Shown: positions 1-64,000 of the stretch, in pieces
Layout: every line of letters starts with the position of its first letter
Position numbering within the stretch: position 1 is the stretch's first letter
NCBI RefSeq assembly: GCF_017874375.1
Contig: NZ_JAGGLK010000002.1
Coordinates: forward strand, 124,001-188,000
Direction of reading: 5' to 3'
From: Methanohalophilus levihalophilus
Lineage (GTDB): Archaea > Halobacteriota > Methanosarcinia > Methanosarcinales > Methanosarcinaceae
DNA length: 64,000 nt
The notes under the pieces: model-generated
Told to the model about the DNA's origin: nothing
The model's database searches: none
What the model saw: the letters and a program-made list of their open reading frames with translations, nothing else
Made by a program: the position numbers and the translations under genes

Positions 1-639
1 TGTAAGCACACCGGCAGTTCCGCAGAAAGGGTCGAGTAATTTCATGCCTGCCTGGACACCGGTCAGGTTTACAATAGCCCTTCCTGTGATGGGCATCAGG
101 ACGCCTGGATAAAAGAACGGTTTTTTGTGGGGAGCGCGGTCATGGAAGGCTTTCCTGTCAACTGAAGCGATTATTGAACCGAATATGGCCTTCTCACTCA
201 TCACTATCCTGAAAGTAACATCCGCATTCTTGAGATCTGCCCGGAAACCTTTTGCGAAAATGGCTCCTCCAATGCGGCCTTCCAGTTGTGCGCAATTGAT
301 GTCGGTATTATGTTTTACTCTCCTTGCACGAACCACAAAGGTCTGTCCGGGATTAATATGAGTTGAAATATCACTGTCTCCGGCTGCTTTGCGTATGGAG
401 CCGGGATCGTTTTCAGTTATTGCAATCACTTTCAGGATATGGTGGCACATCGCAATCCTGCTGGCAACTGTTTTGAGAGCGTTTTCTATTTGGGATTCAT
501 CACCGGCAATATCAACCACAATACAATGATCAAATAAAATGTGGTTTTCCGGATGTATACCTTCGGTTTCCAGACAGGCAAATACTTCGGCCGCAGCGAT
601 CTCTTCATGATCGCCTGAGAGTTCAAAAGCGTAAAGCAT
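1..639 (-). CDS. tRNA (guanine-10-N2) methyltransferase, arcTrm11 type (3' part cut by window edge)
   Basis: The visible 213 codons start at an ATG (637-639) and run off the window without a stop. The N-terminal part looks like a THUMP RNA-binding domain (start MLYAFELSGDHEE). Near residues 170-213 it enters a class I methyltransferase with 'RPFFYPGV'-like sequence (here KPFFYPGVLMP) and the SAM-binding motif I LLDPFCGTAG. This order is that of archaeal Trm11, which methylates G10 of tRNA with S-adenosylmethionine. The catalytic (N/D)PPY motif would lie beyond the edge and is not seen. The gene follows the DUF1805 gene by 4 bases, so the two are probably co-transcribed. Confidence 0.8.
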   Translation of the reverse strand, partial: MLYAFELSGDHEEIAAAEVFACLETEGIHPENHILFDHCIVVDIAGDESQIENALKTVASRIAMCHHILKVIAITENDPGSIRKAAGDSDISTHINPGQTFVVRARRVKHNTDINCAQLEGRIGGAIFAKGFRADLKNADVTFRIVMSEKAIFGSIIASVDRKAFHDRAPHKKPFFYPGVLMPITGRAIVNLTGVQAGMKLLDPFCGTAGVLT

Positions 640-643
640 ACAA

Positions 644-931
644 TCAGTACATCAATTCAAGGGCTTCTCTTCCGGTAATTCCCTCGCTAATCCCGAGTTT
701 TTGCGCATTTTTGCTTACTGCTTTTAGTGGTGCTTCCAAAACATCATCAAAGGTGCTAACTCCACTCACAACAGCTGCTACATCTCCCAATTTGTTGGCA
801 GTTTCGATGTTCAGGTATCCACACATAACAAAGCCCTTATCCGCTTTGATAACCAGCAGGGCTGCATTTTCCATTTTCCATTGGAGACCAACTGCAGTCT
901 TGTCTCCGATCTTTATTTGCTCGATGATCAT
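644..931 (-). CDS. DUF1805 family protein (95 aa)
   Basis: A small soluble protein of the DUF1805 (YunC-like) family, recognised from the core 'ALLVIKADKGFVMCGYLNIETANKLGD' region (residues about 24-50) and from its size. No biochemical role is established for the family. I chose the ATG at 931 over a GTG three codons upstream because GGTGA sits at ordinary distance before the ATG. It lies 4 bases before the arcTrm11 start on the same strand, suggesting one transcript. Confidence 0.7.
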   Translation of the reverse strand: MIIEQIKIGDKTAVGLQWKMENAALLVIKADKGFVMCGYLNIETANKLGDVAAVVSGVSTFDDVLEAPLKAVSKNAQKLGISEGITGREALELMY

Positions 932-1024
932 TTGCTTCACCGTTTCTGGTTTTGTGCCTAAGTCAAAGTGTTTCTGTGTTTGTTTTTTGGTTCTTGTTTT
1001 CTAAAAGAATCAAGAAACAGATTG

Positions 1025-1047
1025 TGTATTGCAACCAGAGCAATACA
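1025..1047 (-). terminator. Hairpin behind map, possible terminator
   Basis: An 8-bp perfect inverted repeat, TGTATTGC and GCAATACA, with a 7-base loop begins 15 bases after the map stop. Read on the minus strand it is followed by T-rich sequence. It could end the pepQ-map transcript; archaeal termination depends mainly on the T tract, so this is suggestive only. Confidence 0.4.
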
Positions 1048-1061
1048 AAATCTCCCCGGTT

Positions 1062-1952
1062 TCAGGTTGTTATTATTTCACAGCCGTCTTCTGTGACAAC
1101 TACTGTGTGCTCGGCCTGGGACACAAGTCCTCCGCCTACTTCCTTGAGAACCGGATAAGAAGTTATCAAACCCGCCCTTTCGAGCTGCATAAGAGATAGA
1201 TCAAGTTTGGGTGAAGTGAGCCAGCGTTTTGCAAAAGGCAATGTCTTGTATTCCTGCAATTCCTTCAACAATTTTCGGGCTGCAGGCATACGTATTGGCT
1301 TGTTCTGGACGATCTGGAATATTTCCGTAAGCGCCCCTTCCGAAATCTTACCGGCACCGTCTGTTGCAAAAGGTTCTATCGCTATCATTTGCCCTTGTTC
1401 AAGCTCAACACCATGTCCAACATGCCTGTTTGGAATACTTGGAGGTGTATGCGCGAGATAGCGGGAGACACCGTGGCCTGTAAGGTTGGTAATGGGCTTG
1501 AATCCATATCCTCGAATTGTCTCTTCGATAACCGCGCCTATTTCAGCGGTATTTACGCCCGCCTTCACCGTATCAATGGCTGCTGCAAGTGCATTTTCTG
1601 AAGCTTTAACAAGATCCGGATTTCCTGAAAGATCAACTGTAACGGCTGCATCTGCGATATATCCCTCAACATGGACTCCCAGATCGAGTTTCACCATATC
1701 TTTCTCGAAGACGTCTTCATCTCCAGTTCTGGGTGTGGCATGAGCAGCTTCTTCATTGCGTGAAATATTGCAGGGAAAGGCTGGTTTACCGCCCAGTTCT
1801 ATAGTTCTTTGCTCGACAAACTCCGCAACGTCAAGCAGACGTGCTCCCACTTTGATTTTCTCTTTTGCTTCTTTCCTCACCGTTGAAAGTATCTCACCTG
1901 CGGTCAGGTAGTTAACGAGAATTTCTTCCAGTTCCTGAAGTTTGTCTGCCAT
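1062..1952 (-). CDS. map: Methionine aminopeptidase, type 2
   Basis: Removes the initiator methionine from new cytosolic proteins; M24 pita-bread metalloenzyme of 296 aa, the usual archaeal length. Visible active-site elements in order: the His in EEAAHATP (about 70), DLGVHVEGYIADAAVT carrying two metal-binding Asp (about 90-107), TGHGVSRY with the metal-binding His (about 160), AIEPFAT with a metal Glu (about 190) and the C-terminal AEHTVVV Glu. The insertion between these places it in type 2. The start ATG has AGGTG seven bases upstream. It lies 32 bases after the related peptidase gene and is probably transcribed with it. Confidence 0.93.
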   Translation of the reverse strand: MADKLQELEEILVNYLTAGEILSTVRKEAKEKIKVGARLLDVAEFVEQRTIELGGKPAFPCNISRNEEAAHATPRTGDEDVFEKDMVKLDLGVHVEGYIADAAVTVDLSGNPDLVKASENALAAAIDTVKAGVNTAEIGAVIEETIRGYGFKPITNLTGHGVSRYLAHTPPSIPNRHVGHGVELEQGQMIAIEPFATDGAGKISEGALTEIFQIVQNKPIRMPAARKLLKELQEYKTLPFAKRWLTSPKLDLSLMQLERAGLITSYPVLKEVGGGLVSQAEHTVVVTEDGCEIITT

Positions 1953-1984
1953 TATTCAACACCTGTAGACTTTAGAAAAAGATG

Positions 1985-3151
1985 TTATAGTACAAATTCC
2001 TTTGGAAAATTCGTGAGGTTTTCATAGCCGTTTTCTGTTACAACAACCATGTCTTCAAGCCTTATTCCGCCAATTTCCGGATAGTAAAGCCCCGGTTCAA
2101 TGGTGATGATATTTCCTGCTTCAAGTGTCACATCCAGAGTACTGACAGCAGGCAATTCATGGATTTCAATGCCTACACCGTGACCGGTTGAATGCATGAA
2201 TCCTTCAGTTGTACCGACATTATATCCGCGCTTCCTGAATTCATCGCAAACAGCGGTATGAACTTCACTTGCAAGCACCCCGCTTTTCAGAACTTTAAAG
2301 GCAGCTTCCTGCGCAGCTTTTACGGCTTCGTACATGCTGACAAGTTTTTCGCTTGCTTCACCCTTCAAAACAGTACGTGTCATGTCGGCATGATAGCGAT
2401 GCACCTTGTGCCTCGGAAAAATATCAATGACAATAGGGTCGTTTGCGCTTAGCTTTCCTTCTCCGGCCCAGTGAGGGTTTGAAGATCCTTCTCCTCCGGC
2501 CACAATTGTACTATCAGCCTCACATCCATATTCCAGAAGAGTTTTTTCTATTTCATATCTCACTGTCTCAGAAGTAAGGGCTTTATCGTCACTATAGAGA
2601 ACATCATCCCTGATTTCAGCATTCCGGATCAGATCAATGGCATTTTCCATAGCTTTTTCACAGGCCTTCTGGACTCCCCGGACCAGTGAAACTTCTTCCT
2701 TGGCCTTAACAGCTCTTATCGTTTTGAAAGGGCTTTTTGTACTGATGATTGAAAACCCATTTTCCTTGAGAACCTGTGCGGTGTAATAAGGGAAATCATA
2801 GGGAACACAAATAGTCCTTACACCTTCATTCTGGAGTATGCCGGCCAAACATTCCGCATACGCACGAGAGGAATCACCGGTTTCTTTCACTTTCTTCCGG
2901 AAATCACAATCTTCCAGTGTCAGGATATTTGTAATTCGGGATTCATTCCTGGCTCTCCCGAGTTCCATGCTGGAAACAAGTAACAGCTCCTTTGATTGTT
3001 TTGTCTGCATGTAGGAAAACGGATCTGCCGCCAGGAATTCAGTTGCATAATAGAGATCAGCATCACTGGAATTTCCGATTATCAGGTACGTGTCTGCCCT
3101 TTCCCTCAACAGGGTTTCAAGAATGTTGGTATTTTTGTCAAAGTGTGGCAT
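1985..3151 (-). CDS. M24B peptidase, Xaa-Pro dipeptidase/aminopeptidase family
   Basis: A 388-aa M24B metallopeptidase that would cleave the bond before proline in short peptides. Residues 1-150 form a creatinase-like N-terminal domain. The catalytic half shows the ligands DIFPRHKVHRYHADMTRT (two Asp), HSTGHGVGIEIHE (His), TIEPGLYYPE (Glu) and RLEDMVVVT (Glu). It is paired with map, the other M24 enzyme, in one minus-strand unit. The exact substrate (dipeptide or longer N-termini) cannot be told from the sequence. Confidence 0.87.
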   Translation of the reverse strand: MPHFDKNTNILETLLRERADTYLIIGNSSDADLYYATEFLAADPFSYMQTKQSKELLLVSSMELGRARNESRITNILTLEDCDFRKKVKETGDSSRAYAECLAGILQNEGVRTICVPYDFPYYTAQVLKENGFSIISTKSPFKTIRAVKAKEEVSLVRGVQKACEKAMENAIDLIRNAEIRDDVLYSDDKALTSETVRYEIEKTLLEYGCEADSTIVAGGEGSSNPHWAGEGKLSANDPIVIDIFPRHKVHRYHADMTRTVLKGEASEKLVSMYEAVKAAQEAAFKVLKSGVLASEVHTAVCDEFRKRGYNVGTTEGFMHSTGHGVGIEIHELPAVSTLDVTLEAGNIITIEPGLYYPEIGGIRLEDMVVVTENGYENLTNFPKEFVL

Positions 3152-3243
3152 ATAATTGACTTTTGTCCTGTTGGTACATAAGACTTACAGGAGCATTGGT
3201 AAGTAGCAAAAAAACCAGGAAAAAGAAGTAAATGGAGATATTA

Positions 3244-3390
3244 TTATCTCCGATTATAACCATGTCCGGAATAGAAGCGATACAATCTGTTCCTGTAAAT
3301 CTTCCCCTTTTCATCCATAACTGCTGAAAAGGCTACTGCAGGGTCTGATTTACCTATTTCTTGCTTGTAAAGTAATACTTTGTCCTTCAT
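3244..3390 (-). CDS. Small hypothetical protein (48 aa)
   Basis: An open frame beginning MKDKVLLYKQEIGKSD and ending SGHGYNRR, rich in Lys, Arg and Tyr, without a membrane segment. A GGGGAG ribosome binding site lies six bases before the ATG, and a TATA-like CTATAAATAG lies 65-74 bases upstream, so expression is plausible. It precedes the M24B peptidase gene on the same strand by about 90 bases and could share its transcript. I do not recognise a family. It is short enough that chance cannot be excluded. Confidence 0.5.
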   Translation of the reverse strand: MKDKVLLYKQEIGKSDPAVAFSAVMDEKGKIYRNRLYRFYSGHGYNRR

Positions 3391-3692
3391 CTGTTTCTCC
3401 CCGAATATTTGCTTAAAAGGGATTTTGTCCTTTTGGAATTATTTGACCGAAGAGCTATTTATAGCAAACAAATTGGATAATGGGTATTACCTTATAAGGT
3501 CACGATTTCGAAATGATTTCCCTGATTTGAAGGAGCTTTTCAATCAAAACACTTGAATTGCCTGTTTAGAAACTCTTATTAAATATGCTCTGAGATCAAA
3601 GGTTGAATAATAATTGTGAGAAGATAATCACGGCATAGAGATTACAATCTTTTTTGAGGATTGGTCGTTTTCAGGAAATTTTCCAGATAAAC
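3391..3692. other. Intergenic region between divergent units, with cysDN promoter and possible attenuator
   Basis: AT-rich, without a convincing larger gene. For the plus strand, TTATTAAATATG (3576-3587) resembles a TATA box for cysD. Downstream, AGATAATC (3622-3629) can pair with GATT-ACA-ATCT (3640-3650, three-base bulge), followed by a run of six T (3650-3655). That could be an attenuator-like stop in a long leader. The element is weak. Confidence 0.3.
3455..3464 (-). promoter_or_regulatory. TATA-like element upstream of the 48-aa gene
   Basis: CTATAAATAG on the minus strand. A start of transcription about 25 bases downstream would give a leader of roughly 40 bases before the ATG at 3390. 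It is nearly palindromic, so direction comes only from the context. Confidence 0.35.
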
Positions 3693-3770
3693 ATGCCGGG
3701 TAAAACAGATTATACACCAATCGAAAAAGCCATTGGAAATCGTGGTGAAAAAGGCATAGGGGAGGCTTAA
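3693..3770 (+). CDS. Possible 25-aa leader peptide ahead of cysD
   Basis: An open frame [20 protein letters not shown] followed by GIGEA, ending in TAA two bases before the cysD ATG. The cysD ribosome binding site GGGGAGG lies inside its last codons, so translating it would affect cysD initiation. It contains no cysteine or methionine run, so a sulfur-sensing leader is not obvious. It may be a remnant or a regulatory leader; there is no homology evidence. Confidence 0.3.
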
Positions 3771-3772
3771 AT

Positions 3773-4681
3773 ATGGCTGCAGCAGAAGAATCTTATCGGC
3801 TCTCTAATCTAAAAACACTCGAAGCAGAAAGTATAGGCATAATGAGGGAGGTCGCAGCAGAATTCGAAAATCCTGTGATGCTGTACTCGGTGGGGAAAGA
3901 TTCCTCGGTTATGGCACATCTTGCAATCAAGGCTTTTTATCCGAAAAAAGTGCCATTTCCTTTACTACATATTGATACAGGGTTCAAGTTTCCTGAGATG
4001 TACGAATTCCGGGATTCCTATACAAAAAAGCACAATCTTGACCTGAAGGTTCACAGGAATGAAGAAGCCATTGCAAGGGGAATTAATCCTCTTTCAGTTG
4101 GGACTGTCAAGTGCTGCGCTGAACTGAAGACAAAAGCCCTTCTTGACGGCTTAAATGAAGGCGGCTATGATGCTGCTTTTGGAGGTGCCCGGAGAGATGA
4201 AGAGAAATCAAGGGCAAAGGAAAGGATTTTCTCATTCAGGGACAAGCATGGGCAATGGAATCCAAAGGATCAGAAACCCGAGTTATGGAATCTCTTTAAT
4301 TCAAAAATAGATCCCGGGGAATCCATAAGGGTATTCCCGCTTTCAAACTGGACCGAACTTGATATCTGGACATATATTTACCACGAGAATATTGAGATTG
4401 TTCCTCTTTACTTTGCGAAGAAAAGAAAGGTTATCGAGAAACATGGTCAATTAATCCCGGTTTATACGGATGAGCACAAGGAAGAAGTCAAGGAAGTTAT
4501 GTGCCGTTTCAGGACACTTGGATGTCATTACTGTACCGGTGCTGTGAGATCAGATGCAGACACTTTGCCAAAAATCATTGAGGAAATGATGGTTGCCCGT
4601 CACTCTGAACGTATTACAAGGGTGATAGATCACGATCAGGATAGTTCCATGGAACAAAAGAAGAAGGAGGGATACTTCTGA
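3773..4681 (+). CDS. cysD: Sulfate adenylyltransferase subunit 2
   Basis: The ATP-pyrophosphatase subunit that forms adenylylsulfate (APS) from sulfate and ATP together with CysN. 302 aa, the normal CysD length. The P-loop-like PP motif [10 protein letters not shown] is at about residues 38-47; [20 protein letters not shown] at about 137-156 and the C-terminal [14 protein letters not shown] are typical. A strong GGGGAGG precedes the ATG. The stop overlaps the proposed cysN start by four bases (CTGA), which implies coupled translation. In a methanogen this suggests assimilatory sulfate use; no APS kinase or APS reductase gene is seen nearby. Confidence 0.92.
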
Positions 4682-6225
4682 GTGGTTCCGATTCCTTAAT
4701 TGAACAAAACCAGAATATTGACTTGCTGAGGTTTGCTACCGCTGGAAGCGTGGATGATGGAAAATCAACCCTTATTGGCAGGCTTCTGTATGATTCAAAG
4801 TCAATTTTCGAAGATCAGCTTAATTTAATCAAGACGTTCTCAAAAACCCACAGGAATCAGGAAATTGATTATTCCCTTGTAACCGATGGTCTCAAGTCAG
4901 AAAGGGAGCAGGGAATAACAATTGACGTCGCCTACAGGTTCTACTCAACCCCGAAAAGGCGCTTCATTATTGCTGATACTCCCGGGCATGAGCAATACAC
5001 TAGAAACATGGCCACAGGAGCTTCAAATGCTTCTCTCGCATTGATTCTCATTGATGCCAGGAATGGAATTGTGACCCAGACAAAAAGGCACTCTTTTATT
5101 TCATCTCTTCTCGGGATTCGGGATTTTGTGGTTGCGGTCAACAAAATGGATCTCGTTGACTATTCGGAAGAAGTGTTTGATAGCATTGTAAAGGAGTACA
5201 ATGAGTTTGCTGACAAGCTGTCAGAAGAATCAATTTATTTCATACCGATCAGTGCTCTCAAAGGTGACAATGTCATCGAGAGAAGTGAAAATATGCCCTG
5301 GTATAAGGGATCTACATTACTTGATTACCTGGAGAATGTAAATGTATCCGGTGGTCGCAACCTAACTGATTTCAGATTCCCTGTCCAGTATGTTAACTGG
5401 GGGGGTGGCGATGATTTCAGGGGCTATTGTGGAACAATTTCCTCCGGGGTTATTCACAAGGGAGATGAAGTAAGGGTTTTGCCATCAGGAAAAACAAGCC
5501 AAATCTCAAGGATTGTCACCTATGACGGGGATCTTGACTATGCTTTTGCTCCCATGGCGATAACTCTCTGCCTTGAGGATGATATTGACATAAGTCGCGG
5601 CGATGTTATTGCAAAAAGTGATGATCTCCCGGCGATAACTGGAAGTCTGGAAGCAAATATTGTCTGGATGGACAGCGACTCCATGAAAATCGGGAAGGAC
5701 TATCTTATCAAGCATACCACTAAAACTGTGAAAGGAAGCTTTACGGAAGTTCTTCACGAATTTGATCCGGATGACATTACTGAAAAATCCTCAGAGTTCC
5801 TGAGTTTGAATGAAATCGGAAAGGTGAACCTTGAATTAAAGAGCCCGATATTTGCGGACATTTACTCTGAGAATAAGATTACAGGTTCATTCATTGTCAT
5901 CGATCCACATACCAACCAGACTGCTGCTGCAGGCATGATTACAAAGTACCGTCAGGTATCTCCCGCCAAAGGATGCGAATCTGTAAAGGCCAGGGTTATC
6001 AGGTATTCCGGAGACAAAAAGGAAGATGCACAGGCAAATTATGATCGCCTTTCCATGCAGGGCACACATTGTATCTATGTGGATGACGAGTTGCTGCAGG
6101 AGACGCTTTGTAGGGGAGTTCCGGTTGGCAGTGAGGAGTATTCTCAGGCGATAGATGGTTTGTGCGAGATTGTTACTAGGTCAGGTGTGTCTGTGGTTTT
6201 GTGCTCTGAGAGTGTGCGGAGTTGA
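4678..6225 (+). CDS. cysN: Sulfate adenylyltransferase subunit 1 (GTPase), apparent CTG start
   Basis: An EF-Tu-like GTPase that drives APS synthesis by CysD. Motifs: G1 GSVDDGKST, the switch [13 protein letters not shown]3 [13 protein letters not shown]4 NKMDL, then beta-barrel domains; no fused APS kinase domain. The frame has no ATG, GTG or TTG upstream of the TTG at 4723, yet that TTG would lose the conserved 'LLRFATAG' lead-in. The frame remains open upstream as [18 protein letters not shown], CysN-like, back to a CTG at 4678-4680. GGAGGG lies six bases before this CTG, and the CTG overlaps the cysD stop. I therefore place the start there (515 aa). Function is certain; the start is inferred. 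Confidence 0.9.
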
Positions 6226-6572
6226 GTTTTGATTTTGGTTGGCTCTGGATCTGAAAAATCAGGTTTGGAGCTTTAGTCTTTTTCTTTTTTGGTGAATTTG
6301 AAGTCTTTTTAGGTGGCATTTTAAAAGTAATTTCTAAGAGAGTTCCAAATCCAAATGTTTAAGATTAATTGTGCTTTATATAGAGTACCTTGGTAAGATT
6401 TCACAATCGTTTTTAGGTTTTAAATCTGCAAAAGAGAAAGTCGAAAACTCTGAAAGATCAAGTTCTGATATAATTTCATCTAAGCAACGGTTGACTTAAA
6501 AATTACAAAATATAATCTCTTTTGAGTCAAAAGATTTGAAGCTGAATTTTAGCAAAAAGAAAGAGGCAAAAA
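6226..6572. other. AT-rich intergenic region with T-tract terminator, TATA box and dyad
   Basis: No gene seen. CTTTTTCTTTTTT (6278-6290) shortly after cysN could terminate its transcript. Near the next gene, AAAATATAAT (6507-6514 region) resembles a TATA box. It is flanked by TTGACTTAAAA (6491-6501) and TTTTGAGTCAA (6520-6530), an inverted repeat with one mismatch that could bind a regulator. Confidence 0.35.
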
Positions 6573-7496
6573 ATGAAAGCTCTTGTGACAGGCTGTGCTG
6601 GCTTTATTGGTTCTCACATAACTGAAAGTCTACTGGAAAAAGGGATTGAAGTTGTTGGAATTGATTGTTTTACAGATTATTATCCAAGAAGATATAAGGA
6701 AAACAACTTGAAAAATGCTCAAAAGAACAAAAATTTCACTCTTTTTGAGGAAGACATTTTGTCGTTAGAAGAGTTTCCGGAAGTAGATTATATTTTTCAT
6801 CAAGCGGCACAGGCAGGAGTTCGAAAAAGCTGGGGTTCAGACTTTAGCCAATATACAAGTGATAATATCTTAGTAACACAAAAATTATTAGAATATTACA
6901 AAAACAAGTCAATTAAAAAGTTTGTTTATGCTTCTTCATCGTCTGTTTATGGGGATGCAGGGTTACCAATGAAAGAGGATTTGTTACTAAAACCTGTTTC
7001 TCCTTACGGCGTAACCAAGCTTGCCGCTGAAAATTTGTGCTATTTGTATTATAAGAATTATGGTATCCCAACGGTTTCACTAAGGTACTTTACGGTTTAT
7101 GGTCCAAGACAGAGGCCTGAAATGGCAATTCATCTTTTTGTAAAAGCAATTCTTGGAAATGAACTAATAACAGTCTATGGCGATGGCAAACAAACGAGAG
7201 ACTTTACTTATGTTAGTGACATTGTGGATGCAAATCTCAAAGCTGCATTTGGTGATGTAGAGGGGGAGGTTTTCAATGTCGGTGGGGGCACAAAGATTAG
7301 TGTCAATGAATTGATTAGGATACTTGAAGAAAACATTGGTATGACAGCCAATGTGGAATATATTGAAAAGCAGAAAGGAGACGTGAACGACACTCTTGCA
7401 GATTCAAACAAGATCAGAATACTTGGATGGGAACCAAGTGTTAAAATTCACGAAGGCATCGGAAATTTTGTAAAATGGTACAAGGGGTTGGGTTAA
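6573..7496 (+). CDS. NAD-dependent sugar-nucleotide epimerase (UDP-glucose / UDP-glucuronate 4-epimerase type)
   Basis: An extended SDR enzyme of 307 aa. The NAD-binding motif is TGCAGFIGSH (residues 6-15); the catalytic triad region shows ASSSSVYG and YGVTK (Tyr-xxx-Lys, about 148-152); then SLRYFTVYGPRQRPEMA, the substrate loop typical of UDP-hexose and UDP-uronate epimerases. It would supply a galactose- or galacturonate-type nucleotide sugar to the glycan locus, and galU at 28898 makes the UDP-glucose precursor. Substrate is not resolved by sequence. It precedes the flippase gene by about 90 bases. Confidence 0.85.
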   Translation: MKALVTGCAGFIGSHITESLLEKGIEVVGIDCFTDYYPRRYKENNLKNAQKNKNFTLFEEDILSLEEFPEVDYIFHQAAQAGVRKSWGSDFSQYTSDNILVTQKLLEYYKNKSIKKFVYASSSSVYGDAGLPMKEDLLLKPVSPYGVTKLAAENLCYLYYKNYGIPTVSLRYFTVYGPRQRPEMAIHLFVKAILGNELITVYGDGKQTRDFTYVSDIVDANLKAAFGDVEGEVFNVGGGTKISVNELIRILEENIGMTANVEYIEKQKGDVNDTLADSNKIRILGWEPSVKIHEGIGNFVKWYKGLG

Positions 7497-7589
7497 CTTA
7501 GAATCCAAAATCGGAGTTCGAAATAGAAAATATAAACCAGAAGTGTACATGTTTATTTTAGTTCCAATGGGTAAGGATGAGACTAGTTG

Positions 7590-9155
7590 ATGAATGATCT
7601 CCATTTAAGCAATTCCCTTAAGACAATCATAAGAGGATCGGGAATTGGTTTTATAGGTGTTTTTTTCGGAACCTTTATTGGTTACATATCAAGGATGCTA
7701 ATAGCTCAGTTTTTGGGACCGGACGGATATGGTCTCATATCCCTTGGCTATTCAGTCATGATGATCTCAGCAACGATTTCATTAATGGGTTTGAGCACTG
7801 GCGTCCAGAGATATATCGCATATTATAGCGGAAAAGGAGACGAAAGAAGACTAAAAGGGACAATAGTATCTTCATTGAAAATAATTGTTCCAATGAGTAT
7901 CTTCTCAATGGGAGTTGTTTTAGTAGGCTCTGATTGGATCTCCAGCAACATATTTCATGAAGACAACTTAAAACCAGTATTAATAGTATTTTCGATTGGC
8001 ATCCCATTTTGGACACTATCAACTTTTTTCAACTCTATATACATCGGATTCCATCAAATTAAATACCAAGTATACACAATGTATCTGTTTAAAGATTCAG
8101 CCAAATTATTAATGATCCTTATTCTTTTACTATTAGGGTACGATGTATTGGGGGCTGCTATTGGTTGGATTATTGCAGTAATAGGGATGACTATTTTATC
8201 CTTCTACTTCCTTACAAAAAAAGTATTATCACCTTCTATAGAAAAAGTAAAAGCTATTTCAGTGGATAAGGAACTCTATTATTTCTCTTTTCCTTTAATT
8301 TTTGCAGGACTAGCGAGTTTGATAACGGGTTGGACAGATACATTTATGCTTGGATATTTTGCAACTTCCTCAGAAGTTGGCATATATAATGCAGCTTTAC
8401 CAACATCCCAACTATTACGCATGGTGTTAAGTCCAATTGGGCAAATACTATTTCCAGTATTAGCAACACTGTACGCTGAAAGAAAATTGAGACATCTGGG
8501 AAACATATATTCTATTGTCACAAAATGGATATTTTCTATTGTATTTCCAGGTTTTTTATTAATGGTACTGTTTTCAAATGATATTTTGGCAATTTTGTTT
8601 GGTGAGGCTTATGTGTCAGGAGCAAATGCGCTTGCAATATTAGCATTCGGAGTGTTTATCTCAGCAACAGTAGGGCCAGCACAGCAAATCATAACAGTGT
8701 ATGGAAAAACAAAAACTATCATGTGGGGCAGTTCGTTCACAGCAATTATAAATATAATTTTAAATTTCTTATTAATACCGCTCTATGGGGTTAGCGGAGC
8801 TGCAATTGCAACGTCTATCTCAATCACATTAGTTAGCATATTTCATCTGATCTTTGCATATCGAATTGGAGGAACTCATCCTTTCAGAAACTCGTTTATA
8901 AAGCCCTTCGTATCTGCACTATTTGCGATAATAATCGTGTTTGAAGTTTCTCAACGATTGAACCAAAGTTCATTTGTGGCATTAATTTTTGGAACTATAT
9001 TGTTTGGCATTGTGTATTTACTTTTAATTTATTTAACAAAGGGATTTGAAGAAGAAGACTTAATGTTATTGAGTGATCTAAATGAGAAGTTAAACATAAA
9101 AGCGAGTTGGATTACAAAGGCAATTAATAAGTTTCCGTCTAGCAGAAAACCCTAA
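7590..9155 (+). CDS. Oligosaccharide flippase (Wzx / MATE-like)
   Basis: A highly hydrophobic 521-aa membrane protein with about 12-14 predicted membrane helices and the early motif of polysaccharide flippases (RMLIAQFLGPDGYGLISLGY, residues about 36-55). It would move the lipid-linked glycan across the cytoplasmic membrane so that AglB can use it outside. I chose the ATG at 7590, one codon into a TTG-initiated frame, with AGGATGA upstream. It lies next to the sugar epimerase and converges on the large minus-strand glycan operon. Confidence 0.85.
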   Translation: MNDLHLSNSLKTIIRGSGIGFIGVFFGTFIGYISRMLIAQFLGPDGYGLISLGYSVMMISATISLMGLSTGVQRYIAYYSGKGDERRLKGTIVSSLKIIVPMSIFSMGVVLVGSDWISSNIFHEDNLKPVLIVFSIGIPFWTLSTFFNSIYIGFHQIKYQVYTMYLFKDSAKLLMILILLLLGYDVLGAAIGWIIAVIGMTILSFYFLTKKVLSPSIEKVKAISVDKELYYFSFPLIFAGLASLITGWTDTFMLGYFATSSEVGIYNAALPTSQLLRMVLSPIGQILFPVLATLYAERKLRHLGNIYSIVTKWIFSIVFPGFLLMVLFSNDILAILFGEAYVSGANALAILAFGVFISATVGPAQQIITVYGKTKTIMWGSSFTAIINIILNFLLIPLYGVSGAAIATSISITLVSIFHLIFAYRIGGTHPFRNSFIKPFVSALFAIIIVFEVSQRLNQSSFVALIFGTILFGIVYLLLIYLTKGFEEEDLMLLSDLNEKLNIKASWITKAINKFPSSRKP

Positions 9156-9227
9156 ATTAAAATTTAGCGTGAAAAAGAATGAAAAGGCAATAATAAATTC
9201 AAGCTTAAATAATATTGTTAAACACAT

Positions 9228-10412
9228 TCACTTAAATTGTTCATATAATTCCAAATACTCAAAAACGATTTTCCCATAGTCATATTGTTCTCTCTTTCTA
9301 AGTCCATTCTCACTCAGCTTCTTGCATAAATCATAGTTCTCAAATAACTTGGATATAGCTTCTGCTAATGCATATGAATCTCCACTTTTAACAATGGAAC
9401 CAATATTTCCATTTTCAAATAGTTCTGGACATCCACATTTATCAGTTGTAACAACTGGAACGCCCAAACACAACGCATCTAATATCGTCCAGCCGTAGCC
9501 TTCAGATAAGGTAGGTAAGCACAAAATTCTGCATCCAGATAAAAAATCGAGATAGTCTTTTTTGCTCATAGTTCCATAGAAAAATACATTTTCAGAAATG
9601 CCCATTTCTTCAGACATTTTCTTATACATATTTATTAAATATCCATTTGATAGAAGGCATAATTTCACAGAGGGGTAATCATTTTTTAAAATGGATATTG
9701 CGTTCAGCAAGTATTCAACGCCTTTTCTCTCAATTGCCATGCTTGGGAAAACAATTTTAAAATTGTTTTCATCTGCGCAGTACGAATAATTATTATAAAG
9801 TTCTAAATCAACACCATAGTTGATTATCTTTATGTCTTTTGGAGAGACATATTTTTTCACTGATTTTTTTACATATTGATTTGGAACAATTACTTTATCA
9901 GCATCCATGATAGTTTTCTTAAACAATGTACTAAATAGGGGGTTCAATAGATATTTGCTTTTGAAAACAGATTTATGAATTATTCTTTCCAGCCCTGCTT
10001 TTCCAACAAGATAGTCATTCTCAAAAACTTTGTGGGGGAATTGCACCGGGCCAATAATTAAATTCTTATCGTCCAAATTAGATAATAAAGGGATTAAATT
10101 GTATCCCTTTTCATACTGAAATTTCTCGCAATGGTGAATGACATTCACTTTGCTTTCAACTTTCTTATATGCTTTATAAATAGAATAGTTATATTTTGGG
10201 ATCTGAATGTTGATACTGCCCCTAAAATTGAGAGGTAAAAAATCAATGTTTTCAAAACAATGCCTGTAGGAAATAGTATTTGCTGTACTGTGGACATCGA
10301 AGCTTGCATCTTTATTAAGAGCTTTTAATATCCAAAAAGATGGATCTCTTCCTGGATCACAAGTTACGTCTCGATAATCGGATATGAAAAAAAGTCCATT
10401 TCTTGGCAACAT
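9228..10412 (-). CDS. Glycosyltransferase family 4
   Basis: 394 aa, GT-B fold. The C-terminal domain holds the retaining GT4 signature: IVFPSMAIERKGVEYLLNAI, then FFYGTMSKKDYLDFL, and EGYGWTILDALCLGVPVVTT with the E-x7-E-like pattern altered to E-x7-D (about 300-320). It would add a sugar from a nucleotide donor to the growing glycan on the cytoplasmic face. It is the last gene of the minus-strand operon, three bases after the legB stop. Donor and acceptor are unknown. Confidence 0.82.
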   Translation of the reverse strand: MLPRNGLFFISDYRDVTCDPGRDPSFWILKALNKDASFDVHSTANTISYRHCFENIDFLPLNFRGSINIQIPKYNYSIYKAYKKVESKVNVIHHCEKFQYEKGYNLIPLLSNLDDKNLIIGPVQFPHKVFENDYLVGKAGLERIIHKSVFKSKYLLNPLFSTLFKKTIMDADKVIVPNQYVKKSVKKYVSPKDIKIINYGVDLELYNNYSYCADENNFKIVFPSMAIERKGVEYLLNAISILKNDYPSVKLCLLSNGYLINMYKKMSEEMGISENVFFYGTMSKKDYLDFLSGCRILCLPTLSEGYGWTILDALCLGVPVVTTDKCGCPELFENGNIGSIVKSGDSYALAEAISKLFENYDLCKKLSENGLRKREQYDYGKIVFEYLELYEQFK

Positions 10413-10415
10413 AAT

Positions 10416-11426
10416 TTATTCTGTTAATACCCTTTTCAATTCTTCTTTGGTAAGCAGTTTCGCATTTTCGGATGAATATTCGGTATCGAGCACTTTTTTA
10501 AAGGTCGCCGGAATGTCATCTTCGGCAATCATAGCCTCTGGCAAAATGATGAACATGTTTTCATCTTCGAAGGCATTGGTCGATTCATCTTCCGACATTA
10601 ACTCCTCGAATAATTTTTCTCCGGCCCTTTTTCCTATAATTTGTATCCCGATATCCTTCTGGTCGTAGCCATATTTAGAAGAAAATTCTTCAATCATTGC
10701 ATTTGCCAAGTCATCCATCCGCATTGAAGGCATTTTAAGAATGAAAATTTCTCCCCCTTTAGACATTTCAGGAACTTTTAATACTAATTCAGAAGCCTCT
10801 TTTATGCTCATAATAAATCGAGTCATATCCATATTTGTAACAGTTAAAGGTGATCCGCTTTGGATCTGCTTCATGAAAAGTGGAATAACCGAACCCCTAG
10901 TGTGTGTCACATTGCCAAAGCGGACACAAGAGAATGCCGTTTCGTGTTTACCTTTATACAAATTGGCAGAAACCGTTAAGCGTTCAGCTAATAATTTTGT
11001 AGCACCCATTACGTTTATTGGATTTACTGCTTTATCCGTACTTATAGTAACAAACTTTCTGACTCCACCATCAAGTGCAACATCAATAAGATTTTGCGTT
11101 CCAACAGCATTCGTTTTAACAGCTTCAAAAGGATTATATTCACAAAGGGGAACATGTTTTAAGGCAGCAGCATGGAAAACCACGTCAACATTTTCAATTG
11201 CTCTTCTTAATCTCTCTTTGTCTTTGATGTCCCCAACTAATAATCTTATCTTTTCAGATTTTAATTCTTGATCCAGATCAAACAATCCAGTTTCATTTGT
11301 ATCTAAAACTCTTACAGCTTTGGGTTCATACTTAAGGATACTTCTTACAATCTCACTTCCAATTGAACCAACACCGCCTGTTACGAGAATAGTTTTGCCT
11401 TTGTAGAAATCGCGTAATTCAATCAC
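10416..11426 (-). CDS. legB: UDP-GlcNAc 4,6-dehydratase (LegB/PglF-like, short CapD type)
   Basis: First step towards 2,4-diamino sugars: converts UDP-GlcNAc to the 4-keto-6-deoxy form. 336 aa without the membrane part of full CapD. NAD motif TGGVGSIGSE (16-25), AALKHVPLCEYNPFEA (about 88-103), STDKAVNPINVMGATK. The catalytic Tyr of ordinary SDRs is Met here (M-GAT-K), a known feature of this dehydratase family. Starts with GTG overlapping the legC stop (GTGA). With LegG, LegI and LegF in the same operon I read it as the legionaminic route; the 5-inverting PseB alternative is less likely because of LegG. Confidence 0.85.
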   Translation of the reverse strand: MIELRDFYKGKTILVTGGVGSIGSEIVRSILKYEPKAVRVLDTNETGLFDLDQELKSEKIRLLVGDIKDKERLRRAIENVDVVFHAAALKHVPLCEYNPFEAVKTNAVGTQNLIDVALDGGVRKFVTISTDKAVNPINVMGATKLLAERLTVSANLYKGKHETAFSCVRFGNVTHTRGSVIPLFMKQIQSGSPLTVTNMDMTRFIMSIKEASELVLKVPEMSKGGEIFILKMPSMRMDDLANAMIEEFSSKYGYDQKDIGIQIIGKRAGEKLFEELMSEDESTNAFEDENMFIILPEAMIAEDDIPATFKKVLDTEYSSENAKLLTKEELKRVLTE

Positions 11427-12556
11427 AAACCCACCTCAAAAAATTTTTGTATTTGACTTACCATATAGTCCATTTCACTTTTACTAAGATTAGGATACAT
11501 TGGAAGAGTTAAAACGTGATCTGACACATTCTCTGTAATTGGTAAATTTGGATTGTATCCTAATACCTGTTTATAAAAATGAGTCAAATGAACGGGGGAA
11601 AAATAAACTTTTGTAAATATACCCTTTTCTTTAAGGTGATTCATTAATTCATCACGGTACTCATTTACATAAATGGTAAACATTTGGTATACATGGAAAT
11701 AATTTTCTTGTGGTACACTAATTTTTATGGAAGAGAGGTTATCAAGCGCTGACATCAAATATCGAGCGTTATTTCTTCTCATATTAATGATCTCATCTAT
11801 CATTTTAAGTTGAGATCTACCTAGCGATGCAGAAATGTTTGATAGACGGAAATTATAGCCTAGTGTAACATAGTCAAATAACTCTGTAGACGAAAAATAA
11901 TCATGAGATTCCAATCTACCATGAGATCTTATTAACTTTAATTTTTCGTATATCTCCTTGGAATCAGTTGTGATTGCACCACCTTCCCCTGTGGTGATGA
12001 TCTTATTTTGACAAAAACTGAACATTGAAGAATCACCAAAAGTTCCTACTTTTTCCCCGTTAACTTCGGCACCAAAAGCTTCTGCTGAATCTTCAATCAA
12101 GACTAAGTTATAGTCGTCTGCTATTTCTCTTAAGGATACTATATCGCAAGGGCAACCGCCATAATGTATTGGGATAATAGCTTTTGTTTTATCAGTTATA
12201 CTTTCGACAACAGATTCAGGATCCAAGCCATACGTATTTTCTTCAATATCTGCAAAGATGGGTTTTGCATCCACAAACAAAGGTGCATTTGCTGTAGAAA
12301 TAAATGTAAATGAAGGTACAATAACTTCATGACCCTTTCCAATTCCATATGCACTTAAAGCTGCATGTAATGCGGAAGTTCCAGAATTAAAAGTCACTGC
12401 ATACTTAGAGTTTATGAATTGGTTTATTTCGTCTTCAAATTTTCCAACATCTGGTCCAGTAGCCCAGTTAGCTCCCATTTTAATATTGTTCACGACACTG
12501 TTAATGTCTTCAGTGGTATGAAAGATCTTAAAAAGTGGGACTTTCCATTCATCCAT
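11423..12556 (-). CDS. legC: DegT/DnrJ/EryC1 aminotransferase (LegC-like)
   Basis: A PLP enzyme that aminates the 4-keto sugar made by LegB. 377 aa, normal for the family. The substrate and PLP loop is FNSGTSALHAAL (about 56-67), EDSAEAFGA holds the PLP-binding Asp, and FCQNKIITTGEGG holds the PLP lysine (about 180-192). The stop overlaps the legB start, which argues for consecutive reactions. LegC is inferred from pathway context; PglE-type enzymes have the same fold and reaction. Confidence 0.83.
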   Translation of the reverse strand: MDEWKVPLFKIFHTTEDINSVVNNIKMGANWATGPDVGKFEDEINQFINSKYAVTFNSGTSALHAALSAYGIGKGHEVIVPSFTFISTANAPLFVDAKPIFADIEENTYGLDPESVVESITDKTKAIIPIHYGGCPCDIVSLREIADDYNLVLIEDSAEAFGAEVNGEKVGTFGDSSMFSFCQNKIITTGEGGAITTDSKEIYEKLKLIRSHGRLESHDYFSSTELFDYVTLGYNFRLSNISASLGRSQLKMIDEIINMRRNNARYLMSALDNLSSIKISVPQENYFHVYQMFTIYVNEYRDELMNHLKEKGIFTKVYFSPVHLTHFYKQVLGYNPNLPITENVSDHVLTLPMYPNLSKSEMDYMVSQIQKFFEVGL

Positions 12557-12631
12557 ACTTATTCCTACCCATGTGATTTACTTAAACATTTCTTAGAAAT
12601 AGTTCGCGTCAAGATTTCTTGATTATTGCCT

Positions 12632-13768
12632 TTATTTCCTGTATGCAGGAAAATATCCAGAAGTCATCAAATCAGATACATCTATTCCCTCATATTTGGC
12701 TTTTAAATCACAAAGGAGATCATATAGCTCTTGTTTGTGTATTTTCTTGTATATGTAAAAAATTTCAGTTGTGCTTGAAAACGAAGATTTGAACTTGTAT
12801 AAACTGTCTCCAGCTTTGTAACCACCGCCCAGTTCGAATATCTTATAACCTTCTGCCTTTGCCCATATTATTGCTTCATACAAGATTAGATTTGTAGAAC
12901 ATAAGTTCCTGAAATCTGGATTGGAACCAGATAAATAATAGTGTACAAAATCATGATCATTCAAAAATACAGAGGCAGCAATTGGATTGTTGTTGTATTC
13001 AGCTATGAATAGTGTGGCATTTTCGCCTAAGAGATCAAATAAATTGTAAAAAAAAGATTTTGGGAAAAAGTATTTGGTATTCGCGTCAATCCTCTCCATA
13101 GTACGTGTGTATAACTGATATAGGGATTCAATGTCCTTCTTACTATTACTTTGGAAGACTTTGACACCGCTTCTCTAGCTTTTTGAAATACAATTCCGGT
13201 TAGCCTTCTTGAATTTTTTCACTATGTCTTCAATAGAAGAGTTTAGATCTACATATACTACACTATTAGAGATTTCAAGTTGTTCAGAACCATTTCTTAG
13301 CAAGGAATGGTTTTTAATGAAGGGATGCAAGCGGATGAATTCTGCAACAATATTTTGTTCAACACAATATTCATGGAATGCTTCAAAAAAGCTAGACATA
13401 AGTTTTTCATATGAAGCACTATTGCTCAATTTAAATTTCGATACTAATGGGCCACTAAAAAACCAAGGTGAACTTATGTCATAAACTTTTCCGTAGTCTG
13501 ATAACATTGGTTTATAAAAGTCTAATTCAAACAAAGGTCTCTTAAAAAAGGGATATAAGACGTACTTCTTTTCATTCCCATAAAATGCTAAAAGGGCTTC
13601 ACCTCCAAAGTTCTGGAAAACTTCAAGAGGTACATCTTCAAATAATTTCATATAAGTAGGAGTAAAGTATAAATCTTTACTTTCAAGACTCTCTAACAGA
13701 TTATTCCATCGTATAAGATCAGAACCGCTATTATGAAGTATTTCAAGTTTCCATTTTTCTTTGGCCAT
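12632..13768 (-). CDS. FemAB/GNAT-fold aminoacyl- or acyltransferase interrupted by in-frame TAG (pyrrolysine candidate)
   Basis: Two open stretches of 197 and 180 codons lie in one frame, separated only by a TAG at 13175-13177. Together they make a 378-aa protein with the duplicated GNAT fold of FemAB-like transferases. Residues 1-190 are the first half, with the FKKANRN motif just before the TAG; after it RSGVKVFQSN and ESLYQLYTRTMERI continue the family without loss, and FELGGGYKAGDSLYKFKSSF is the family's C-terminal signature. The TAG takes a spot that is usually a variable polar or charged residue. Options are pyrrolysine insertion, readthrough, or a one-base nonsense mutation. It may acylate an amino sugar. 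Starts one base after the preceding stop. Confidence 0.75.
13175..13177 (-). other. In-frame TAG codon (codon 198 of the FemAB-like gene)
   Basis: CTA on the plus strand, TAG in the coding frame. The reading is ...CISKS-TAG-RSGVKVF... with no frame change on either side. Confidence 0.9.
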
Positions 13769-13769
13769 C

Positions 13770-14906
13770 TCAAACGTCCTTTCTTTTGATTAATCCTAGA
13801 ACATACTCCATATCTTCTTCTGTATATCTTTGGTCAATTGGAATTGTTAATATATGCTTTGAAATATCCCAAGAAAGCGGAAAGTCTTTTTTGTCAATGT
13901 CATCAGGTAACTCCCAATGTATTGGAGGATAAACAGAATTTTCGATGAGTAGTTTTTTCAATCTATCTCTATCATCAACCGATATAGGAAATCCAAGTGG
14001 GCAGACTCCTTCAGGAAGAGTCTCAAACAATGGAACTATAGTCTTTTCGTTTTTCAAATTGTATAAAAGATATTTAAAGTTTCTGCGACGCTGGGTTATG
14101 ATAAAATCGTAGTTGAATTTGTCCAGTAGAAATGCCGTAATTTTTGACATCTTAGCAGGTTTACTATATTTCAACAAAAAACGCTCTGATTTTTGAAAAA
14201 AATATGTGTAAAAAGGCTTAAGGTTACTGATTCTATATTTCACGTATAAATATTTGGTTAGGAGTCCTAAAAATCGAAGTGCTATGTACAAACGATGGGA
14301 AATATCAGAATTTAAGGGAGAATCAATTTCCCTCCCATTATCACTAAATGTGATCAAAGCTCCATCGGGAACTGGTATCCATTTTCTATAACTTGATATA
14401 CTAATATCCGCACAATGGCCAATCATGTTGCTGTTGCATTCAGTCAAAAAGGCTTGAACAACATCTTCTATAATTATAAAAGAGTTCCTTTCTTGAATCT
14501 CTTTTAAACCAGATAGATTTTGAGGAAATCCAAAATAGTGTATAACTAAAATCACTTTTGTACGTTCCGAAAGCTTGGAACATATATCATCAAGATCAAT
14601 TGATAGATTTTCATCTACTTTGTAAAAAACAAAACTAGTCTTATCTTTGAATGGTTTAAGAACTTCTTCACACAAATATGATGGAAGAAGCACCTCATCT
14701 TTTATAGATAACCCAAGAGTTTTGATAGCATAGTGTAATGCATCCCTGCCACTTGATACGAATGATCTCCTTCCGTTTGATGAGTACTTGTAAAACTGTT
14801 TATGATTTTTTTTGAAAATAGTGTTAGTGGGCAAATAAAATTCACTGCCGATGCCACCGAATGGTGGAGTTCCATTGGCTCGATTGCTTTCTTTTCGTAG
14901 TATCAT
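13770..14906 (-). CDS. DegT-like PLP-dependent protein
   Basis: 378 aa. Fold-type I features: the SSGRDALHYAI loop (about 50-60), IIEDVVQAF with the PLP Asp, and SSYRKWIPVPDGAL with a lysine at the Schiff-base position (about 175-188). It is divergent from LegC, with a basic, aromatic insertion after residue 200, so its substrate probably differs. The ATG overlaps the stop of the methyltransferase gene (ATGA) and its own stop is one base from the FemAB-like start. The trio therefore looks like one module that makes and decorates an amino compound on the glycan. Function beyond the fold is inference. Confidence 0.65.
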   Translation of the reverse strand: MILRKESNRANGTPPFGGIGSEFYLPTNTIFKKNHKQFYKYSSNGRRSFVSSGRDALHYAIKTLGLSIKDEVLLPSYLCEEVLKPFKDKTSFVFYKVDENLSIDLDDICSKLSERTKVILVIHYFGFPQNLSGLKEIQERNSFIIIEDVVQAFLTECNSNMIGHCADISISSYRKWIPVPDGALITFSDNGREIDSPLNSDISHRLYIALRFLGLLTKYLYVKYRISNLKPFYTYFFQKSERFLLKYSKPAKMSKITAFLLDKFNYDFIITQRRRNFKYLLYNLKNEKTIVPLFETLPEGVCPLGFPISVDDRDRLKKLLIENSVYPPIHWELPDDIDKKDFPLSWDISKHILTIPIDQRYTEEDMEYVLGLIKRKDV

Positions 14907-15565
14907 TTTTTTGCAGAAATAACATGATGGCAAATTTTGTCTTTACGATTATTTATTGTCCTCATACTGTATTCAACATCAAAACATTCAAAATGACTAA
15001 AAATTTCAGTTAATTCATCGATATCTGTGAAATGGATTGTTCCTTTACCAGCATAAGGGCCTTCCTTTATTTCAGCAAAGGTATTTTTTTCTAATTCTTT
15101 TCCTAATCCATATCCCAACGACCGTTTTTCCACTATCATTGAAAAAAACTTGCCACCAGGTTTCAACACCCTATGCACTTCATTAACTATAATGCAAATA
15201 TTAGACTATTTATTGTGTTGGACTGCAACTATATCAATCACTGCATCGAAAAAATCGTCTGCAAAATTCAAGGCTTCAATATCCCCTTCAATGAAATCTC
15301 CGCTGAGGTTTTCGTCGCTGAAACGTTTTTTAGCTATTGATATTGCTGTTTTAGATCCATCAATTCCAATAGCAGAGAATCCTTCTCGAGCCAAGAACCA
15401 AGTTTCTGCACCGGTTCCACATCCAATATCCAAGATGTGAACGTCATTTCTAAAATCGTTATTATAAAAATTTCGTGCTATAAATCTAATCAATTCTTCA
15501 GGAGGATACTTCCCCCATTCCTGATTTCTATAAACTTCTTCCCACTTTGAGTCCCAAGAGCCCAT
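14903..15565 (-). CDS. Class I SAM-dependent methyltransferase interrupted by in-frame TAG (pyrrolysine candidate)
   Basis: Read through the TAG at 15206-15208 this is a 220-aa methyltransferase. Motif I is HILDIGCGTGAETWFLA (about 44-60), followed by GIDGSKTAI and GDIEALNFADDFFDAV. The region just before the TAG is DIVAVQHNK and just after it SNICIIVNEVHRVLKPGGKF, which is the expected run from motif IV into the conserved 'RVLKPGG' motif. Without readthrough the first product lacks half the fold and the second lacks the SAM site. Substrate unknown; co-transcribed with the DegT-like and FemAB-like genes. Confidence 0.75.
15206..15208 (-). other. In-frame TAG codon (codon 120 of the methyltransferase)
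   Basis: CTA on the plus strand. Frame is unchanged across it (15565 and 14903 are in one frame); the junction reads VQHNK-TAG-SNICII. Confidence 0.9.
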
Positions 15566-15575
15566 TTTGTAACCC

Positions 15576-16727
15576 TCACAAAATGAATTTTTTATTTATC
15601 AATTTATTATCAATCTCAATTTTATATAACAAATTCGCTATTTTTATTCCAGTGTTCTCTGAGGCATAAGGGTTTGGACAATTTTTAACGTTCTCTTTGA
15701 AATCTTTATCTGATAAAGCTTTCTTGATCGCAGAGACGATTTCATGTCTGTCATATTCAACATCAATAACATTTGTGGAACGTTCACGCCCACTTTGTCG
15801 AGTGCCGATGTTCACAGCGGGTATTTTGAAGAATGGAGACTCGACAATCCCACTGCTTGAATTGCCAATAATTGCGCTGGACACAGCCATTAGGCTCAAA
15901 TAGACATCTCGGGTTAGGTTTTTATATATTTTTATATTCGGATACTCTGAAAAATCTTTTATAACTTCAATCGCCAATTTGCCACCAGAATCTGCATTCG
16001 GATATATAACTATAGTCTGCAAGCCTAATTCAACTATTGATTCCATAGTTTCGCGCATGTGATCTGCTGTGTGCTCAATTTCATATGTAACTGGATGCTG
16101 GACAACAAGCAGAAGTGGATCATTCAAATTGATACTAAAGTAATTTTCAAGCTCTTGTGGTTCAATTGATTTAAAATCTTGGAGATCGTTACCAGGGTCT
16201 CCCACCATATGTATTCTCCATCCTTCTTCTCCCATCTTCGAAAGCCTTTCAGCACTTTTGGAAGTTCCAGGAAAATGTATATGGGCAAACTTAGTTATAG
16301 CATGCCTTATTGAGTCATCAATGCATCCACCCTCTGTAACATCACCACCTGAAATATGCGCAACCGGAATGTTCAGAAATGCAGATGCTATTACTCCAGA
16401 AGCTGCCTCCCAACGATCACCTTCAACAACTACAATATCTGGTTTTATTTGCTCAAGAGCTTGAGAAATCTTGATAATACCCAGACCTGCAGATGTGGCC
16501 ATGCTTGTCTTTGAATCACTACTCAATAAAATATCTAGTTCCGATGCAATTGAAAAACCATCTTTCTTTATATCATTTATTGTATAGCCGAATTCATGCG
16601 ATAAATGCATTCCAGTAGCAATTAAACACAATTCCAATTTTGGGTGGGAATCAATAGCTTTTAATGTAGAGCGCATTAAACCATAATCTGCACGGGTTCC
16701 TGTTATTACGGCAATTTTTCTAACCAT
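15576..16727 (-). CDS. legG: UDP-sugar 2-epimerase, hydrolysing (LegG/NeuC-like)
   Basis: Hydrolyses and epimerises the UDP-2,4-diacetamido sugar to free 2,4-diacetamido-hexose, or UDP-GlcNAc to ManNAc in the sialic acid version. 383 aa, family length. GTRADYGLM (about 10-18), VVEGDRWEA, AHISGGDVTEGGCIDDSIRH and the C-terminal GNSSSGIVE are characteristic. The ATG at 16727 is preferred to a TTG six codons upstream. It sits between legI and the methyltransferase on the same strand. LegB and LegC in the operon favour the legionaminic substrate. Confidence 0.88.
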   Translation of the reverse strand: MVRKIAVITGTRADYGLMRSTLKAIDSHPKLELCLIATGMHLSHEFGYTINDIKKDGFSIASELDILLSSDSKTSMATSAGLGIIKISQALEQIKPDIVVVEGDRWEAASGVIASAFLNIPVAHISGGDVTEGGCIDDSIRHAITKFAHIHFPGTSKSAERLSKMGEEGWRIHMVGDPGNDLQDFKSIEPQELENYFSINLNDPLLLVVQHPVTYEIEHTADHMRETMESIVELGLQTIVIYPNADSGGKLAIEVIKDFSEYPNIKIYKNLTRDVYLSLMAVSSAIIGNSSSGIVESPFFKIPAVNIGTRQSGRERSTNVIDVEYDRHEIVSAIKKALSDKDFKENVKNCPNPYASENTGIKIANLLYKIEIDNKLINKKFIL

Positions 16728-16807
16728 CAAATACCAACATCCCAAATTTAAGTTTGTGGTGGTTCTAGAGATATTAAATGTTTTTATTTGGATTTTGTCT
16801 ATTCGGG

Positions 16808-17854
16808 TTAATTTAACATAAGTTCATCTAAAGTTATTATTGTATCTTTTTTTATTTCCTGTTTAGATTTTGAACCAACAATTTGAGCCAAGTTTTTTGG
16901 AGAGATCCCTGTTCCAGGCCTTTTAAATGAAATCATATCTTCTGTGATTTCAGCTCCCATTGGGATGTCAATTTTAGCCACAATGCTTCTTCTGGCAACA
17001 CTACGTACTTCAAGCTCAGCATCTACAGGTGCTTTAATAGGAGAACCCAATGATTTTTCAACCATCCGTATACCACGAATCATTTCTTTTAGTTTTTCAG
17101 GTTCTAGGGATGCTTTATGATCGGGTCCCGGAAGATTTCGATCTATTGTAAAGTGCTTCTCTATAACACATGCTCCCATAGCTACAGCTGCAATAGAAGC
17201 ATAAATATCGGGGGTATGATCTGAATATCCAATCGGTAAACTTAGGCTATCAGACATTGTTTTCATGGCTCTCAAATTACAGTCCTCTATTCTTGCTGGA
17301 TAGTTTGAAGTACAATGCAAGAGAATTAAAGAGTTACATCCGATTTCTTTGATTGCCGAAACGGCTTCTTCAACTTCTTCAAGAGTTGACATCCCCGTAG
17401 ATAAGATAATTGGAAGATCTTTTTTTGCTATATATTTAAGAAATGGGTGATTTGTAATTTCACCGGAACTGATCTTGATTAAAGGTAGCCCAAGGGTTGT
17501 AAGCAAATCTGCACTCATTTCATCAAAAGGGGTAGACAAAAAGAGAATATCTTTTTTCCTAGCGTAATCTAATAAATATTCATGTTCTTCTTTTGATAGT
17601 TCTAATCTTTTGATCATATCAAGTTGAGATTCAGAAGCATCAGTAGTCATTTTTTGGTATTCAGCCTTTGGTGCATTAATACTAACAACTTCTTCTGATA
17701 CAAATGTCTGAAATTTCACGGCATCGGCACCCGCATCAACTGCTGCATCAATCAACTCTTTTGCTAATTCAAGATTACCATTATGGTTAACTCCTGCTTC
17801 TGCAATGATAAAGCAAGGAGCGTCTTTACCTATTAACCGATTCTTGATTTCCAT
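16808..17854 (-). CDS. legI: Nonulosonic acid synthase (LegI/NeuB family)
   Basis: Condenses the C6 sugar with phosphoenolpyruvate to a C9 nonulosonic acid. 348 aa with a TIM barrel and a C-terminal SAF (antifreeze-like) domain from about residue 285. Family motifs: IIAEAGVNHNGNLELAKEL (16-34), AVKFQTF, IKISSGEITN, LILLHCTSNYP, PIGYSDHT, VIEKHFTIDRNLPGPDH. Its start overlaps the end of legF by 29 bases, with AGGAG seven bases before the ATG. Whether the product is legionaminic or N-acetylneuraminic acid depends on the precursor enzymes. Confidence 0.92.
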   Translation of the reverse strand: MEIKNRLIGKDAPCFIIAEAGVNHNGNLELAKELIDAAVDAGADAVKFQTFVSEEVVSINAPKAEYQKMTTDASESQLDMIKRLELSKEEHEYLLDYARKKDILFLSTPFDEMSADLLTTLGLPLIKISSGEITNHPFLKYIAKKDLPIILSTGMSTLEEVEEAVSAIKEIGCNSLILLHCTSNYPARIEDCNLRAMKTMSDSLSLPIGYSDHTPDIYASIAAVAMGACVIEKHFTIDRNLPGPDHKASLEPEKLKEMIRGIRMVEKSLGSPIKAPVDAELEVRSVARRSIVAKIDIPMGAEITEDMISFKRPGTGISPKNLAQIVGSKSKQEIKKDTIITLDELMLN

Positions 17855-18542
17855 CCTTTGTCTCCTGAATCAACAATTCTGCAAGTTTAAAGTCGATTTC
17901 ATTGTCAATATCAACACTCTTGTCAACAGGCATAATGAAGGGAACAACATTGCCTGAATAAAAATCATTGTTTTTGTACAAATCGAGAACAGTACTTATA
18001 TATATTGCTCCATTCTGCCTATAAACTTTTGGTAGATCTTGTCTGCGTTTTTTTAAATATTCATCTCCTAATAGAGGCTTCAAGTGTGCATTGTCAAACT
18101 TGAAATCCCAATATGGAGAGTGCTCTACTTCACACATACTAAAAACTGAGCTGTAATCATTTGCAACAAATAGCTCAATTGCCCTGTCAATGTCATGTGT
18201 GTCTCTTAAGGGTGAAGTCGGTTGCAAAAGGACAACGACTGAAGGATTGTAATCATGTTTTAAAAATTCAATTGCATGAAAAATTGTGTCAATTGTCGGG
18301 GAATCATCTTTCGCAAGTTCTGCAGGCCTCTTAATAATATTTGCGCCACACCTTTCTGAAGTATTAGCAATAGGTTCACTATCTGTAGAAACAAATACTG
18401 CGTCAATGTATTTTGAATCTAGGGCGGCTTTTATAGAATAATAAATTAAAGGCATGCCTGCCAGTTGTCTGATATTCTTCCCTGGCAGACCTTTTGATCC
18501 ACCGCGGGCAGGGATAATGGCAATGATTTTCTCTTTATTCAC
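17826..18542 (-). CDS. legF: CMP-nonulosonic acid cytidylyltransferase (LegF/NeuA)
   Basis: Activates the nonulosonic acid with CTP. 238 aa; N-terminal nucleotide loop IIPARGGSKGLPGKNIR (9-25), VSTDSEPIA, LLQPTSPLR, and the metal-binding end VDKSVDIDNEIDF. Begins with GTG one or two bases from the stop of the upstream GT-B gene. The overlap with legI shows coupled translation. The product is the donor for a nonulosonate transferase, for which the adjacent GT-B-like gene is a candidate. Confidence 0.9.
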   Translation of the reverse strand: MNKEKIIAIIPARGGSKGLPGKNIRQLAGMPLIYYSIKAALDSKYIDAVFVSTDSEPIANTSERCGANIIKRPAELAKDDSPTIDTIFHAIEFLKHDYNPSVVVLLQPTSPLRDTHDIDRAIELFVANDYSSVFSMCEVEHSPYWDFKFDNAHLKPLLGDEYLKKRRQDLPKVYRQNGAIYISTVLDLYKNNDFYSGNVVPFIMPVDKSVDIDNEIDFKLAELLIQETKDGNQESVNR

Positions 18543-18546
18543 ATAA

Positions 18547-20070
18547 TCAACTCATAAATTCAGATTTTTGAATGATGGCATCGGAAATCAATTTGCCAGT
18601 TTTTCCAATGTTTTTGAACATAGTAGTTTTCAAATATTCTTGTTTTTTTACCAAATTGTTGTGCTCAAGGTCGTCGTTTAAAATCGATGAAACTGATTCA
18701 ATTAAAGAATCGATATCATTAAAAGGTGATGTGCCTCCAAAAAATGCTAAATCTAGGTTGGGTGGATACGATGTTCCAGTGAAATTGATCTGAAATACGG
18801 GAATATCCATTGCTATAGCTTCTGATATTCCTGTGGAAACTGTAGATATGATGGCATCAGAATTTGCTAATACTTCGTAAAAATCAACTTCATTCCTGAT
18901 GAATATTGTACTTGCCAACTCACTTTGATTAAAAATATCCTCAATACCTTTTTTTACATGTGATTCATTCAAATTTTCGCGTGGATGCAATTTTACTATT
19001 AGATTAATAGATTCGGGCATAACAGAGCGCATTTTCTTCAAAGATAGAAGTGTTAAGTCATTGTCGTAAGGTTCCCCTTCAGAGATAAAAGTAACAATTT
19101 TGTTATTGGTTGGAATAGCGTATTCCCTCTTAAGTCCATTTGAATTTCTTTGTTTCAGATTTTTGAGATAGTCAAATCTGGGAGCACCCAATGGCAAAAT
19201 TGATACGGTGTCATCTGTCCATTTACTCAATTCACCTTTAGTAGGTTCATCATACGCAAAAATATAATCTGAAATATATGGCAAATGGCCGCCTCCGCCA
19301 ATACCATGCTGAATTATAAATGTTGGTATACTTCTTTCAGCAGCAATTTCAAAAGCTGTCGTAAATACAATTGAAACTACTCCTTTAAAATCATAGGAAT
19401 CAAACACCCTTCTAAAAACGTAATATTGTACTAATTCTTCTGTCAAATGTAATTTTATAAAAAAACGGTCTAGTTTAAGAACTTTATTTACATATTCTTC
19501 GACTTCCAAATTCATCAATAATGAAAAATATTTCTTTGATTCCAGCAGAGTATTGACATAATCTCGAATTGGAAGATTTTTCAATTCGACCTCAAAAAAT
19601 AAAATTTTGACATTATGAAAACTATCAAAATCAGACTTATATCTACGATATACATCCCTGAAAGTAATTACCAAAATCTTTTTCGAATTGCTAAGATTTT
19701 TGATTACCGGAATGGCTGATATTGTGTGGTCTTTTGTATTGAGTACAAATAAATAATCAAAGCTTTCAGAGCGAATATCGTTAAAAGAACTTATTTCCGG
19801 ATACTTCTTTTTGTAATACAATTGCTCAAATGGCTTTAAGAGAATAGTCCATAAAAGTAGAGTTGGAATGAGAAAGAGGCCTTTGCAAATATTAAGTACC
19901 TTGTTTCTGAAACTTTTATACTCGTTTGAGTAATATGCCCTTATCATAATTCGATTAGGGATCTTAGAGAAAATTCTATTTTGCTCAATTAGTCCATGGA
20001 ATTGATAATATACGCTTTTCCAAATATCAATCCTAGATTCATCCAAACCATCTATGATATTCGCTTTCAT
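18547..20070 (-). CDS. GT-B-like surface glycan protein, candidate nonulosonate transferase
   Basis: 507 aa. It has a basic amphipathic or membrane-leaning segment at about 63-85 (GLFLIPTLLLWTILLKPF) and GT-B-type elements: FIIQHGIGGGG (about 250), LPLGAPRFDYL, LIVKLHPRENL (about 355) and SDAIISTVSTGISEAIAMD (about 400-418). The 'QHG' and 'HPRE' patterns occur in capsule and sialic acid related transferases. It is directly ahead of legF, so using the CMP-sugar is a reasonable guess. I cannot assign a family with certainty; an unrelated glycerophosphotransferase-like role is possible. Confidence 0.6.
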   Translation of the reverse strand: MKANIIDGLDESRIDIWKSVYYQFHGLIEQNRIFSKIPNRIMIRAYYSNEYKSFRNKVLNICKGLFLIPTLLLWTILLKPFEQLYYKKKYPEISSFNDIRSESFDYLFVLNTKDHTISAIPVIKNLSNSKKILVITFRDVYRRYKSDFDSFHNVKILFFEVELKNLPIRDYVNTLLESKKYFSLLMNLEVEEYVNKVLKLDRFFIKLHLTEELVQYYVFRRVFDSYDFKGVVSIVFTTAFEIAAERSIPTFIIQHGIGGGGHLPYISDYIFAYDEPTKGELSKWTDDTVSILPLGAPRFDYLKNLKQRNSNGLKREYAIPTNNKIVTFISEGEPYDNDLTLLSLKKMRSVMPESINLIVKLHPRENLNESHVKKGIEDIFNQSELASTIFIRNEVDFYEVLANSDAIISTVSTGISEAIAMDIPVFQINFTGTSYPPNLDLAFFGGTSPFNDIDSLIESVSSILNDDLEHNNLVKKQEYLKTTMFKNIGKTGKLISDAIIQKSEFMS

Positions 20071-20083
20071 GATAACTTTAGTG

Positions 20084-21094
20084 TCAACTCAGCTGATCTT
20101 TTATAAGCTGGGCAAACTCTCCTTTCTTATTAGAGGAAATTTCGTAACATTGGACATCGGCAAAGAAGTTATCAACAATAGACCGACGTTCAACTTCATA
20201 CTCATGTAAGTCCATTTTGCTTTTCATAATGTATGAGTAGGTAGCAACACTGTGATGAGAATTTGCTCTGAAGTGAGTAAGAGTTTGAGTGCTGTCAAAG
20301 AGGAGTTTTGCAGCTTCTTTACTATCCAATTCGCTAATCCCCAGTGGGCCGTCTCTAAGGAAATAGCATTGATTAGGATAAGAAGTACCAATGATATCTT
20401 GATTCAAATTTATAGATCCTCGATTATTGTAAAAAGCAGAGATTACAGGGGTCTTAAGAACTTTATCTCTAAAAATTTTACTAAACTTGCTTTTGCTTGA
20501 CATTTCTATATTACCAGTATCAGTTTCTGGAGAAATTCCTACCTCTCTGGGAAACGAATATGCAATATTTTCTCCTAAAATTACAGTGTCATCGGCATAA
20601 AGTTTTGAATTCGGGAAATGTGACAAAAGGTTAAGTATTGTAGAAGTCTTTCCCATATTGCTCAATCCCGAAATAAGAATATCTTGTCCGTTTAAGGAAA
20701 TACATGCTGCATGCACAGGAGTAACATTGTGTTTCAGTAAGTGAATTGAAATGGATGACCCAATAATATGGGACACATTACCAAATTTCCAAAAGAAAGG
20801 TGAGAAGGTCAGTTCAGTTTTGTCACATTCCAATCCTTTTATTGCTGCACTAAGATTAAATATAGAGGGGGCACCCCAATTGAGATACAGAGTTTCTCCA
20901 TCCCATCTAAATTTGTCTCCCACACGTTCAGCAGAAACAAAACCTTTTGGATCTATTTCTTTTATCTTGATAATAATATCAGGATCTTCAATGTCTTCTA
21001 CAAGAAAAACGTCTGGTAATTCAATGTTGTCAATCGCTAGAGATCGATCGGAGCAAATTGTAACCAAACCATGAATATTATAGTTAAATACCAT
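20084..21094 (-). CDS. HPr kinase-like P-loop protein
   Basis: 336 aa. Residues 1-120 have no clear family. The second half carries a P-loop ISGLSNMGKTST (about 145-156) and YADDTVIL, which corresponds to the HprK Walker B/catalytic region. Such HprK-like proteins occur in exopolysaccharide and peptide-modification clusters without any HPr partner, and are thought to phosphorylate another small molecule or peptide. Start ATG at 21094 has AGGTGA eight bases upstream; an overlapping GTG at 21106 is the alternative. It lies in the glycan operon between two glycosyltransferases, two genes from asnB. The substrate is unknown. Confidence 0.65.
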   Translation of the reverse strand: MVFNYNIHGLVTICSDRSLAIDNIELPDVFLVEDIEDPDIIIKIKEIDPKGFVSAERVGDKFRWDGETLYLNWGAPSIFNLSAAIKGLECDKTELTFSPFFWKFGNVSHIIGSSISIHLLKHNVTPVHAACISLNGQDILISGLSNMGKTSTILNLLSHFPNSKLYADDTVILGENIAYSFPREVGISPETDTGNIEMSSKSKFSKIFRDKVLKTPVISAFYNNRGSINLNQDIIGTSYPNQCYFLRDGPLGISELDSKEAAKLLFDSTQTLTHFRANSHHSVATYSYIMKSKMDLHEYEVERRSIVDNFFADVQCYEISSNKKGEFAQLIKDQLS

Positions 21095-21102
21095 TATTCC
21101 AC

Positions 21103-22251
21103 TCACCTTAGCAAGGACCGATAAAGTTCACTATATTGCTTTACAATAGAATTTGGATAAAAAGTCTCTAACTGATTAGTTGAGTATTGCAAAGTATTTT
21201 TATCATCATCAAATACGTCAATGATAGCATTTGCCAAGCCAACAGAATCCATTTTCGGAACTAGCATCTTGTCATTCCCCAAAACTTCAGGGATGCCCCC
21301 TACATTTGTAGCAACTATATTTTTTGAGAAATACATTGGATCAAATAAGGCAATACCAAAAGCTTCTTCAATTGCAGGCAAACAAAATATATCACAAGCT
21401 TTTGTCAATATAAGCTTTTCTTTATCTGTGATGTATCCCAAAAAGATTACATTCTTGTCTATTTTTTTGCTTTGACATAGCCTCTCTAAATTTTCTTTTT
21501 CTGGTCCAGTACCCGCAATTACTAAAAGCGCAGTTGGATGTTTATCTAGGACAGTAACCATGGCTTCAATGAGGTAATTTAAACCCTTTTGAAGATGAAG
21601 TCTTGATACCGATAGAATAATTTTTGAGCTGTGTTTTATGCCGTATTTAGCTTTTAAATCGATTTCATCGGAATTCGTGATTTCTATATTTGGCGGATTG
21701 AAAATATTGTGTATCACTTCTATTTTGTTTTCAGAGCTTCCTGAGCACAAAGCGTCATTTTTCATCGAGTTGCTTACTAGGACGTGTTTGTCACAGTATC
21801 TTAGTGTAAATTTTATTAGATAGCTTTTGATTTTACTTCTCCTTAAACCATAATCAATGCTTTCAACCAATTGTATGTCTTCTCCATGAGATGTTATAAC
21901 TACAGGAGCTTTGTGAATTGGCTTGGTTATGACTGCCAAAAATCCAGATGAAAATGCAAAATGAGCATGAATGATATCAGGTTTAATTTTTAAAACATTG
22001 CTGATAAACCTATAAAGCATTCTGCTTCCATCCTGGAAAACATTCGTATCCTTTTTCCTTAAAGAAATGTTTACAAGAGGATATTTACCGTAAGATTCGA
22101 TGAACCCATTTGCTTCATAAGGAGTAAACAAAGAAACTTCATTACCATTTTTGGATAATTCTTCAGCCAGCCATTTAACCTGATATTCTGCTCCACCGAC
22201 CTGTGGGAAAAATGTCGTAGTTAACATAGCAATTTTATTTTTACCATTCAT
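21103..22251 (-). CDS. Glycosyltransferase family 4
   Basis: About 382 aa, complete GT-B. N-domain start IAMLTTTFFPQVGGAEYQVKW without the usual gaps, then ITSHGEDIQ; C-domain ILSVSRLHLQKGLNYLIEAM, VIAGTGPEKENLERL, FLGYITDKEKL and EEAFGIALFDPMYF. The E-x7-E second glutamate is replaced by Asp (EAFGIALFD), so the pattern is E-x7-D. It transfers a sugar to the lipid-linked glycan. The N-domain precedes the C-domain, in contrast with the permuted gene at 24065. ATG at 22251 is preferred to a GTG overlapping the asnB stop. Confidence 0.85.
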   Translation of the reverse strand: MNGKNKIAMLTTTFFPQVGGAEYQVKWLAEELSKNGNEVSLFTPYEANGFIESYGKYPLVNISLRKKDTNVFQDGSRMLYRFISNVLKIKPDIIHAHFAFSSGFLAVITKPIHKAPVVITSHGEDIQLVESIDYGLRRSKIKSYLIKFTLRYCDKHVLVSNSMKNDALCSGSSENKIEVIHNIFNPPNIEITNSDEIDLKAKYGIKHSSKIILSVSRLHLQKGLNYLIEAMVTVLDKHPTALLVIAGTGPEKENLERLCQSKKIDKNVIFLGYITDKEKLILTKACDIFCLPAIEEAFGIALFDPMYFSKNIVATNVGGIPEVLGNDKMLVPKMDSVGLANAIIDVFDDDKNTLQYSTNQLETFYPNSIVKQYSELYRSLLR

Positions 22252-22264
22252 AACAATCAAACAT

Positions 22265-24064
22265 TTAATTCTCACTTAAAAATTCATTATACCACATAGT
22301 ATAGCATAGGCATTTCCATAATAAAACACTATAATCTCCCTTTCCTGCACGATGCCTTTCACGTATTTTCTGGATCTCACTATTATTCAAGTAAGGTGTG
22401 CTATTAATTTTTTCTTCAGATAGGAACTCATCGAGTGTGTCTTTCTCAAACCATTCCCTAATTGGAACATCGAAACCATGTTTTTTTCTTTCCATAACTT
22501 CTTTTGGCAAGAGATCATTAGCACAGAGCTTTAACAAATGTTTATTAAGCATTAAATTTGGAGGGATGGTAGACGTCAGTTCTAGCAAATTGTGGTCTAA
22601 AAAAGGAACACGTGCTTCAAGGGACGTAGCCATGGTCATCTTGTCTACTTTCATTAAAAGATCATCCGGCAACCAGTAATTGATGTCGAACTTCAACATT
22701 GATTTCAAATAGTTGTCGTATTCATAAAAAAGATCAAGTGGAAGATTGGTATCATCAATTTGCAGGATGTTAGGATTGAGATGACCATTATCCCTCAGTT
22801 TCAAACGGTAGTAATAACTGTTTTTTTGTCCATTTCGAGAACCTGCATACAATGCGTACTTCTTGATTTTACTTTCTTCGATTATGCTGCCTAGTCTAAA
22901 AGCAGAGTTTTTGAGTACGCGAGGTAAATATTTTGAGAAATTATGAGCTTTCAATTCAGATTGATATCTCCCATATCCTGCAAATGCCTCGTCACCGCCT
23001 TCACCACTTAATATCACTTTTACTTTTTTCCTTGCAGTTTCAGATATCAGGTATGTGGGTAATATTGCAGGGTCTGCTAGAGGTTCATCAAGATGGTATA
23101 TCAGCTTGGGCAAAACAGAAGTGTTTTCAATATCAACCCATTCTTCAGTATGATCAGTTCCAAAGTGTTCTGCAATCCTTCTCGAATAAGGAGTCTCATC
23201 ATAATCTGAACCATAAAAACCAACAGAGAAAGTCTTTATTGGTTCATTAGACAATTCACTTGCAAATGACGTTATTATAGAAGAGTCCAATCCGCCTGAA
23301 AGGAAGGAGCCAATTGGAACATCGGCAACAAGTCTTTTTCGTACAGATTCCTTAAGAATTTCAAGAATTTTGTCTTTAAAGTAGCCTTCACTACCTTCTG
23401 ATGTTGTAAAATCTAAATTCCAATAGCTATTTGCATGGAATCCGTTTGCTCCGATTTTAATGAAGTGGCCTGGTTTTAGTTTAAAGATACCTCTAAACAT
23501 TGTCAAGGGCGCTGGTACATATCGAAATGTAAAATACTCACTTAGGGCTTCTTCCTTTATTTCTGGCTTAAGACCATATTCGATAAGGGATTTGATCTCG
23601 GAGCCAAAAATGAGTTTATCTTCAAAAAGAGAATAATACAATGGTTTTATGCCCAAACGGTCACGTGCAAGAAACAGTTCTTTTTTTTCAGTATCCCATA
23701 ATGCGATTGCAAACATTCCGTTAAACTTGTTCAGGCAATCATTTCCATACTCCTCGTATGCATGAACAATTGTTTCGGTGTCTGAATTTGTACTAAAAAT
23801 GTGGCCTCTTTTTTCTAGGTCTTCTCTTAACTCTCTGAAATTATATATCTCCCCATTGAAAACGACAACTATGCTTCCATCTTCGTTAAAAACGGGCTGG
23901 TGCCCTCCTGAGAGATCTATTATGCTTAATCTGCGCATTCCAATAGAGATTTGCTCATCTACATAGTAGCCAGCGTCATCGGGTCCTCGATGCTCAATGA
24001 CATCGCACATTTTTCTCAAAAGATGTTGATCTGACAGTCCGTAGACGCCTGCTATGCCGCACAC
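22265..24064 (-). CDS. asnB: Glutamine-hydrolysing asparagine synthetase family amidotransferase
   Basis: 599 aa. After the GTG start the sequence reads MCGIAGVYGL, giving the N-terminal nucleophile Cys2 of class II glutaminases; the C-terminal synthetase has the PP-loop FLSGGLDSS (about 245-253) and GEGGDEAFAGY. It would use glutamine and ATP to amidate a carboxylate. Within a glycan operon the target may be a uronic acid or nonulosonate carboxyl rather than free aspartate; both are possible. The GTG overlaps the stop of the permuted glycosyltransferase (TGAGTG region). Confidence 0.88.
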   Translation of the reverse strand: MCGIAGVYGLSDQHLLRKMCDVIEHRGPDDAGYYVDEQISIGMRRLSIIDLSGGHQPVFNEDGSIVVVFNGEIYNFRELREDLEKRGHIFSTNSDTETIVHAYEEYGNDCLNKFNGMFAIALWDTEKKELFLARDRLGIKPLYYSLFEDKLIFGSEIKSLIEYGLKPEIKEEALSEYFTFRYVPAPLTMFRGIFKLKPGHFIKIGANGFHANSYWNLDFTTSEGSEGYFKDKILEILKESVRKRLVADVPIGSFLSGGLDSSIITSFASELSNEPIKTFSVGFYGSDYDETPYSRRIAEHFGTDHTEEWVDIENTSVLPKLIYHLDEPLADPAILPTYLISETARKKVKVILSGEGGDEAFAGYGRYQSELKAHNFSKYLPRVLKNSAFRLGSIIEESKIKKYALYAGSRNGQKNSYYYRLKLRDNGHLNPNILQIDDTNLPLDLFYEYDNYLKSMLKFDINYWLPDDLLMKVDKMTMATSLEARVPFLDHNLLELTSTIPPNLMLNKHLLKLCANDLLPKEVMERKKHGFDVPIREWFEKDTLDEFLSEEKINSTPYLNNSEIQKIRERHRAGKGDYSVLLWKCLCYTMWYNEFLSEN

Positions 24065-25195
24065 TCAAGCATCACCTTTGTACCCATTTAGAATGCGCTC
24101 AGCTTTTGACGCTGTTCTGCTGTCTGTGGCAGTCATAAGATCAACTCTCTTTGCAATGTACTTGTTAATGCGGTTTTTAATCCATGGTCCTTCTAAAGCA
24201 CCTTCTCCCCGGAAGCTGATAACTGACTGATTTCCTTTGTGCTTGGAAAGAAATGTGGAGATCAATCCGCCTTCCCAATTTCGTCCATCTACAACATCAA
24301 AAGCATCCAATGAAAGACCTTTAAGGCAACCTAAAGTACTATAGCAGAATCGTGACAAGGACTCTCCTTTTACGTATTTGACTCGATAATAATTCACACC
24401 TTCTAGCTGCCCATCCTTAGATCCTCCAATTCCGGTAGATATGACAGAAACATCACATTTTTGTGACAATCTTTTTGATAATTCATGAACTTGCCGACCT
24501 GCCCCAGACAACTGATAAGGTGGTGAATAAAGAGAGCAATAGCAAATACTATCGACATCTTTTCCACAAAGATCAGAATAAAGGGCATATACCTTATCCG
24601 CAACAACATCAAAGGAAAAATGACTCTCAGTATAGTCCCTGATTGTATTTCTATCAAGATACGCGTATTTTAAGATTCCATCTGCAATTTGGCTTGGGTT
24701 TTTAATTTCAGCAACAAACCCAACATCATCTGTTATTACCTCGCTTCCCGCTCCAACATGAGTTGTTACAATTGGCAACCCACAAGCCATTGCTTCAAGC
24801 ATAGAATTTGAAAAACCTTCCATCGAAATTGAAGGCAATACGAAAATGTCCATAGCATTGAGAAGTTTAGACAAGTTTTCATGTGGGACTTTTCCTAAAA
24901 TGCAAACTTTACCGTTTAAACCGGAAGCTTCTATTAGCTTTGCAATTTCGCTTTTTTGAGGTCCGTCCCCTGCTAGAAACAGCTTAAAAGGGAGATCAAT
25001 GTAGTCAAGTGATTTGATTAAATAACGTAATCCCTTTTCTTCAGAAAAACGTCCTACATAGATTATATTAATGCCATCAGCAAGATCAGTTTCAAAATTT
25101 CTTTCAAACCATTTCCGTTGAACGTCCTTATTGTATATTTTGAATTGAGTTGTATCTACTCCGTTTGGAACCACATTAACCTGATTTACATTCAT
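24065..25195 (-). CDS. Glycosyltransferase 4 family protein with swapped GT-B domains (circular permutation)
   Basis: 376 aa in an unusual order. Residues 1-190 are a GT4 C-terminal domain: it begins MNVNQVNVVPNGVDTTQF, the hinge normally found mid-protein, then YVGRFSEEKGLRYL, LFLAGDGPQ and EGFSNSMLEAMACGLP with E-x7-E. Residues about 195-376 are a GT4 N-terminal domain, beginning ICYCSLYSPPYQLSGAGRQV and ending SRTASKAERILNGYKGDA, which is where the hinge would normally follow. Joining the end to the start would restore an ordinary GT4. It starts by ATGA overlap with the upstream gene and ends against asnB, so it sits well in the operon. It may be active as a permuted enzyme, or be the product of two broken copies. 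Confidence 0.85.
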   Translation of the reverse strand: MNVNQVNVVPNGVDTTQFKIYNKDVQRKWFERNFETDLADGINIIYVGRFSEEKGLRYLIKSLDYIDLPFKLFLAGDGPQKSEIAKLIEASGLNGKVCILGKVPHENLSKLLNAMDIFVLPSISMEGFSNSMLEAMACGLPIVTTHVGAGSEVITDDVGFVAEIKNPSQIADGILKYAYLDRNTIRDYTESHFSFDVVADKVYALYSDLCGKDVDSICYCSLYSPPYQLSGAGRQVHELSKRLSQKCDVSVISTGIGGSKDGQLEGVNYYRVKYVKGESLSRFCYSTLGCLKGLSLDAFDVVDGRNWEGGLISTFLSKHKGNQSVISFRGEGALEGPWIKNRINKYIAKRVDLMTATDSRTASKAERILNGYKGDA

Positions 25196-26136
25196 GCTTG
25201 CTTGGCTCCTGTAAGAGATGAAGAAAACAATTCTATTGACTTGAAAGCGTATCCTAAACTAACAACAAATGTAAAAAGAATCAAAAAGAATATTTGAATT
25301 AATGGTCCGAGTCCCATACTACGAACAGCCTTTACTCTTCCATAGATCCCTGGATTTATCAGTCTCTTGAGGAAATCACTCTCAACATCCATGGAATAAC
25401 CCATATTTGCCATCATTTTTTTGGAGTATCCCTGCCAAAACGCTCTTCTCAACAAAAACTTAAGCCTAGTGCGACTTTTAAAAATCTTGTGGTGGACAAT
25501 TGCATGAGGATTATACATTACCCCTTTACCGAAAAGCTTTTTCATGCGCTCACAAATTTCAGTTTCTTCAGCTTGAAGGGCCCCTTTACCTTTAATTCCC
25601 ATATCTCCTTTAAACCCTTCAAATTCGTCAAGAACTTCTTTTTTGAAACTGATGTTTGAACCAAAGGTGTTCCGAACTTCGGTAACTTTTTCAGGAAATC
25701 CTTTGTGTGTTGCGCCAATCATCCAGTAAAACTCCTCTGGAAGAAAATCAGCTTTTCCATCTACCCATAGTGGAAATAATTTCCCGCCAGCAGCAATGGC
25801 ATCATATTTATCGTACATGCGCACAAGCTCACTGATCCAATTTTTTTCTGCAATTGCATCGTCATCAAAAAATGCGAGCACATCTCCAGTAGCTACCGCA
25901 ATTCCCCGATTCCTGCTTTCAGAAAGTCCAAGGTTCTTTTTATTGAGCAGGACCTTCATTTTCAATTGGTTGAGTTCTTTGTATTTTATTATTTTTTCAT
26001 AGAATTCTTTGTTTCCATCCACCACAGCTATGATTTCGACATTTCGGAAATCTTGATCAAAGAGACTCTCTATTGCTTCTATGAAATCATCATAGCGGCC
26101 AATATCATAAGCACACACTATAACAGATACAAGCAT
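25192..26136 (-). CDS. Glycosyltransferase family 2, membrane-anchored (AglG/AglE-like)
   Basis: First gene of the large minus-strand glycan operon, 314 aa. GT-A fold: VSVIVCAYD at the start, LNKKNLGLSESRNRGI (about 85-100), the metal-binding FFDDDAIAEKNW (about 112-123), and the acceptor region with ALQAEETEICERM. Near the C-terminus one hydrophobic segment, IQIFFLILFTFVVSLGYAF, should anchor it in the membrane. The layout resembles archaeal Agl transferases acting on dolichyl-phosphate-linked glycans. The ATG at 26136 follows GAGGTAA. Confidence 0.83.
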   Translation of the reverse strand: MLVSVIVCAYDIGRYDDFIEAIESLFDQDFRNVEIIAVVDGNKEFYEKIIKYKELNQLKMKVLLNKKNLGLSESRNRGIAVATGDVLAFFDDDAIAEKNWISELVRMYDKYDAIAAGGKLFPLWVDGKADFLPEEFYWMIGATHKGFPEKVTEVRNTFGSNISFKKEVLDEFEGFKGDMGIKGKGALQAEETEICERMKKLFGKGVMYNPHAIVHHKIFKSRTRLKFLLRRAFWQGYSKKMMANMGYSMDVESDFLKRLINPGIYGRVKAVRSMGLGPLIQIFFLILFTFVVSLGYAFKSIELFSSSLTGAKQA

Positions 26137-26184
26137 AAACAAATTACCTCGTCAATTATGCCAAGAAGTTTGCTTCAGTAATCT

Positions 26185-26193
26185 AATATTTAA
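26185..26193 (-). promoter_or_regulatory. TATA-like element for the minus-strand glycan operon
   Basis: AATTAAATATTAG read on the minus strand, about 50 bases before the ATG at 26136, giving an expected leader of about 27 bases. The next co-directional gene starts far away, so a promoter is needed here. Confidence 0.4.
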
Positions 26194-26323
26194 TTGTTTG
26201 GAGTTGCACCACTAAGGCATGTGTTAAATGTAGATAACCTTTGTTCCAATTTGAAGGGATGCTACAACTGTTAACATATAATGCATCCGTTCTCAAAATG
26301 GCTTTTCATAATACTTATATCCT

Positions 26324-26338
26324 ATTATATAATCATAT
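26324..26338 (+). promoter_or_regulatory. TATA-like element for aglB
   Basis: ATTATATAATCATATAATG, 40-50 bases before the ATG at 26377. Together with the opposite element it makes 26137-26376 a divergent promoter region; nothing else is seen there. Confidence 0.45.
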
Positions 26339-26376
26339 AATGCAAAACTCATAACAGATAACGGCAAGTGGAATAT

Positions 26377-28848
26377 ATGGATATTGAAAACAGGAAAAAG
26401 CAGCTTCTCAGTAGTTTACCCTATATCCTAGGAGTAACTATTTCGTTTATAATTGCGCTATCCATCAGACTACGTCCATCAGCAAGTGTTTTCCTTTCAA
26501 ATGGATTCGTACGGTTTGGGGGTAACGATCCATGGTATCATTTAAGAAATGTAGATTATATTTTGAACAATTTCCCTAATATACTATGGTTTGATGCTTA
26601 TACACAGTATCCTTATGGCACGTCTCAGGTTTTTGCACCCCTTTATGATGTCTTTTTGGCGCTAATTATATGGATACTTGGATTTGGAAATCCTAGCCAA
26701 GAACTTATCCACACAACAGCGGCTTATTATCCTGCATTTTTAGGCGCACTTGTTGTAATTCCAACATATTTTGCTGCGAAGTGGTTATTTGATCGTAGAG
26801 TAGGTTTACTTGCGTCTTTTTTGATTGCAGTTGCACCAGGACAGTTCCTTTCAAGGTCAATAATAGGCTTTAACGATCACCACATTGCTGAGACACTATT
26901 GACCACCATTATTGTTATGTTCTTGATAATGGCTTTAAGGACATTGAAGGAGCATCCAATTAGTTTTGCAAACTTGAAAAATCATGAATTCAGTGCATTA
27001 AAACCGGTTCTACCGTATATCATTCTTGCAGGTATCTCTTTGGGTGCATATTCTCTTGCATGGCTGGGAGCAGTCTTTTTCAGTTTCATAATTGGGATAT
27101 ACATAACGGTGCAACATGTTGTAGACCATATGCACAAACGGTCAACTGATTATTTGGCAATCACTGGTGTAGTTGTTTTTGCAATTGCATTGTTGATGGT
27201 ACTTTTGGTACCAGAACTTCGTGGAAGATCTTTATTGATGAGAGGTCTAGCTGGTGGAATTGTTGCATTCCCCATTCTTACTTTAATTTCCATGGAGCTA
27301 AATAAAAGGAATCTTAAGAATTACTACTATCCACTTTCAATTTTACTTTTATCTGTAATTGTGGTTGCAGCTGCAAAAATACTGTCTCCACCTACTTACT
27401 CACTGGTTACAAGCCTGGCAAGTTATTTCACGCTTACTGGGGGCGGATTAACAGTTGCAGAAGCCTCGCCTCTTCTCATACAAGGTGGTGTTTTCACTCT
27501 CCAACCAATTTGGTACAATTTTGCCCTTGCAGGAGTATTTTCTTTCATAGCGCTTGCAATTCTGGCTTATGTTGCTATCTACAAACACAACAATCGGGAA
27601 CAAACATTTTTGATTGTCTGGTCAGTAATGATCATCTGGGCGATGCTCCAGCAAAACCGCTTTGCATACTATTACTCCGTCAATGCTTCAATATTGGCTG
27701 CATATCTCGGAGTCAAAGTATTGGACTTTGCAGGATGGAAAGATGTGGATAATCCATTTAAGGAAGCTACTGATGGCATTGGAAGGTGGTTCAAACAAAT
27801 CAAACCACTTCATGTAGTTTCCTTGATAATAATGGTTCTGATTTTGGCATATCCTTCATATGATATAGCTGACCAACAGACTCGTGGAACGGGTGGTCCT
27901 AATGGATACTGGATAGAAGCTACGATGTGGCTAAACTCTAACACACCGGATCCGGGATTGGACTACTATGAGAGCTATGATGTCATTGATAGTGGTGAGT
28001 TATACCCATATCCTGATACAGCGTATGGTGTAATGTCATGGTGGGATTACGGTCATTGGATCGAAGTCATAGGGCACCGTATTCCAAATGCAAACCCATT
28101 CCAGCAAGGTGTTGGTGGGCGGAGAAATAGTATTGATGAAGAAAATCAACCCGGAGCATCCACATTCTTCACAGCTCAATCTGAAGGGGAAGCAACTGCA
28201 GTGCTTGAAGCAGTCCACCCTGATCCGGATAAAGCAGGTGCACGTTATGTAGTATCAGATGTTGAAATGGCAACTGGAAAATTCTATGCTATGGCTGCAT
28301 GGACACTTGACACGAATGATTATTATGTCGGAGTACAAACCGATCAGGGTACACAAACCGTTCCAGGAGAACGATATTTCAATTCTATGGAATCACGTTT
28401 GCATATTTTCGACGGAAATGGTCTTGAACAATATCGCCTGGTTCACGAAACACCGGCTGCCAGCACAGCAGAGATTGGATACAAACAAGTCTACAATGTG
28501 CTATTTTCCAATGGTAACAATATTGAAGAATCAAACACAGGGTATGTAAAAATCTTTGAATATGTTGAAGGTGCGACCATTGCAGGTGAAGCTCCAGAAG
28601 GAGAAATTGTGACTATTAGCACAACAATTAAAACGAGCACAGGTAGAACATTCCTTTATTCACAATCAATGGTTTCGGATGGTGCATTTGAATTCGTTGT
28701 TCCATATTCAACTCTGGGCTCATTGGCTGGCGAGACACAATTTGATACTATGCCTGTTAGCCAATATGCGGTGACTTACGGTGATGTAGTGGAAAAAGTA
28801 GATGTTGCTGAAAGGGATGTATTGGATGGGAATGTGATCGAATTATGA
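26377..28848 (+). CDS. aglB: Archaeal oligosaccharyltransferase
   Basis: STT3/AglB transfers the lipid-linked glycan to Asn of N-X-S/T sites outside the membrane. About 823 aa: roughly 13 membrane helices to residue about 500, then a soluble domain. Motifs: GGNDPWYHLRNVDY (first acidic motif), GFNDHHIAE (second), WWDYG at about 555-559 (sequon-binding signature) and the DK-type motif DVEMATGKF. The C-terminal 120 residues look like a beta domain. The ATG at 26377 is chosen over GTG at 26368. Being divergent from the glycan operon and upstream of two archaellin genes, it is the likely ligase for that glycan. Confidence 0.93.
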   Translation: MDIENRKKQLLSSLPYILGVTISFIIALSIRLRPSASVFLSNGFVRFGGNDPWYHLRNVDYILNNFPNILWFDAYTQYPYGTSQVFAPLYDVFLALIIWILGFGNPSQELIHTTAAYYPAFLGALVVIPTYFAAKWLFDRRVGLLASFLIAVAPGQFLSRSIIGFNDHHIAETLLTTIIVMFLIMALRTLKEHPISFANLKNHEFSALKPVLPYIILAGISLGAYSLAWLGAVFFSFIIGIYITVQHVVDHMHKRSTDYLAITGVVVFAIALLMVLLVPELRGRSLLMRGLAGGIVAFPILTLISMELNKRNLKNYYYPLSILLLSVIVVAAAKILSPPTYSLVTSLASYFTLTGGGLTVAEASPLLIQGGVFTLQPIWYNFALAGVFSFIALAILAYVAIYKHNNREQTFLIVWSVMIIWAMLQQNRFAYYYSVNASILAAYLGVKVLDFAGWKDVDNPFKEATDGIGRWFKQIKPLHVVSLIIMVLILAYPSYDIADQQTRGTGGPNGYWIEATMWLNSNTPDPGLDYYESYDVIDSGELYPYPDTAYGVMSWWDYGHWIEVIGHRIPNANPFQQGVGGRRNSIDEENQPGASTFFTAQSEGEATAVLEAVHPDPDKAGARYVVSDVEMATGKFYAMAAWTLDTNDYYVGVQTDQGTQTVPGERYFNSMESRLHIFDGNGLEQYRLVHETPAASTAEIGYKQVYNVLFSNGNNIEESNTGYVKIFEYVEGATIAGEAPEGEIVTISTTIKTSTGRTFLYSQSMVSDGAFEFVVPYSTLGSLAGETQFDTMPVSQYAVTYGDVVEKVDVAERDVLDGNVIEL

Positions 28849-28897
28849 TTCATAGCTACTTTTTGATTGTTTTTTCATTATTTGAGGATTGTTTACA

Positions 28898-29761
28898 ATG
28901 GAAATAAAAAAGGCGGTTATTCCTGCTGCAGGTCTTGGTACTCGCTTTCTTCCGGTGACGAAGTCCATGCCGAAAGAAATGCTTCCAATAATTGACAAAC
29001 CAGTTATCCATTATGTTGTTGAGGAGGCTATTGCTGCAGGTATAGATGACATCATTTTTGTTACAGGTAGAAGTAAACGTTCCATTGAAGACTATTTTGA
29101 TGAATCCCCAGAATTGGAGATGCACCTTCGCAATAGTCACAAAGATGATCTCTTGAAAATCGTAGAAGATATTTCTTCAATGGTTGATATCCATTACATA
29201 AGGCAGAAAGAACCAAAAGGACTTGGTGATGCCATAATGCGTTCCAGAAAGCATGTCAATGGCGACCCATTTGCGGTGCTTTTAGGCGATGATATAATTG
29301 TTAACAAAACTCCCTGTATTCGGCAACTGATAGAAGTATCCAAAAAATATCAGTGTTCTACGATTGCAGTGGAGCAAGTTCCACGTAAGAAAGTTAGTAG
29401 TTATGGAATCATAAAGGGGCAACCACTTGAAGAATCTCTTTACATTCTTGAAGACATCGTGGAAAAACCTTCAATTGACAAAGCGCCATCAGATATTGGA
29501 GCAATAGGAAGGTATGTGTTTACCCCGGAAATATTTGATTGCATAAATGAAGCTGGAATCGGGGTTGGGGGCGAAATTCAGCTTACAGATGGTATTCGTA
29601 TGCTTAATAAAATGCAGAAAGTCTATGCTTATAAATTTGCAGGCCGGCGCTATGATACCGGGGATAAATTAGGTTATGTGAAAGCAATCATTGATTTTGC
29701 AATCCAGAACGAAAGTTTTGGCTCTCAAGTAAAGGATTACTTGTGCAAAAAAGTCGATTAA
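28898..29761 (+). CDS. galU: UTP-glucose-1-phosphate uridylyltransferase
   Basis: Makes UDP-glucose from UTP and glucose-1-phosphate. 287 aa. Nucleotide-binding [17 protein letters not shown] (about 11-27), [18 protein letters not shown] (metal), and VEKPS plus [10 protein letters not shown] of the sugar-binding part. ATG at 28898 has GAGGAT eight bases upstream. It lies 49 bases behind aglB, probably the same transcript, and feeds the epimerase at 6573. Confidence 0.9.
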
Positions 29762-29841
29762 TTAAATTTTTAACTTCTCCATGTTTTTGTTTTCCGCTAC
29801 TTACAAATATCATCGTGCAAATCGTACATTCGGGTGAGAGC

Positions 29842-30327
29842 ATGAAAAGCATGATCAAAGGAAAAGCATGGCTGTACGGGGATGATATTGATACCGATGT
29901 TATTATCCCCGGGAAATATTTGAGAACCACCGACATGCAGGTCTTTGCCGATCATGCAATGGAGGGCATTGATCCCGGATTTTCCAAAAAAATATCTCCC
30001 GGTGACATAATAGTTGCAAGGAATAATTTTGGTTGTGGTTCTTCAAGGGAGCAGGCGCCACTTGCCCTGAAACATGCGGGGGTAGGCTGCGTAATTGCAA
30101 ATTCCTTTGGGCGCATTTTTTTCCGCAATTCCATTAACGTAGGGCTTCCCCTTATGGAAGCAGATGTTACCTGCAAAGAAGGGGATGAAGTGGAAGTCGA
30201 TCTTCTTAAAGGGCAAATCACAGTTGGTGACAAGGTCTTTGAAGGTCACAAATTGCCAGATTTCCTGCTTGAAATTCTTACCGATGGTGGTCTTGTGGAG
30301 CACCGCAAAAAACAGAAACAGGGTTAA
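29842..30327 (+). CDS. leuD: 3-isopropylmalate / homoaconitate hydratase small subunit
   Basis: 161 aa, small subunit of the aconitase-like enzyme of leucine or coenzyme B (Aks) synthesis. Family motifs: [16 protein letters not shown] (about 13-28), [12 protein letters not shown] (about 61-72) and [16 protein letters not shown] chose the ATG at 29842, next to GGTGAG; the upstream frame extension is out of family. The large subunit is not in the window. Followed three bases later by an unrecognised gene and then leuB/aksF. Confidence 0.85.
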
Positions 30328-30330
30328 TTC

Positions 30331-31188
30331 ATGATCTTCCCTCAGGAATACAAGCATGTGGGTATGACTCACATCTCTCCGGAAGAGAGTGAAAATGAAC
30401 CAGTTTATTTTCTTTCACAATACATTATCGTAAACAAGCCTGAGGGAGCAAGTAAAAAGTACTGGCTTTACGAAGTCCAGCATGAAGGTGAAGGCCTGCT
30501 GCGGAGAGTTACAGATATTATGTTGCTTGCTGGCCCTGAGAACATACTAAGTTATGAAGAGCATCTGAACATAAAAAACAGGAATTTGCTGGTTGAAACT
30601 GCTCATTCTCTCTGCAAAGGAGATATCAATACAGTTCTTTTTACGGGAATTGACAATCATGTGACTTTTGTTCATGATCCTGATATTTCTGAAATAATTG
30701 AAGTTGAGATTCTTGATGTGGCTCCTCCATATCCTTCAAGGCTTTGTGATGTGATCAGGAGACTTGAGAAATCGGGTATTTTTGGTGAATTCGGAATGCG
30801 GTTTACTGAGAATATAGTTGATCTAAAGCAGTTTGAAGGGGATAATACAGTGTTCCCATGTTCTGCATCCGGGCTCTCAGGAAAATGCCTTGACAATGAT
30901 GTTATTACGGAGCCTGGTTCCCTGCTCGTAGGTTGTGAAATATCTCAAGCACTTTTTGAATCCAGATTTCCGGGGTTGGAATATAAATTTATCAGTATTT
31001 GTCCCTTTAGTTCTGATATTGTAAAACCAACAAAACCATTTATTGCACGTTGTTGTCAAGCAGAACGTTCCGGACAGGTGACAATTGATGATATTCCGGG
31101 AGCTACAGTCCACTGGGGTGCTTCGGAATTCCAGATTGCAGATGCGATTCGTGTCCTTGTCCAGAGGCTTAAGGAGGAAAACAGATGA
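30331..31188 (+). CDS. Unrecognised protein between leuD and leuB (285 aa)
   Basis: A soluble protein with no signal peptide or membrane segment and no motif I can name. Features: about seven cysteines in the second half (FPCSASGLSGKC, GCEIS, CPFSSD, ARCCQAE), which might bind metal, and a conserved-looking YPSRLCDVIRRLEKSG. It starts three bases after leuD and its stop overlaps the start of leuB (ATGA), so it is translated with the two isopropylmalate or homocitrate pathway enzymes. A role in that pathway is an inference from position only. Confidence 0.6.
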   Translation: MIFPQEYKHVGMTHISPEESENEPVYFLSQYIIVNKPEGASKKYWLYEVQHEGEGLLRRVTDIMLLAGPENILSYEEHLNIKNRNLLVETAHSLCKGDINTVLFTGIDNHVTFVHDPDISEIIEVEILDVAPPYPSRLCDVIRRLEKSGIFGEFGMRFTENIVDLKQFEGDNTVFPCSASGLSGKCLDNDVITEPGSLLVGCEISQALFESRFPGLEYKFISICPFSSDIVKPTKPFIARCCQAERSGQVTIDDIPGATVHWGASEFQIADAIRVLVQRLKEENR

Positions 31189-32180
31189 AATTAGCAGTAA
31201 TTGAAGGAGATGGGGTTGGAAAGGAAGTTATACCGGCTGCTCTTCAAGTGTTGGATTGTTTTCCTATTTCTTTCGAAAAAGTTCCATTTGAAGTTGGCTA
31301 CGGGCGCTGGGAAAAAACAGGACAGGCAATTTCAGACGACGATATTGAACTTCTCAGAGGTTGCGATTGTATCCTCTTTGGGGCTGTTACAACCCCTCCT
31401 GATCCCAATTACAAAAGTGTTCTTCTGACGATTCGGAAGCAACTTGATCTCTATGCAAATATAAGGCCTATTCATCCCATAAAAGGAATCCACGGTGTAA
31501 ATGCATCAAGCGATTTTGATATTCTGATAGTCAGGGAAAATACTGAAGGTATGTATTCAGGTATCGAAGAAGTAGGCTCAGAAGAAGCTTTCACAAAGCG
31601 GGTTGTAACAAAACATGGCTCGGCCCGTATTGCCGAGGTTGCATGCAAATTTGCAAAGAAACGCAATCAAAAACTGACAATAGTGCATAAATCCAATGTA
31701 CTCAAGTCAGACACCCTTTTTTTGGATACGTGCAGACAGGTTGCGAACTCTATGGGAGTTGAACACAATGATATGCTTGTTGACGCAATGGCCTACGATA
31801 TGATCCGCTCTCCTGAAAAGTATGGTGTAGTTGTTGCTACCAATCTTTTTGGGGATATTCTGAGTGATCTGGGGGCGGCTCTAGTTGGCAGTCTTGGCCT
31901 TGTGCCAAGTGCAAACATCGGTAAGAACCAGGCATTTTTTGAACCAGTTCACGGAAGTGCTCCTGATATTGCAGGACAGGGGATTGCAAATCCTATAGCT
32001 GCAATTCTTTCTGTGAAAATGTTACTTAACTGGATGGGCGAAGACGAAGCTGCCGGAAAGGTAGAGATGGCAGTCGAAAAAGCGATTTCCAACGGTGTCA
32101 AAACTCCTGATCTTGGGGGAAAAGCAACTACTCAGGAACTAACATAGGAAGTTGTTAGGATACTACGTTCCAGCGTTTGA
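31185..32180 (+). CDS. leuB: Isopropylmalate / homoisocitrate dehydrogenase, with in-frame TAG near the C-terminus
   Basis: NAD-dependent oxidative decarboxylase, leucine (LeuB) or coenzyme B (AksF) pathway. Motifs: EGDGVGKEV (residues 6-14), IRKQLDLYANIRP, IVRENTEGMYSG, IVHKSNVLKSD, VATNLFGDILSDLGAAL, EPVHGSAPDIAGQG. After GGKATTQELT a TAG (32145-32147) interrupts the frame; relatives continue for about ten residues here, and the frame does too (EVVRILRSSV, then TGA), so I extend the gene to 32180 (331 aa with one unassigned residue). Termination at TAG would give 320 aa and might still be functional. LeuB and AksF cannot be separated by sequence here. Confidence 0.85.
32145..32147 (+). other. 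In-frame TAG codon (codon 321 of leuB/aksF)
   Basis: It would be the only TAG stop among roughly 60 genes. Ten further sense codons and a TGA follow in frame and resemble the family's C-terminal helix. Confidence 0.7.
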
Positions 32181-32195
32181 TTTTTAAAATCCTTT

Positions 32196-33848
32196 TCAGG
32201 TTCCCAGCAGGACTCCTACAGCGTTTTCAGTGAACACTGCACCGACTCCGCCTATCCACATCATTATTACGAAATCAGTGGTTCCGCTTAGCATATGCCC
32301 TCCGTTAACAACTCTTATGAGGAGTGCTGATACAGCGGCGTGCACAAACACAATAAACATGATCATAAGAGAAAGGAGTTGTACACTTCCGATGTCAGTG
32401 TAAATGATCATTCCCAGTGACATATCCGAATCCATTTGCATGGAAGTAAACATATCCTGCATAAGTCCGACTACGCTTACAGAAATGTTAAGGGTAAAAG
32501 CGATACCTGCAGTCAGCCCATATAGGACACCTACCAAGCTTGAAGCTGACTGATATCTCTTTTTTCGAAGATTGACAATTTTCAGGAAATTACTTGCAAG
32601 CATATCCCCTATTAATTCCGGTTTTCCTCCAAGATTTGTCGCTTCCACAAAAATCTCACTGAATCGCTGGATTAGGTTGCTTCCGGTATTTGCGGCAAAC
32701 ATTTCCCATGCCTGGAATTTGTCAATCCTTGTGTTAACTCTCCGAAACAGGTCATTAACGTCTTGAGTAAGTGCACCGAAATCGTGATTTGTGAGGGATC
32801 TCAACGCATCATCAATCATCCCGCCCCGGGCACCGGCTGAGCTTCCAAGGGAACGAATGAATGCAGGGTAGTTTTCATCCATTCTACGGATTTCCTTTTC
32901 AATTTTGCTTGACATTCTGCCTGTGTATATAAGGGGGGTCATGACCATAGGGATGTCAATCAACGTCGGAAATTTGTCATAAAAAAAGAGCACAATAGCG
33001 ATAACTGTGCACGCTATCAGGGAAATTGGGATCGTCCTAAACAATCTGGCCTTTTTTTCTGTGTTCCTTTTGGTCTGCTGCCAGATTGGATCTTTTGGAA
33101 CCTTGCTTCTTGTGAAAAACAAAATAGCAACATAGACCATTGAAAACATTACAGCTACCATTGTCATGAGAAGAACTGCATCCATTCCTGTAATTACAGG
33201 CATGATAATTGCAAATGAAGCCATAAAAATGAGCGCCATGACAAGCGACACAAACAATTCTTTTATTACTTCCACATTGTAGAGTGCACTGTTATACATT
33301 GATTCATATTCGTGCATCACTACTGCCTGCTCTGACTCAAGGAAAGTTCGGACATCTTCTCCTGATTGTAGTCCATGGGCGAAACGATCGAGGAAATCCT
33401 GGAAAATCACAGATGGTGTTCTTTTTGAGATGAATCTGCAGGCATCCGAAAGACTGAGATTCCACACCACAACAAGGTTGTAAATTTTGCGACTTTCCTC
33501 GGAAAGCAGGGCATATGATTTGTTTTCAGAGAGTATTCTGATAATATCAATTCGCGGGGTTTCAGCCGTTGAAATAACACCCATCTGTGTTATGTAGTAG
33601 TGCATTTCGTTATTTATTTTCCCGACTTTTGCACCGAGTATTGAAAGAGGATAATACACAGCAAAGAGGATGCAAATAGGGGGGATTATAGCAGGAATAT
33701 AATATGCTGATCCAGTAAAAAGATCTGAGAAAAATGTGTACATTATTGCGGGAAAAAGGAAACCAATGGCAATCAATGGAAGTGCAAACTTCAACACATA
33801 GGTTGTAGGTTCCATCTCCATTACTTTGAATGCCTTATGGTAGTCCAT
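32196..33848 (-). CDS. arlJ: Archaellum membrane platform protein ArlJ (locus 1)
   Basis: 550 aa, TadC/GspF-like polytopic protein that anchors the archaellum motor in the membrane. About eight membrane segments in three groups (residues about 15-60, 190-275, 440-545) separated by two cytoplasmic helical domains; YPAFIRSLGSSAGARGG (about 325) is typical. Ends 15 bases from the end of leuB, convergent. Last gene of locus 1. Confidence 0.88.
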   Translation of the reverse strand: MDYHKAFKVMEMEPTTYVLKFALPLIAIGFLFPAIMYTFFSDLFTGSAYYIPAIIPPICILFAVYYPLSILGAKVGKINNEMHYYITQMGVISTAETPRIDIIRILSENKSYALLSEESRKIYNLVVVWNLSLSDACRFISKRTPSVIFQDFLDRFAHGLQSGEDVRTFLESEQAVVMHEYESMYNSALYNVEVIKELFVSLVMALIFMASFAIIMPVITGMDAVLLMTMVAVMFSMVYVAILFFTRSKVPKDPIWQQTKRNTEKKARLFRTIPISLIACTVIAIVLFFYDKFPTLIDIPMVMTPLIYTGRMSSKIEKEIRRMDENYPAFIRSLGSSAGARGGMIDDALRSLTNHDFGALTQDVNDLFRRVNTRIDKFQAWEMFAANTGSNLIQRFSEIFVEATNLGGKPELIGDMLASNFLKIVNLRKKRYQSASSLVGVLYGLTAGIAFTLNISVSVVGLMQDMFTSMQMDSDMSLGMIIYTDIGSVQLLSLMIMFIVFVHAAVSALLIRVVNGGHMLSGTTDFVIMMWIGGVGAVFTENAVGVLLGT

Positions 33849-33859
33849 TGTCCATCCTC

Positions 33860-35512
33860 TCAGATTGTAAATGGAAGTCCGTTGACGCCGTATTTGTAAA
33901 AGTTCACAACAATTTTGAGAACCTCATGATAATCTTCAATCCCTCGGTTTCTCATTTCATTCAGAATTCTTGCCCTGAGGAATAAATCCTCGTATATCTG
34001 GCGTTTGTCTTCATATCCCAGTTTTGTAGCTATTTTGTCTTCAAGAATGAAACTATTGTTCATTCCCCTGAAATGATGTTTATCACTTTCAGGATCCCAC
34101 TGGAATACTCCTCTTGTAACAACTCCACCAGCTTCCTCATAGTATCCTTCCAGTTCTTCAATTGAAAGACATCTCCTGAGGAATTTTCCTTTTCGATATA
34201 CTGCCGATAATATCATTGCAACATTCAAGTTGTCAATAAAAGTTACAGGTACATTGATAGGGTCTCCTGTAAGTCTCTGGATCATCTTGGTTACGGCGGA
34301 CGCGTGGAAAGTTGCAAGCACAGGGTGACCCGTTTGCATTCCCTGAAAAGCTACATTTCCTTCTGCACCACGAATTTCACCTACAATGATGTAATTAGGA
34401 CGTGAACGCAAAGCAGCCTTAAGCAAAGCAAAAGTATCTACCCTTGAATCGGGTGGCCCGTCTTCCCTGGTAATCAATTGTTGCCAAACTGCTTGTGGTG
34501 GCTGAACCTCAGCTGTATCTTCTGCAGTATACATTTTTGCTTTCGGATTTACAAAAACAAGACATGCGTTGAGCATTGTTGTCTTACCACTTGCAGTTTC
34601 CCCACTGAAGAAAACACTCATTCCATTTTCCAGGCACATCCACATATATGCTGCCATTTCAGCACTCAATGCACCCCAGTTAATCAGTTGAATAATGCTT
34701 ACAGGAACATCACTGAATTTACGCATGGTAAAGCTGCTTCCGCGCTTGCTTACATCCAAACTGTAAATGATGTTAATACGGGAACCATCAGGAAGTGCGC
34801 CGTCAGCAATTGGTTTTGAGTCACTAACCGGCCTTCCGATACGTTCACTCATACTTCTGAGCCAACCATCGAGTCCCTCTTCATCTCCAAAAGTAAGGTC
34901 TGTTTGCATCATTCCTAATTTTTTGTGGACAATGAATACTCCTGAAACGCCAATGCTGTGAATATCTTCAAGATACGGATCACGGATAATTGGTTCGATT
35001 GGGCCAGAGCCCACGATGTTCCTTTCGATGTGATATCTGATATTGGAATACTCCGTTTTGTTTACAGGTACCTTCTTTAGTTGTGGCCTGAATTTCTGAA
35101 GAATACTGCCTTCACCGCTATCAGGAATATCTCCCCCGGAACCAACATCTACTGAATCATTTAGGAGCTTGAGGATCATATCACGAAGTTGTTTTTCGGA
35201 CTCAGGGACAGGTTCCTTTGCAGATTTCTCAAGAATTGAATCCATTATTACCCGGTACTTTTTCTGTTCCTTAGATGACAATCTTGGTTCGATGGAATAG
35301 TATTTGGCTTCTCCCATTTCATGAGTGCCATACAGGTGAATAAAAACCGGATCTCCCACAGGAAGAATGAGGTTCACGTCTTCCTGATCCAGATCGCTTG
35401 GCAGATTTATTACGAAGTCGGGCATTTTGCCGCCCCTTTTCATGAAATTATTAATGTAATGTTTAAGATGGGGATTTCTTTGCATTGCTTTCTGGAATCC
35501 GTTGTCTGCCAT
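33860..35512 (-). CDS. arlI: Archaellum assembly and rotation ATPase ArlI (locus 1)
   Basis: A 550-aa type II/IV secretion-like hexameric ATPase that powers assembly and rotation. Walker A GETASGKTTML (about 305-315), the Asp box AEDTAEVQPP, Walker B IIVGEIRGAEGNVAFQGMQ and the His box GHPVLATFHA. Followed 11 bases later by arlJ. A paralogue is at 42473 (locus 2). Confidence 0.92.
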   Translation of the reverse strand: MADNGFQKAMQRNPHLKHYINNFMKRGGKMPDFVINLPSDLDQEDVNLILPVGDPVFIHLYGTHEMGEAKYYSIEPRLSSKEQKKYRVIMDSILEKSAKEPVPESEKQLRDMILKLLNDSVDVGSGGDIPDSGEGSILQKFRPQLKKVPVNKTEYSNIRYHIERNIVGSGPIEPIIRDPYLEDIHSIGVSGVFIVHKKLGMMQTDLTFGDEEGLDGWLRSMSERIGRPVSDSKPIADGALPDGSRINIIYSLDVSKRGSSFTMRKFSDVPVSIIQLINWGALSAEMAAYMWMCLENGMSVFFSGETASGKTTMLNACLVFVNPKAKMYTAEDTAEVQPPQAVWQQLITREDGPPDSRVDTFALLKAALRSRPNYIIVGEIRGAEGNVAFQGMQTGHPVLATFHASAVTKMIQRLTGDPINVPVTFIDNLNVAMILSAVYRKGKFLRRCLSIEELEGYYEEAGGVVTRGVFQWDPESDKHHFRGMNNSFILEDKIATKLGYEDKRQIYEDLFLRARILNEMRNRGIEDYHEVLKIVVNFYKYGVNGLPFTI

Positions 35513-35527
35513 AGTTTCACTTCCTTA

Positions 35528-36226
35528 TCATGCAACAGCGGCAATTTCTACTACCAATCCAACTTTTGTATCTATTCTGAAACCAATCATCTGGCCAACC
35601 CTTCCCTTTGCTCCGGTGAATTTGTTGACCACCAGTATTCTTTTTACTTCAGATGCCATTGCCTTTGATTTCAATGTCATGAAAATATCACAGGACGAAC
35701 GGAACATTGATGCCAGCTCTTCAGTGAGCTGATTTGGTTCAATTGTCAGGATGATAACCTTGCCCATTCCATTTAGTTTCTTGAAGAAAGAGATCAATTC
35801 AAGACTTTTCTCTGGATCGGCACTGTATTTAATCAATGAGGATATCGTATCAATAACAATAACATCTTTCTCAAAGAGTTCTTCAGCAGACATAAGTCTC
35901 TCTATGAAATCAAATTGTGATTTCGCTGCCTTTACAAGCGGAATCACAGGAATGTAAAGTAATCTTCCTTTGAGGAGATGGTTAGCAATGGGATAGTCAA
36001 GGGAGTACATCTGGTTGATGAACCCTTTTGTTGTAAGTTGTGTTGAAACAAGGGTAACATTGATGTCATTTTCAATTAATCCGTAAGTTATCCTTTGACA
36101 TATAGTACTCTTGCCGCCACCGCTTCCTCCTTCAATGACTACAAGTGACCCTCTGGGAAATCCATTTCCGAGCTTTTCGTTAAACTCGTCCCTGTCTATC
36201 CGAAACGAAAAAACGTTTTTATCCAT
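35528..36226 (-). CDS. arlH: Archaellum RecA-like protein ArlH (locus 1)
   Basis: 232 aa, KaiC-like ATP-binding partner of ArlI and ArlJ. Walker A EGGSGGGKSTICQ (about 31-43) and Walker B DVIVIDTISSLI (about 128-139) are intact. It has the short form without a second domain. Lies between arlG and arlI with gaps of 10-15 bases. Confidence 0.9.
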   Translation of the reverse strand: MDKNVFSFRIDRDEFNEKLGNGFPRGSLVVIEGGSGGGKSTICQRITYGLIENDINVTLVSTQLTTKGFINQMYSLDYPIANHLLKGRLLYIPVIPLVKAAKSQFDFIERLMSAEELFEKDVIVIDTISSLIKYSADPEKSLELISFFKKLNGMGKVIILTIEPNQLTEELASMFRSSCDIFMTLKSKAMASEVKRILVVNKFTGAKGRVGQMIGFRIDTKVGLVVEIAAVA

Positions 36227-36235
36227 GATTGAGCC

Positions 36236-36721
36236 TCATGTTGTCCTGAAGTTGATTGCATCTGTTTTTCCATTCTCTGCGGCTATCAGGAATCGATGAT
36301 CACCCGCAGATAGTTCACTGATAGAGATGTCAATTTCAAGAACGTCCCCGGTTCTCCAGATAACTTCTCCCGCGGGAAGGGTCATGTTCACATTCGCAGG
36401 CGCTATCAATTCGCCGTCAATAAAAATATTTATAAAACCAGTTGCGAGTTCTGTCCGCCCTGTGTTTTTTACATAAAAGGTATAGGAAGAACTATCATAA
36501 GGTATCATTTCAGGATCGCTTATGACCGTTATGTCTGTTCTCAGTTGTTCGGCCATAATCTGACTGCTAACGGCGGTAGATCCTGTCAGGGACTGGACAT
36601 TTGAAGTCAGGACAGCAACCACACTCAGCGCTACAACAATTGCAGCAATAAAAAAGATCAAATGCGTCATTGCACTATCCGCATTATCATTACGAAACAT
36701 CTTTTTCATGATAGTTAGCAT
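36236..36721 (-). CDS. arlG: Archaellum stator-like protein ArlG (locus 1)
   Basis: 161 aa. One N-terminal membrane helix of pilin type (HLIFFIAAIVVALSVVAVLT, about 20-39) preceded by a charged stretch, then an extracytoplasmic beta-sandwich domain. ArlG forms filaments that, with ArlF, connect the motor to the cell envelope. GAGGGG five bases before the first ATG supports the chosen start. Confidence 0.75.
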   Translation of the reverse strand: MLTIMKKMFRNDNADSAMTHLIFFIAAIVVALSVVAVLTSNVQSLTGSTAVSSQIMAEQLRTDITVISDPEMIPYDSSSYTFYVKNTGRTELATGFINIFIDGELIAPANVNMTLPAGEVIWRTGDVLEIDISISELSAGDHRFLIAAENGKTDAINFRTT

Positions 36722-36788
36722 TAGATCCCCTCATTTTGGTATTTTGTAAATCTTAAAAATCTAATATTTATAATCGGATCAAATTATT

Positions 36789-37217
36789 TTAGTTGCTATA
36801 ATTGCCATAAGTACTAACACCGCTTTCGGAAACAATCTTGATTTTGTGAGGATTTCCTGAAAGGTCATCCACGAGAAAACTGACCGTTTCGCCGGGTAAT
36901 ATTATTTCATATGGAGATAAATAGGATGCTGAAACCAGTTCCCCATCAATGATCAGATTGACAATCTCTCCGTTGGTGGATATACTTCCATCATTGGTGA
37001 CATCAATTAGAAGGCTATGTGAACTATCGCTTCCCATTCTTTGTATGTCGCCAATTGCAAGGGAAGTTTGTAATTTTTCCTGCTGGAGGGTATAATAATC
37101 CGCACGTGCATCTTCAACGACTTCATCTGCTGTATGGATTGCTCCATAGTAAGAACTTCCCAGAACCAGGCCGGACACAAGAAAAATAGCAACTACAATG
37201 GCAACTTCAAATCCCAT
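36789..37217 (-). CDS. arlF: Archaellum stator-like protein ArlF (locus 1)
   Basis: 142 aa, starting MGFEVAIVVAIFLVSGLVLG: a single N-terminal membrane helix, then a beta-rich domain with SLLIDVTNDGS. The MGF start and size match ArlF, which binds the S-layer in other archaea. Its ATG overlaps the end of the arlCDE gene by 11 bases. Confidence 0.75.
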   Translation of the reverse strand: MGFEVAIVVAIFLVSGLVLGSSYYGAIHTADEVVEDARADYYTLQQEKLQTSLAIGDIQRMGSDSSHSLLIDVTNDGSISTNGEIVNLIIDGELVSASYLSPYEIILPGETVSFLVDDLSGNPHKIKIVSESGVSTYGNYSN

Positions 37218-38379
37218 AAAGCTCCTCCAGCCCGTGCTTGACCTTTGCCATTTCCCTGTCGATAGTACTCAACTGGTTCTTATCTATCTTCTTTCCACGC
37301 AGTCTTTCAATGAAAAGAAGGGATTTGGTGTGGTCTTCAGGAAGAAGCCTCCAGGTTGGTTTTTCTACGTAATAATCAATACCTCTGGCGTATGCCATTA
37401 TTTCGGATCTGACTTCTTCACTCACCCATCCAATGTCCACATAATAGTCAAGTGCGTCCATCAGGTTATTTCTCCCGACCCTCTCCATCAGAAATTCTAT
37501 CCAGTTAAGAAGCACAACGATGTTCATAGGATTTTTCTTGATAGAAGCCAGCATCAGTAGAGGTAGTTTTTCATCACTTTCATTCTCTTCGATTTCTTCA
37601 TCAGAAGCAGATGGTTGGGAGGACCCTTGGGCTTTATCCACGGTTTTTTTCCTCACAGCAGTAAGAGTGGTGTTTTCAGCCTTTTTTTCCCACCCTTTCA
37701 TGCTTGTTTCCAGCTGCTCAGATCTGTTTGCTATATCTGCAAGCGTTGAATTAAGATCTTCTATCTTTTCGTGGAGATTAATCATGGCATCGGCGAAGAC
37801 TTCCATTTTTTGTTCGATGTCTTCAAATTGCTGCTTTGCTTCAGCGGAAAGTTCAGTTGCAACTTCGCGATGTTCAAATCCTTCAATTTCGCTTTTAAGC
37901 ATTTTAGCGAGGGTTGTCAGCTCTCCAATGCGTTTCTCATTTTGATCAAAACGTTCGATGACTGCTTTACTTGTAGGGTCATCGCCAACGAATGGATTAA
38001 CCTGATTGGATACAATTTCATAAAGGGAAAGCAAATCAAGGACGCTCTGGTCAATTTTCTCAACAGTTTCCTTGACTTCCTGATTCTCTTTTTGGACCAT
38101 TGATATAACAACATCGATTTTGGAAATACGACTGTCAAGAGCATCCATTCTCTGGCTTGTTTCTTCTAAAAAATTATTCTGCTCTTCTCGCTCATTATCT
38201 TCAGCTGTATCATCCAGAGTATCATTGAATGGGTCACCTTCAAACGGTGAATCTGGATCGCCAAAGTTATTTTCACCAAAAGGATCTTCCCCTCCAGATG
38301 CACTATCTGTAACAGAAGAGCCACTTTTTTTGAAAAGTTTTGTACTGAGGTCCTTAAATCGGTCGCTGATCCCTGCCAT
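37207..38379 (-). CDS. Archaellum cytoplasmic ring protein ArlCDE-type (locus 1)
   Basis: 390 aa, cytoplasmic. Residues 1-70 are acidic and glycine-serine rich; about 75-250 form a long coiled coil; the C-terminal 130 residues are the ArlD/E domain (IVVLLNWIEFLMERVG, DALDYYVDIGWVSEEVRSEI). These proteins form the ring that links the motor to CheY via CheF. The ATG at 38379 (MAGISDRF) with GTGA before it is preferred over upstream starts. First gene of locus 1; a minus-strand TATA box lies about 60 bases upstream. Confidence 0.8.
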   Translation of the reverse strand: MAGISDRFKDLSTKLFKKSGSSVTDSASGGEDPFGENNFGDPDSPFEGDPFNDTLDDTAEDNEREEQNNFLEETSQRMDALDSRISKIDVVISMVQKENQEVKETVEKIDQSVLDLLSLYEIVSNQVNPFVGDDPTSKAVIERFDQNEKRIGELTTLAKMLKSEIEGFEHREVATELSAEAKQQFEDIEQKMEVFADAMINLHEKIEDLNSTLADIANRSEQLETSMKGWEKKAENTTLTAVRKKTVDKAQGSSQPSASDEEIEENESDEKLPLLMLASIKKNPMNIVVLLNWIEFLMERVGRNNLMDALDYYVDIGWVSEEVRSEIMAYARGIDYYVEKPTWRLLPEDHTKSLLFIERLRGKKIDKNQLSTIDREMAKVKHGLEELYGI

Positions 38380-38437
38380 GGCTTTCACGCTGAATTTGCT
38401 GAGGCAAACGGCTTTATAAACATATAGCAAAATAATA

Positions 38438-38448
38438 TTATATAAAAA
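38438..38448 (-). promoter_or_regulatory. TATA box of archaellum locus 1
   Basis: TTTTTATATAATATT on the minus strand, about 60-70 bases before the ATG at 38379; expected leader about 37 bases. Confidence 0.45.
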
Positions 38449-38798
38449 TAATGCAAAAAAAGGCTGCTAAGAGAGTCCTCCTATTAATAGTGCCATTCTT
38501 TCTTTTTAGTAGCAGCTGAAAAATTTCGTGTTTTGCAGTTCTCACTAATGCTGTATTATTGGGTTAACAAGATGCGTATTTTCATAAAATCTATTTTTAA
38601 CTGGCATGCTTAAGCAAAAGCTGTGCATTTCTACCGATAAGCACTCTAGCTGAGACTCTTAACAATATTATCTAATTACTCAACAAAAAGTGGAATTACT
38701 CGCATCAAAAATTTATTTATTAAAATTATTAATTTTCACTCGAACTATGTGTTATTTTGCACTATTTTGTAGGTCCTTTTTGTGAAGTGTGGGGAAGG
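38449..38798. other. Regulatory region between the two archaellum loci
   Basis: About 350 AT-rich bases without a gene. An open frame reaching into the archaellin from 38757 is not a real N-terminus (it would place a His run before the class III signal peptide). No clear operator was found. Confidence 0.5.
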
Positions 38799-38807
38799 TA
38801 TAAATAT
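38799..38807 (+). promoter_or_regulatory. TATA box of the archaellin operon (locus 2)
   Basis: TATAAATAT preceded by purine-rich GGGGAAGG, a plausible BRE. Transcription should start near 38828-38832, giving a leader of about 32 bases with GAGGTGA (38847-38853) before the ATG at 38862. Confidence 0.6.
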
Positions 38808-38829
38808 CATCACCATCATCATCATCATT
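38806..38829 (+). repeat. (ATC)n trinucleotide repeat in the archaellin promoter
   Basis: Two ATC, one ACC, four ATC and one ATT unit in a row. It fills the space between the TATA box and the expected transcription start, so slippage would change their distance by three bases per unit. Confidence 0.85.
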
Positions 38830-38861
38830 ATAACCCCAAAACATTTGAGGTGAAAAAGTAC

Positions 38862-39434
38862 ATGTTTAGCAAAATCCAAAAAAATGATTCGGCCTTTACA
38901 GGTCTGGAAGCTGCCATTGTCTTGATTGCATTCGTAGTCGTGGCAGCCGTCTTTAGTTACGTCATGCTCGGTGCGGGTTTCTACACAACCCAGAAGAGCC
39001 AGGAAGTCGTTCACACAGGTGTCCAGCAGGCAAGCAGCAGCATCGGAATATCCGGAGATGTGATAATTAAAGGAGATTCTGATGGTGATAATGCCAGCAC
39101 GTTGACATTCTATGTTACAAGCACCGCAGGTGGAGCACCTGTAGATCTTGATAAAACGTTGATTACATATGCAGATACAAGTGACTTCGTATCCAATTGT
39201 AACTGGTCATACACCGGTGAAATAACAGACGAAGGAACTCCTGACAATCTTGTGGAAGCAGGCGAGAAATATCAGGTGGTTGTTAATTTCACAGCTACTT
39301 CCGGCATCACGTCCAAGCCAACAATGAATGAAGTCATTAAGATAGAAGTCAAACCACCAGAGGGAGCTGTTTTGGCCCTGTCAAGGACAATGCCTCCGGA
39401 AATCTCCGCAGATTCCTATTATACTGTATACTGA
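38862..39434 (+). CDS. arlB1: Archaellin 1
   Basis: 190 aa filament subunit. Class III signal peptide MFSKIQKNDSA, cleaved before FTGLEAAIVLIAFVVVAAV, the conserved archaellin core helix. Three N-X-S/T sites in the mature part (NAS, NWS, NFT) are potential AglB targets. A single Cys (SNCNWS) is notable. Start chosen at the ATG with GAGGTGA upstream. Nine bases before arlB2, which has a nearly identical N-terminal third. Confidence 0.93.
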   Translation: MFSKIQKNDSAFTGLEAAIVLIAFVVVAAVFSYVMLGAGFYTTQKSQEVVHTGVQQASSSIGISGDVIIKGDSDGDNASTLTFYVTSTAGGAPVDLDKTLITYADTSDFVSNCNWSYTGEITDEGTPDNLVEAGEKYQVVVNFTATSGITSKPTMNEVIKIEVKPPEGAVLALSRTMPPEISADSYYTVY

Positions 39435-39443
39435 GGTGATTTT

Positions 39444-40007
39444 ATGATTCCAATGAAAAAACTATCAAATGATACTAGAGCCTTCACCGGTCTTGAAGCT
39501 GCCATTGTCTTGATTGCATTTGTGGTCGTAGCCGCTGTCTTTAGCTACGTCATGCTTGGTGCAGGTTTTTACACAACCCAAAAGAGTCAGGAAGTCGTTC
39601 ACACAGGTGTCGAGCAGGCAAGTAGTAGCATTGAATTAACAGGTGATGTTATTGCTACAGGAAATACAACTTCGGATACAGTTGCAAACCTCACACTTTT
39701 CCTGCAGTTGACAGCTGGTGGGCATGCAGTTGATCTCAATAAGACACTGGTCACCTATACAGATCAGTCTAACCATGACTCCTATACAATAGACGATGCG
39801 CAACTGACCCGTACCAATGCGTTCAACGGTGACTCAGATTACCTGATTGAGAAATATGAGAAGTTTGAGATAACCCTTGATCTCAGCTCATACAACTTGG
39901 GTGTTAACGAGAAATTCCAGGTTGAGATAAAACCGCCAGATGGAGCATCATACACACTTGAGAGATCCGTACCTGCCCAGATAGATGGAGTAATGACACT
40001 CTATTGA
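39444..40007 (+). CDS. arlB2: Archaellin 2
   Basis: 187 aa. Signal peptide MIPMKKLSNDTRA, then the same core FTGLEAAIVLIAFVVVAAVF; the first 55 mature residues are almost identical to archaellin 1 and the remainder differs. Sequons NTT, NLT and NKT lie in the mature part. AGGTGA precedes the ATG by four bases. Likely co-assembled with archaellin 1 as major and minor subunits; which is major cannot be told. Confidence 0.92.
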   Translation: MIPMKKLSNDTRAFTGLEAAIVLIAFVVVAAVFSYVMLGAGFYTTQKSQEVVHTGVEQASSSIELTGDVIATGNTTSDTVANLTLFLQLTAGGHAVDLNKTLVTYTDQSNHDSYTIDDAQLTRTNAFNGDSDYLIEKYEKFEITLDLSSYNLGVNEKFQVEIKPPDGASYTLERSVPAQIDGVMTLY

Positions 40008-40097
40008 TCAGTCCTTTTTAAGGAAATGGGCATGGCCCATTGATCGGTAAGTACCATTACCTTTTTGTCTACGACTGTAGAAGGTTTAGGTGATAAT

Positions 40098-40799
40098 ATG
40101 AGCGATGCAGCAGCTTTCGATCAGGATATGATTGACTCAATGGTGGCGAGTGCAGAAGAAGACACCATAGAGTCAAAAGTTGCCAGACTGGAAGCTGAAG
40201 TTTCCGAAGTCAAAGGCGCAATCAAAACTCTTCTTATTGATATAAGGGAGACTATGAATGTGCTCGAAAACCCTTTCCAGAACATTCAGGGCCTTGCTAA
40301 CATGGCAGCAGAGGGCGCTTTAATGCCCCCTGCTTCACCTGCCACTCCCCAGGTTGAGGAAGAAGAGGCCGCTGAAGTTGAACCGGCGGCTATCCAAATA
40401 GAAGAAAAGCTGGAGACCCAGCCAAAAATGGATGTACCGGCAGGAATAACTGATCCTCTTCAACAGGTTCCAAACATTCCTAATCTGGAATTATTTGATC
40501 CGATGTCCTTTTATAAGACCATTGTATGGAGCAAAGAGATGGTTAGTAAATATGATTACGAAACCATCGAAGAACTAGTTGATGTATTTTCATTATTAGG
40601 TTATTTCACAGATGACATAAAGCAAATTATCCTTAAGATTGCATCTATCCTTTCAAAGGACAACAATCTTGACTCTGCAGTTCTGGATTTGTATCGGCTT
40701 TATACCGTACTAAACCCTGGGGATTCAAGTCTTGATTCCAAAGTCCTGGATTTCATGCTCAATGAATGTGAGAGAGGTAATTCATGTCAAACGAAGTGA
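40098..40799 (+). CDS. Archaellum cytoplasmic ring protein ArlCDE-type (locus 2)
   Basis: 233 aa, shorter than the locus 1 counterpart. An acidic N-terminus with a coiled coil (about 25-65), an Ala/Glu/Pro-rich linker (about 75-130) and a C-terminal helical domain (YKTIVWSKEMVSKYDYET onward). Start at the ATG 40098 with AGGTGAT upstream. Overlaps arlG by 16 bases. Position behind the archaellins is canonical for arlC/D/E. Confidence 0.75.
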   Translation: MSDAAAFDQDMIDSMVASAEEDTIESKVARLEAEVSEVKGAIKTLLIDIRETMNVLENPFQNIQGLANMAAEGALMPPASPATPQVEEEEAAEVEPAAIQIEEKLETQPKMDVPAGITDPLQQVPNIPNLELFDPMSFYKTIVWSKEMVSKYDYETIEELVDVFSLLGYFTDDIKQIILKIASILSKDNNLDSAVLDLYRLYTVLNPGDSSLDSKVLDFMLNECERGNSCQTK

Positions 40800-41257
40800 T
40801 AACTTCAGCGTTGCTTGTAATTGCAAGTGTCATTGCAGTTGTTGCTTTTGTAAATGCCATTCTTCCTTCAGTTCAGGGGATGGCATACTCGTATAATTCT
40901 TTAGCAGACGATATGGAAGTCGAGGTAACAACCGATATGGACATAATATTCATCTCAAGCCAGGGGGATAATATCTCCGTATGGATCAAAAACGTAGGTT
41001 CCTCGAGGATTCCTCTCTCTCACCTATCCATGAGTGATTTCTTCATCACTTCATCTTCGGTCTACTGGCATCCAAATTTTCAGGATAATTCCACTCCGAC
41101 ATGGGATTATACTCTTGAGAACGGAGGAGGCAATACATGGGATTCCGGAGAAACCATAATGGCCAATATTGAGCTTAGCAGTCTTCCAAGTGATACATAC
41201 AATATCAACTTTGTACTCTATAACGGAGTTTCCGATTCAGATATTTTCTCAAAGTGA
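40784..41257 (+). CDS. arlG: Archaellum stator-like protein, ArlG-type (locus 2)
   Basis: 157 aa. N-terminal helix MSNEVITSALLVIASVIAVV followed by AFVNAILPSV, like ArlG of related methanogens, then an extracytoplasmic domain. The division between ArlF and ArlG here rests on N-terminal resemblance; by canonical order it could be called ArlF. AGAGGTAA precedes the ATG. Confidence 0.65.
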   Translation: MSNEVITSALLVIASVIAVVAFVNAILPSVQGMAYSYNSLADDMEVEVTTDMDIIFISSQGDNISVWIKNVGSSRIPLSHLSMSDFFITSSSVYWHPNFQDNSTPTWDYTLENGGGNTWDSGETIMANIELSSLPSDTYNINFVLYNGVSDSDIFSK

Positions 41258-41261
41258 TATT

Positions 41262-41735
41262 ATGGGTTTCGATACTATAATTGTAGCATTCTTTGTTGTT
41301 ACAACCATAATCCTTGTAGCAAACACTTTCGCAATCGGTGCAACAAACCTTATAGATTCTGCTTATGAAGGATATAGTGAAATCAATAACGTAGCATTTG
41401 ATAGAATTCACACTGATATTGATATTCCATCTATATGGTACAATGATACAAGCAGCCATATTTTCTTCACAGTCGAGAATACCGGGGAAACAAAACTGAG
41501 TAATTTTGAATTGTGGGATGTCATTGTTGTTAAAAACGGATCCGCATCTTATCTGGATAGTGATGACTGGACAATGAGTTTCCAGAACGACACAATAAAC
41601 CCTGGAATTCTCGATCCCCTTGAAACAATGGATGTTGAGATAAACCAGACATTTGTTGCCGGGGAACATGCAATTATAAAAGTATCCACTTCAAACGGAA
41701 TTCTTTCCTCTGCAGAACACACAGTAGGTGACTGA
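41262..41735 (+). CDS. arlF: Archaellum stator-like protein, ArlF-type (locus 2)
   Basis: 157 aa, start MGFDTIIVAFFVVTTIILVA: one membrane helix, then a beta domain with IFFTVENTGETKLSNF. The ATG at 41262 is four bases after the previous stop; an upstream in-frame start overlapping arlG is less likely because the MGF start fits ArlF. One base before arlH. Confidence 0.7.
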   Translation: MGFDTIIVAFFVVTTIILVANTFAIGATNLIDSAYEGYSEINNVAFDRIHTDIDIPSIWYNDTSSHIFFTVENTGETKLSNFELWDVIVVKNGSASYLDSDDWTMSFQNDTINPGILDPLETMDVEINQTFVAGEHAIIKVSTSNGILSSAEHTVGD

Positions 41736-41736
41736 G

Positions 41737-42441
41737 ATGGATAAATCAAAGATTATCTCAAGTGGAAAGGATGAAATTGATAAAAAGCTTGGAGAAGGTA
41801 TTCCATTGGGTTCCCTCATCTTAATTGAGGGTGAAAACGATACTGGAAAAAGCGTTCTCTGCCAGCAAATGATCTATGGTGGTCTAAACCAGTTGCATAG
41901 GATTGCCTACTATACAACTGAAAACACAATAAAAAGCCTTCTTATGCAGATGGAAAGCCTGAGTCTGGATGTGTCTGAGTTTTACAGCTGGGGGTATTTC
42001 CGTATTTTCCCCGTCCACCTTGAGGGCGTTGACTGGTCACAGGATCAAATGAAAGGTACCTTGAATCTTGTTACTGATCACATCAAAAGCAGAAAAGAGA
42101 AAGTAGCTATCATCGATTCACTTACTATGTTTACAACATATACTGGTGAGGACAATATCCTTGGATTCCTTACCAGCCTGAAAAACCTTTGTGATAAAGG
42201 TCATACCATTTTCATCACCCTTCACCAGCATGCTTTCAAGGAAGATACTCTCGTGAGAGTTCGCTCTGCATGTGACTGTCATCTTTTCCTGAGGAAGGAG
42301 CAACTTGCTGACAGGTATGTAAGCGTGATGGAAGTCTCAAAAATAAGAGGCGCAAAGAAGAGTACCGGTAATATTGTCAGTTTCGAAGTCCAGCCTGGGT
42401 TTGGATTGAGAATCATTCCAATATCATCGGCCAAGACTTAA
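41737..42441 (+). CDS. arlH: Archaellum RecA-like protein ArlH (locus 2)
   Basis: 234 aa. Walker A EGENDTGKSVLCQQ (about 32-45) and Walker B VAIIDSLTMFTTY (about 123-135). It is recognisably the paralogue of the locus 1 ArlH but has diverged. Sits between arlF and arlI in canonical order. Confidence 0.9.
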   Translation: MDKSKIISSGKDEIDKKLGEGIPLGSLILIEGENDTGKSVLCQQMIYGGLNQLHRIAYYTTENTIKSLLMQMESLSLDVSEFYSWGYFRIFPVHLEGVDWSQDQMKGTLNLVTDHIKSRKEKVAIIDSLTMFTTYTGEDNILGFLTSLKNLCDKGHTIFITLHQHAFKEDTLVRVRSACDCHLFLRKEQLADRYVSVMEVSKIRGAKKSTGNIVSFEVQPGFGLRIIPISSAKT

Positions 42442-42472
42442 CCGGCTACTGATTATAAAAAACGTGGTTATT

Positions 42473-44320
42473 ATGGAAATAGTTGAAGATTCAATGGGAG
42501 GGGACATAAACCCCAAATTCAAAGCCGGGGTTGGCGCGAGTTTCCCATTCAAACCAAAAAAATATGATAACCATGATCACTCGGACCTGAACAAATGCAG
42601 TCTTTACAGGTTGCTACCTCCCGAGTTGCAGGAAGAGGTCCAGCAGAATCTTCATCTTCTTGAATACCTGCATATTCTTCCCATTGATACAATTGGAATT
42701 CCACGATATGTTTCTAATCTTGAGTCAAAACACGGGGACATTCCCAGTCCAAACCTGATTTACAAAGTGAACGACAAGATTTACGTTCACATCTATCCAA
42801 ATAAAAATGATGTCAGGAACTTCTACATCCCTATCGAACCTATCCTTCTTACAGGTGTCGGAAGCCTCCTGAAAGAGCTTGAAATCAAGCTTGTTGACTA
42901 TCTTACAGGAATTGATTTTGATCCTGAGGACATGGAAGAGAAAAAGAGGATTCTTATTGAGTCTCTTGATGACATCTGTGTAATCGGTTCAAAAAAGATA
43001 ATTGATGTTTCTTCTCCAATTTTTCAAAAGCTGGGTGTGTCAAAATATCTTCCCAAGAAGGAAGGCAAAGAAGACGATCACATCTATCTTAAAAAAGAGC
43101 AGTATGAAGCATTGAAGTATTCCCTTCTCAGGGATAAAGTGGGATTAGGTGTTCTTGATCCCTATATTAACGATAAGCATATCGAAGATATTACCTGCAA
43201 TGGTCTGGGTCCGATATTTATTGAACACAAGGTGTTTGATGGCCTGAGAAGTGTAATTGAATTTATCGAAACTGATACCATTAACCAGTTCATCATACGT
43301 CTTGCGGAAAGAATCGGAAAGCCAATTACTTTCAAGGATCCGATTGTGGACTCAACGTTGCCGGATGGGTCAAGGATCAATATTGTTTATGGTAACGATA
43401 TCAGTAAAAACGGAAGTAACTTCACTATAAGGAAGTTTAATGAAGTTCCATTTAGTATCCTGCAGGTCATCGAAAGCGGTACAATGGACTACCAGATTGC
43501 GGCATATCTGTGGCTTTTGCTTTCTGAAGGAATGAGTGGTTTCATTTGTGGTGAGACTGCAAGTGGAAAAACTACGACTTTGAATGGGATTACCTGTTTC
43601 ATATCCCCGGATTCAAAAATAGTAACCATTGAAGATACTCCGGAATTGCAGGTTCCCCACAAGAACTGGACCCGTGAGATGACTCGTGGTAGTACAAGAG
43701 GATCCGGAGCTACGGGAGAAGGAAGCGGTTCAGATGTAACAATGTTCGATCTCCTGAAAGCAGCATTGAGACAAAGGCCTAACTATATTCTGGTGGGTGA
43801 AATACGAGGTGTTGAAGGTAATGTAGCTTTCCAGGCTATGCAGACAGGTCACCCCGTAACATCAACTTTCCACGCAGCGACTGTCGAGAAGCTGATCCAG
43901 AGGCTGACTGCTGATCCAATTAATATTCCTAAAACTTATATTGACAACCTGAATTTTGTTTTAATACAGTCCGCGGTCAGAAGACCTGATGGAAAGGTTG
44001 TGAGAAGAGTACTTAGTGTCAATGAAATAGTCGGATATGACCCCGACCGTGGGGGAGTTTCATTTGTGGAAGCTTTCTCCTGGGATCCTGTTACTGATAA
44101 TTTTGTTTTCAGCGCATGGGGAAGTTCATTCCTGCTGGAGCAAAAAATAGCAACAAGGCTTGGAATACCGGCCAACAAAAAAATTGCTATCTATAATGAA
44201 ATAGATAAACGCGCACGCATCCTCGAGAGGCTTCACAAGGAAGGAATTAAGAATTTCTATGAATTCTTCGATACCACTGCAAAGATTACAAAACACGGTA
44301 TGTTGAAGGTTGACTTCTGA
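42473..44320 (+). CDS. arlI: Archaellum ATPase ArlI (locus 2)
   Basis: 615 aa from the ATG (a GTG three codons earlier is possible). Longer N-terminus than locus 1 ArlI. Walker A GETASGKTTTL (about 360-370), EDTPELQVPH, Walker B ILVGEIRGVEGNVAFQAMQ, GHPVTSTFHA. A Gly/Ser-rich insertion (TRGSTRGSGATGEGSGSD) follows the Asp box. Confidence 0.92.
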   Translation: MEIVEDSMGGDINPKFKAGVGASFPFKPKKYDNHDHSDLNKCSLYRLLPPELQEEVQQNLHLLEYLHILPIDTIGIPRYVSNLESKHGDIPSPNLIYKVNDKIYVHIYPNKNDVRNFYIPIEPILLTGVGSLLKELEIKLVDYLTGIDFDPEDMEEKKRILIESLDDICVIGSKKIIDVSSPIFQKLGVSKYLPKKEGKEDDHIYLKKEQYEALKYSLLRDKVGLGVLDPYINDKHIEDITCNGLGPIFIEHKVFDGLRSVIEFIETDTINQFIIRLAERIGKPITFKDPIVDSTLPDGSRINIVYGNDISKNGSNFTIRKFNEVPFSILQVIESGTMDYQIAAYLWLLLSEGMSGFICGETASGKTTTLNGITCFISPDSKIVTIEDTPELQVPHKNWTREMTRGSTRGSGATGEGSGSDVTMFDLLKAALRQRPNYILVGEIRGVEGNVAFQAMQTGHPVTSTFHAATVEKLIQRLTADPINIPKTYIDNLNFVLIQSAVRRPDGKVVRRVLSVNEIVGYDPDRGGVSFVEAFSWDPVTDNFVFSAWGSSFLLEQKIATRLGIPANKKIAIYNEIDKRARILERLHKEGIKNFYEFFDTTAKITKHGMLKVDF

Positions 44321-44335
44321 TTTGCAGGTGATCAT

Positions 44336-45952
44336 ATGGACAAGCCAGATGTGAAAGAAATGCTGGGAAACGGAAAGCTCTTTAAGTCGGCTTCCAACCA
44401 GCTTGGCCGCAGATATCGTCGTTACAAGCGTGAGCTTTACATGAGTAATGATCTGCTTTTTTCACTTACATACATGGCTTCCATATCAACTGCAAATGTG
44501 AGCAGGGATAAGATATTCGAAAATGTTTCTGAAAAGAAGGAATACTGCCCGAGTCACTATTTCAGGAACGTTAAGGATCTTTCCCAGAATTGGCATTACG
44601 ATTATGCAGGAGCATGTGAACTTGTTTCCCGAAAGGTAACCAATGACAGGCTGGAGGAGCTCTTCAACAGGTTCTCAAATGCAATTTCTGCGGGTGAACC
44701 GGATACCGATTTCCTTCGCAAGGAATGGAAATTGTACAAAACAAAAAGGAAGGATGAATTCGAGAGACAGCTTGAAACCACAAAAGAGTGGTCAAATGCA
44801 TACACGGCATTGCTTGTGTCAACATCCCTTGTATCCATCATCGTCCTGCTTTCCGTTATTATCTACAGTGTCGGGGATCCGAAGGAAACATTGTATGGTA
44901 CGGCATTTGCAATATCTCTCATGTCATTTTCCGGTGTAGGGATGCTTTTCAAAGGGGTTCCTGTGGATTCGACGGTTCATAATCTGCCGATAAAATCCGA
45001 GGAACAGGTTTTCATCAAGAAATGGTTTAAAATTACGCTTTTATTGGCTGCTATGGTAGTCGTACTCCTTACGCTGATTCCTGCATTTTTTGCTCCAAAT
45101 GCTGAATTTCCCATTGATATCAAAGGGGTTGGTATGGTTCTGGCAGGATTGATAATGGTTCCTGTGGGAATCATGGCCCACCGGGATATTACCAAGGTGA
45201 ACAAGAGAGATGAGAGCTATACAACCTTCATCCAGAGTCTCGGATCCATTGTAAGTGGTTCCGGATTGACAATTCCCGCCGCACTGACTAAAATTGATCC
45301 TAAGAATCTTGGAGAGCTCAAAGGTATAAGCAAGGAGCTATACAAGAAACTTGCTTCAGGCCTTGATCCTCGCCTTAGCTGGGATAGGTTCATCGGGGAA
45401 TCCGGAAGCTATCTGATTCATAAGCTAACAAGTGTTTTTGTTGACTCAGTTGATCTGGGTGGAGATGCAGAGACGGTTGGTGAGCTTGTAAGTTCAGCTA
45501 ACCTTGAAATTGTGCTTTTGAGGATGAAAAGGGATCGTATTTCCTCAGCGTTTACATTCCTCGTTGTACCTCTGCACATTGCGATGGTTTCCCTTCTTCT
45601 CTTTATAGGACAGATTCTGACAATTTTCACAACCGTTATTTCAAACCTGTTTGAACAGTTTGATATTAATGGTCAACAAATGAATAGTATTCCCGGAGGT
45701 GTGGGAGGTATGAACCTGGGCATATTCGGGGGAGTTCCAGTTGAATTATTGGGACAATATGTTGTGGTTGTAATAATTGTCCTTTCGCTGGCAAATATTT
45801 TTGCGGTAAATATTGTAAAGGGAGGTCCAATTTACCTTAATGTATTCTACGGGGCAATATTTTTCATACTTTCCGGAATAATGATGATTATCGTACCACC
45901 ATTGGTTGATTCGATTTTCGCATTTGACATGATATTCGAAGGAGGTGTCTGA
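44336..45952 (+). CDS. arlJ: Archaellum membrane platform protein ArlJ (locus 2)
   Basis: 538 aa polytopic platform protein, about eight membrane helices with two cytoplasmic domains; FIQSLGSIVSGSGLTIPAA (about 299-317) and SVDLGGDAETVGELV are typical. AGGTGAT precedes the ATG. Its end is two bases from the next gene's GTG. Confidence 0.88.
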   Translation: MDKPDVKEMLGNGKLFKSASNQLGRRYRRYKRELYMSNDLLFSLTYMASISTANVSRDKIFENVSEKKEYCPSHYFRNVKDLSQNWHYDYAGACELVSRKVTNDRLEELFNRFSNAISAGEPDTDFLRKEWKLYKTKRKDEFERQLETTKEWSNAYTALLVSTSLVSIIVLLSVIIYSVGDPKETLYGTAFAISLMSFSGVGMLFKGVPVDSTVHNLPIKSEEQVFIKKWFKITLLLAAMVVVLLTLIPAFFAPNAEFPIDIKGVGMVLAGLIMVPVGIMAHRDITKVNKRDESYTTFIQSLGSIVSGSGLTIPAALTKIDPKNLGELKGISKELYKKLASGLDPRLSWDRFIGESGSYLIHKLTSVFVDSVDLGGDAETVGELVSSANLEIVLLRMKRDRISSAFTFLVVPLHIAMVSLLLFIGQILTIFTTVISNLFEQFDINGQQMNSIPGGVGGMNLGIFGGVPVELLGQYVVVVIIVLSLANIFAVNIVKGGPIYLNVFYGAIFFILSGIMMIIVPPLVDSIFAFDMIFEGGV

Positions 45953-45954
45953 AC

Positions 45955-47136
45955 GTGGTCTTAGAGTTAAGTTCCATAATACTGATAGGAATTATTTTTG
46001 CAGCTTTGGCTATAGGTATTTTCTACTACAAGAAACGAAACTCCGATTCAGAGGCCCAGGGTGAGGCTTTAAGCGAGGTTTCAGATGAATCTTCAAATAA
46101 TACTGATAAGGCGAAGAAAATAAAACTGACACTTCCTCAGGTAGACACTGAGAAAATCCAGACAATTTTAGGCATTCTGAAAGAAAAAATGAAGTCACTG
46201 AATCTAACTTCACCTCCCAATCTCACAAACTTCGGAGGCCCGGCTAAAGAAGCAGCACCTGTAGCTGCTCCAGAAGCTGCTCCCACAGTAGAAATGAGCG
46301 GTGAAGGGGGTTTGAATCTGGATGATATCCTTGAGGCCAAGCAAAGTGAACTGGATTTTGGAGATGATATACTTTCCGAAATGGCAACTGCAAGCAGTAT
46401 AACTCCTGATGACGCAGGTTTTGCCCCAATTGAAGAAGCTCCAGCTCCTTCCATGGATGCGGGTGCATCCTTAGATAGTGATTTTGAAATTGATTCCGAT
46501 GATTTTGGATTTGGATTTGAGCCAGGGGATGTAGACCCTTCCGATGACATGTCATTTGGAGACATACCTTCTCCGGATTTGTCTTTTGACGGGATGTCTT
46601 CCGACGATATGCTGTCTGATGATCTAAGTTCTGCTGCACTTCCTTCAGAGGGCTCATTTTCTGATGGCTTTGGTTCATCTGCAATTAAAGTCGATAGTGT
46701 TCCAGGAGGGGGCTTGAGTTCTCCGGTTGCTCCTCCGGACAGTTTGCCCTCCGCAGATCAGGGCTCAGATGATATTTCTCTTGATGGTGCATTTTCCGAT
46801 GATGATATGTCGTTTGGGGACATGTCATTCGGAGATGATCTTGGCGGGGATTTGGGAGGAGATCTTGGAGGTCTTGACTTTGGAAGTCCCGATTCACCTT
46901 CTTCAGATGAGGATATGGATGGATTCGGATTCAATGCTGATGATGTGCAAGTTGCTTTCGGAGATGGCAGCGATAACCTGATTGAATCGCTGAAAAGTGA
47001 AGTCCGTGTTGTGGAAGAGGAAGGCATTAACTTTATGGATGCTCTGGAGGGTGAGGACATTAGTATCGGAACCATAAAGAGCGAACTTGAAGACATCCAG
47101 ACAAGATTGAAAAGGGTTCAGGATTTCCAGCAATAA
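45955..47136 (+). CDS. Membrane-anchored acidic low-complexity protein after arlJ
   Basis: 393 aa. One N-terminal membrane helix (about 4-25, IILIGIIFAALAIGIFYYKK) followed by cytoplasmic basic residues, then a very acidic Asp/Ser/Gly-rich region (about 120-330) with short repeats such as GGDLGGDLGG and DDMSFGDMSFGDD. The C-terminal 50 residues are an ordered helix (SIGTIKSELEDIQTRLKRVQ). GTG start with GGAGGTG. Belongs to the locus 2 operon; it is not one of the standard Arl proteins. A polar scaffold or motor-associated role is conjecture. Confidence 0.7.
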   Translation: MVLELSSIILIGIIFAALAIGIFYYKKRNSDSEAQGEALSEVSDESSNNTDKAKKIKLTLPQVDTEKIQTILGILKEKMKSLNLTSPPNLTNFGGPAKEAAPVAAPEAAPTVEMSGEGGLNLDDILEAKQSELDFGDDILSEMATASSITPDDAGFAPIEEAPAPSMDAGASLDSDFEIDSDDFGFGFEPGDVDPSDDMSFGDIPSPDLSFDGMSSDDMLSDDLSSAALPSEGSFSDGFGSSAIKVDSVPGGGLSSPVAPPDSLPSADQGSDDISLDGAFSDDDMSFGDMSFGDDLGGDLGGDLGGLDFGSPDSPSSDEDMDGFGFNADDVQVAFGDGSDNLIESLKSEVRVVEEEGINFMDALEGEDISIGTIKSELEDIQTRLKRVQDFQQ

Positions 47137-47294
47137 CTTTCCAGAGAATCAATTAAAAAAGAAGGTTGCTTTCTCTAGCGATTATACTAAATGAATAGTT
47201 TAGGCTTTTTTGACAATTATTATTGTGTCCTGTTGGATCAAAACTGTTAAACAGGCACGAAAGAAAATTAAGGAAAAGTGTGAGTTTTGAATTC

Positions 47295-48104
47295 TCAGGC
47301 TTTTGCATAAACCTTGTCCCTTAAACTCACGGGTGTAAATAGATCTCTTACTTCAGGAGGCATAGTTTCGGATTTGCCAATGATAAGATATCCGCCATTT
47401 GAAAGGGATTCATGGAAGTTGGTGAACATTTTAATTTTCTGCTCTTCGGTGAAATATATCATTACATTCCTGCAGAATACAACATCAAAATGCCTTGAAA
47501 CAGGTGAATCTCCGGTTAAATCATGTTTTCTGAACCTTATGGTAAGGTTTTGGAGTTTCTTTTTCCTGAAATTTCCCTCAAAGGGATCAAAGTATTTTTC
47601 TACAAGTTTTTCATCAACATTTTGAAGCTGTTTTTCACCATATACGCCTTCAGACGCGCTTTTCAGGCAATTATCGTCGATATCGGTAGCATAAATTGAT
47701 ACATTCCAGTCTTCAGGGAAAAATTCTTTTGCACAGATTGAAATTGAGTGCGGCTCTTCCCCATAGGAGCAACCAGCGCTCCAGAATCGGACAAGCTTGC
47801 TGTTTGCATGCGCTTTCCTTTCCATTACATTTGGAAGTAAGTTTTTCTGGAAATACACAAATGGCGTCTTATCCCGCATAAATTCTGTTACGTTAACTGT
47901 CAGGTGGGTTAAGAGTTCCTGAAACTCCTCGGGATCTTCTTCGATGATCCTTTTGTATTCTGAGTAATCGGATACATTGACAATCTTCATCCTCAGATCA
48001 ATTCTCCTCTGGAGATAGCTTTCCCGGTATCCTCCAAGATCTATGCCTGATTGCTTAGAAATCGTATTCATCAGGAGCTTAAAGTCACCTGTATTTAGAT
48101 CCAT
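47295..48104 (-). CDS. cheR: Chemoreceptor methyltransferase CheR
   Basis: 269 aa. N-terminal helical CheR domain (to about 75), then the SAM-dependent domain: FWSAGCSYGEEPHSISI (about 108-124), YATDIDDNCLKSAS, FDVVFCRNVMIYF and GGYLIIGKSE. Methylates glutamates on receptors with SAM. Last gene of the che operon; its start overlaps the cheD end by 10 bases. Convergent with archaellum locus 2. Confidence 0.93.
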   Translation of the reverse strand: MDLNTGDFKLLMNTISKQSGIDLGGYRESYLQRRIDLRMKIVNVSDYSEYKRIIEEDPEEFQELLTHLTVNVTEFMRDKTPFVYFQKNLLPNVMERKAHANSKLVRFWSAGCSYGEEPHSISICAKEFFPEDWNVSIYATDIDDNCLKSASEGVYGEKQLQNVDEKLVEKYFDPFEGNFRKKKLQNLTIRFRKHDLTGDSPVSRHFDVVFCRNVMIYFTEEQKIKMFTNFHESLSNGGYLIIGKSETMPPEVRDLFTPVSLRDKVYAKA

Positions 48105-48757
48105 AGTACCTTTCCATTGCTGTATTTTATGATCATGCTTCCGTCGATGGCATTAAAAAGGACATTTCTTCCTATTTCGCCACCTGTATCCTGACCCACG
48201 ATCTCAATCCTTTCTCTTTTCAGGGTTTCCTCTACGGATTTAATGTTACGATCACCAATTTGAAGCATTTCCAGGCTCATGTGCTTGAAAATCTGGGCAC
48301 CGCCTGCAAATTTAGCTACAATTCTTCTTTTTACCGCTCCCTGTTCAATCATTTCGTCACGCATTGCACGAATTGCATTTTCAGCATGTTTTGTTTTCCC
48401 ATCATTCGATGCTCCGGGAAGCAGGACGTGTGCCATTCCGCTAATTCCGGTTGAGTAATCAAAGAGGGCAACTCCAACACATGAGCCAAGGCCCATAGCT
48501 TTTAGCAGGACATTTTTGCCAATTTTGTACTCACCAATGCCGGCGGACATTTCCCCATCCAGCAAACGGGCATCTGAGTTTAGCATTGTTCCTTCAAGAT
48601 GGCCTCTTGCTTCAACAAGCACGTTACATTGTGCATGACACCTATCAGAAGGACATGCTCCGCTAAGGGAACAATACGTACCTACTATCGTTTTTTGTCG
48701 GCTCATAATAACCGCATTTGCATTTGCAGTTGGTATGAATAGTATTTCGTTGGTCAT
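48095..48757 (-). CDS. cheD: Chemoreceptor glutamine deamidase CheD with Cys-rich N-terminal extension
   Basis: 220 aa, about 60 longer than usual CheD. The canonical domain starts near residue 70 (SAGIGEYKIGKNVLLKAMG) and shows the catalytic GLGSCVGVALFD Cys and AHVLLPG His, and FAGGAQIF. The extra N-terminus carries CSLSGACPSDRCHAQC, four cysteines in 16 residues. Start ATG overlaps the cheC stop (ATGA), which supports the long form; an internal ATG (MLNSDARLL) would give a more usual length. Confidence 0.88.
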   Translation of the reverse strand: MTNEILFIPTANANAVIMSRQKTIVGTYCSLSGACPSDRCHAQCNVLVEARGHLEGTMLNSDARLLDGEMSAGIGEYKIGKNVLLKAMGLGSCVGVALFDYSTGISGMAHVLLPGASNDGKTKHAENAIRAMRDEMIEQGAVKRRIVAKFAGGAQIFKHMSLEMLQIGDRNIKSVEETLKRERIEIVGQDTGGEIGRNVLFNAIDGSMIIKYSNGKVLWI

Positions 48758-49356
48758 AGTCCTTCCAGCATTTTCATGATATCATCAAATAGGGTCGCTT
48801 CCGGTATCAGCAGTAAATTCACCTCTGTGTTCGACTCCCCGCTCAGGGCGGTTTCGAACAGGATAATGTGATCACTGCTTTCTGCCATTGTTGAAACCAT
48901 AGAGTCAACAACGGCTATCGCCATATCCATTGCATAATTTGGTGGCGACGGAAGTAAGATGATATCCATGAACTCAGCACAGGCATCACAGAAAGAGGAT
49001 GAAAGAATGTTTCCTACTTCCATGACTGCAGATGAATACATTTCCGGGTCGACTTCATCTGTGCCATAAAGGGTACTTACAACACTGTTTGAGGAAGCTT
49101 CAGGGATCATAACATAAAGATATCCTGAATTTGTTCCATCGATGTCCTGAAGTGCCATCAGGACTCCAGCCACAATGTTATTACTCATATATTTGTCTAT
49201 GTCTGCTATTTTCACAAGGTTTGCTTTCGGTACGGTTATATCAATTTGCTGATCCAGAAGTGTTGAAAGGGATGTAGCCGCATGACCGGCTCCAATATTC
49301 CCGAGTTCAGTTAAGACCTCCACTTCCATTTCACCAAGCGCTTCCATATTAACCAT
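48754..49356 (-). CDS. cheC: CheY-P phosphatase CheC
   Basis: 200 aa. Contains the two phosphatase motifs of the family: ELGNIGAGHAATSLS (about 18-32) and EVGNILSSSFCDA (about 118-130). Works with CheD as a feedback pair. Start at the ATG 49356, eight bases after GGAGG, inside the end of cheA. Confidence 0.9.
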   Translation of the reverse strand: MVNMEALGEMEVEVLTELGNIGAGHAATSLSTLLDQQIDITVPKANLVKIADIDKYMSNNIVAGVLMALQDIDGTNSGYLYVMIPEASSNSVVSTLYGTDEVDPEMYSSAVMEVGNILSSSFCDACAEFMDIILLPSPPNYAMDMAIAVVDSMVSTMAESSDHIILFETALSGESNTEVNLLLIPEATLFDDIMKMLEGL

Positions 49357-51832
49357 CAATATCGCCTCCAATAAGGATTGATACGTCCAGAATCGGTATC
49401 ACTCTGCCATCTCCAAGAATCGTAACGCCAATGAATCCTTTGACTCTTGACAAAACGCTTCCTAGTGGCTTAATTACAATCTCCTGCTGATCGATAATCG
49501 AATCGACTATCAATCCAACTTCTTCGTTTTCTTTTTCGACAATTATTCCAACTTCTTTTTCGACCTGTTGGCCATCAATTCTGAAAATCTCCCTGAGTTT
49601 GACTGCCGGTATTAGCTTATTCCTGACATAGAGTAGGGGGTTGTCCTGAATATGCTTGTAACTCTCACTTGTGACATCCAGTGCTTCAACAACATTGGAA
49701 ATAGGGATAGCGTAGATTTCCTCACCGGTTTTTACAATGAGAGATTTAATGATGGCTACAGTAGGTGGAATATCGATCCTGATTCTGGTGCTTTCTCCTT
49801 TTGTTGAGTATATTCTTACTTTTCCTCCGAGCTTTTCAACAATTGTTTTTACTGCGTCCATGCCCACGCCTCTGCCGGATATTTCTGTTGCGACATCCTT
49901 TGTTGAGAAGCCGGGTGCAAAAATGAACATTTTTATTTCGTCATCATCCATCCTTTCAAGATCGGATTCTGAGACGAGGCCCTTTTCCAGAATCTTTCTC
50001 CTGATGGTATCAAGATCAAGTCCTTTGCCGTCATCCTCAATTTCGATGATAACATTGCTTTTTTCCTGTCTTGCGGAAAGTTTTATGTGGCCGATTTCGC
50101 TTTTTCCGGCTTTAATCCTGTCTTCTGGGTCTTCGATACCATGGTCAACAGAATTACGGACAAGATGAACAAGTGGATCACTGATTTCGTCGAGAATCGT
50201 CCTGTCCAATTCAGTGTCCTGTCCAACAACTTCAAAGTCAATCTTTTTGTTGAAATTCCTGCTCAGGTCACGGACCATTCTCGGGAATTTGCTAAAGACT
50301 CTTTCAATCTTGACCATTCTCATCCTCATAACTTCGTCTTGCAGGCTTGTTATGGACTTGTCAAGATTGCCGGTTGCTTCTTCCAGTTCGGGAATATTAT
50401 GTTCCTGGGAAATCTGAAGAAGGCGTCCCTTGTTTATGACAAGTTCACCAACAAGATTCATTATACTGTCAAGATTTGAGATCTGGACGCGGATTGTGTC
50501 CCGTTTTTTGTTGCTCTTTTTAGCCTTTTCTTTTGGTATACAGGCATTTGTTTTTTCTTCTTCTGAAGGTACAGCCGCATCAACAGGTTCATCCGCGTTT
50601 TCTTCTTGAGCCACCTCTTCGTTTTTCTCTGTTTTTTCGTCTGATTCCACTTCTTCAGGAGCTGGAATCACATCATCTTCAATATCTTCATCTTCATAGT
50701 TTTCAATGTCATCTTCAAGACATTCGTCTTCCAGTTCAGGACATTCTTCCTCAACTATTTCCATAGATTCGGGAATCTCATCGTCAACATCTATTTGGAT
50801 AGCCTCTTCCGGAAGTTCCTCAGCTGTTTCTATCGTTTTTTCTTCTTCAGGAACCACAGCATATGAAGGTCCTGCAAAGATTTTCATTAATTTTGAAATC
50901 TGCTTCTGGAAGAATTGGGTAAATGAATTTATGATACCTGATTCTCCAGGATTAGGACTGTCTGAAGCAGCAGTTGTTGGTTCAACAGAAGTGGCTTCTT
51001 CATGGGATTCAGATACATCCTGTATGCTTTCTTCTTCTGACATGCCCCTTGTATTTTCAAGAGGTGCACTGCCATTCATTGGCTTAAGTTCGTAGCACTC
51101 GATTTCGGAAACGATGGTGACTGAGTTTTCGATTTTCTCAGCATCACCATGGAGCAAGATCTTGAATTTCCCATCAAAATCATCTTCCATCTCATCTTCA
51201 TCTGGAACAACTTCTTTCACAGTGCAGAAGTCTTTCAGGTTTTCAATTATCAATAAGGCTTTTAGATCCTGCATTGGGCAGTCTTCTGAAAGCGTGATTT
51301 CAAGTGAATACCCCGGCTCATCTGACAGAATATCTTCTTCGTTTTCGGTTTCACAGATTTCTGTGTCAGATTCCAGTTCCGAGGTTTCGGATTCATCAGT
51401 AATTTCCAGTTCTTCAGGGAGAGTCTCTTCAATTGAACATTTTGGATCGCCGGTTTCCATTTTGAAGGATTCATAACTCTCCAGGAGATCTTCTATGGCG
51501 ATATCGTCATTATCTTCAGATTCGATTTGCTCGACAATGGCATTAATCCTGTCAACTGTTTCCAGCATTACATCTATGAGTTCTCCACTGGTTTCAACTT
51601 CCCCGCATTTCATGCTGCTGAGGACTTCTTCCATACTGTGACACAGATGTTCAAGTGACTTATATCCCAGGAATCCGGCCATTCCTTTTATTGTGTGGAC
51701 AACCCTGAAGATTTCGTCCAATGCAGAGGTATCCCCATTTTCTAGATCTACAAATCCCTGATTGAACTCTTCGAGATGTTCGTAGACTTCCTGAAGAAAA
51801 TCGTTTTTGTATGCAGCCATATCAATTTCCAT
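49349..51832 (-). CDS. cheA: Chemotaxis histidine kinase CheA
   Basis: 827 aa. P1 HPt domain with the phosphorylated His46 in VVHTIKGMAGF; a P2-like region about 170-250; a very acidic, Glu-rich linker about 320-440; P3 dimerisation about 445-510; P4 ATPase with HLVRNSVDHGIE, EDDGKGLD, SGRGVGMD; and P5 CheW-like C-terminus. Starts inside cheB's end (11-base overlap) with AGGTGA. It phosphorylates CheY and CheB in response to receptor signals. Confidence 0.94.
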   Translation of the reverse strand: MEIDMAAYKNDFLQEVYEHLEEFNQGFVDLENGDTSALDEIFRVVHTIKGMAGFLGYKSLEHLCHSMEEVLSSMKCGEVETSGELIDVMLETVDRINAIVEQIESEDNDDIAIEDLLESYESFKMETGDPKCSIEETLPEELEITDESETSELESDTEICETENEEDILSDEPGYSLEITLSEDCPMQDLKALLIIENLKDFCTVKEVVPDEDEMEDDFDGKFKILLHGDAEKIENSVTIVSEIECYELKPMNGSAPLENTRGMSEEESIQDVSESHEEATSVEPTTAASDSPNPGESGIINSFTQFFQKQISKLMKIFAGPSYAVVPEEEKTIETAEELPEEAIQIDVDDEIPESMEIVEEECPELEDECLEDDIENYEDEDIEDDVIPAPEEVESDEKTEKNEEVAQEENADEPVDAAVPSEEEKTNACIPKEKAKKSNKKRDTIRVQISNLDSIMNLVGELVINKGRLLQISQEHNIPELEEATGNLDKSITSLQDEVMRMRMVKIERVFSKFPRMVRDLSRNFNKKIDFEVVGQDTELDRTILDEISDPLVHLVRNSVDHGIEDPEDRIKAGKSEIGHIKLSARQEKSNVIIEIEDDGKGLDLDTIRRKILEKGLVSESDLERMDDDEIKMFIFAPGFSTKDVATEISGRGVGMDAVKTIVEKLGGKVRIYSTKGESTRIRIDIPPTVAIIKSLIVKTGEEIYAIPISNVVEALDVTSESYKHIQDNPLLYVRNKLIPAVKLREIFRIDGQQVEKEVGIIVEKENEEVGLIVDSIIDQQEIVIKPLGSVLSRVKGFIGVTILGDGRVIPILDVSILIGGDIDG

Positions 51833-52874
51833 TACATTTCACCTCTACCATTTTTACAATTTCTTCAGAAATTCGATAGATGGGTTTTACAGTGTCGATA
51901 GCTCCGGCTTCAATAGCAGCTTTGGGCATTCCAAAAACAACGCAGGTATCTTCGCTGCATGCTACAGTTGATCCGCCTGCATCTTTGAGCATTTTTAATC
52001 CGTTTGCCCCGTCGCTTCCCATTCCGGTAAGAATGGCAGCCACCGAATTTTTCCCATAAACATCAAGCATGCTCTCGGCAGTAACGTCAACTGCAGGCAT
52101 AACTGCGTTGACAGGTTTTCCTTTTGCGACTTTAATCCTGGTGACATCCATGGCTTTTCTGAGAGTCATGTGGTAACCCCCCGGTGCAATGTAAACAACA
52201 CCGTTTTTCACTTTTTCATTGTTCCTTGCTTCTTTCACTTCCAGCTCAGATTCTTTATTTATCCTTTCAGCCAGCTGGGCACAGAAATTGCCTTCCGGCA
52301 TATGCTGGACTACGAAAACCGGTGCAGGTAAATCTCCAGGCAGTCTGGGAATCACCTGTTCAAGGGATGATGGGCCACCGGTTGAAGAACCAATGAGAAG
52401 TCCGAGATCGAGGGTTTGTTTCCATTTTCCTCTCACAACATCTCCTTTGAAACGCTTAAGGTTCAAAAGCCGTATGATGTTTGGGTTGGAGCTGTGAATT
52501 CTTCTTATCTTGTCAACTAATTCACTCTCAGTCTCAACGATTGACTGGACGCTGTTAGGCTTTGCGATAAAATCGATTGCCCCGAATTTTAGTGCCTCTA
52601 ATGCCTCCTTTGAGTCATTTTTGGTCAAGGCGCTAAACATTATGGTTGGAACAGGAGATGATTTCATTATAGTCTTAACGGCGGTAATCCCGTCCATAAC
52701 GGGCATATTAACGTCCATTAAGATTATGTCAGGTTTGAGTTTCCTGGCCTTGTCGATAGCTTCCCTGCCATTTCCAGCAGATCCGACTATCTTTATATCG
52801 TCAAGATCTCCGAGCATGCCTCGGACTGCGGTTCTCATGAACGCGGAGTCGTCGACAACAAGAATTCGAATCAC
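51822..52874 (-). CDS. cheB: Chemoreceptor methylesterase CheB
   Basis: 350 aa: receiver domain with phospho-acceptor Asp54 (ILMDVNMPVMDG) and the C-terminal methylesterase/deamidase with GSSTGGPSSLEQ (catalytic Ser), QHMPEGNF (His) and GMGSDGANGL (Asp). GTG start. Opposes CheR. Since CheD is also present, deamidation may be shared. Confidence 0.94.
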   Translation of the reverse strand: MIRILVVDDSAFMRTAVRGMLGDLDDIKIVGSAGNGREAIDKARKLKPDIILMDVNMPVMDGITAVKTIMKSSPVPTIMFSALTKNDSKEALEALKFGAIDFIAKPNSVQSIVETESELVDKIRRIHSSNPNIIRLLNLKRFKGDVVRGKWKQTLDLGLLIGSSTGGPSSLEQVIPRLPGDLPAPVFVVQHMPEGNFCAQLAERINKESELEVKEARNNEKVKNGVVYIAPGGYHMTLRKAMDVTRIKVAKGKPVNAVMPAVDVTAESMLDVYGKNSVAAILTGMGSDGANGLKMLKDAGGSTVACSEDTCVVFGMPKAAIEAGAIDTVKPIYRISEEIVKMVEVKCNGN

Positions 52875-52900
52875 AGTTGCCTCGTTTTTCGCTTTTTTGT

Positions 52901-53263
52901 TTACATTGCCAGGACTTTCTTGATTTCTTCAATAACCTTCGGGGCCTGGAATGGTTTTATGATATATCCTTTTGCACCGAGTTTTATTGCGGTCTTGACA
53001 ATTTTTTCCTGGCCGATAGCTGTGCACATAACAACTTTGGCGTTACCGTCAATGGATTTAATGTTCTTCAGGGCATCAATACCGGTCATTTCAGGCATGA
53101 CGACATCCATTGTAACAATGTCCGGCTTTATCTGCTGGTACATCTCAACGGCCATCTTTCCGTTTTCTGCTTCTCCGGCGACATCAAATCCAGCTCCGAA
53201 GAGTATGTTTTTCATAAGTTTTCTCATAAACGCTGTATCATCAACAATCAGTACTTTTGGCAT
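52901..53263 (-). CDS. cheY: Chemotaxis response regulator CheY
   Basis: 120-aa single receiver domain. Acidic pair VDD (8-9), phospho-acceptor Asp53 (VTMDVVMPEM), Thr in CTAIG and Lys in YIIKPFQ. I prefer the ATG at 53263 to a GTG at 53272, since AAGTGA sits five bases upstream. In archaea CheY-P acts on the archaellum through CheF, encoded just upstream. Confidence 0.94.
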   Translation of the reverse strand: MPKVLIVDDTAFMRKLMKNILFGAGFDVAGEAENGKMAVEMYQQIKPDIVTMDVVMPEMTGIDALKNIKSIDGNAKVVMCTAIGQEKIVKTAIKLGAKGYIIKPFQAPKVIEEIKKVLAM

Positions 53264-53268
53264 TTTTA

Positions 53269-54063
53269 TCACTTCACTTTATCAACCATGGAAATTCCAC
53301 TTGGTGTTAATTCGATTTCTTTTCGTATTTTGACAACATTTGCTAATCCGGCTTCCACAATCCGATCGTAGTATGCGTTAAGATCTTCTGTAGAAACTCC
53401 TATGAAATTTTCAATTGATACAGAATCCAAACCCGAGTAGATTAGAGTAAGGATTTCTTTTTCTTCCTCAGTGAGTTCAATTTCTGGTTTATGGGATTTG
53501 ATCAAACGCTGGAGATAGTTGTTGACCATTTCCAATGTTGTCTCCGGGCACATAATGAGACTTGTAAGGACGCTGCCCTTTTCAACATGAGATAAGACGA
53601 GGACCATTCTCTGCTGGCCGCCAACATTTCTGACATCTTTCTCAACACTTCCCATATTTTCAAGTGGGATCCTTTCCTGTTTTTTTGGTGAAAGGAACCA
53701 CAACCCTTCTTCTGTTACACTGAAATACCCTTTTTCCCACTGGACACCAGCGGAAACGACGCCTCCACTGGTTGCACGAGCCAGGAAATAAACAGCGAAA
53801 CGATCAGCTTTCAGGTTGAAAGAGAGAAATCGAAAAACCTGGGCATGAAGTTTTTCCGGAGGTTTGATAATTATCTCGCCATCTTTTTTGATTTTGATTG
53901 CGCTCACGTTTTCGATTTCTACATTATCGATATCTTCTACTTCTTTCACCGGAATTCTCTTGTTTCCGATTGCAAGGGTTTCATCACCCAGCACAAGTTC
54001 TGCATCCATCCATTTGCCGTCATACAGTTTGGCTGGTGTCCTGAGGTGTATCTTCTCTGTCAT
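53269..54063 (-). CDS. cheF: Archaeal taxis adaptor CheF
   Basis: 264 aa, archaeal-only family (DUF439) that links CheY to the ArlCDE ring of the motor. N-terminal PH-like beta region, central FSVTEEGLWFLSPKKQERI, and a C-terminal winged-helix-like part (about 195-264, LTEEEKEILTLIYSGLD). Start overlaps the cheW stop (ATGA). Its presence is a strong archaeal marker. Confidence 0.85.
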   Translation of the reverse strand: MTEKIHLRTPAKLYDGKWMDAELVLGDETLAIGNKRIPVKEVEDIDNVEIENVSAIKIKKDGEIIIKPPEKLHAQVFRFLSFNLKADRFAVYFLARATSGGVVSAGVQWEKGYFSVTEEGLWFLSPKKQERIPLENMGSVEKDVRNVGGQQRMVLVLSHVEKGSVLTSLIMCPETTLEMVNNYLQRLIKSHKPEIELTEEEKEILTLIYSGLDSVSIENFIGVSTEDLNAYYDRIVEAGLANVVKIRKEIELTPSGISMVDKVK

Positions 54064-54539
54064 CCACTCATTCCCTCTATTTCCTCTTCTGTGAACACCT
54101 TATCCAGATCCATTAGAGTCAGCAGTCCGTCATCCAGTTTACCTACGCCTGTGAGACACTTTGAATCATCTCTTGAGGTAACGATATTTGGCAAAGGATC
54201 TATGTTTTTGGATGAAAGGTATTTCACTTCGTTAACTGTGTCTACTACCATTCCAATAACTGCATTTTCATATTCAACAACGATAATCCTTGTATTTCCG
54301 TCAACTTCCTTTGGTTCCTTTCCAAAACGTTTTCGGAGATTGATTATGGTTGTAATCTGACCACGGAGGTTTACAACTCCCTCCATGAAGTCAGGTGCAT
54401 TTGGTATTCTGGTAATCTTGGTTGGGCGAATGATTTCCTTTACCTGGGAGATCTCGACACCATACCTTTCTTCACCAAGGGTGAACACAATTACCTGGAC
54501 CGTTTGATCCACATTTAGTATCTGATTGTGGGCTTCCAT
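54060..54539 (-). CDS. cheW: Chemotaxis coupling protein CheW
   Basis: 159 aa, single CheW SH3-like domain; VIVFTLGEERYGVEISQVKE (about 17-36), GVVNLRGQITTIINLR and the DKVF end. It bridges receptors and CheA. Located 30 bases after the receptor gene. Confidence 0.93.
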   Translation of the reverse strand: MEAHNQILNVDQTVQVIVFTLGEERYGVEISQVKEIIRPTKITRIPNAPDFMEGVVNLRGQITTIINLRKRFGKEPKEVDGNTRIIVVEYENAVIGMVVDTVNEVKYLSSKNIDPLPNIVTSRDDSKCLTGVGKLDDGLLTLMDLDKVFTEEEIEGMSG

Positions 54540-54569
54540 CTCAATAACCTCCTTTTGGATTCAGAAAAG

Positions 54570-56450
54570 TTACTGGTCCCCACTTGAAATCTTGAAGTTC
54601 TCCATGAGCATTTTATGTGTTTTCTGTGCCAGATCGTTCACATGTTTCATTGAAGTTGTCACCTGCTGGGCAGCTGCGGTCTGCTCTTCAATTGCTGCAG
54701 ATGTCTCTTCACTGCTTGCAGCGTTTTCTTCTGCGGTAGATGCGACTTCACCGATATTGTTATCTATGCTCTCAATTCTCTCGAGTCCTTCAACAGATTT
54801 CTCGGTAACTTCATCCAGCATGACATTGATCTTGGCAACCATTTCAGCGATTTCTGCTGCTTTACTCAATGCGCCTTCAATATCCTTGCTTCCACCCTTT
54901 GCTTCCTGCTTGGCACGGTTGATAGCTTCAGTTACTCTTTCGGTTTCTTTCTGGACGCTTGCAACAATACCTTTGATTTCATCAGTACTCTTCCTTGATT
55001 CCTCGGCAAGTTTCCTGACTTCATCTGCAACAACAGCAAACCCACGACCGTGTTCTCCTGCTCTTGCTGCTTCAATTGCTGCATTTAGTGCAAGGAGGTT
55101 GGTCTGGTCGGCAATAGACTGGATCTTTTCACTGACAACACCGATGTTGTTTACTGCACCGTCAAGTGAAGACACAATTCCTCCAAGTTGCTCGATTTCA
55201 TCCACAATTACATCAAGATCTTTCAATGCGTTGTTTCCGAGTTCCTTTGTCACTTCGCTGATCTTCACAGCTTCAGCGGAGAATTCGACTGATTTGGCGG
55301 ATGAGTTGTTAAGTTCCCTGAAAATCTGCTCAGCAGTTTTCACATCAGCAGCAGAAACGTTTGCGTGCCTTGAAAGGTTCTCTGAGCCTGTAGCAATTTG
55401 TTCTGCAGCAGTTGATATCTGCTCCATTCCTGCATTCATCTGGGTAACCGCTTCTTCGGAATGGCGCACTTCTTCGGCTGTTTCATTCATTCCCTCAACA
55501 ATATCCTTGAGTATACCTCTGAGTCTTTCAGTGAAAGTGTTGAATTCATCAAATGTCTTGCCAAAGTCATCGTCCTTAATTTTCTCAAGGGTGACGTCAA
55601 TGTAACCTTCGCTTACTCTCCTGATTCCGGCGCCAAGATCGGCAAGGCAGTCATTTGTATAAGCAAGCATGCCTTCAATTTCTTTTTCCTTGGTTTTCAG
55701 TTCGGTCAGGTCAATCATGATGTTCAATGCACCGGCAATTTCACCATGTTTGTCCCTGATGGGGACGCAGGAAATAACAGTGTAGAGTTCATGATCTGTA
55801 AATGTCAGGTTTATTGTCTTCTCCAGATTCTGGACACTTTCCCCGGTTTCCAAGACAGTATCAACGACTGTTTTGTTGCGGCTTGCCATTAGTTCCGAGG
55901 TTGTCTTTCCAATGATAACATTTTGAGGATTACCGGCTATACACAACTCTTCAACATATTCATTGATGTATTGTACTTTTCCGGTTTTGTCTACATAAAG
56001 TGCGAGAGCCGGTGCAGGAAGACTTTCTACAATAGATCTCTTTGAGTCTTCTTCAGCTTTAACATACTTGTCAATGTTCAGAAAAACGCCATCGAGGTAG
56101 GTGTAATTTCCTTCGCCATCACTGATTAGGTGTCCTTTTTCCTCGATGTAAATGACATTACCATCTGCCCTCTTAATCCGATATTCTACGTTGTAGGGCG
56201 TGTTGTTTTTCATAGCCTCATCGATGGCAGCATCAATTTTGGCTACATCTTCCGGAATGACGATATCTGACCAGACCACTTTCTGGGTTAGGAAGTCTTC
56301 TTTTGAATATCCGCTAAGTGCAAGCACATTGTGGGTTATATAATAGATAGCCCATGACGCGTTGATATCACAGCGGAAAAGGGTTACCGGAAGTCCTTCT
56401 GCAAATTTTTCGAGCTCATTTATATCCATATTTTTGTCGTTTTCTGTCAT
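54570..56450 (-). CDS. Soluble methyl-accepting chemotaxis protein with two PAS domains
   Basis: About 626 aa without any membrane segment. PAS 1 about residues 15-130 (with a PAC-like [11 protein letters not shown]), PAS 2 about 145-255, a short HAMP-like linker, then the receptor signalling domain with the hairpin tip [20 protein letters not shown]. Being cytoplasmic with PAS domains it probably senses redox, energy state or a small ligand. First gene of the che operon; ATG at 56450 chosen over GTG at 56459 because GGTGA precedes it. Confidence 0.9.
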
Positions 56451-56526
56451 ATTTGTCACCCTTCAGATCATCTGCCGAGTATTTCATTATTATCATCATA
56501 ATGATATGTCAAACTATTCCTTTGCG

Positions 56527-56536
56527 ATATATAAAG
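56527..56536 (-). promoter_or_regulatory. TATA-like element of the che operon
   Basis: TTTATATATC on the minus strand, about 80 bases before the receptor ATG. The remaining 56537-56700 is AT-rich with no gene seen. Confidence 0.35.
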
Positions 56537-56700
56537 ATATCGCCATAATTTTAGACAGTCATGAGAAACTTCACAGAGTTGACACTATGGAAGGGGGTTC
56601 GGAGCAATTTTATTTAAAAGACAGTATTAAAATATTATTATTTGCATTTTTCAACGAAAATATATATGTACCATTTTATTGAATGGCGAAAATTCAAGTC

Positions 56701-56728
56701 AAAAAAGGGAGCTTTCGGAGAAAGCTCC
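56701..56728 (-). terminator. Hairpin terminator behind pyrH
   Basis: GGAGCTTTC (56708-56716) and GAAAGCTCC (56720-56728) form a perfect 9-bp stem with a 3-base loop. On the minus strand it is followed by CTTTTTT. It lies between the pyrH stop and the che promoter and should separate the two units. Confidence 0.65.
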
Positions 56729-56773
56729 TTCAACTCAAATGAAATAGTAGTAATGGTTTAAAAAAAGCGTGAT

Positions 56774-57478
56774 TTACCGAAGTATGTGTGTACCTATTGG
56801 TACACCGTCTACAGGTCCGCTTTTGACATTTTCCTGAAGTACTACATTGGCAATATTCTCGGAATTGCCTCCATCAAGAACAATTGTTTTCATGCCGCAG
56901 CGCTGGATTATTTTTGCAGCCAACGGGTCGACCGGAGATTTGGATCCTGCTTTCATTTCCGTGCTCATAACGACACTTATGAGTTCTTCAGGGGTCATTG
57001 TGTCGAATTTGGTTGCTGCGGGGTTCTTGTTTGGATCTTCTGAATATACACCATCAACAGCTGTTGCAATCACCAGCAGGTTTGCATTAAGGTATTCTGC
57101 AAGAATTGCTGAAACTGCATCTGTTGTCTGGCCGGGAATTACCCCTCCCATAACAACGATCTTCCCGGACGCAAGAGCCAATTCCGCTTCCCTGTACGTA
57201 CCGGGTGGTTCAGGGTATGCTGAATTTCCAAGAGCAGCAATAAGCAGTTGCGCATTGAGACGGGTAACGTCAATTCCTACAAAATCACATACTGATTCAT
57301 TTGCACCAAGTTGCCTGGCAGCGTCAATATAGCGGCGAGCTGCGACGCCTCCACCTGTCACGATGACTACTTTGTGTTCCTGTGACAGTTTCTTGAGTAC
57401 TTCTGCATATTCCCTGAATCTTTCAGGGTCCAGATCCTTTGCAAGTATTGATCCACCTATAGATAGAACTATTAACAT
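56774..57478 (-). CDS. pyrH: UMP kinase (archaeal type)
   Basis: 234 aa, amino-acid-kinase fold, ATP + UMP to UDP. GGSILAKD (8-15), VTGGGVAARRYID (about 40-52), GGVIPGQTTDAV (about 120) and TAVDGVYSEDPNKNP. The short archaeal form. A hairpin terminator follows; asd is about 120 bases upstream on the same strand. Confidence 0.92.
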   Translation of the reverse strand: MLIVLSIGGSILAKDLDPERFREYAEVLKKLSQEHKVVIVTGGGVAARRYIDAARQLGANESVCDFVGIDVTRLNAQLLIAALGNSAYPEPPGTYREAELALASGKIVVMGGVIPGQTTDAVSAILAEYLNANLLVIATAVDGVYSEDPNKNPAATKFDTMTPEELISVVMSTEMKAGSKSPVDPLAAKIIQRCGMKTIVLDGGNSENIANVVLQENVKSGPVDGVPIGTHILR

Positions 57479-57527
57479 CTTATCTCGCCTCCACGATAGT
57501 GGAATTTGAATTAATTAGCAAATAAAA

Positions 57528-57585
57528 AGAAAAGAAAACAGTGGCAGCCGTTTTTCCTGAAAAATTCTGGTATTTTGACGGCTGC
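57528..57585 (-). terminator. Inverted repeat and T-rich tract behind asd
   Basis: GCAGCCGT (57544-57551) and ACGGCTGC (57578-57585), perfect 8 bp with a long loop; downstream on the minus strand comes TTTTCTTTTCTTTTT. A plausible terminator between asd and pyrH. Confidence 0.45.
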
Positions 57586-57597
57586 ATCAAACTCACC

Positions 57598-58629
57598 TTA
57601 TAATCGATTCGTCTTGTGTAGCAGTTCGGCATTGAGAACGCTTGCGCCGGCTGCTCCACGAATAGTGTTGTGTCCCATGGCAACGTATCGGATTCCTTCC
57701 CTGATCCTGCCTACGGAAACACTCATTCCATTACCTGCATTCCTGTCAAGCCTGGGTTGTGGCCTATCCTCTTCATCCCTTACAATGAGAGGCTTCTCAG
57801 GTTCTGTTGGGAGGTCACCAAGTTTTGGATCAAAGTCAAGGAAAGCTTGCCTGACTTCTTCGGGTGTAGGATTATCATCCATGGTTGCCCATATGGCTTC
57901 AGTGTGGCCATCCAATACAGGGACACGGTGGCATGAAGCACTTACATCGAAGTCAGCCTTCACAATCTGGCTTCCGTCAAATTCCCCAAGCAATTTCTGG
58001 GGTTCAGTTTCCAGTTTGTCTTCTTCGTTTCCGATGTATGGAACGATGTTATCAATAATTCCCATTGAAGAGACGCCATTGTATCCGGCACCTGAAACCG
58101 CCTGCATGGTTGCAACTGTCACATTGCTCAAGTCAAATTGCATGAGTGGTTTGAACGTGACTGTCATCATAATGGTAGAGCAGTTGGGGTTTGTAATAAT
58201 GTATCCATCCCATCCACGATTATCCTGCTGGACTTCAATGAGATCAAGGTGATCTGCGTTTACTTCCGGAATCACGAGCGGTACATCTTCCACCATCCGG
58301 TATGCGGATGCGTTACTTGCCACAGCAAAACCGTTTTTGGCAAATGCTTCTTCCACTATCAGTGCAGATGATGCCGGCAAAGCTGAGAATACCACATCAG
58401 CATCAACTCTGGAAGGTTCTACAGGAACCACTTCCATGTCTGCAACTTCCTCTGGAAGGGGTACATCGAGTCTCCAGTTTGCAGCATCTTTGTATTGTTT
58501 TCCCGCACTTTTTTCGGAAGCTGCAAGGGATGTGATTTCAAACCACGGGTGATCTGCCAAAGCCTGTACAAATCGCTGTCCTACAGCACCAGTGGCACCA
58601 AGGATTCCGGCCCTTATGGTCTTGGCCAT
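57598..58629 (-). CDS. asd: Aspartate-semialdehyde dehydrogenase
   Basis: 343 aa. NADP-dependent reduction of aspartyl phosphate for lysine, threonine and methionine synthesis. NADP motif [10 protein letters not shown] (about 10-19), catalytic Cys in [10 protein letters not shown] (about 150), [10 protein letters not shown], and [10 protein letters not shown] with substrate-binding residues. Of the archaeal/fungal type. Situated 50 bases behind the ferredoxin gene. Confidence 0.93.
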
Positions 58630-58679
58630 ATAGTTGCCTCAATAAAAAATGAAAGTAAAATAAAAAAGACAGGAATAAA

Positions 58680-58856
58680 TTATTCCTGGGTAATTGCATC
58701 TGTTGGGCAAACGTCAACACATGCGCCGCAGTCTGTGCATTCGTTTTCATCAACGACTGCGATGTTGTCATCGTTCATTGAAATTGCTTCGGTGGGACAT
58801 TCGTCTACACATGTTCCACAGCCAACACATTCATCGTTGTTAATTACAGCTACCAT
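58680..58856 (-). CDS. 2[4Fe-4S] ferredoxin
   Basis: 58 aa. Two complete clusters: [12 protein letters not shown] and [12 protein letters not shown]. Small soluble electron carrier. ATG at 58856 (MVAVINNDE) with AGGAGTG seven bases upstream; a longer upstream reading does not match the family. No specific partner can be named. Confidence 0.92.
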
Positions 58857-59025
58857 TTGTCTAACACTCCTAATTTTTTGAGATTTAGTAATAATCTGCA
58901 CTATACCATTAAACAAATGGGATAAAAATCTATCGATTAGCTGGCACAAGGCATTACAAACCATTCAGTACAAATAAATAATTAAAAGCAGAAAAATTTA
59001 ATACAAAATAGCAAATCATTGTTAG

Positions 59026-59673
59026 ATGATGCGAGCAAAGACCTTGTACGATTCGGATGCTATCTCCCCTGCAATGGGTACTATACTAATGCTTATGCTA
59101 TCGCTTTTACTCTCTGCCATTGTCCTTGCAGGTGTCTATGGTGAAGGGGCAGGAAGCAAAATTGAAATGGCCTTTACACCAACACCTTTTGCAGTAGTTG
59201 AAATTGTGGATGTTGAGGGGGGAATTCCAAATGGTATCAGGTATGATGAGAATTATATTCGATTGACTCATGTGAATGGGGATTCTTTGTCTCTTGATTC
59301 TACTTTTATTGTGCTTGAAGGCAAAGGTAGCAGCTATGTGGGGAAAGTTGGAGCAGGAGGAAAGATAGTGATCGGGGATTTAGTGATCAGGTATCATGAT
59401 CTGACTCCTGAAGGTTCGATCTCAGAATACAAAAATCGTAATCCTGTCATCGGGGATCACCGCTGGTCAACAGGAGAGACTATTATACTGAATGGGGATG
59501 ACAGTGTAAACGGGACAGATGCCTCTTCAGTGAGTGTGACAATAAACGGTCTGGAAAACACATCCAACAACTATGGCTTCAGGGAAGGTACAACTGTTGT
59601 GATGAAGATTTTTGACTCACGTACCCAAAGACTAATTGCCGAGGATTCGGCTGTTGTCAAGCCTGCGGACTAA
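59026..59673 (+). CDS. Archaeal type IV pilin-like protein
   Basis: 215 aa. Short N-terminus, then SDAISPAMGTILMLMLSLLL, the pilin-like helix with the cleavage region at the DAISP motif; then an extracytoplasmic beta domain. Three or more N-X-S/T sites in the C-terminal half (VNGTD, ENTSNN). Divergent from the ferredoxin. Probably an adhesion pilin or surface protein; its assembly machinery is not seen here. Confidence 0.7.
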   Translation: MMRAKTLYDSDAISPAMGTILMLMLSLLLSAIVLAGVYGEGAGSKIEMAFTPTPFAVVEIVDVEGGIPNGIRYDENYIRLTHVNGDSLSLDSTFIVLEGKGSSYVGKVGAGGKIVIGDLVIRYHDLTPEGSISEYKNRNPVIGDHRWSTGETIILNGDDSVNGTDASSVSVTINGLENTSNNYGFREGTTVVMKIFDSRTQRLIAEDSAVVKPAD

Positions 59674-59716
59674 GTTGTCACAATCATTATGTAGGGTTAC
59701 CATAGTAGGTAGTGCC

Positions 59717-61915
59717 ATGAGAGGGTCGGACTATCTCAAGTATTTTCCAAAAAGCTCCTGCTATCCCAATCAGGAAGATGCGATGAAGCGCATCCACTCT
59801 GCTATTTTCAATCAGGAAGTTATACTTTTTGAGGGTGCCTGTGGTACGGGCAAGACTTTGAGCGCTCTTGCTCCGGCTTTGCAGGCGGGGGAAGTCCTCG
59901 ATAAAACAGTTTTCATCGCAACTAATGTCCACCAGCAGATGGTGCAGTTCATAGATGAAGCACGGCAGATCAAGCAAATTCACGATATCAAGGTCGTGGT
60001 TTTCAAAGGCAAGAAATCAATGTGTCCCCTGCAACTGGGTTATGATGAGTGCGAGGCGAAAAGGGAAAACACATTTGAGCTTATCGATATTGAAAATGAT
60101 ACAAAGCTGAAGAGAGCTGAAATGAAAGCGGCCATGGATAATTACAAAAAATCCAGTGATGCCGTGTATGTGGAATTGCGGGATCAGCTTGACGTCGAAT
60201 TGAAAAAACTACAGGATCGGGCGCATGCACTCAGGGACAGGTGCTGCAATGAATTATACGAGGTATTGCGTCTGGACAATGAAAAGTTCAATGAATGGCT
60301 TTTCGAAACTGTCCGGGACCCGGATGAAGTTAACCAATATGCCTATGAAAATGGGATGTGTGGATATGAGCTACTCAAAAAGGAACTCAAATCTGCAGAT
60401 CTGGTGATAGGCAATTTCCATCACCTTCTCGACGGGGATATTTTTGCCACAATGCTCAGGTGGCTGGAGAAAGAAGCAGATGACATTATTATAATACTGG
60501 ACGAGGCACATAATATAGAGAGTGCTGCGAGATCCCATTCTTCCATAACCCTTACAGAACATACTATTGAACGTGCCCTTTCTGAACTGGAAGCAAATTC
60601 CATGGATGAGGCTTTCCAGGGACTTGATATTGAAGATATCGATGGGGTTATTTCTATTCTTCTGGATGTACTGAAGGAGACTTACAACTCAAGGTTTCGG
60701 TTTGGAGAAAAAGAGCGGGTAGGGGAAAACTGGTATGACATCAGGATCAGCGATCCTTTTGACAGGGGCGACATCGTAAAAGCCCGGTTCCTTAGAAATG
60801 CAAAGGAAGCAGGTTACGGGGAAAAAAAAGATATTCAGCGACTTTTGGGAATGGCTTCTGATATCGGGGCTGCTCTTGATGAGAAATATCGTGAACAGTA
60901 TAAGGAAGGCAAATCAGGAATCCTGAAACGTTCCCACATCTGGCACGTGGCTGAGTTTTTGTCATTTTATATTGAGCATTCCGATGGGCAGGAGCATTAT
61001 CCGATTCTTAATGTGAGGAGGGACAATCGGAATGAGGTATACGGGCGACTGGAGCTCTTTACATGCATTCCACAAAATGTAACTGCTCCATTATTCAGAT
61101 CAGTTCATTCGGCTATCCTGATGTCTGCAACCCTGAAACCCTTTGATATGATTAAAACAACCCTTGGCATTGAAAGGGATACATGTGAGCTGTCTTATGG
61201 TCTCACTTTCCCGCCGGAGCGTCGCCTTACAATTGCTGCAGCGGTTCAGCCTCAGTTTGCCAGAAGTCGGGACGAACCCGGAAATCTTGAAGATGTTTTT
61301 GGAGTAATGAAGGATTCAATTGAGAATTCTCCGGGAAATGTGGTGGTTTTCTTCCAGAGCTCTTTTGAAGCTCGCAGGTATTGCAAACTGCTTGAGGAAG
61401 CGCTTGATATTCCCATATTCCTCGATGAAGTAGGGGTTTCCGCACAGGAAGTACGTCAGGAGTTTTTCAGGGTCGGGGAACAGGGAGGAAAAGCTGTCCT
61501 TCTCACATATCTCTGGGGTACACTCAGCGAAGGGGTGGATTTCAGGGATAGCAGATGCAGAGTTGCAATTATCCTGGGTGTGGGATATCCTGCACTAACT
61601 GACAGGATGCATGCCGTGGAATCAGCTTACGATCATGAATTTGGTTTTGGAATGGGTTGGGAGTATGCAGTTCAGATCCCGACAATCCGGAAAATCCGGC
61701 AGGCTATGGGGAGAGTTGTAAGGTCTCCTACGGATTATGGTGTAAGGGTTCTGCTTGACGGCAGGTTCCTCACAGATTCGCAACGTCGCTGGCCCAAATA
61801 TTCTGTTTTTGGTTTTTTCCCGGAAGAAGAAAAACCGGAATTTGTAGACGTTGAACCTGCAAAGGTGAAATACTCATTACTCAACTTTTTCCAGGATATT
61901 GAGGATTTGCAATAA
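59717..61915 (+). CDS. XPD/DinG-like Fe-S DNA helicase
   Basis: Superfamily 2 5'-3' helicase, 732 aa from the ATG at 59717. Walker A EGACGTGKTLSAL (about 34-46), DEAH box LDEAHNIESAA (about 258), C-terminal FFQSSFEARRY, GTLSEGVDFR and QAMGRVVRSPTDYG. Cysteines between motifs I and II (KSMCPLQLGYDEC, DRCCNE, NGMCGYE) fit an Fe-S cluster as in XPD. An in-frame start inside the pilin gene is possible but gives no family sequence. Likely role in DNA repair. Confidence 0.88.
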   Translation: MRGSDYLKYFPKSSCYPNQEDAMKRIHSAIFNQEVILFEGACGTGKTLSALAPALQAGEVLDKTVFIATNVHQQMVQFIDEARQIKQIHDIKVVVFKGKKSMCPLQLGYDECEAKRENTFELIDIENDTKLKRAEMKAAMDNYKKSSDAVYVELRDQLDVELKKLQDRAHALRDRCCNELYEVLRLDNEKFNEWLFETVRDPDEVNQYAYENGMCGYELLKKELKSADLVIGNFHHLLDGDIFATMLRWLEKEADDIIIILDEAHNIESAARSHSSITLTEHTIERALSELEANSMDEAFQGLDIEDIDGVISILLDVLKETYNSRFRFGEKERVGENWYDIRISDPFDRGDIVKARFLRNAKEAGYGEKKDIQRLLGMASDIGAALDEKYREQYKEGKSGILKRSHIWHVAEFLSFYIEHSDGQEHYPILNVRRDNRNEVYGRLELFTCIPQNVTAPLFRSVHSAILMSATLKPFDMIKTTLGIERDTCELSYGLTFPPERRLTIAAAVQPQFARSRDEPGNLEDVFGVMKDSIENSPGNVVVFFQSSFEARRYCKLLEEALDIPIFLDEVGVSAQEVRQEFFRVGEQGGKAVLLTYLWGTLSEGVDFRDSRCRVAIILGVGYPALTDRMHAVESAYDHEFGFGMGWEYAVQIPTIRKIRQAMGRVVRSPTDYGVRVLLDGRFLTDSQRRWPKYSVFGFFPEEEKPEFVDVEPAKVKYSLLNFFQDIEDLQ

Positions 61916-61975
61916 CAACTCTTTTTAGGTTGTAAGACAGATATCTTCTATCCCAAAAAGGGGAGGTATTCGAAA

Positions 61976-62374
61976 ATGGGGCTCGAAAATTTAATGAAGG
62001 AAGTCTCTACTGAGCTTGAGAAACTGGTGAGTACGAAAACCGTTGTTGGAGATCCGATTGAGGCGGCAGGAGCAACTATCATCCCTGTGAGCCGTGTTAG
62101 TTTCGGTTTCGGAAGTGGCGGTGGAGAAGGTAAAAAAGGCGCAACCGAGGAAGGATTTGGCGGGGGTGGCGGTGCAGGTGCAAGGATTGAGCCTGTAGCG
62201 TTTATCGTGATTTCCGAAGGAGATGTTAAGCTTCTTACGATGTCCGGTGGAAGCAATGTAGATAAATTCCTCGAAGCTATGCCAGATGTACTCTCAAAGA
62301 TGAAATCCCTCAAGAAAACTCTCAAGAAGGAAGGGGACGAAGAATCCCCGGAGACTGAAGAAAGCAAAGAGTGA
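61976..62374 (+). CDS. GerW/YtfJ family protein
   Basis: 132 aa. Family features: NLMKEVSTELEKLVSTKTVV at the start, then GATIIPVSRVSFGFGSGGGE, a Gly-rich stretch, and RIEPVAFIVISEGDVKLL. Named after a Bacillus spore protein, but widespread in non-sporulating microbes including methanogens; function unknown. Strong GGGGAGGT before the ATG. Followed 10 bases later by the DUF2953 gene, the same neighbour as in Bacillus (ytfI-ytfJ). Confidence 0.85.
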   Translation: MGLENLMKEVSTELEKLVSTKTVVGDPIEAAGATIIPVSRVSFGFGSGGGEGKKGATEEGFGGGGGAGARIEPVAFIVISEGDVKLLTMSGGSNVDKFLEAMPDVLSKMKSLKKTLKKEGDEESPETEESKE

Positions 62375-62383
62375 GCATCCTTT

Positions 62384-63022
62384 ATGGATTGGATTCTTTA
62401 CCTGCTACTTGCTCTGATAGTCTTACCTCTATTGCTTCTTTTCTTTCCGGTCAAGATCCACCTGAAAGCGAGGGTTGGCACAGAGGCACTTGAGCATAGC
62501 ATCAGAATCAACTGGCTCGGCATAACGGTAAATCCGGAGAGATTCAGCCGTTCGGATAAGGGTAAGAAAAAGGAAAAGAAAGAATCTGAACCAAAGAAGG
62601 CTGAATCAAAAAAGAATAAGAAGAAAGAAGAAACCACGAAAAAGAAGGGAAAGGGCAAATCCTCTTTTTCGATAAAACAGATTCCTATTTTCCTAAATCC
62701 TGTCAGGCAGCTGCTTTTCGATCTCTGGAAAGCAGTTGATTTCCCTTTAATGAAAATTAATGCAGCTTTTGGATTTGATGACCCTGCGAACACAGGGATG
62801 GCCTGCGGTTTCATGTACGGAGCTGCCGGGGTTGTCAATCATCACATTCCCTCATTTAAGTATAATGTGTCACCGGTATTCGACGATAGAAAGCTTGATT
62901 TTTCAGTATCTTCCACAATCAGGATAAAACTTTACAGGATTGTTTTCGCGGCTCTTCACGTATTATATAGTAAAGATGGTCGTCGTGCTATCTGGGCGGC
63001 ATGGAAGATGCGCAGTAATTGA
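62384..63022 (+). CDS. DUF2953 membrane protein
   Basis: 212 aa. One N-terminal membrane helix (ILYLLLALIVLPLLLLFFPV), a Lys/Glu-rich stretch (about 58-95) and a C-terminal soluble domain (INAAFGFDDPANTGMACGFM). Family of unknown function that accompanies GerW/YtfJ. Cytoplasmic or surface side not decided. Confidence 0.75.
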   Translation: MDWILYLLLALIVLPLLLLFFPVKIHLKARVGTEALEHSIRINWLGITVNPERFSRSDKGKKKEKKESEPKKAESKKNKKKEETTKKKGKGKSSFSIKQIPIFLNPVRQLLFDLWKAVDFPLMKINAAFGFDDPANTGMACGFMYGAAGVVNHHIPSFKYNVSPVFDDRKLDFSVSSTIRIKLYRIVFAALHVLYSKDGRRAIWAAWKMRSN

Positions 63023-63147
63023 AAGTTTTTACCGAATATTTTTGTCCAATGGCTAAAGAATTGGCACATGGCATTGGAAATGGCTACCTGGGAAAGTAGA
63101 TATATCTTTTTTGACTACTTATGTTTGGGTATTTTGGGGAACTAGAC

Positions 63148-63303
63148 ATGAATGAAAATGCTATGATTATAGTCCTTACTTTCGCAGCAGTAGCAATCCT
63201 TACATTTTTTGTAGGGCCCAGTTTTAGCTTTCATATATTCGAGATATTGATTCTTGATCTTCTTTTGATTTCGGCGGGGATTATTACTAAATTGCTAACC
63301 TGA
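63148..63303 (+). CDS. Small two-helix membrane protein (51 aa)
   Basis: MNENAMIIVLTFAAVAILTF, a short polar loop, then IFEILILDLLLISAGIITKL: two hydrophobic helices. GGGGA eight bases before the ATG at 63148 supports this start over an ATG at 63121. No family recognised. Confidence 0.5.
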   Translation: MNENAMIIVLTFAAVAILTFFVGPSFSFHIFEILILDLLLISAGIITKLLT

Positions 63304-63328
63304 TTTCTTTTTGGGATTTCCAAACACT

Positions 63329-63358
63329 AATATATACTAGCATGAGATAGTTGCTAGT
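63329..63358 (+). promoter_or_regulatory. TATA box and inverted repeat before the beta-RFAP synthase gene
   Basis: AATATATAC (63329-63337) is a TATA-like element. Directly beyond it, ACTAGCA (63336-63342) and TGCTAGT (63352-63358) form a perfect 7-bp dyad with a 9-base spacer, ending four bases before the ATG. It could be an operator at the transcription start. Confidence 0.45.
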
Positions 63359-63362
63359 TACC

Positions 63363-64000
63363 ATGCTGGATATTATCTCGCCTTCAAGGCTGCACCTTTC
63401 TCTTATTGATCTGAATGCGTCGCTGGGGCGCATAGACGGTGGCATGGGAATCTGTCTTGAAGATCCTCACACTCACATACGTGCTGAGATTGCAGAAAAA
63501 GTGGAAATTACAGGCTCATCTCTCCTTGCAGAAAGAATGAAGTCAGCCGCATCTTCAGTACTTCCCGAAGGAAAGGGAATTCATATTCATGTGGAAGAAG
63601 ATGTTCCCGCTCACGTGGGTTTGGGTTCAGGAACACAGGCCTCCCTTTGTGCTGCAGCGGCTGTAAATGAACTTTATGACCTTGGCATGTCCGTCAGGGA
63701 ACTAGGTATTGCAGTGGGCAGAGGTGGAACATCCGGCATCGGTGTTGCAGGTTTTGAAACAGGCGGTTTTATTGTGGATGGAGGTCACCGTTTTTCCCAA
63801 AAAGGATCATTTTCTCCTTCCTCGGCAAGTCAGGCTCCGCCTGCACCAATTATTTTCAGGGAAGATTTCCCGGACTGGCACATTGTTCTCGCATTACCCG
63901 ATACACAGGGAGCACATGATTCAACAGAAGTCGACATTTTCAAGGAAAAATGTCCAATTCCTCTGCGTGAAGTACAGGAAGTATCACATGTTGTCTTGAT
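63363..64000 (+). CDS. mptG: Beta-ribofuranosylaminobenzene 5'-phosphate synthase (3' part cut by window edge)
   Basis: First committed step of methanopterin synthesis: p-hydroxy- or aminobenzoate plus PRPP. 212 codons visible, GHMP-kinase-like fold: SPSRLHLSLIDLN (6-18), GRIDGGMGICL, and VPAHVGLGSGTQASLCAAAA (about 80-99), then GRGGTSGIGVAGFETGGFIV. Consistent with a methanogen. The ATG sits near the expected transcription start, so the mRNA may be nearly leaderless. Confidence 0.88.
   Translation, partial: MLDIISPSRLHLSLIDLNASLGRIDGGMGICLEDPHTHIRAEIAEKVEITGSSLLAERMKSAASSVLPEGKGIHIHVEEDVPAHVGLGSGTQASLCAAAAVNELYDLGMSVRELGIAVGRGGTSGIGVAGFETGGFIVDGGHRFSQKGSFSPSSASQAPPAPIIFREDFPDWHIVLALPDTQGAHDSTEVDIFKEKCPIPLREVQEVSHVVL

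Follow-up and report, generated by a model that had tools for sequence, protein, structure and literature searches.

The analysed stretch, hereafter the window, comprises 64,000 nucleotides (C2:124001-188000) of the 2.116-Mb, 98.8% complete genome of Methanohalophilus levihalophilus. It carries a surface-glycan gene cluster in which a FemAB-type gene contains a single in-frame TAG. The relevant features, in window coordinates, are as follows.

6573-26142, no strand assigned: surface-glycan cluster around the FemAB gene, delimited by gene context
12632-13768, minus strand: FemAB/GNAT-type gene for a putative acyl- or aminoacyltransferase, 378 codons plus TAA, with one TAG
13175-13177, minus strand: in-frame TAG, codon 198 of the FemAB gene, presumably read as pyrrolysine (Pyl)
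13777-13782, minus strand: AAAGGA, ribosome-binding-like sequence 5' of FemAB ATG 1, recognised by eye
14903-15565, minus strand: SAM-dependent methyltransferase gene of the same cluster, two genes upstream of FemAB, with a single in-frame TAG
15206-15208, minus strand: in-frame TAG, codon 120 of the methyltransferase gene
31185-32180, plus strand: isocitrate/isopropylmalate dehydrogenase-like (IPMDH-like) gene, with TAG at codon 321 of 331
32145-32147, plus strand: in-frame TAG, codon 321 of the IPMDH-like gene

The FemAB-type gene and its neighbourhood

The cluster encodes a flippase-like protein, glycosyltransferases, a UDP-GlcNAc dehydratase-like protein, two DegT aminotransferases, and nonulosonate proteins of the NeuB/NeuC and cytidylyltransferase types, with NeuB and NeuC matching at the equivalog level. 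The NeuC, NeuB and cytidylyltransferase genes lie together at 15576-18542 on the minus strand and outline a sialic-acid-like nonulosonate pathway in a methanogen.

Inspection of the FemAB gene confirmed the TAG at codon 198 in a preserved frame, as the initial annotation had described, and placed the gene on the minus strand (13768 to 12632) with TAA as the terminal stop. The motifs singled out there (FKKANRN, RSGVKVFQSN and FELGGG) all occur in one frame, and the claimed absence of further lesions also held, with neither a second stop nor a frameshift relative to full-length relatives. Downstream of the TAG the frame stays open for 180 codons, with a codon score of +9.3; the remaining five frames over these bases each contain 6 to 16 stops and score between -3 and -34. 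When upstream sequences were read by eye, no ribosome-binding-like sequence was found ahead of the internal ATG at codon 223; we accordingly judged it unlikely that the 3' half is translated separately.

The protein scored above the cut-offs of Pfam FemAB, Acetyltransf_6 and FemAB_like, with 54.5 bits for the first (gathering cut-off 24) and 51.9 bits for the second (cut-off 22). The best stretches of Acetyltransf_6 (residues 185-318) and FemAB_like (178-315) span codon 198; that of FemAB (257-335) lies downstream of it. Profile A1 matched the FemX structures 1xe4, 3gkr and 4ii9 (E about 1e-26). The match to TIGR03019, the PEP-CTERM FemAB family, reached 63.6 of 260 bits, far under the equivalog cut-off, and that to NF047883, FemX proper (UDP-MurNAc-pentapeptide alanyltransferase), 39.6 of 500 bits. 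A single-sequence AlphaFold model had a mean pLDDT of 37, too low to place residue 198 in a structure. For detection of residue 198 by mass spectrometry, the tryptic peptide suggested initially would be SOR only, three residues long; Lys-C or chymotrypsin is needed.

In the neighbouring methyltransferase, the Pfam Methyltransf_25 match (residues 44-138) runs across TAG codon 120, a column occupied by K, E, D or L in ten distant relatives. Codon 321 of the IPMDH-like gene is a sense codon in all seven sister species (CAT, GAA/GAG or GGT), and the residues past the TAG can be aligned with those of the sisters. The window holds two other ORFs with a TAG, which we left out of account as mechanical: 63667-63999, and 37207-38496, where an extended start puts the TAG at codon 10.

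Pyrrolysine genes and the use of TAG across the genome

Decoding of UAG as pyrrolysine would depend on the pyl genes, for which a check had been proposed, and pylT, pylS, pylB, pylC and pylD were all found. ARAGORN identified pylT as tRNA(Pyl) with a CUA anticodon; PylS, PylB, PylC and PylD each exceeded the NCBIfam equivalog cut-off and are encoded in one cluster. PylS was above its cut-off in 8/8 genomes of the genus. Known users of pyrrolysine are present as well: two of three MtmB-family matches carry one TAG (two Pyl-type mtmB genes), and mtbB spans an in-frame TAG. In M. portucalensis, of the same genus, pyrrolysine in MttB has been measured by mass spectrometry (PMC4928046).

The behaviour of TAG was compared with that of TAA and TGA in a sample of 476,001 bases made up of the window, twenty stretches of 20 kb and one of 12 kb. 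The 414 scored ORFs ended in TAA (203), TGA (202) or TAG (9). A stop was called run-on when at least 30 coding codons followed it and the sequence was coding before any ATG or GTG. By this measure TAG acts as a sense codon beyond the METHYLTRANSFERASES: run-on was found for 5/9 TAG, one of them the known mtbB, versus 3/201 TAA and 0/201 TGA (Fisher test, p about 7e-8). The three TAA cases proved by Pfam to be separate neighbouring genes. A lenient repeat of the scan (457 ORFs) flagged 5/10 TAG, 4/229 TAA and 0/214 TGA; the two additional TAA cases were adjacent genes whose domains do not cross the stop. The FemAB gene appeared only in the lenient scan, its score of 8.2 lying under the first cut-off of 12, and it fell short of the strict run-on test with a score of -0.4 for the 25 codons before the first internal start; it is counted as TAG-bearing by homology, not by codon score, and its TAG had been picked by a reader seeking oddities, a source of ascertainment. 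Seven TAG-bearing genes were seen in the 476 kb; extrapolation gives about 30 for a whole genome, provided that the sampled stretches are typical. TAG-ended ORFs resembling true ends were pylB, L039 and L038:1774-3024.

A similar pattern emerged in sister genome G033, where run-on was seen for 4/6 TAG versus 2/364 other stops; three of the four TAG cases are mtmB-like or mtbB-like as judged by sequence only, without a family test. TAG is avoided as a stop codon in both genomes (9/414 ORFs here, 6/372 in G033), true ends being fewer still.

Several individual genes outside the window illustrate the same use of TAG. A phosphodiesterase-like gene (L045) has TAG in the source genome only, with GAG, GAA, AAA or AAG (E or K) in 7/7 sisters. 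The gene for the KsgA/Dim1 rRNA dimethyltransferase has TAG at codon 210 in G033 only (L096:7876-8619, minus strand); the column reads CAG, CGG, AAG or AAA (Q, R or K) in 6/7 other genomes, and G035 is not aligned there. In a DUF11 surface-type protein (L044:11638-12378, plus strand), the TAG precedes a PEF-CTERM sorting signal scoring above its cut-off, and the protein would be left without its sorting tail if UAG went unread. The TAG of a histidine kinase gene (L038:352-1710, minus strand) separates HisKA from HATPase_c; PMC3639795 reports a comparable cluster of histidine kinases that includes a pseudogene of M. mahii. Two further observations come from sister genomes. The ksgA gene of G035 (C2:377225-377964) is apparently split, with a TGA within its second piece. 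In G033, a PP-loop protein gene, the product of which we take to be TtuA-like, has a TAG ahead of a C-terminal zinc-ribbon match that is under cut-off (L095:8938-9852, plus strand).

The end of pylB itself forms a separate case. Its TAG (L035:5244-5246, minus strand) directly abuts the start of pylC in the arrangement TAG A ATG. The same ending beside pylC was found in 8/8 genomes of the genus and in 40/70 Methanosarcinaceae genomes representing 9/14 genera (L212-L281), the 70 ends comprising 30 loci and 40 stretches chosen to cover genera from the 98 with a match. Among the 30 loci with all three ends read, TAG ended pylB in 21, pylS in none and pylC in none, an excess whose significance is inflated by relatedness. 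That pylB ends in TAG in M. mazei, M. acetivorans and M. burtonii, and in TAA in M. barkeri, had been noted earlier (PMC2933860). A possible hypothesis is that the TAG provides pyrrolysine-dependent feedback on pylC, in that read-through at high pyrrolysine would carry ribosomes over the pylC start; the literature search, in the portions of papers it returned, found no published proposal of such a role.

Codon 198 in relatives and the reading of the TAG

To compare codon 198 across relatives, we assembled 26 loci of the family, of which 21 were aligned at this column and five weaker ones were dropped for lack of a tblastn hit, and added ten relatives, all aligned there, from a search of 392 genomes of one phylum. 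The phylum search yielded better relatives; distant matches were present in 22/103 other genomes of the family. No match was found at E 1e-10 in any of the seven sister genomes, and a scan of genome contigs queried with the FemAB protein returned nothing related. The alignment of homologues proposed at the outset revealed a sense codon at this column in 31/31 aligned homologues. The residue varies (K, E, I, Q, S, T, M or R), and in some homologues the codon is one base away from TAG; in L106 and L107, the two best relatives, it is CAG, which a single C-to-T change would turn into TAG. The four full-length relatives (L106-L109) are 28-33% identical by tblastn. Measured against five relatives, the FemAB protein keeps 19/20 invariant columns after the TAG and 9/11 before it, and the C-terminal half is 32-37% similar, compared with 19-31% for the N-terminal half. 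Pyrrolysine as a conserved catalytic residue of the MtmB/MtbB/MttB kind does not fit column 198, which is unconserved.

The intact frame, the conserved 3' half and the complete pyl genes, together with the sense-like behaviour of TAG elsewhere in the genome and the sense codons at column 198 in relatives, bear on the suggestion of the initial annotation that this may be a full-length protein with pyrrolysine outside the methylamine methyltransferases. The suggestion is supported at the level of sequence. We consider it likely, with a probability of roughly 0.86, that the gene encodes a working, horizontally acquired FemAB/GNAT-type transferase into which the TAG drifted, UAG being read as pyrrolysine to give a 378-residue product. 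The gene, a member of the nonulosonate (sialic-acid-like) surface-glycan cluster, would have been gained laterally. The TAG would most likely have arisen by a single substitution from CAG, AAG or GAG, at a variable position just past an R-x-x-I-x-K segment. The endogenous tRNA(Pyl)-CUA and PylRS would then decode UAG at codon 198, yielding one protein of 378 residues with pyrrolysine as the presumed residue. Such a TAG would be tolerated because the lineage reads UAG largely as sense and seldom as stop. The FemAB TAG is one of several such cases and probably a neutral substitution in a variable column. A closer bacterial relative may exist beyond the one phylum searched, so we infer the lateral gain, as we do the transferase substrate and the neutrality of the TAG. 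Selection on the TAG form cannot be measured, since the gene is without a match in the sister genomes. The efficiency of decoding may also be limited: general amber suppression in M. acetivorans gave reporter UAG read-through of only 20-30% (PMC2933860), and the full-length FemAB yield may accordingly be partial.

An improbable alternative is that the acquired gene is a recent pseudogene, inactivated by a nonsense mutation that happened to be TAG, with only a 197-residue fragment made. An accessory gene without a match in any of the seven sisters would suit such a fate, and one recent nonsense change need not be accompanied by any other trace. However, of the nonsense mutations reachable in one step in the three window genes that bear a TAG, just 27% or so would produce TAG, and the internal stops in the sample that survived the domain check were all TAG, none TAA or TGA. 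The frame also lacks a frameshift and retains a well-conserved 3' half, and a UAG-reading tRNA and its synthetase are present, so a change to UAG is not a null.

It is less probable still that the UAG serves a dual product, being read mainly when methylamines and pyrrolysine are abundant, so that either the 197-residue fragment or the full enzyme is made; regulated read-through of this kind would couple the surface glycan to methylamine supply. Termination and read-through do compete at UAG in Methanosarcina (PMC2933860), and two TAG genes fall in one glycan cluster. Against this, the TAGs that were checked are species-specific, those of the IPMDH-like, KsgA and phosphodiesterase-like genes each occurring in 1/8 genomes, FemAB column 198 is variable, and the N-terminal fragment would lack the C-terminal GNAT match. 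That one base of codon 198 was misread or misassembled is highly improbable, even with an assembly in five contigs: the window holds two more TAG genes, several others lie elsewhere, and mistakes of this kind would have no bias towards TAG relative to TAA and TGA.

The case indicates that UAG-split ORFs in Methanohalophilus should be read through, as standard-code annotation would split several real genes or label them pseudogenes, among them two glycan-cluster enzymes and a core dehydrogenase. It also suggests that laterally gained genes can acquire Pyl codons; losing the pyl machinery would then become more difficult. A bolder and rather improbable extension holds that UAG is essentially a pyrrolysine sense codon in Methanohalophilus and that horizontally acquired glycan genes have been drawn into this use. 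The outer sugar coat would thereby depend on pyrrolysine, and through it on the pyl genes; by way of the cluster's two TAG genes, it would also react to the supply of methylamines.

Comparison with known systems

The FemAB protein matches both the FemX/FemA peptidyltransferases and the PEP-CTERM FemAB family, but far below the two equivalog cut-offs. As a TAG-bearing gene, its closest parallel is ThgL/Thg1 of Methanosarcina acetivorans, in which pyrrolysine was physically observed and found not to be essential for activity (PMC2933860); a paper whose title speaks of the 'appearance of pyrrolysine ... by neutral evolution' is cited in PMC4153887. In ThgL, as in FemAB, one in-frame amber occurs in just one species and is missing from the relatives. 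The two differ in the gene concerned, in the probable lateral gain of FemAB and in that pyrrolysine was seen in ThgL and is presumed in FemAB. In the same genus, the citrate synthase gene of Methanohalophilus mahii has an amber at position 177, was labelled a pseudogene and was proposed in 2010 to encode pyrrolysine (PMC3017947); it is a core metabolic gene, whereas FemAB is an accessory glycan gene. Computational candidates for pyrrolysine proteins are listed in PMC3639795, where no mention of FemAB came up. 'Ca. Methanomethylophilus alvus' has 16 TAG-interrupted non-methyltransferase genes and uses TAG for 1.6% of stops (PMC4153887). Low use of TAG as a stop is common to that organism and the source genome, although they belong to different orders of methanogens. 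Kivenson et al. reportedly argued, with proteomic backing, for an archaeal 'Pyl code' by which TAG is consistently read as pyrrolysine in some archaea, a description that the source genome fits. Pyrrolysine outside the methyltransferases is already established in principle, and the FemAB gene would be a further example.

What the first reader, a model, noticed from the sequence alone, without database searches (positions are those of the whole stretch)
24065..25195. Circularly permuted GT4 glycosyltransferase
The C-terminal (nucleotide-sugar) domain comes first, starting at the hinge VVPNGVDTTQF, and the N-terminal (acceptor) domain comes second, ending at AERILNGYKGDA. Joined end to start, they make a seamless ordinary GT4. 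Natural permutations of GT-B enzymes are rare. A tandem duplication followed by loss of the outer halves would make this arrangement. Tight operon overlaps on both sides suggest it is used.
Basis: partly seen in the sequence, partly recalled or inferred. Interest (0 to 1): 0.82.

Follow-up and report, generated by a model that had tools for sequence, protein, structure and literature searches.

The report
Archaeal glycosyltransferase with swapped halves
This gene encodes a sugar-transferring enzyme whose two halves are joined in the opposite order from its ordinary relatives, and the same swapped order is preserved in at least eight archaeal genomes, so it is a real, maintained protein design and not an assembly error.

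Summary
Confirmed. The minus-strand ORF at 24065-25195 (376 aa) carries a GT4 donor domain first (residues 1-210) and a GT4 acceptor domain second (214-371).

Against 54 ordinary archaeal GT4s, the natural-order profile aligns as two swapped blocks meeting at residue 212. Moving the front half to the back gives one colinear alignment of 353 columns (E 6e-67). AlphaFold2 predicts a confident two-Rossmann protein (pLDDT 89, pTM 0.87). Each half matches solved GT4 structures, but none listed matches the whole chain in order. The EX7E glutamates and donor-site R/K are intact.

Seven further genomes (ANME-1, Archaeoglobaceae and kin) encode the same order at about 46-65% identity, with the same breakpoints and purifying selection. 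That excludes a collapsed assembly. The gene sits with an AglG-like GT2, an asparagine-synthase-like amidotransferase, AglB and GalU. The likely job is a retaining transferase in archaeal N-glycan assembly; activity is inferred.

Two points stay open: whether both halves share one parent, and whether tandem duplication was the route. A reverse-order GT-B fusion is known elsewhere (Alg13-Alg14 in Entamoeba and Dictyostelium), so this is a new variant, apparently the first described in GT4 as far as the papers searchable here show.

The parts
24065..25195 (-). cpGT4 gene: 376-aa GT4 glycosyltransferase with donor (C-type) domain first and acceptor (N-type) domain second
24566..25195 (-). Residues 1-210: donor-binding Rossmann domain normally found C-terminally, ending in the long crossover helix (H195-210); holds GR(49)..EK(54)G and E126-x7-E134
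   Evidence: PF00534 at 40-177; secondary structure; motif alignment
24557..24565 (-). Residues 211-213: start of the short new linker (211-215) joining the old C-terminus to the old N-terminus
   Evidence: end of H195-210 and start of E216-220; block boundary at residue 212
24068..24556 (-). Residues 214-376: acceptor Rossmann domain normally found N-terminally (Gly-rich loop LSGAG, RGEG loop); ends in the opened hinge
   Evidence: PF13439 at 230-362; separate model and Foldseek hits to N-domains of MshA, BshA, SPS
25192..26142 (-). Upstream AglG-like GT2 glycosyltransferase, ATGA overlap with cpGT4; conserved neighbour
   Evidence: NF041394 365 bits, below its 440 cut-off; 55-63% identical to the GT2 next to or near other cpGT4 genes
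22265..24064 (-). Downstream asparagine-synthase-like amidotransferase (N-terminal MCGIAG), start codon abutting the cpGT4 stop; conserved neighbour
   Evidence: PF00733 and PF13537, TIGR01536 above cut-off; 55-69% identical to those near other cpGT4 genes
26368..28848 (+). AglB/STT3 oligosaccharyltransferase, divergently transcribed beside the operon
   Evidence: TIGR04154 847.6 bits, cut-off 450; PF02516, AglB_core, AglB_L1
28889..29761 (+). GalU-type UTP-glucose-1-phosphate uridylyltransferase
   Evidence: TIGR01099 above cut-off

Best explanation
A small family of GT4 (GT-B fold) glycosyltransferases in which the inter-domain hinge has been opened to make new termini and the old C-terminus has been joined to the old N-terminus by a short linker (SHOWN by sequence, predicted by model). 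In ordinary GT-B enzymes the C-terminal helix crosses back onto the N-terminal domain, so the old ends already lie close together; the swap keeps the two-domain cleft and the active site and leaves the crossover helix as the only covalent link between domains (INFERRED from the fold and the 376-residue model). The enzyme would bind a nucleotide sugar in the first domain and a lipid-linked glycan at the second, and transfer the sugar with retention, in the assembly of an archaeal N-glycan whose uronic acid is probably amidated by the neighbouring asparagine-synthase-like enzyme before AglB transfers it to protein (INFERRED from neighbours). The rearrangement happened once, in the ancestor of this family, and the gene has since moved patchily among related archaea (INFERRED).
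For: Domain order; swapped-block versus colinear profile alignment; colinear match to BshA structures after rejoining; confident model with two Rossmann domains and a 5-residue linker; first half matches GT4 C-domains (TMq up to 0.48), second half alone matches GT4 N-domains (TMq about 0.6-0.7); same order and same breakpoints in L001, L003, L004, L005, L006, L014 and the frameshifted L002; dN 0.14 against dS 1.31 for L001/L005; EX7E, R49, K54 invariant; AglG-like, AsnB, AglB and GalU neighbours.
Against: No activity, transcript or structure data. The N-domain loop that usually carries His (HG) carries Arg (RGEG) in all members, though 6 of the 54 ordinary GT4s compared also have Arg and 3 Gln there. 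The second half is only distantly like any ordinary N-domain (about 30 bits at best), so a changed role of that domain is possible.
Confidence: 0.8

Rival explanations
1. Reverse-order fusion of halves from two different GT4 genes (for example two neighbouring genes in an operon), so the protein is a chimera that mimics a permutation and not a true circular permutation of one parent.
For: The ordinary GT4s closest to the first half are not those closest to the second; the two half-trees place the family beside different ordinary GT4s. Tandem in-frame GT4 pairs that would give this by readthrough exist: L044 holds two ordinary GT4 genes with the C-domain of the first directly before the N-domain of the second.
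Against: AU tests do not reject one shared ordinary group for both halves (p 0.17-0.46). The ordinary group best matching the first half (L057, L058, L062, L063) shares the unusual Arg in the second half's RG loop. The set of ordinary GT4s was picked by two searches, which biases the rank comparison.
Confidence: 0.3
2. Assembly artefact: two tandem ordinary GT4 genes collapsed so that the outer halves vanished.
For: Collapse of tandem repeats can create such a junction in principle.
Against: Eight genomes in independent records show the same order, breakpoints and neighbours, at 42-77% identity in the second half. No extended repeat is present around the gene in the window.
Confidence: 0.01
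3. The swapped protein has lost glycosyltransferase activity and serves as a partner or scaffold of the AglG-like GT2.
For: The usual N-domain His is replaced by Arg; conserved pairing with GT2.
Against: EX7E, R49 and K54 are invariant; all members conserve DGRNWEGG and RGEG in the acceptor domain, as expected of a substrate site; the His is also missing in some ordinary GT4s.
Confidence: 0.1
4. The swap arose by splitting of a GT4 into two genes followed by refusion in reverse order, as proposed for Alg13-Alg14.
For: Alg14/Alg13 and EpsE/EpsF show that GT-B enzymes work as split pairs and refuse, in Amoebozoa with order inverted (PMC8993221; PMC4973528).
Against: No separate half-GT4 gene pair related to this family was met in the genomes searched; absence is weak evidence.
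Confidence: 0.25

Closest known systems
Ordinary GT4 glycosyltransferases (BshA 5D00/2JJM/3MBO, PimB' 3OKA, sucrose-phosphate synthase 6KIH)
   Same: Both Rossmann domains, EX7E and donor-site R/K; colinear over the full length once the halves are rejoined
   Different: Domain order reversed; termini at the inter-domain hinge; Arg where most have His in the acceptor-domain loop
Archaeal ordinary-order GT4 group of L057, L058, L062, L063
   Same: Highest first-half scores; shares Arg in the RG loop
   Different: N before C; about 35% identical in the first half and 15-20% in the second
Reverse-order Alg13-Alg14 fusions of Entamoeba histolytica and Dictyostelium (PMC8993221)
   Same: GT-B enzyme with donor domain before acceptor domain in one chain, also in N-glycosylation
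   Different: MurG/Alg14-13 lineage and not GT4; eukaryotic; explained as split then refusion
AglG-type GT2 and AglB N-glycosylation cluster of archaea (NF041394, TIGR04154)
   Same: Neighbour genes of this cluster type
   Different: The Agl glycosyltransferases named in PMC8993221 (AglJ, AglG, AglK, AglC) are GT2/GT-A; this is a GT-B enzyme
GH70 glucansucrases (permuted GH13 barrel; PMC11046441)
   Same: Natural circular permutation of a carbohydrate-active enzyme that keeps its active site
   Different: Unrelated fold; glycoside-hydrolase-type enzyme

Membership tests
GT4 (GT-B fold) | Donor domain Glycos_transf_1 (PF00534) above cut-off | tested here: met
   120.5 bits, cut-off 26.4; all 7 members match
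GT4 (GT-B fold) | Acceptor domain Glyco_transf_4 (PF13439) | tested here: met
   28.8 bits, cut-off 28.5 for the window; all 7 members match, best 2e-11
GT4 (GT-B fold) | EX7E motif and donor-site R/K | tested here: met
   E126/E134 and R49/K54 invariant in the family
GT4 (GT-B fold) | Acceptor domain N-terminal to donor domain | tested here: not met
   Order reversed in 8 genomes; 26 of 26 ordinary GT4s scored are N before C. So it is filed as a permuted variant, not a standard GT4
GT4 (GT-B fold) | Two facing Rossmann domains forming a GT-B cleft | tested here: inconclusive
   Confident model with both domains and pTM 0.87, each half matching GT4 structures; relative placement was not superposed on a GT-B structure
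GT4 (GT-B fold) | Retaining glycosyl transfer | not testable with these tools
   Needs an enzyme assay
Circularly permuted protein | Rejoining the halves restores one colinear alignment to unpermuted homologues | tested here: met
   One block of 353 columns, E 5.8e-67, against two swapped blocks in natural order
Circularly permuted protein | Old termini joined, new termini at one other site | tested here: met
   Junction at residues 211-215; all members begin just before VVPNGV and end just after the ATDxxTA helix
Circularly permuted protein | Both halves from one parent gene | tested here: inconclusive
   Half-trees differ in nearest ordinary GT4; AU tests reject nothing
Alg13-Alg14 type reverse-order fusion | Belongs to the MurG/Alg14-13 lineage | tested here: not met
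   All family hits are GT4-type (PF00534, PF13692, PF13439, PF13579); no Glyco_tran_28 match
Archaeal AglB N-glycosylation gene cluster | Gene lies with AglB and an Agl-type GT2 | tested here: met
   TIGR04154 above cut-off; NF041394 strong but below its cut-off

The most novel reading that the evidence does not exclude
The first described natural circularly permuted GT4 family: one ancient hinge-opening event gave an active retaining glycosyltransferase of archaeal N-glycan assembly whose two domains are linked only through the crossover helix, showing that GT-B catalysis does not need the usual inter-domain linker.
Probability: 0.55. Interest if true: 0.68.

Novelty: new variant of a known kind. 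Interest (0 to 1): 0.6.

Why it matters
GT4 is among the largest glycosyltransferase families, and the hinge between its domains is thought to govern opening and closing of the active site. A conserved natural variant with that hinge cut and the far ends joined makes the hinge's role directly testable against ordinary relatives. It also warns that order-dependent annotation and sequential structure search will see only half of such a protein: one search found only the donor domain. Finally, it adds a GT-B enzyme to archaeal N-glycan loci, where the enzymes named in PMC8993221 are mostly GT2.

Tried and rejected
Collapsed tandem or chimeric assembly: rejected because independent genomes carry the same order. 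A plasmid- or phage-borne gene: no plasmid or phage record covers 80% of the query, and five viral-contig hits are short. A plasmid hit that ran across the domain junction (Haloarcula rara, query 40-299) proved to be an ordinary GT4 followed by unrelated DNA. Common parent or two parents from half-trees: tried with 61 sequences, unresolved. Finding an unpermuted orthologue: 393 genomes searched with the rejoined profile gave only distant ordinary GT4s (best about 170 bits over the full length, against about 360-377 bits for the donor half alone of most permuted members). The hit spanning the junction in L044 turned out to be two ordinary tandem GT4 genes separated by a stop, not a permuted gene. 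Literature searches for circular permutation with GT-B or GT4 found only GH70 and unrelated cases; a recalled lead that KpsC/WbbB might be permuted found no support (the term is absent from those papers). The second model (acceptor half alone, pLDDT 78) is less confident than the same half in the full chain.

Full report
WHAT IS THERE. The minus-strand ORF at 24065-25195 encodes 376 residues. Pfam finds the GT4 donor domain PF00534 at 40-177 and the GT4 acceptor domain PF13439 at 230-362, the reverse of the normal order. All seven intact members of the family match both domains.

IS THE ORDER REALLY SWAPPED. Three tests agree. (a) Profile against profile: with the natural order, residues 3-212 align to the second half of 54 ordinary archaeal GT4s and 212-367 to their first half; moving the first 213 residues to the end gives one block of 353 columns at E 5.8e-67. 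(b) Against solved structures, the single protein reaches only the C-domain of BshA (4.3e-15), but the rejoined family profile runs through BshA from residue 16 to 376 (2.6e-24); part of the E-value gain comes from using a profile, the colinearity does not. (c) Scored with the natural-order profile, all 26 ordinary GT4s with both halves detectable have N before C.

STRUCTURE. AlphaFold2 with the seven natural sequences gives pLDDT 89.1 and pTM 0.87: two Rossmann domains, a long helix at 195-210, a five-residue linker and strand 216-220 that begins the acceptor domain. Foldseek, which aligns in chain order, matches only the donor half to GT4/GT5 structures; the query TM-score stays below 0.5 throughout the 50 rows shown. 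The acceptor half folded alone (pLDDT 77.8) matches the N-domains of MshA, BshA, GlgM and sucrose-phosphate synthase (TMq about 0.6-0.7). In ordinary GT-B proteins the C-terminal helix crosses back onto the N-domain (general knowledge of the fold), which explains why the old ends can be joined by so short a linker.

ACTIVE SITE. E126 and E134 of the EX7E motif, R49 and K54 are invariant. In the acceptor domain the usual HG loop reads RGEG in all members; 36 of the 54 ordinary GT4s have His there, six have Arg and three Gln. DGRNWEGG is invariant in the family.

RELATIVES. A scan of 84,980 species for close relatives found six loci, all in the same order: L001, L002, L003, L004, L005, L006, from ANME-1/Methanophagales, Geoglobus, other Archaeoglobi and an unplaced euryarchaeon. 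A genome search added L014 in the window's own order. L002 carries a frameshift, which may be a sequencing error. The gene was seen in 7 of 393 genomes of the phylum, 3 of 59 in the class of Archaeoglobaceae, 3 of 58 in the class of ANME-1, 1 of 6 in the family of L014 and none of 7 congeners of the window. So it is rare and patchy, which suggests transfer with its locus. Permuted GT4s in other phyla that are too different for the peptide patterns cannot be excluded.

SELECTION. The one unsaturated pair (L001/L005) has dN 0.14 and dS 1.31; all others have saturated synonymous sites and far fewer non-synonymous changes, in both halves.

NEIGHBOURS. Upstream with a 4-nt overlap lies an AglG-like GT2 (NF041394, 365 bits, below its cut-off of 440); downstream, abutting, an asparagine-synthase-like amidotransferase; beyond the GT2, on the other strand, AglB (TIGR04154 above cut-off), then GalU. 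GT2 and AsnB homologues recur next to or near the cpGT4 in the other loci at 55-69% identity. In Archaeoglobaceae the gene follows a GalU-type gene, and an epimerase-like gene follows it (reading of the ORFs). A role in adding one sugar to a lipid-linked, probably uronic-acid-containing N-glycan is the simplest reading; donor, acceptor and linkage are unknown.

ORIGIN. All members share the breakpoints, so the event predates the family. The half-trees each make the family one clade but disagree on its neighbours; the acceptor tree joins long branches and carries a warning. AU tests reject neither a common ordinary parent group nor alternatives. A hint for one parent: the ordinary group best matching the donor half shares the Arg in the acceptor half. 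A hint for two parents: rank orders by the two halves do not agree, though the sampling is biased. L044 shows that tandem ordinary GT4 genes in one frame, the raw material for either route, do occur.

KNOWN BACKGROUND. A reverse-order GT-B fusion is published for Alg13-Alg14 in Entamoeba and Dictyostelium (PMC8993221), in another lineage. Searches of open-access papers for permuted GT4 or GT-B glycosyltransferases found none; subscription journals and preprints were not searched.

VERDICT. Real, conserved, and a new variant of a known kind. The permutation is shown at sequence level (about 0.98 by my judgement); function as an N-glycan GT4 is inferred (about 0.75); the route of origin is open.

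Noticed in passing
window 15576-18542 (-): NeuC-, NeuB- and NeuA-like genes (PF02350, PF03102, PF02348): a nonulosonic (sialic-type) acid pathway in the same glycan island.
   Followed up: partly
window 12632-13768 (-): FemAB/GNAT-like sequence in two adjacent ORFs; only the second (12632-13099) matches FemAB models, suggesting a split or frameshifted gene.
   Followed up: partly
window 20084-21106 (-): Protein with a weak HPr-kinase C-terminal match (below cut-off) inside a glycan locus; role unclear.
   Followed up: no
L044:970-3378: Two ordinary GT4 genes head to tail in one frame, parted by a stop; the natural-order cpGT4 profile runs across the gap, a living example of the tandem arrangement that could yield a permuted GT4.
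   Followed up: yes
L014:2602-3424: Nucleotidyltransferase-like and HEPN-like ORFs (by eye) inserted between the cpGT4 and the AsnB-like gene.
   Followed up: no
L005:4065-5156: An ordinary-order GT4 (L040) lies directly downstream of the cpGT4, overlapping its end, and has Arg in the same RG loop position.
   Followed up: partly
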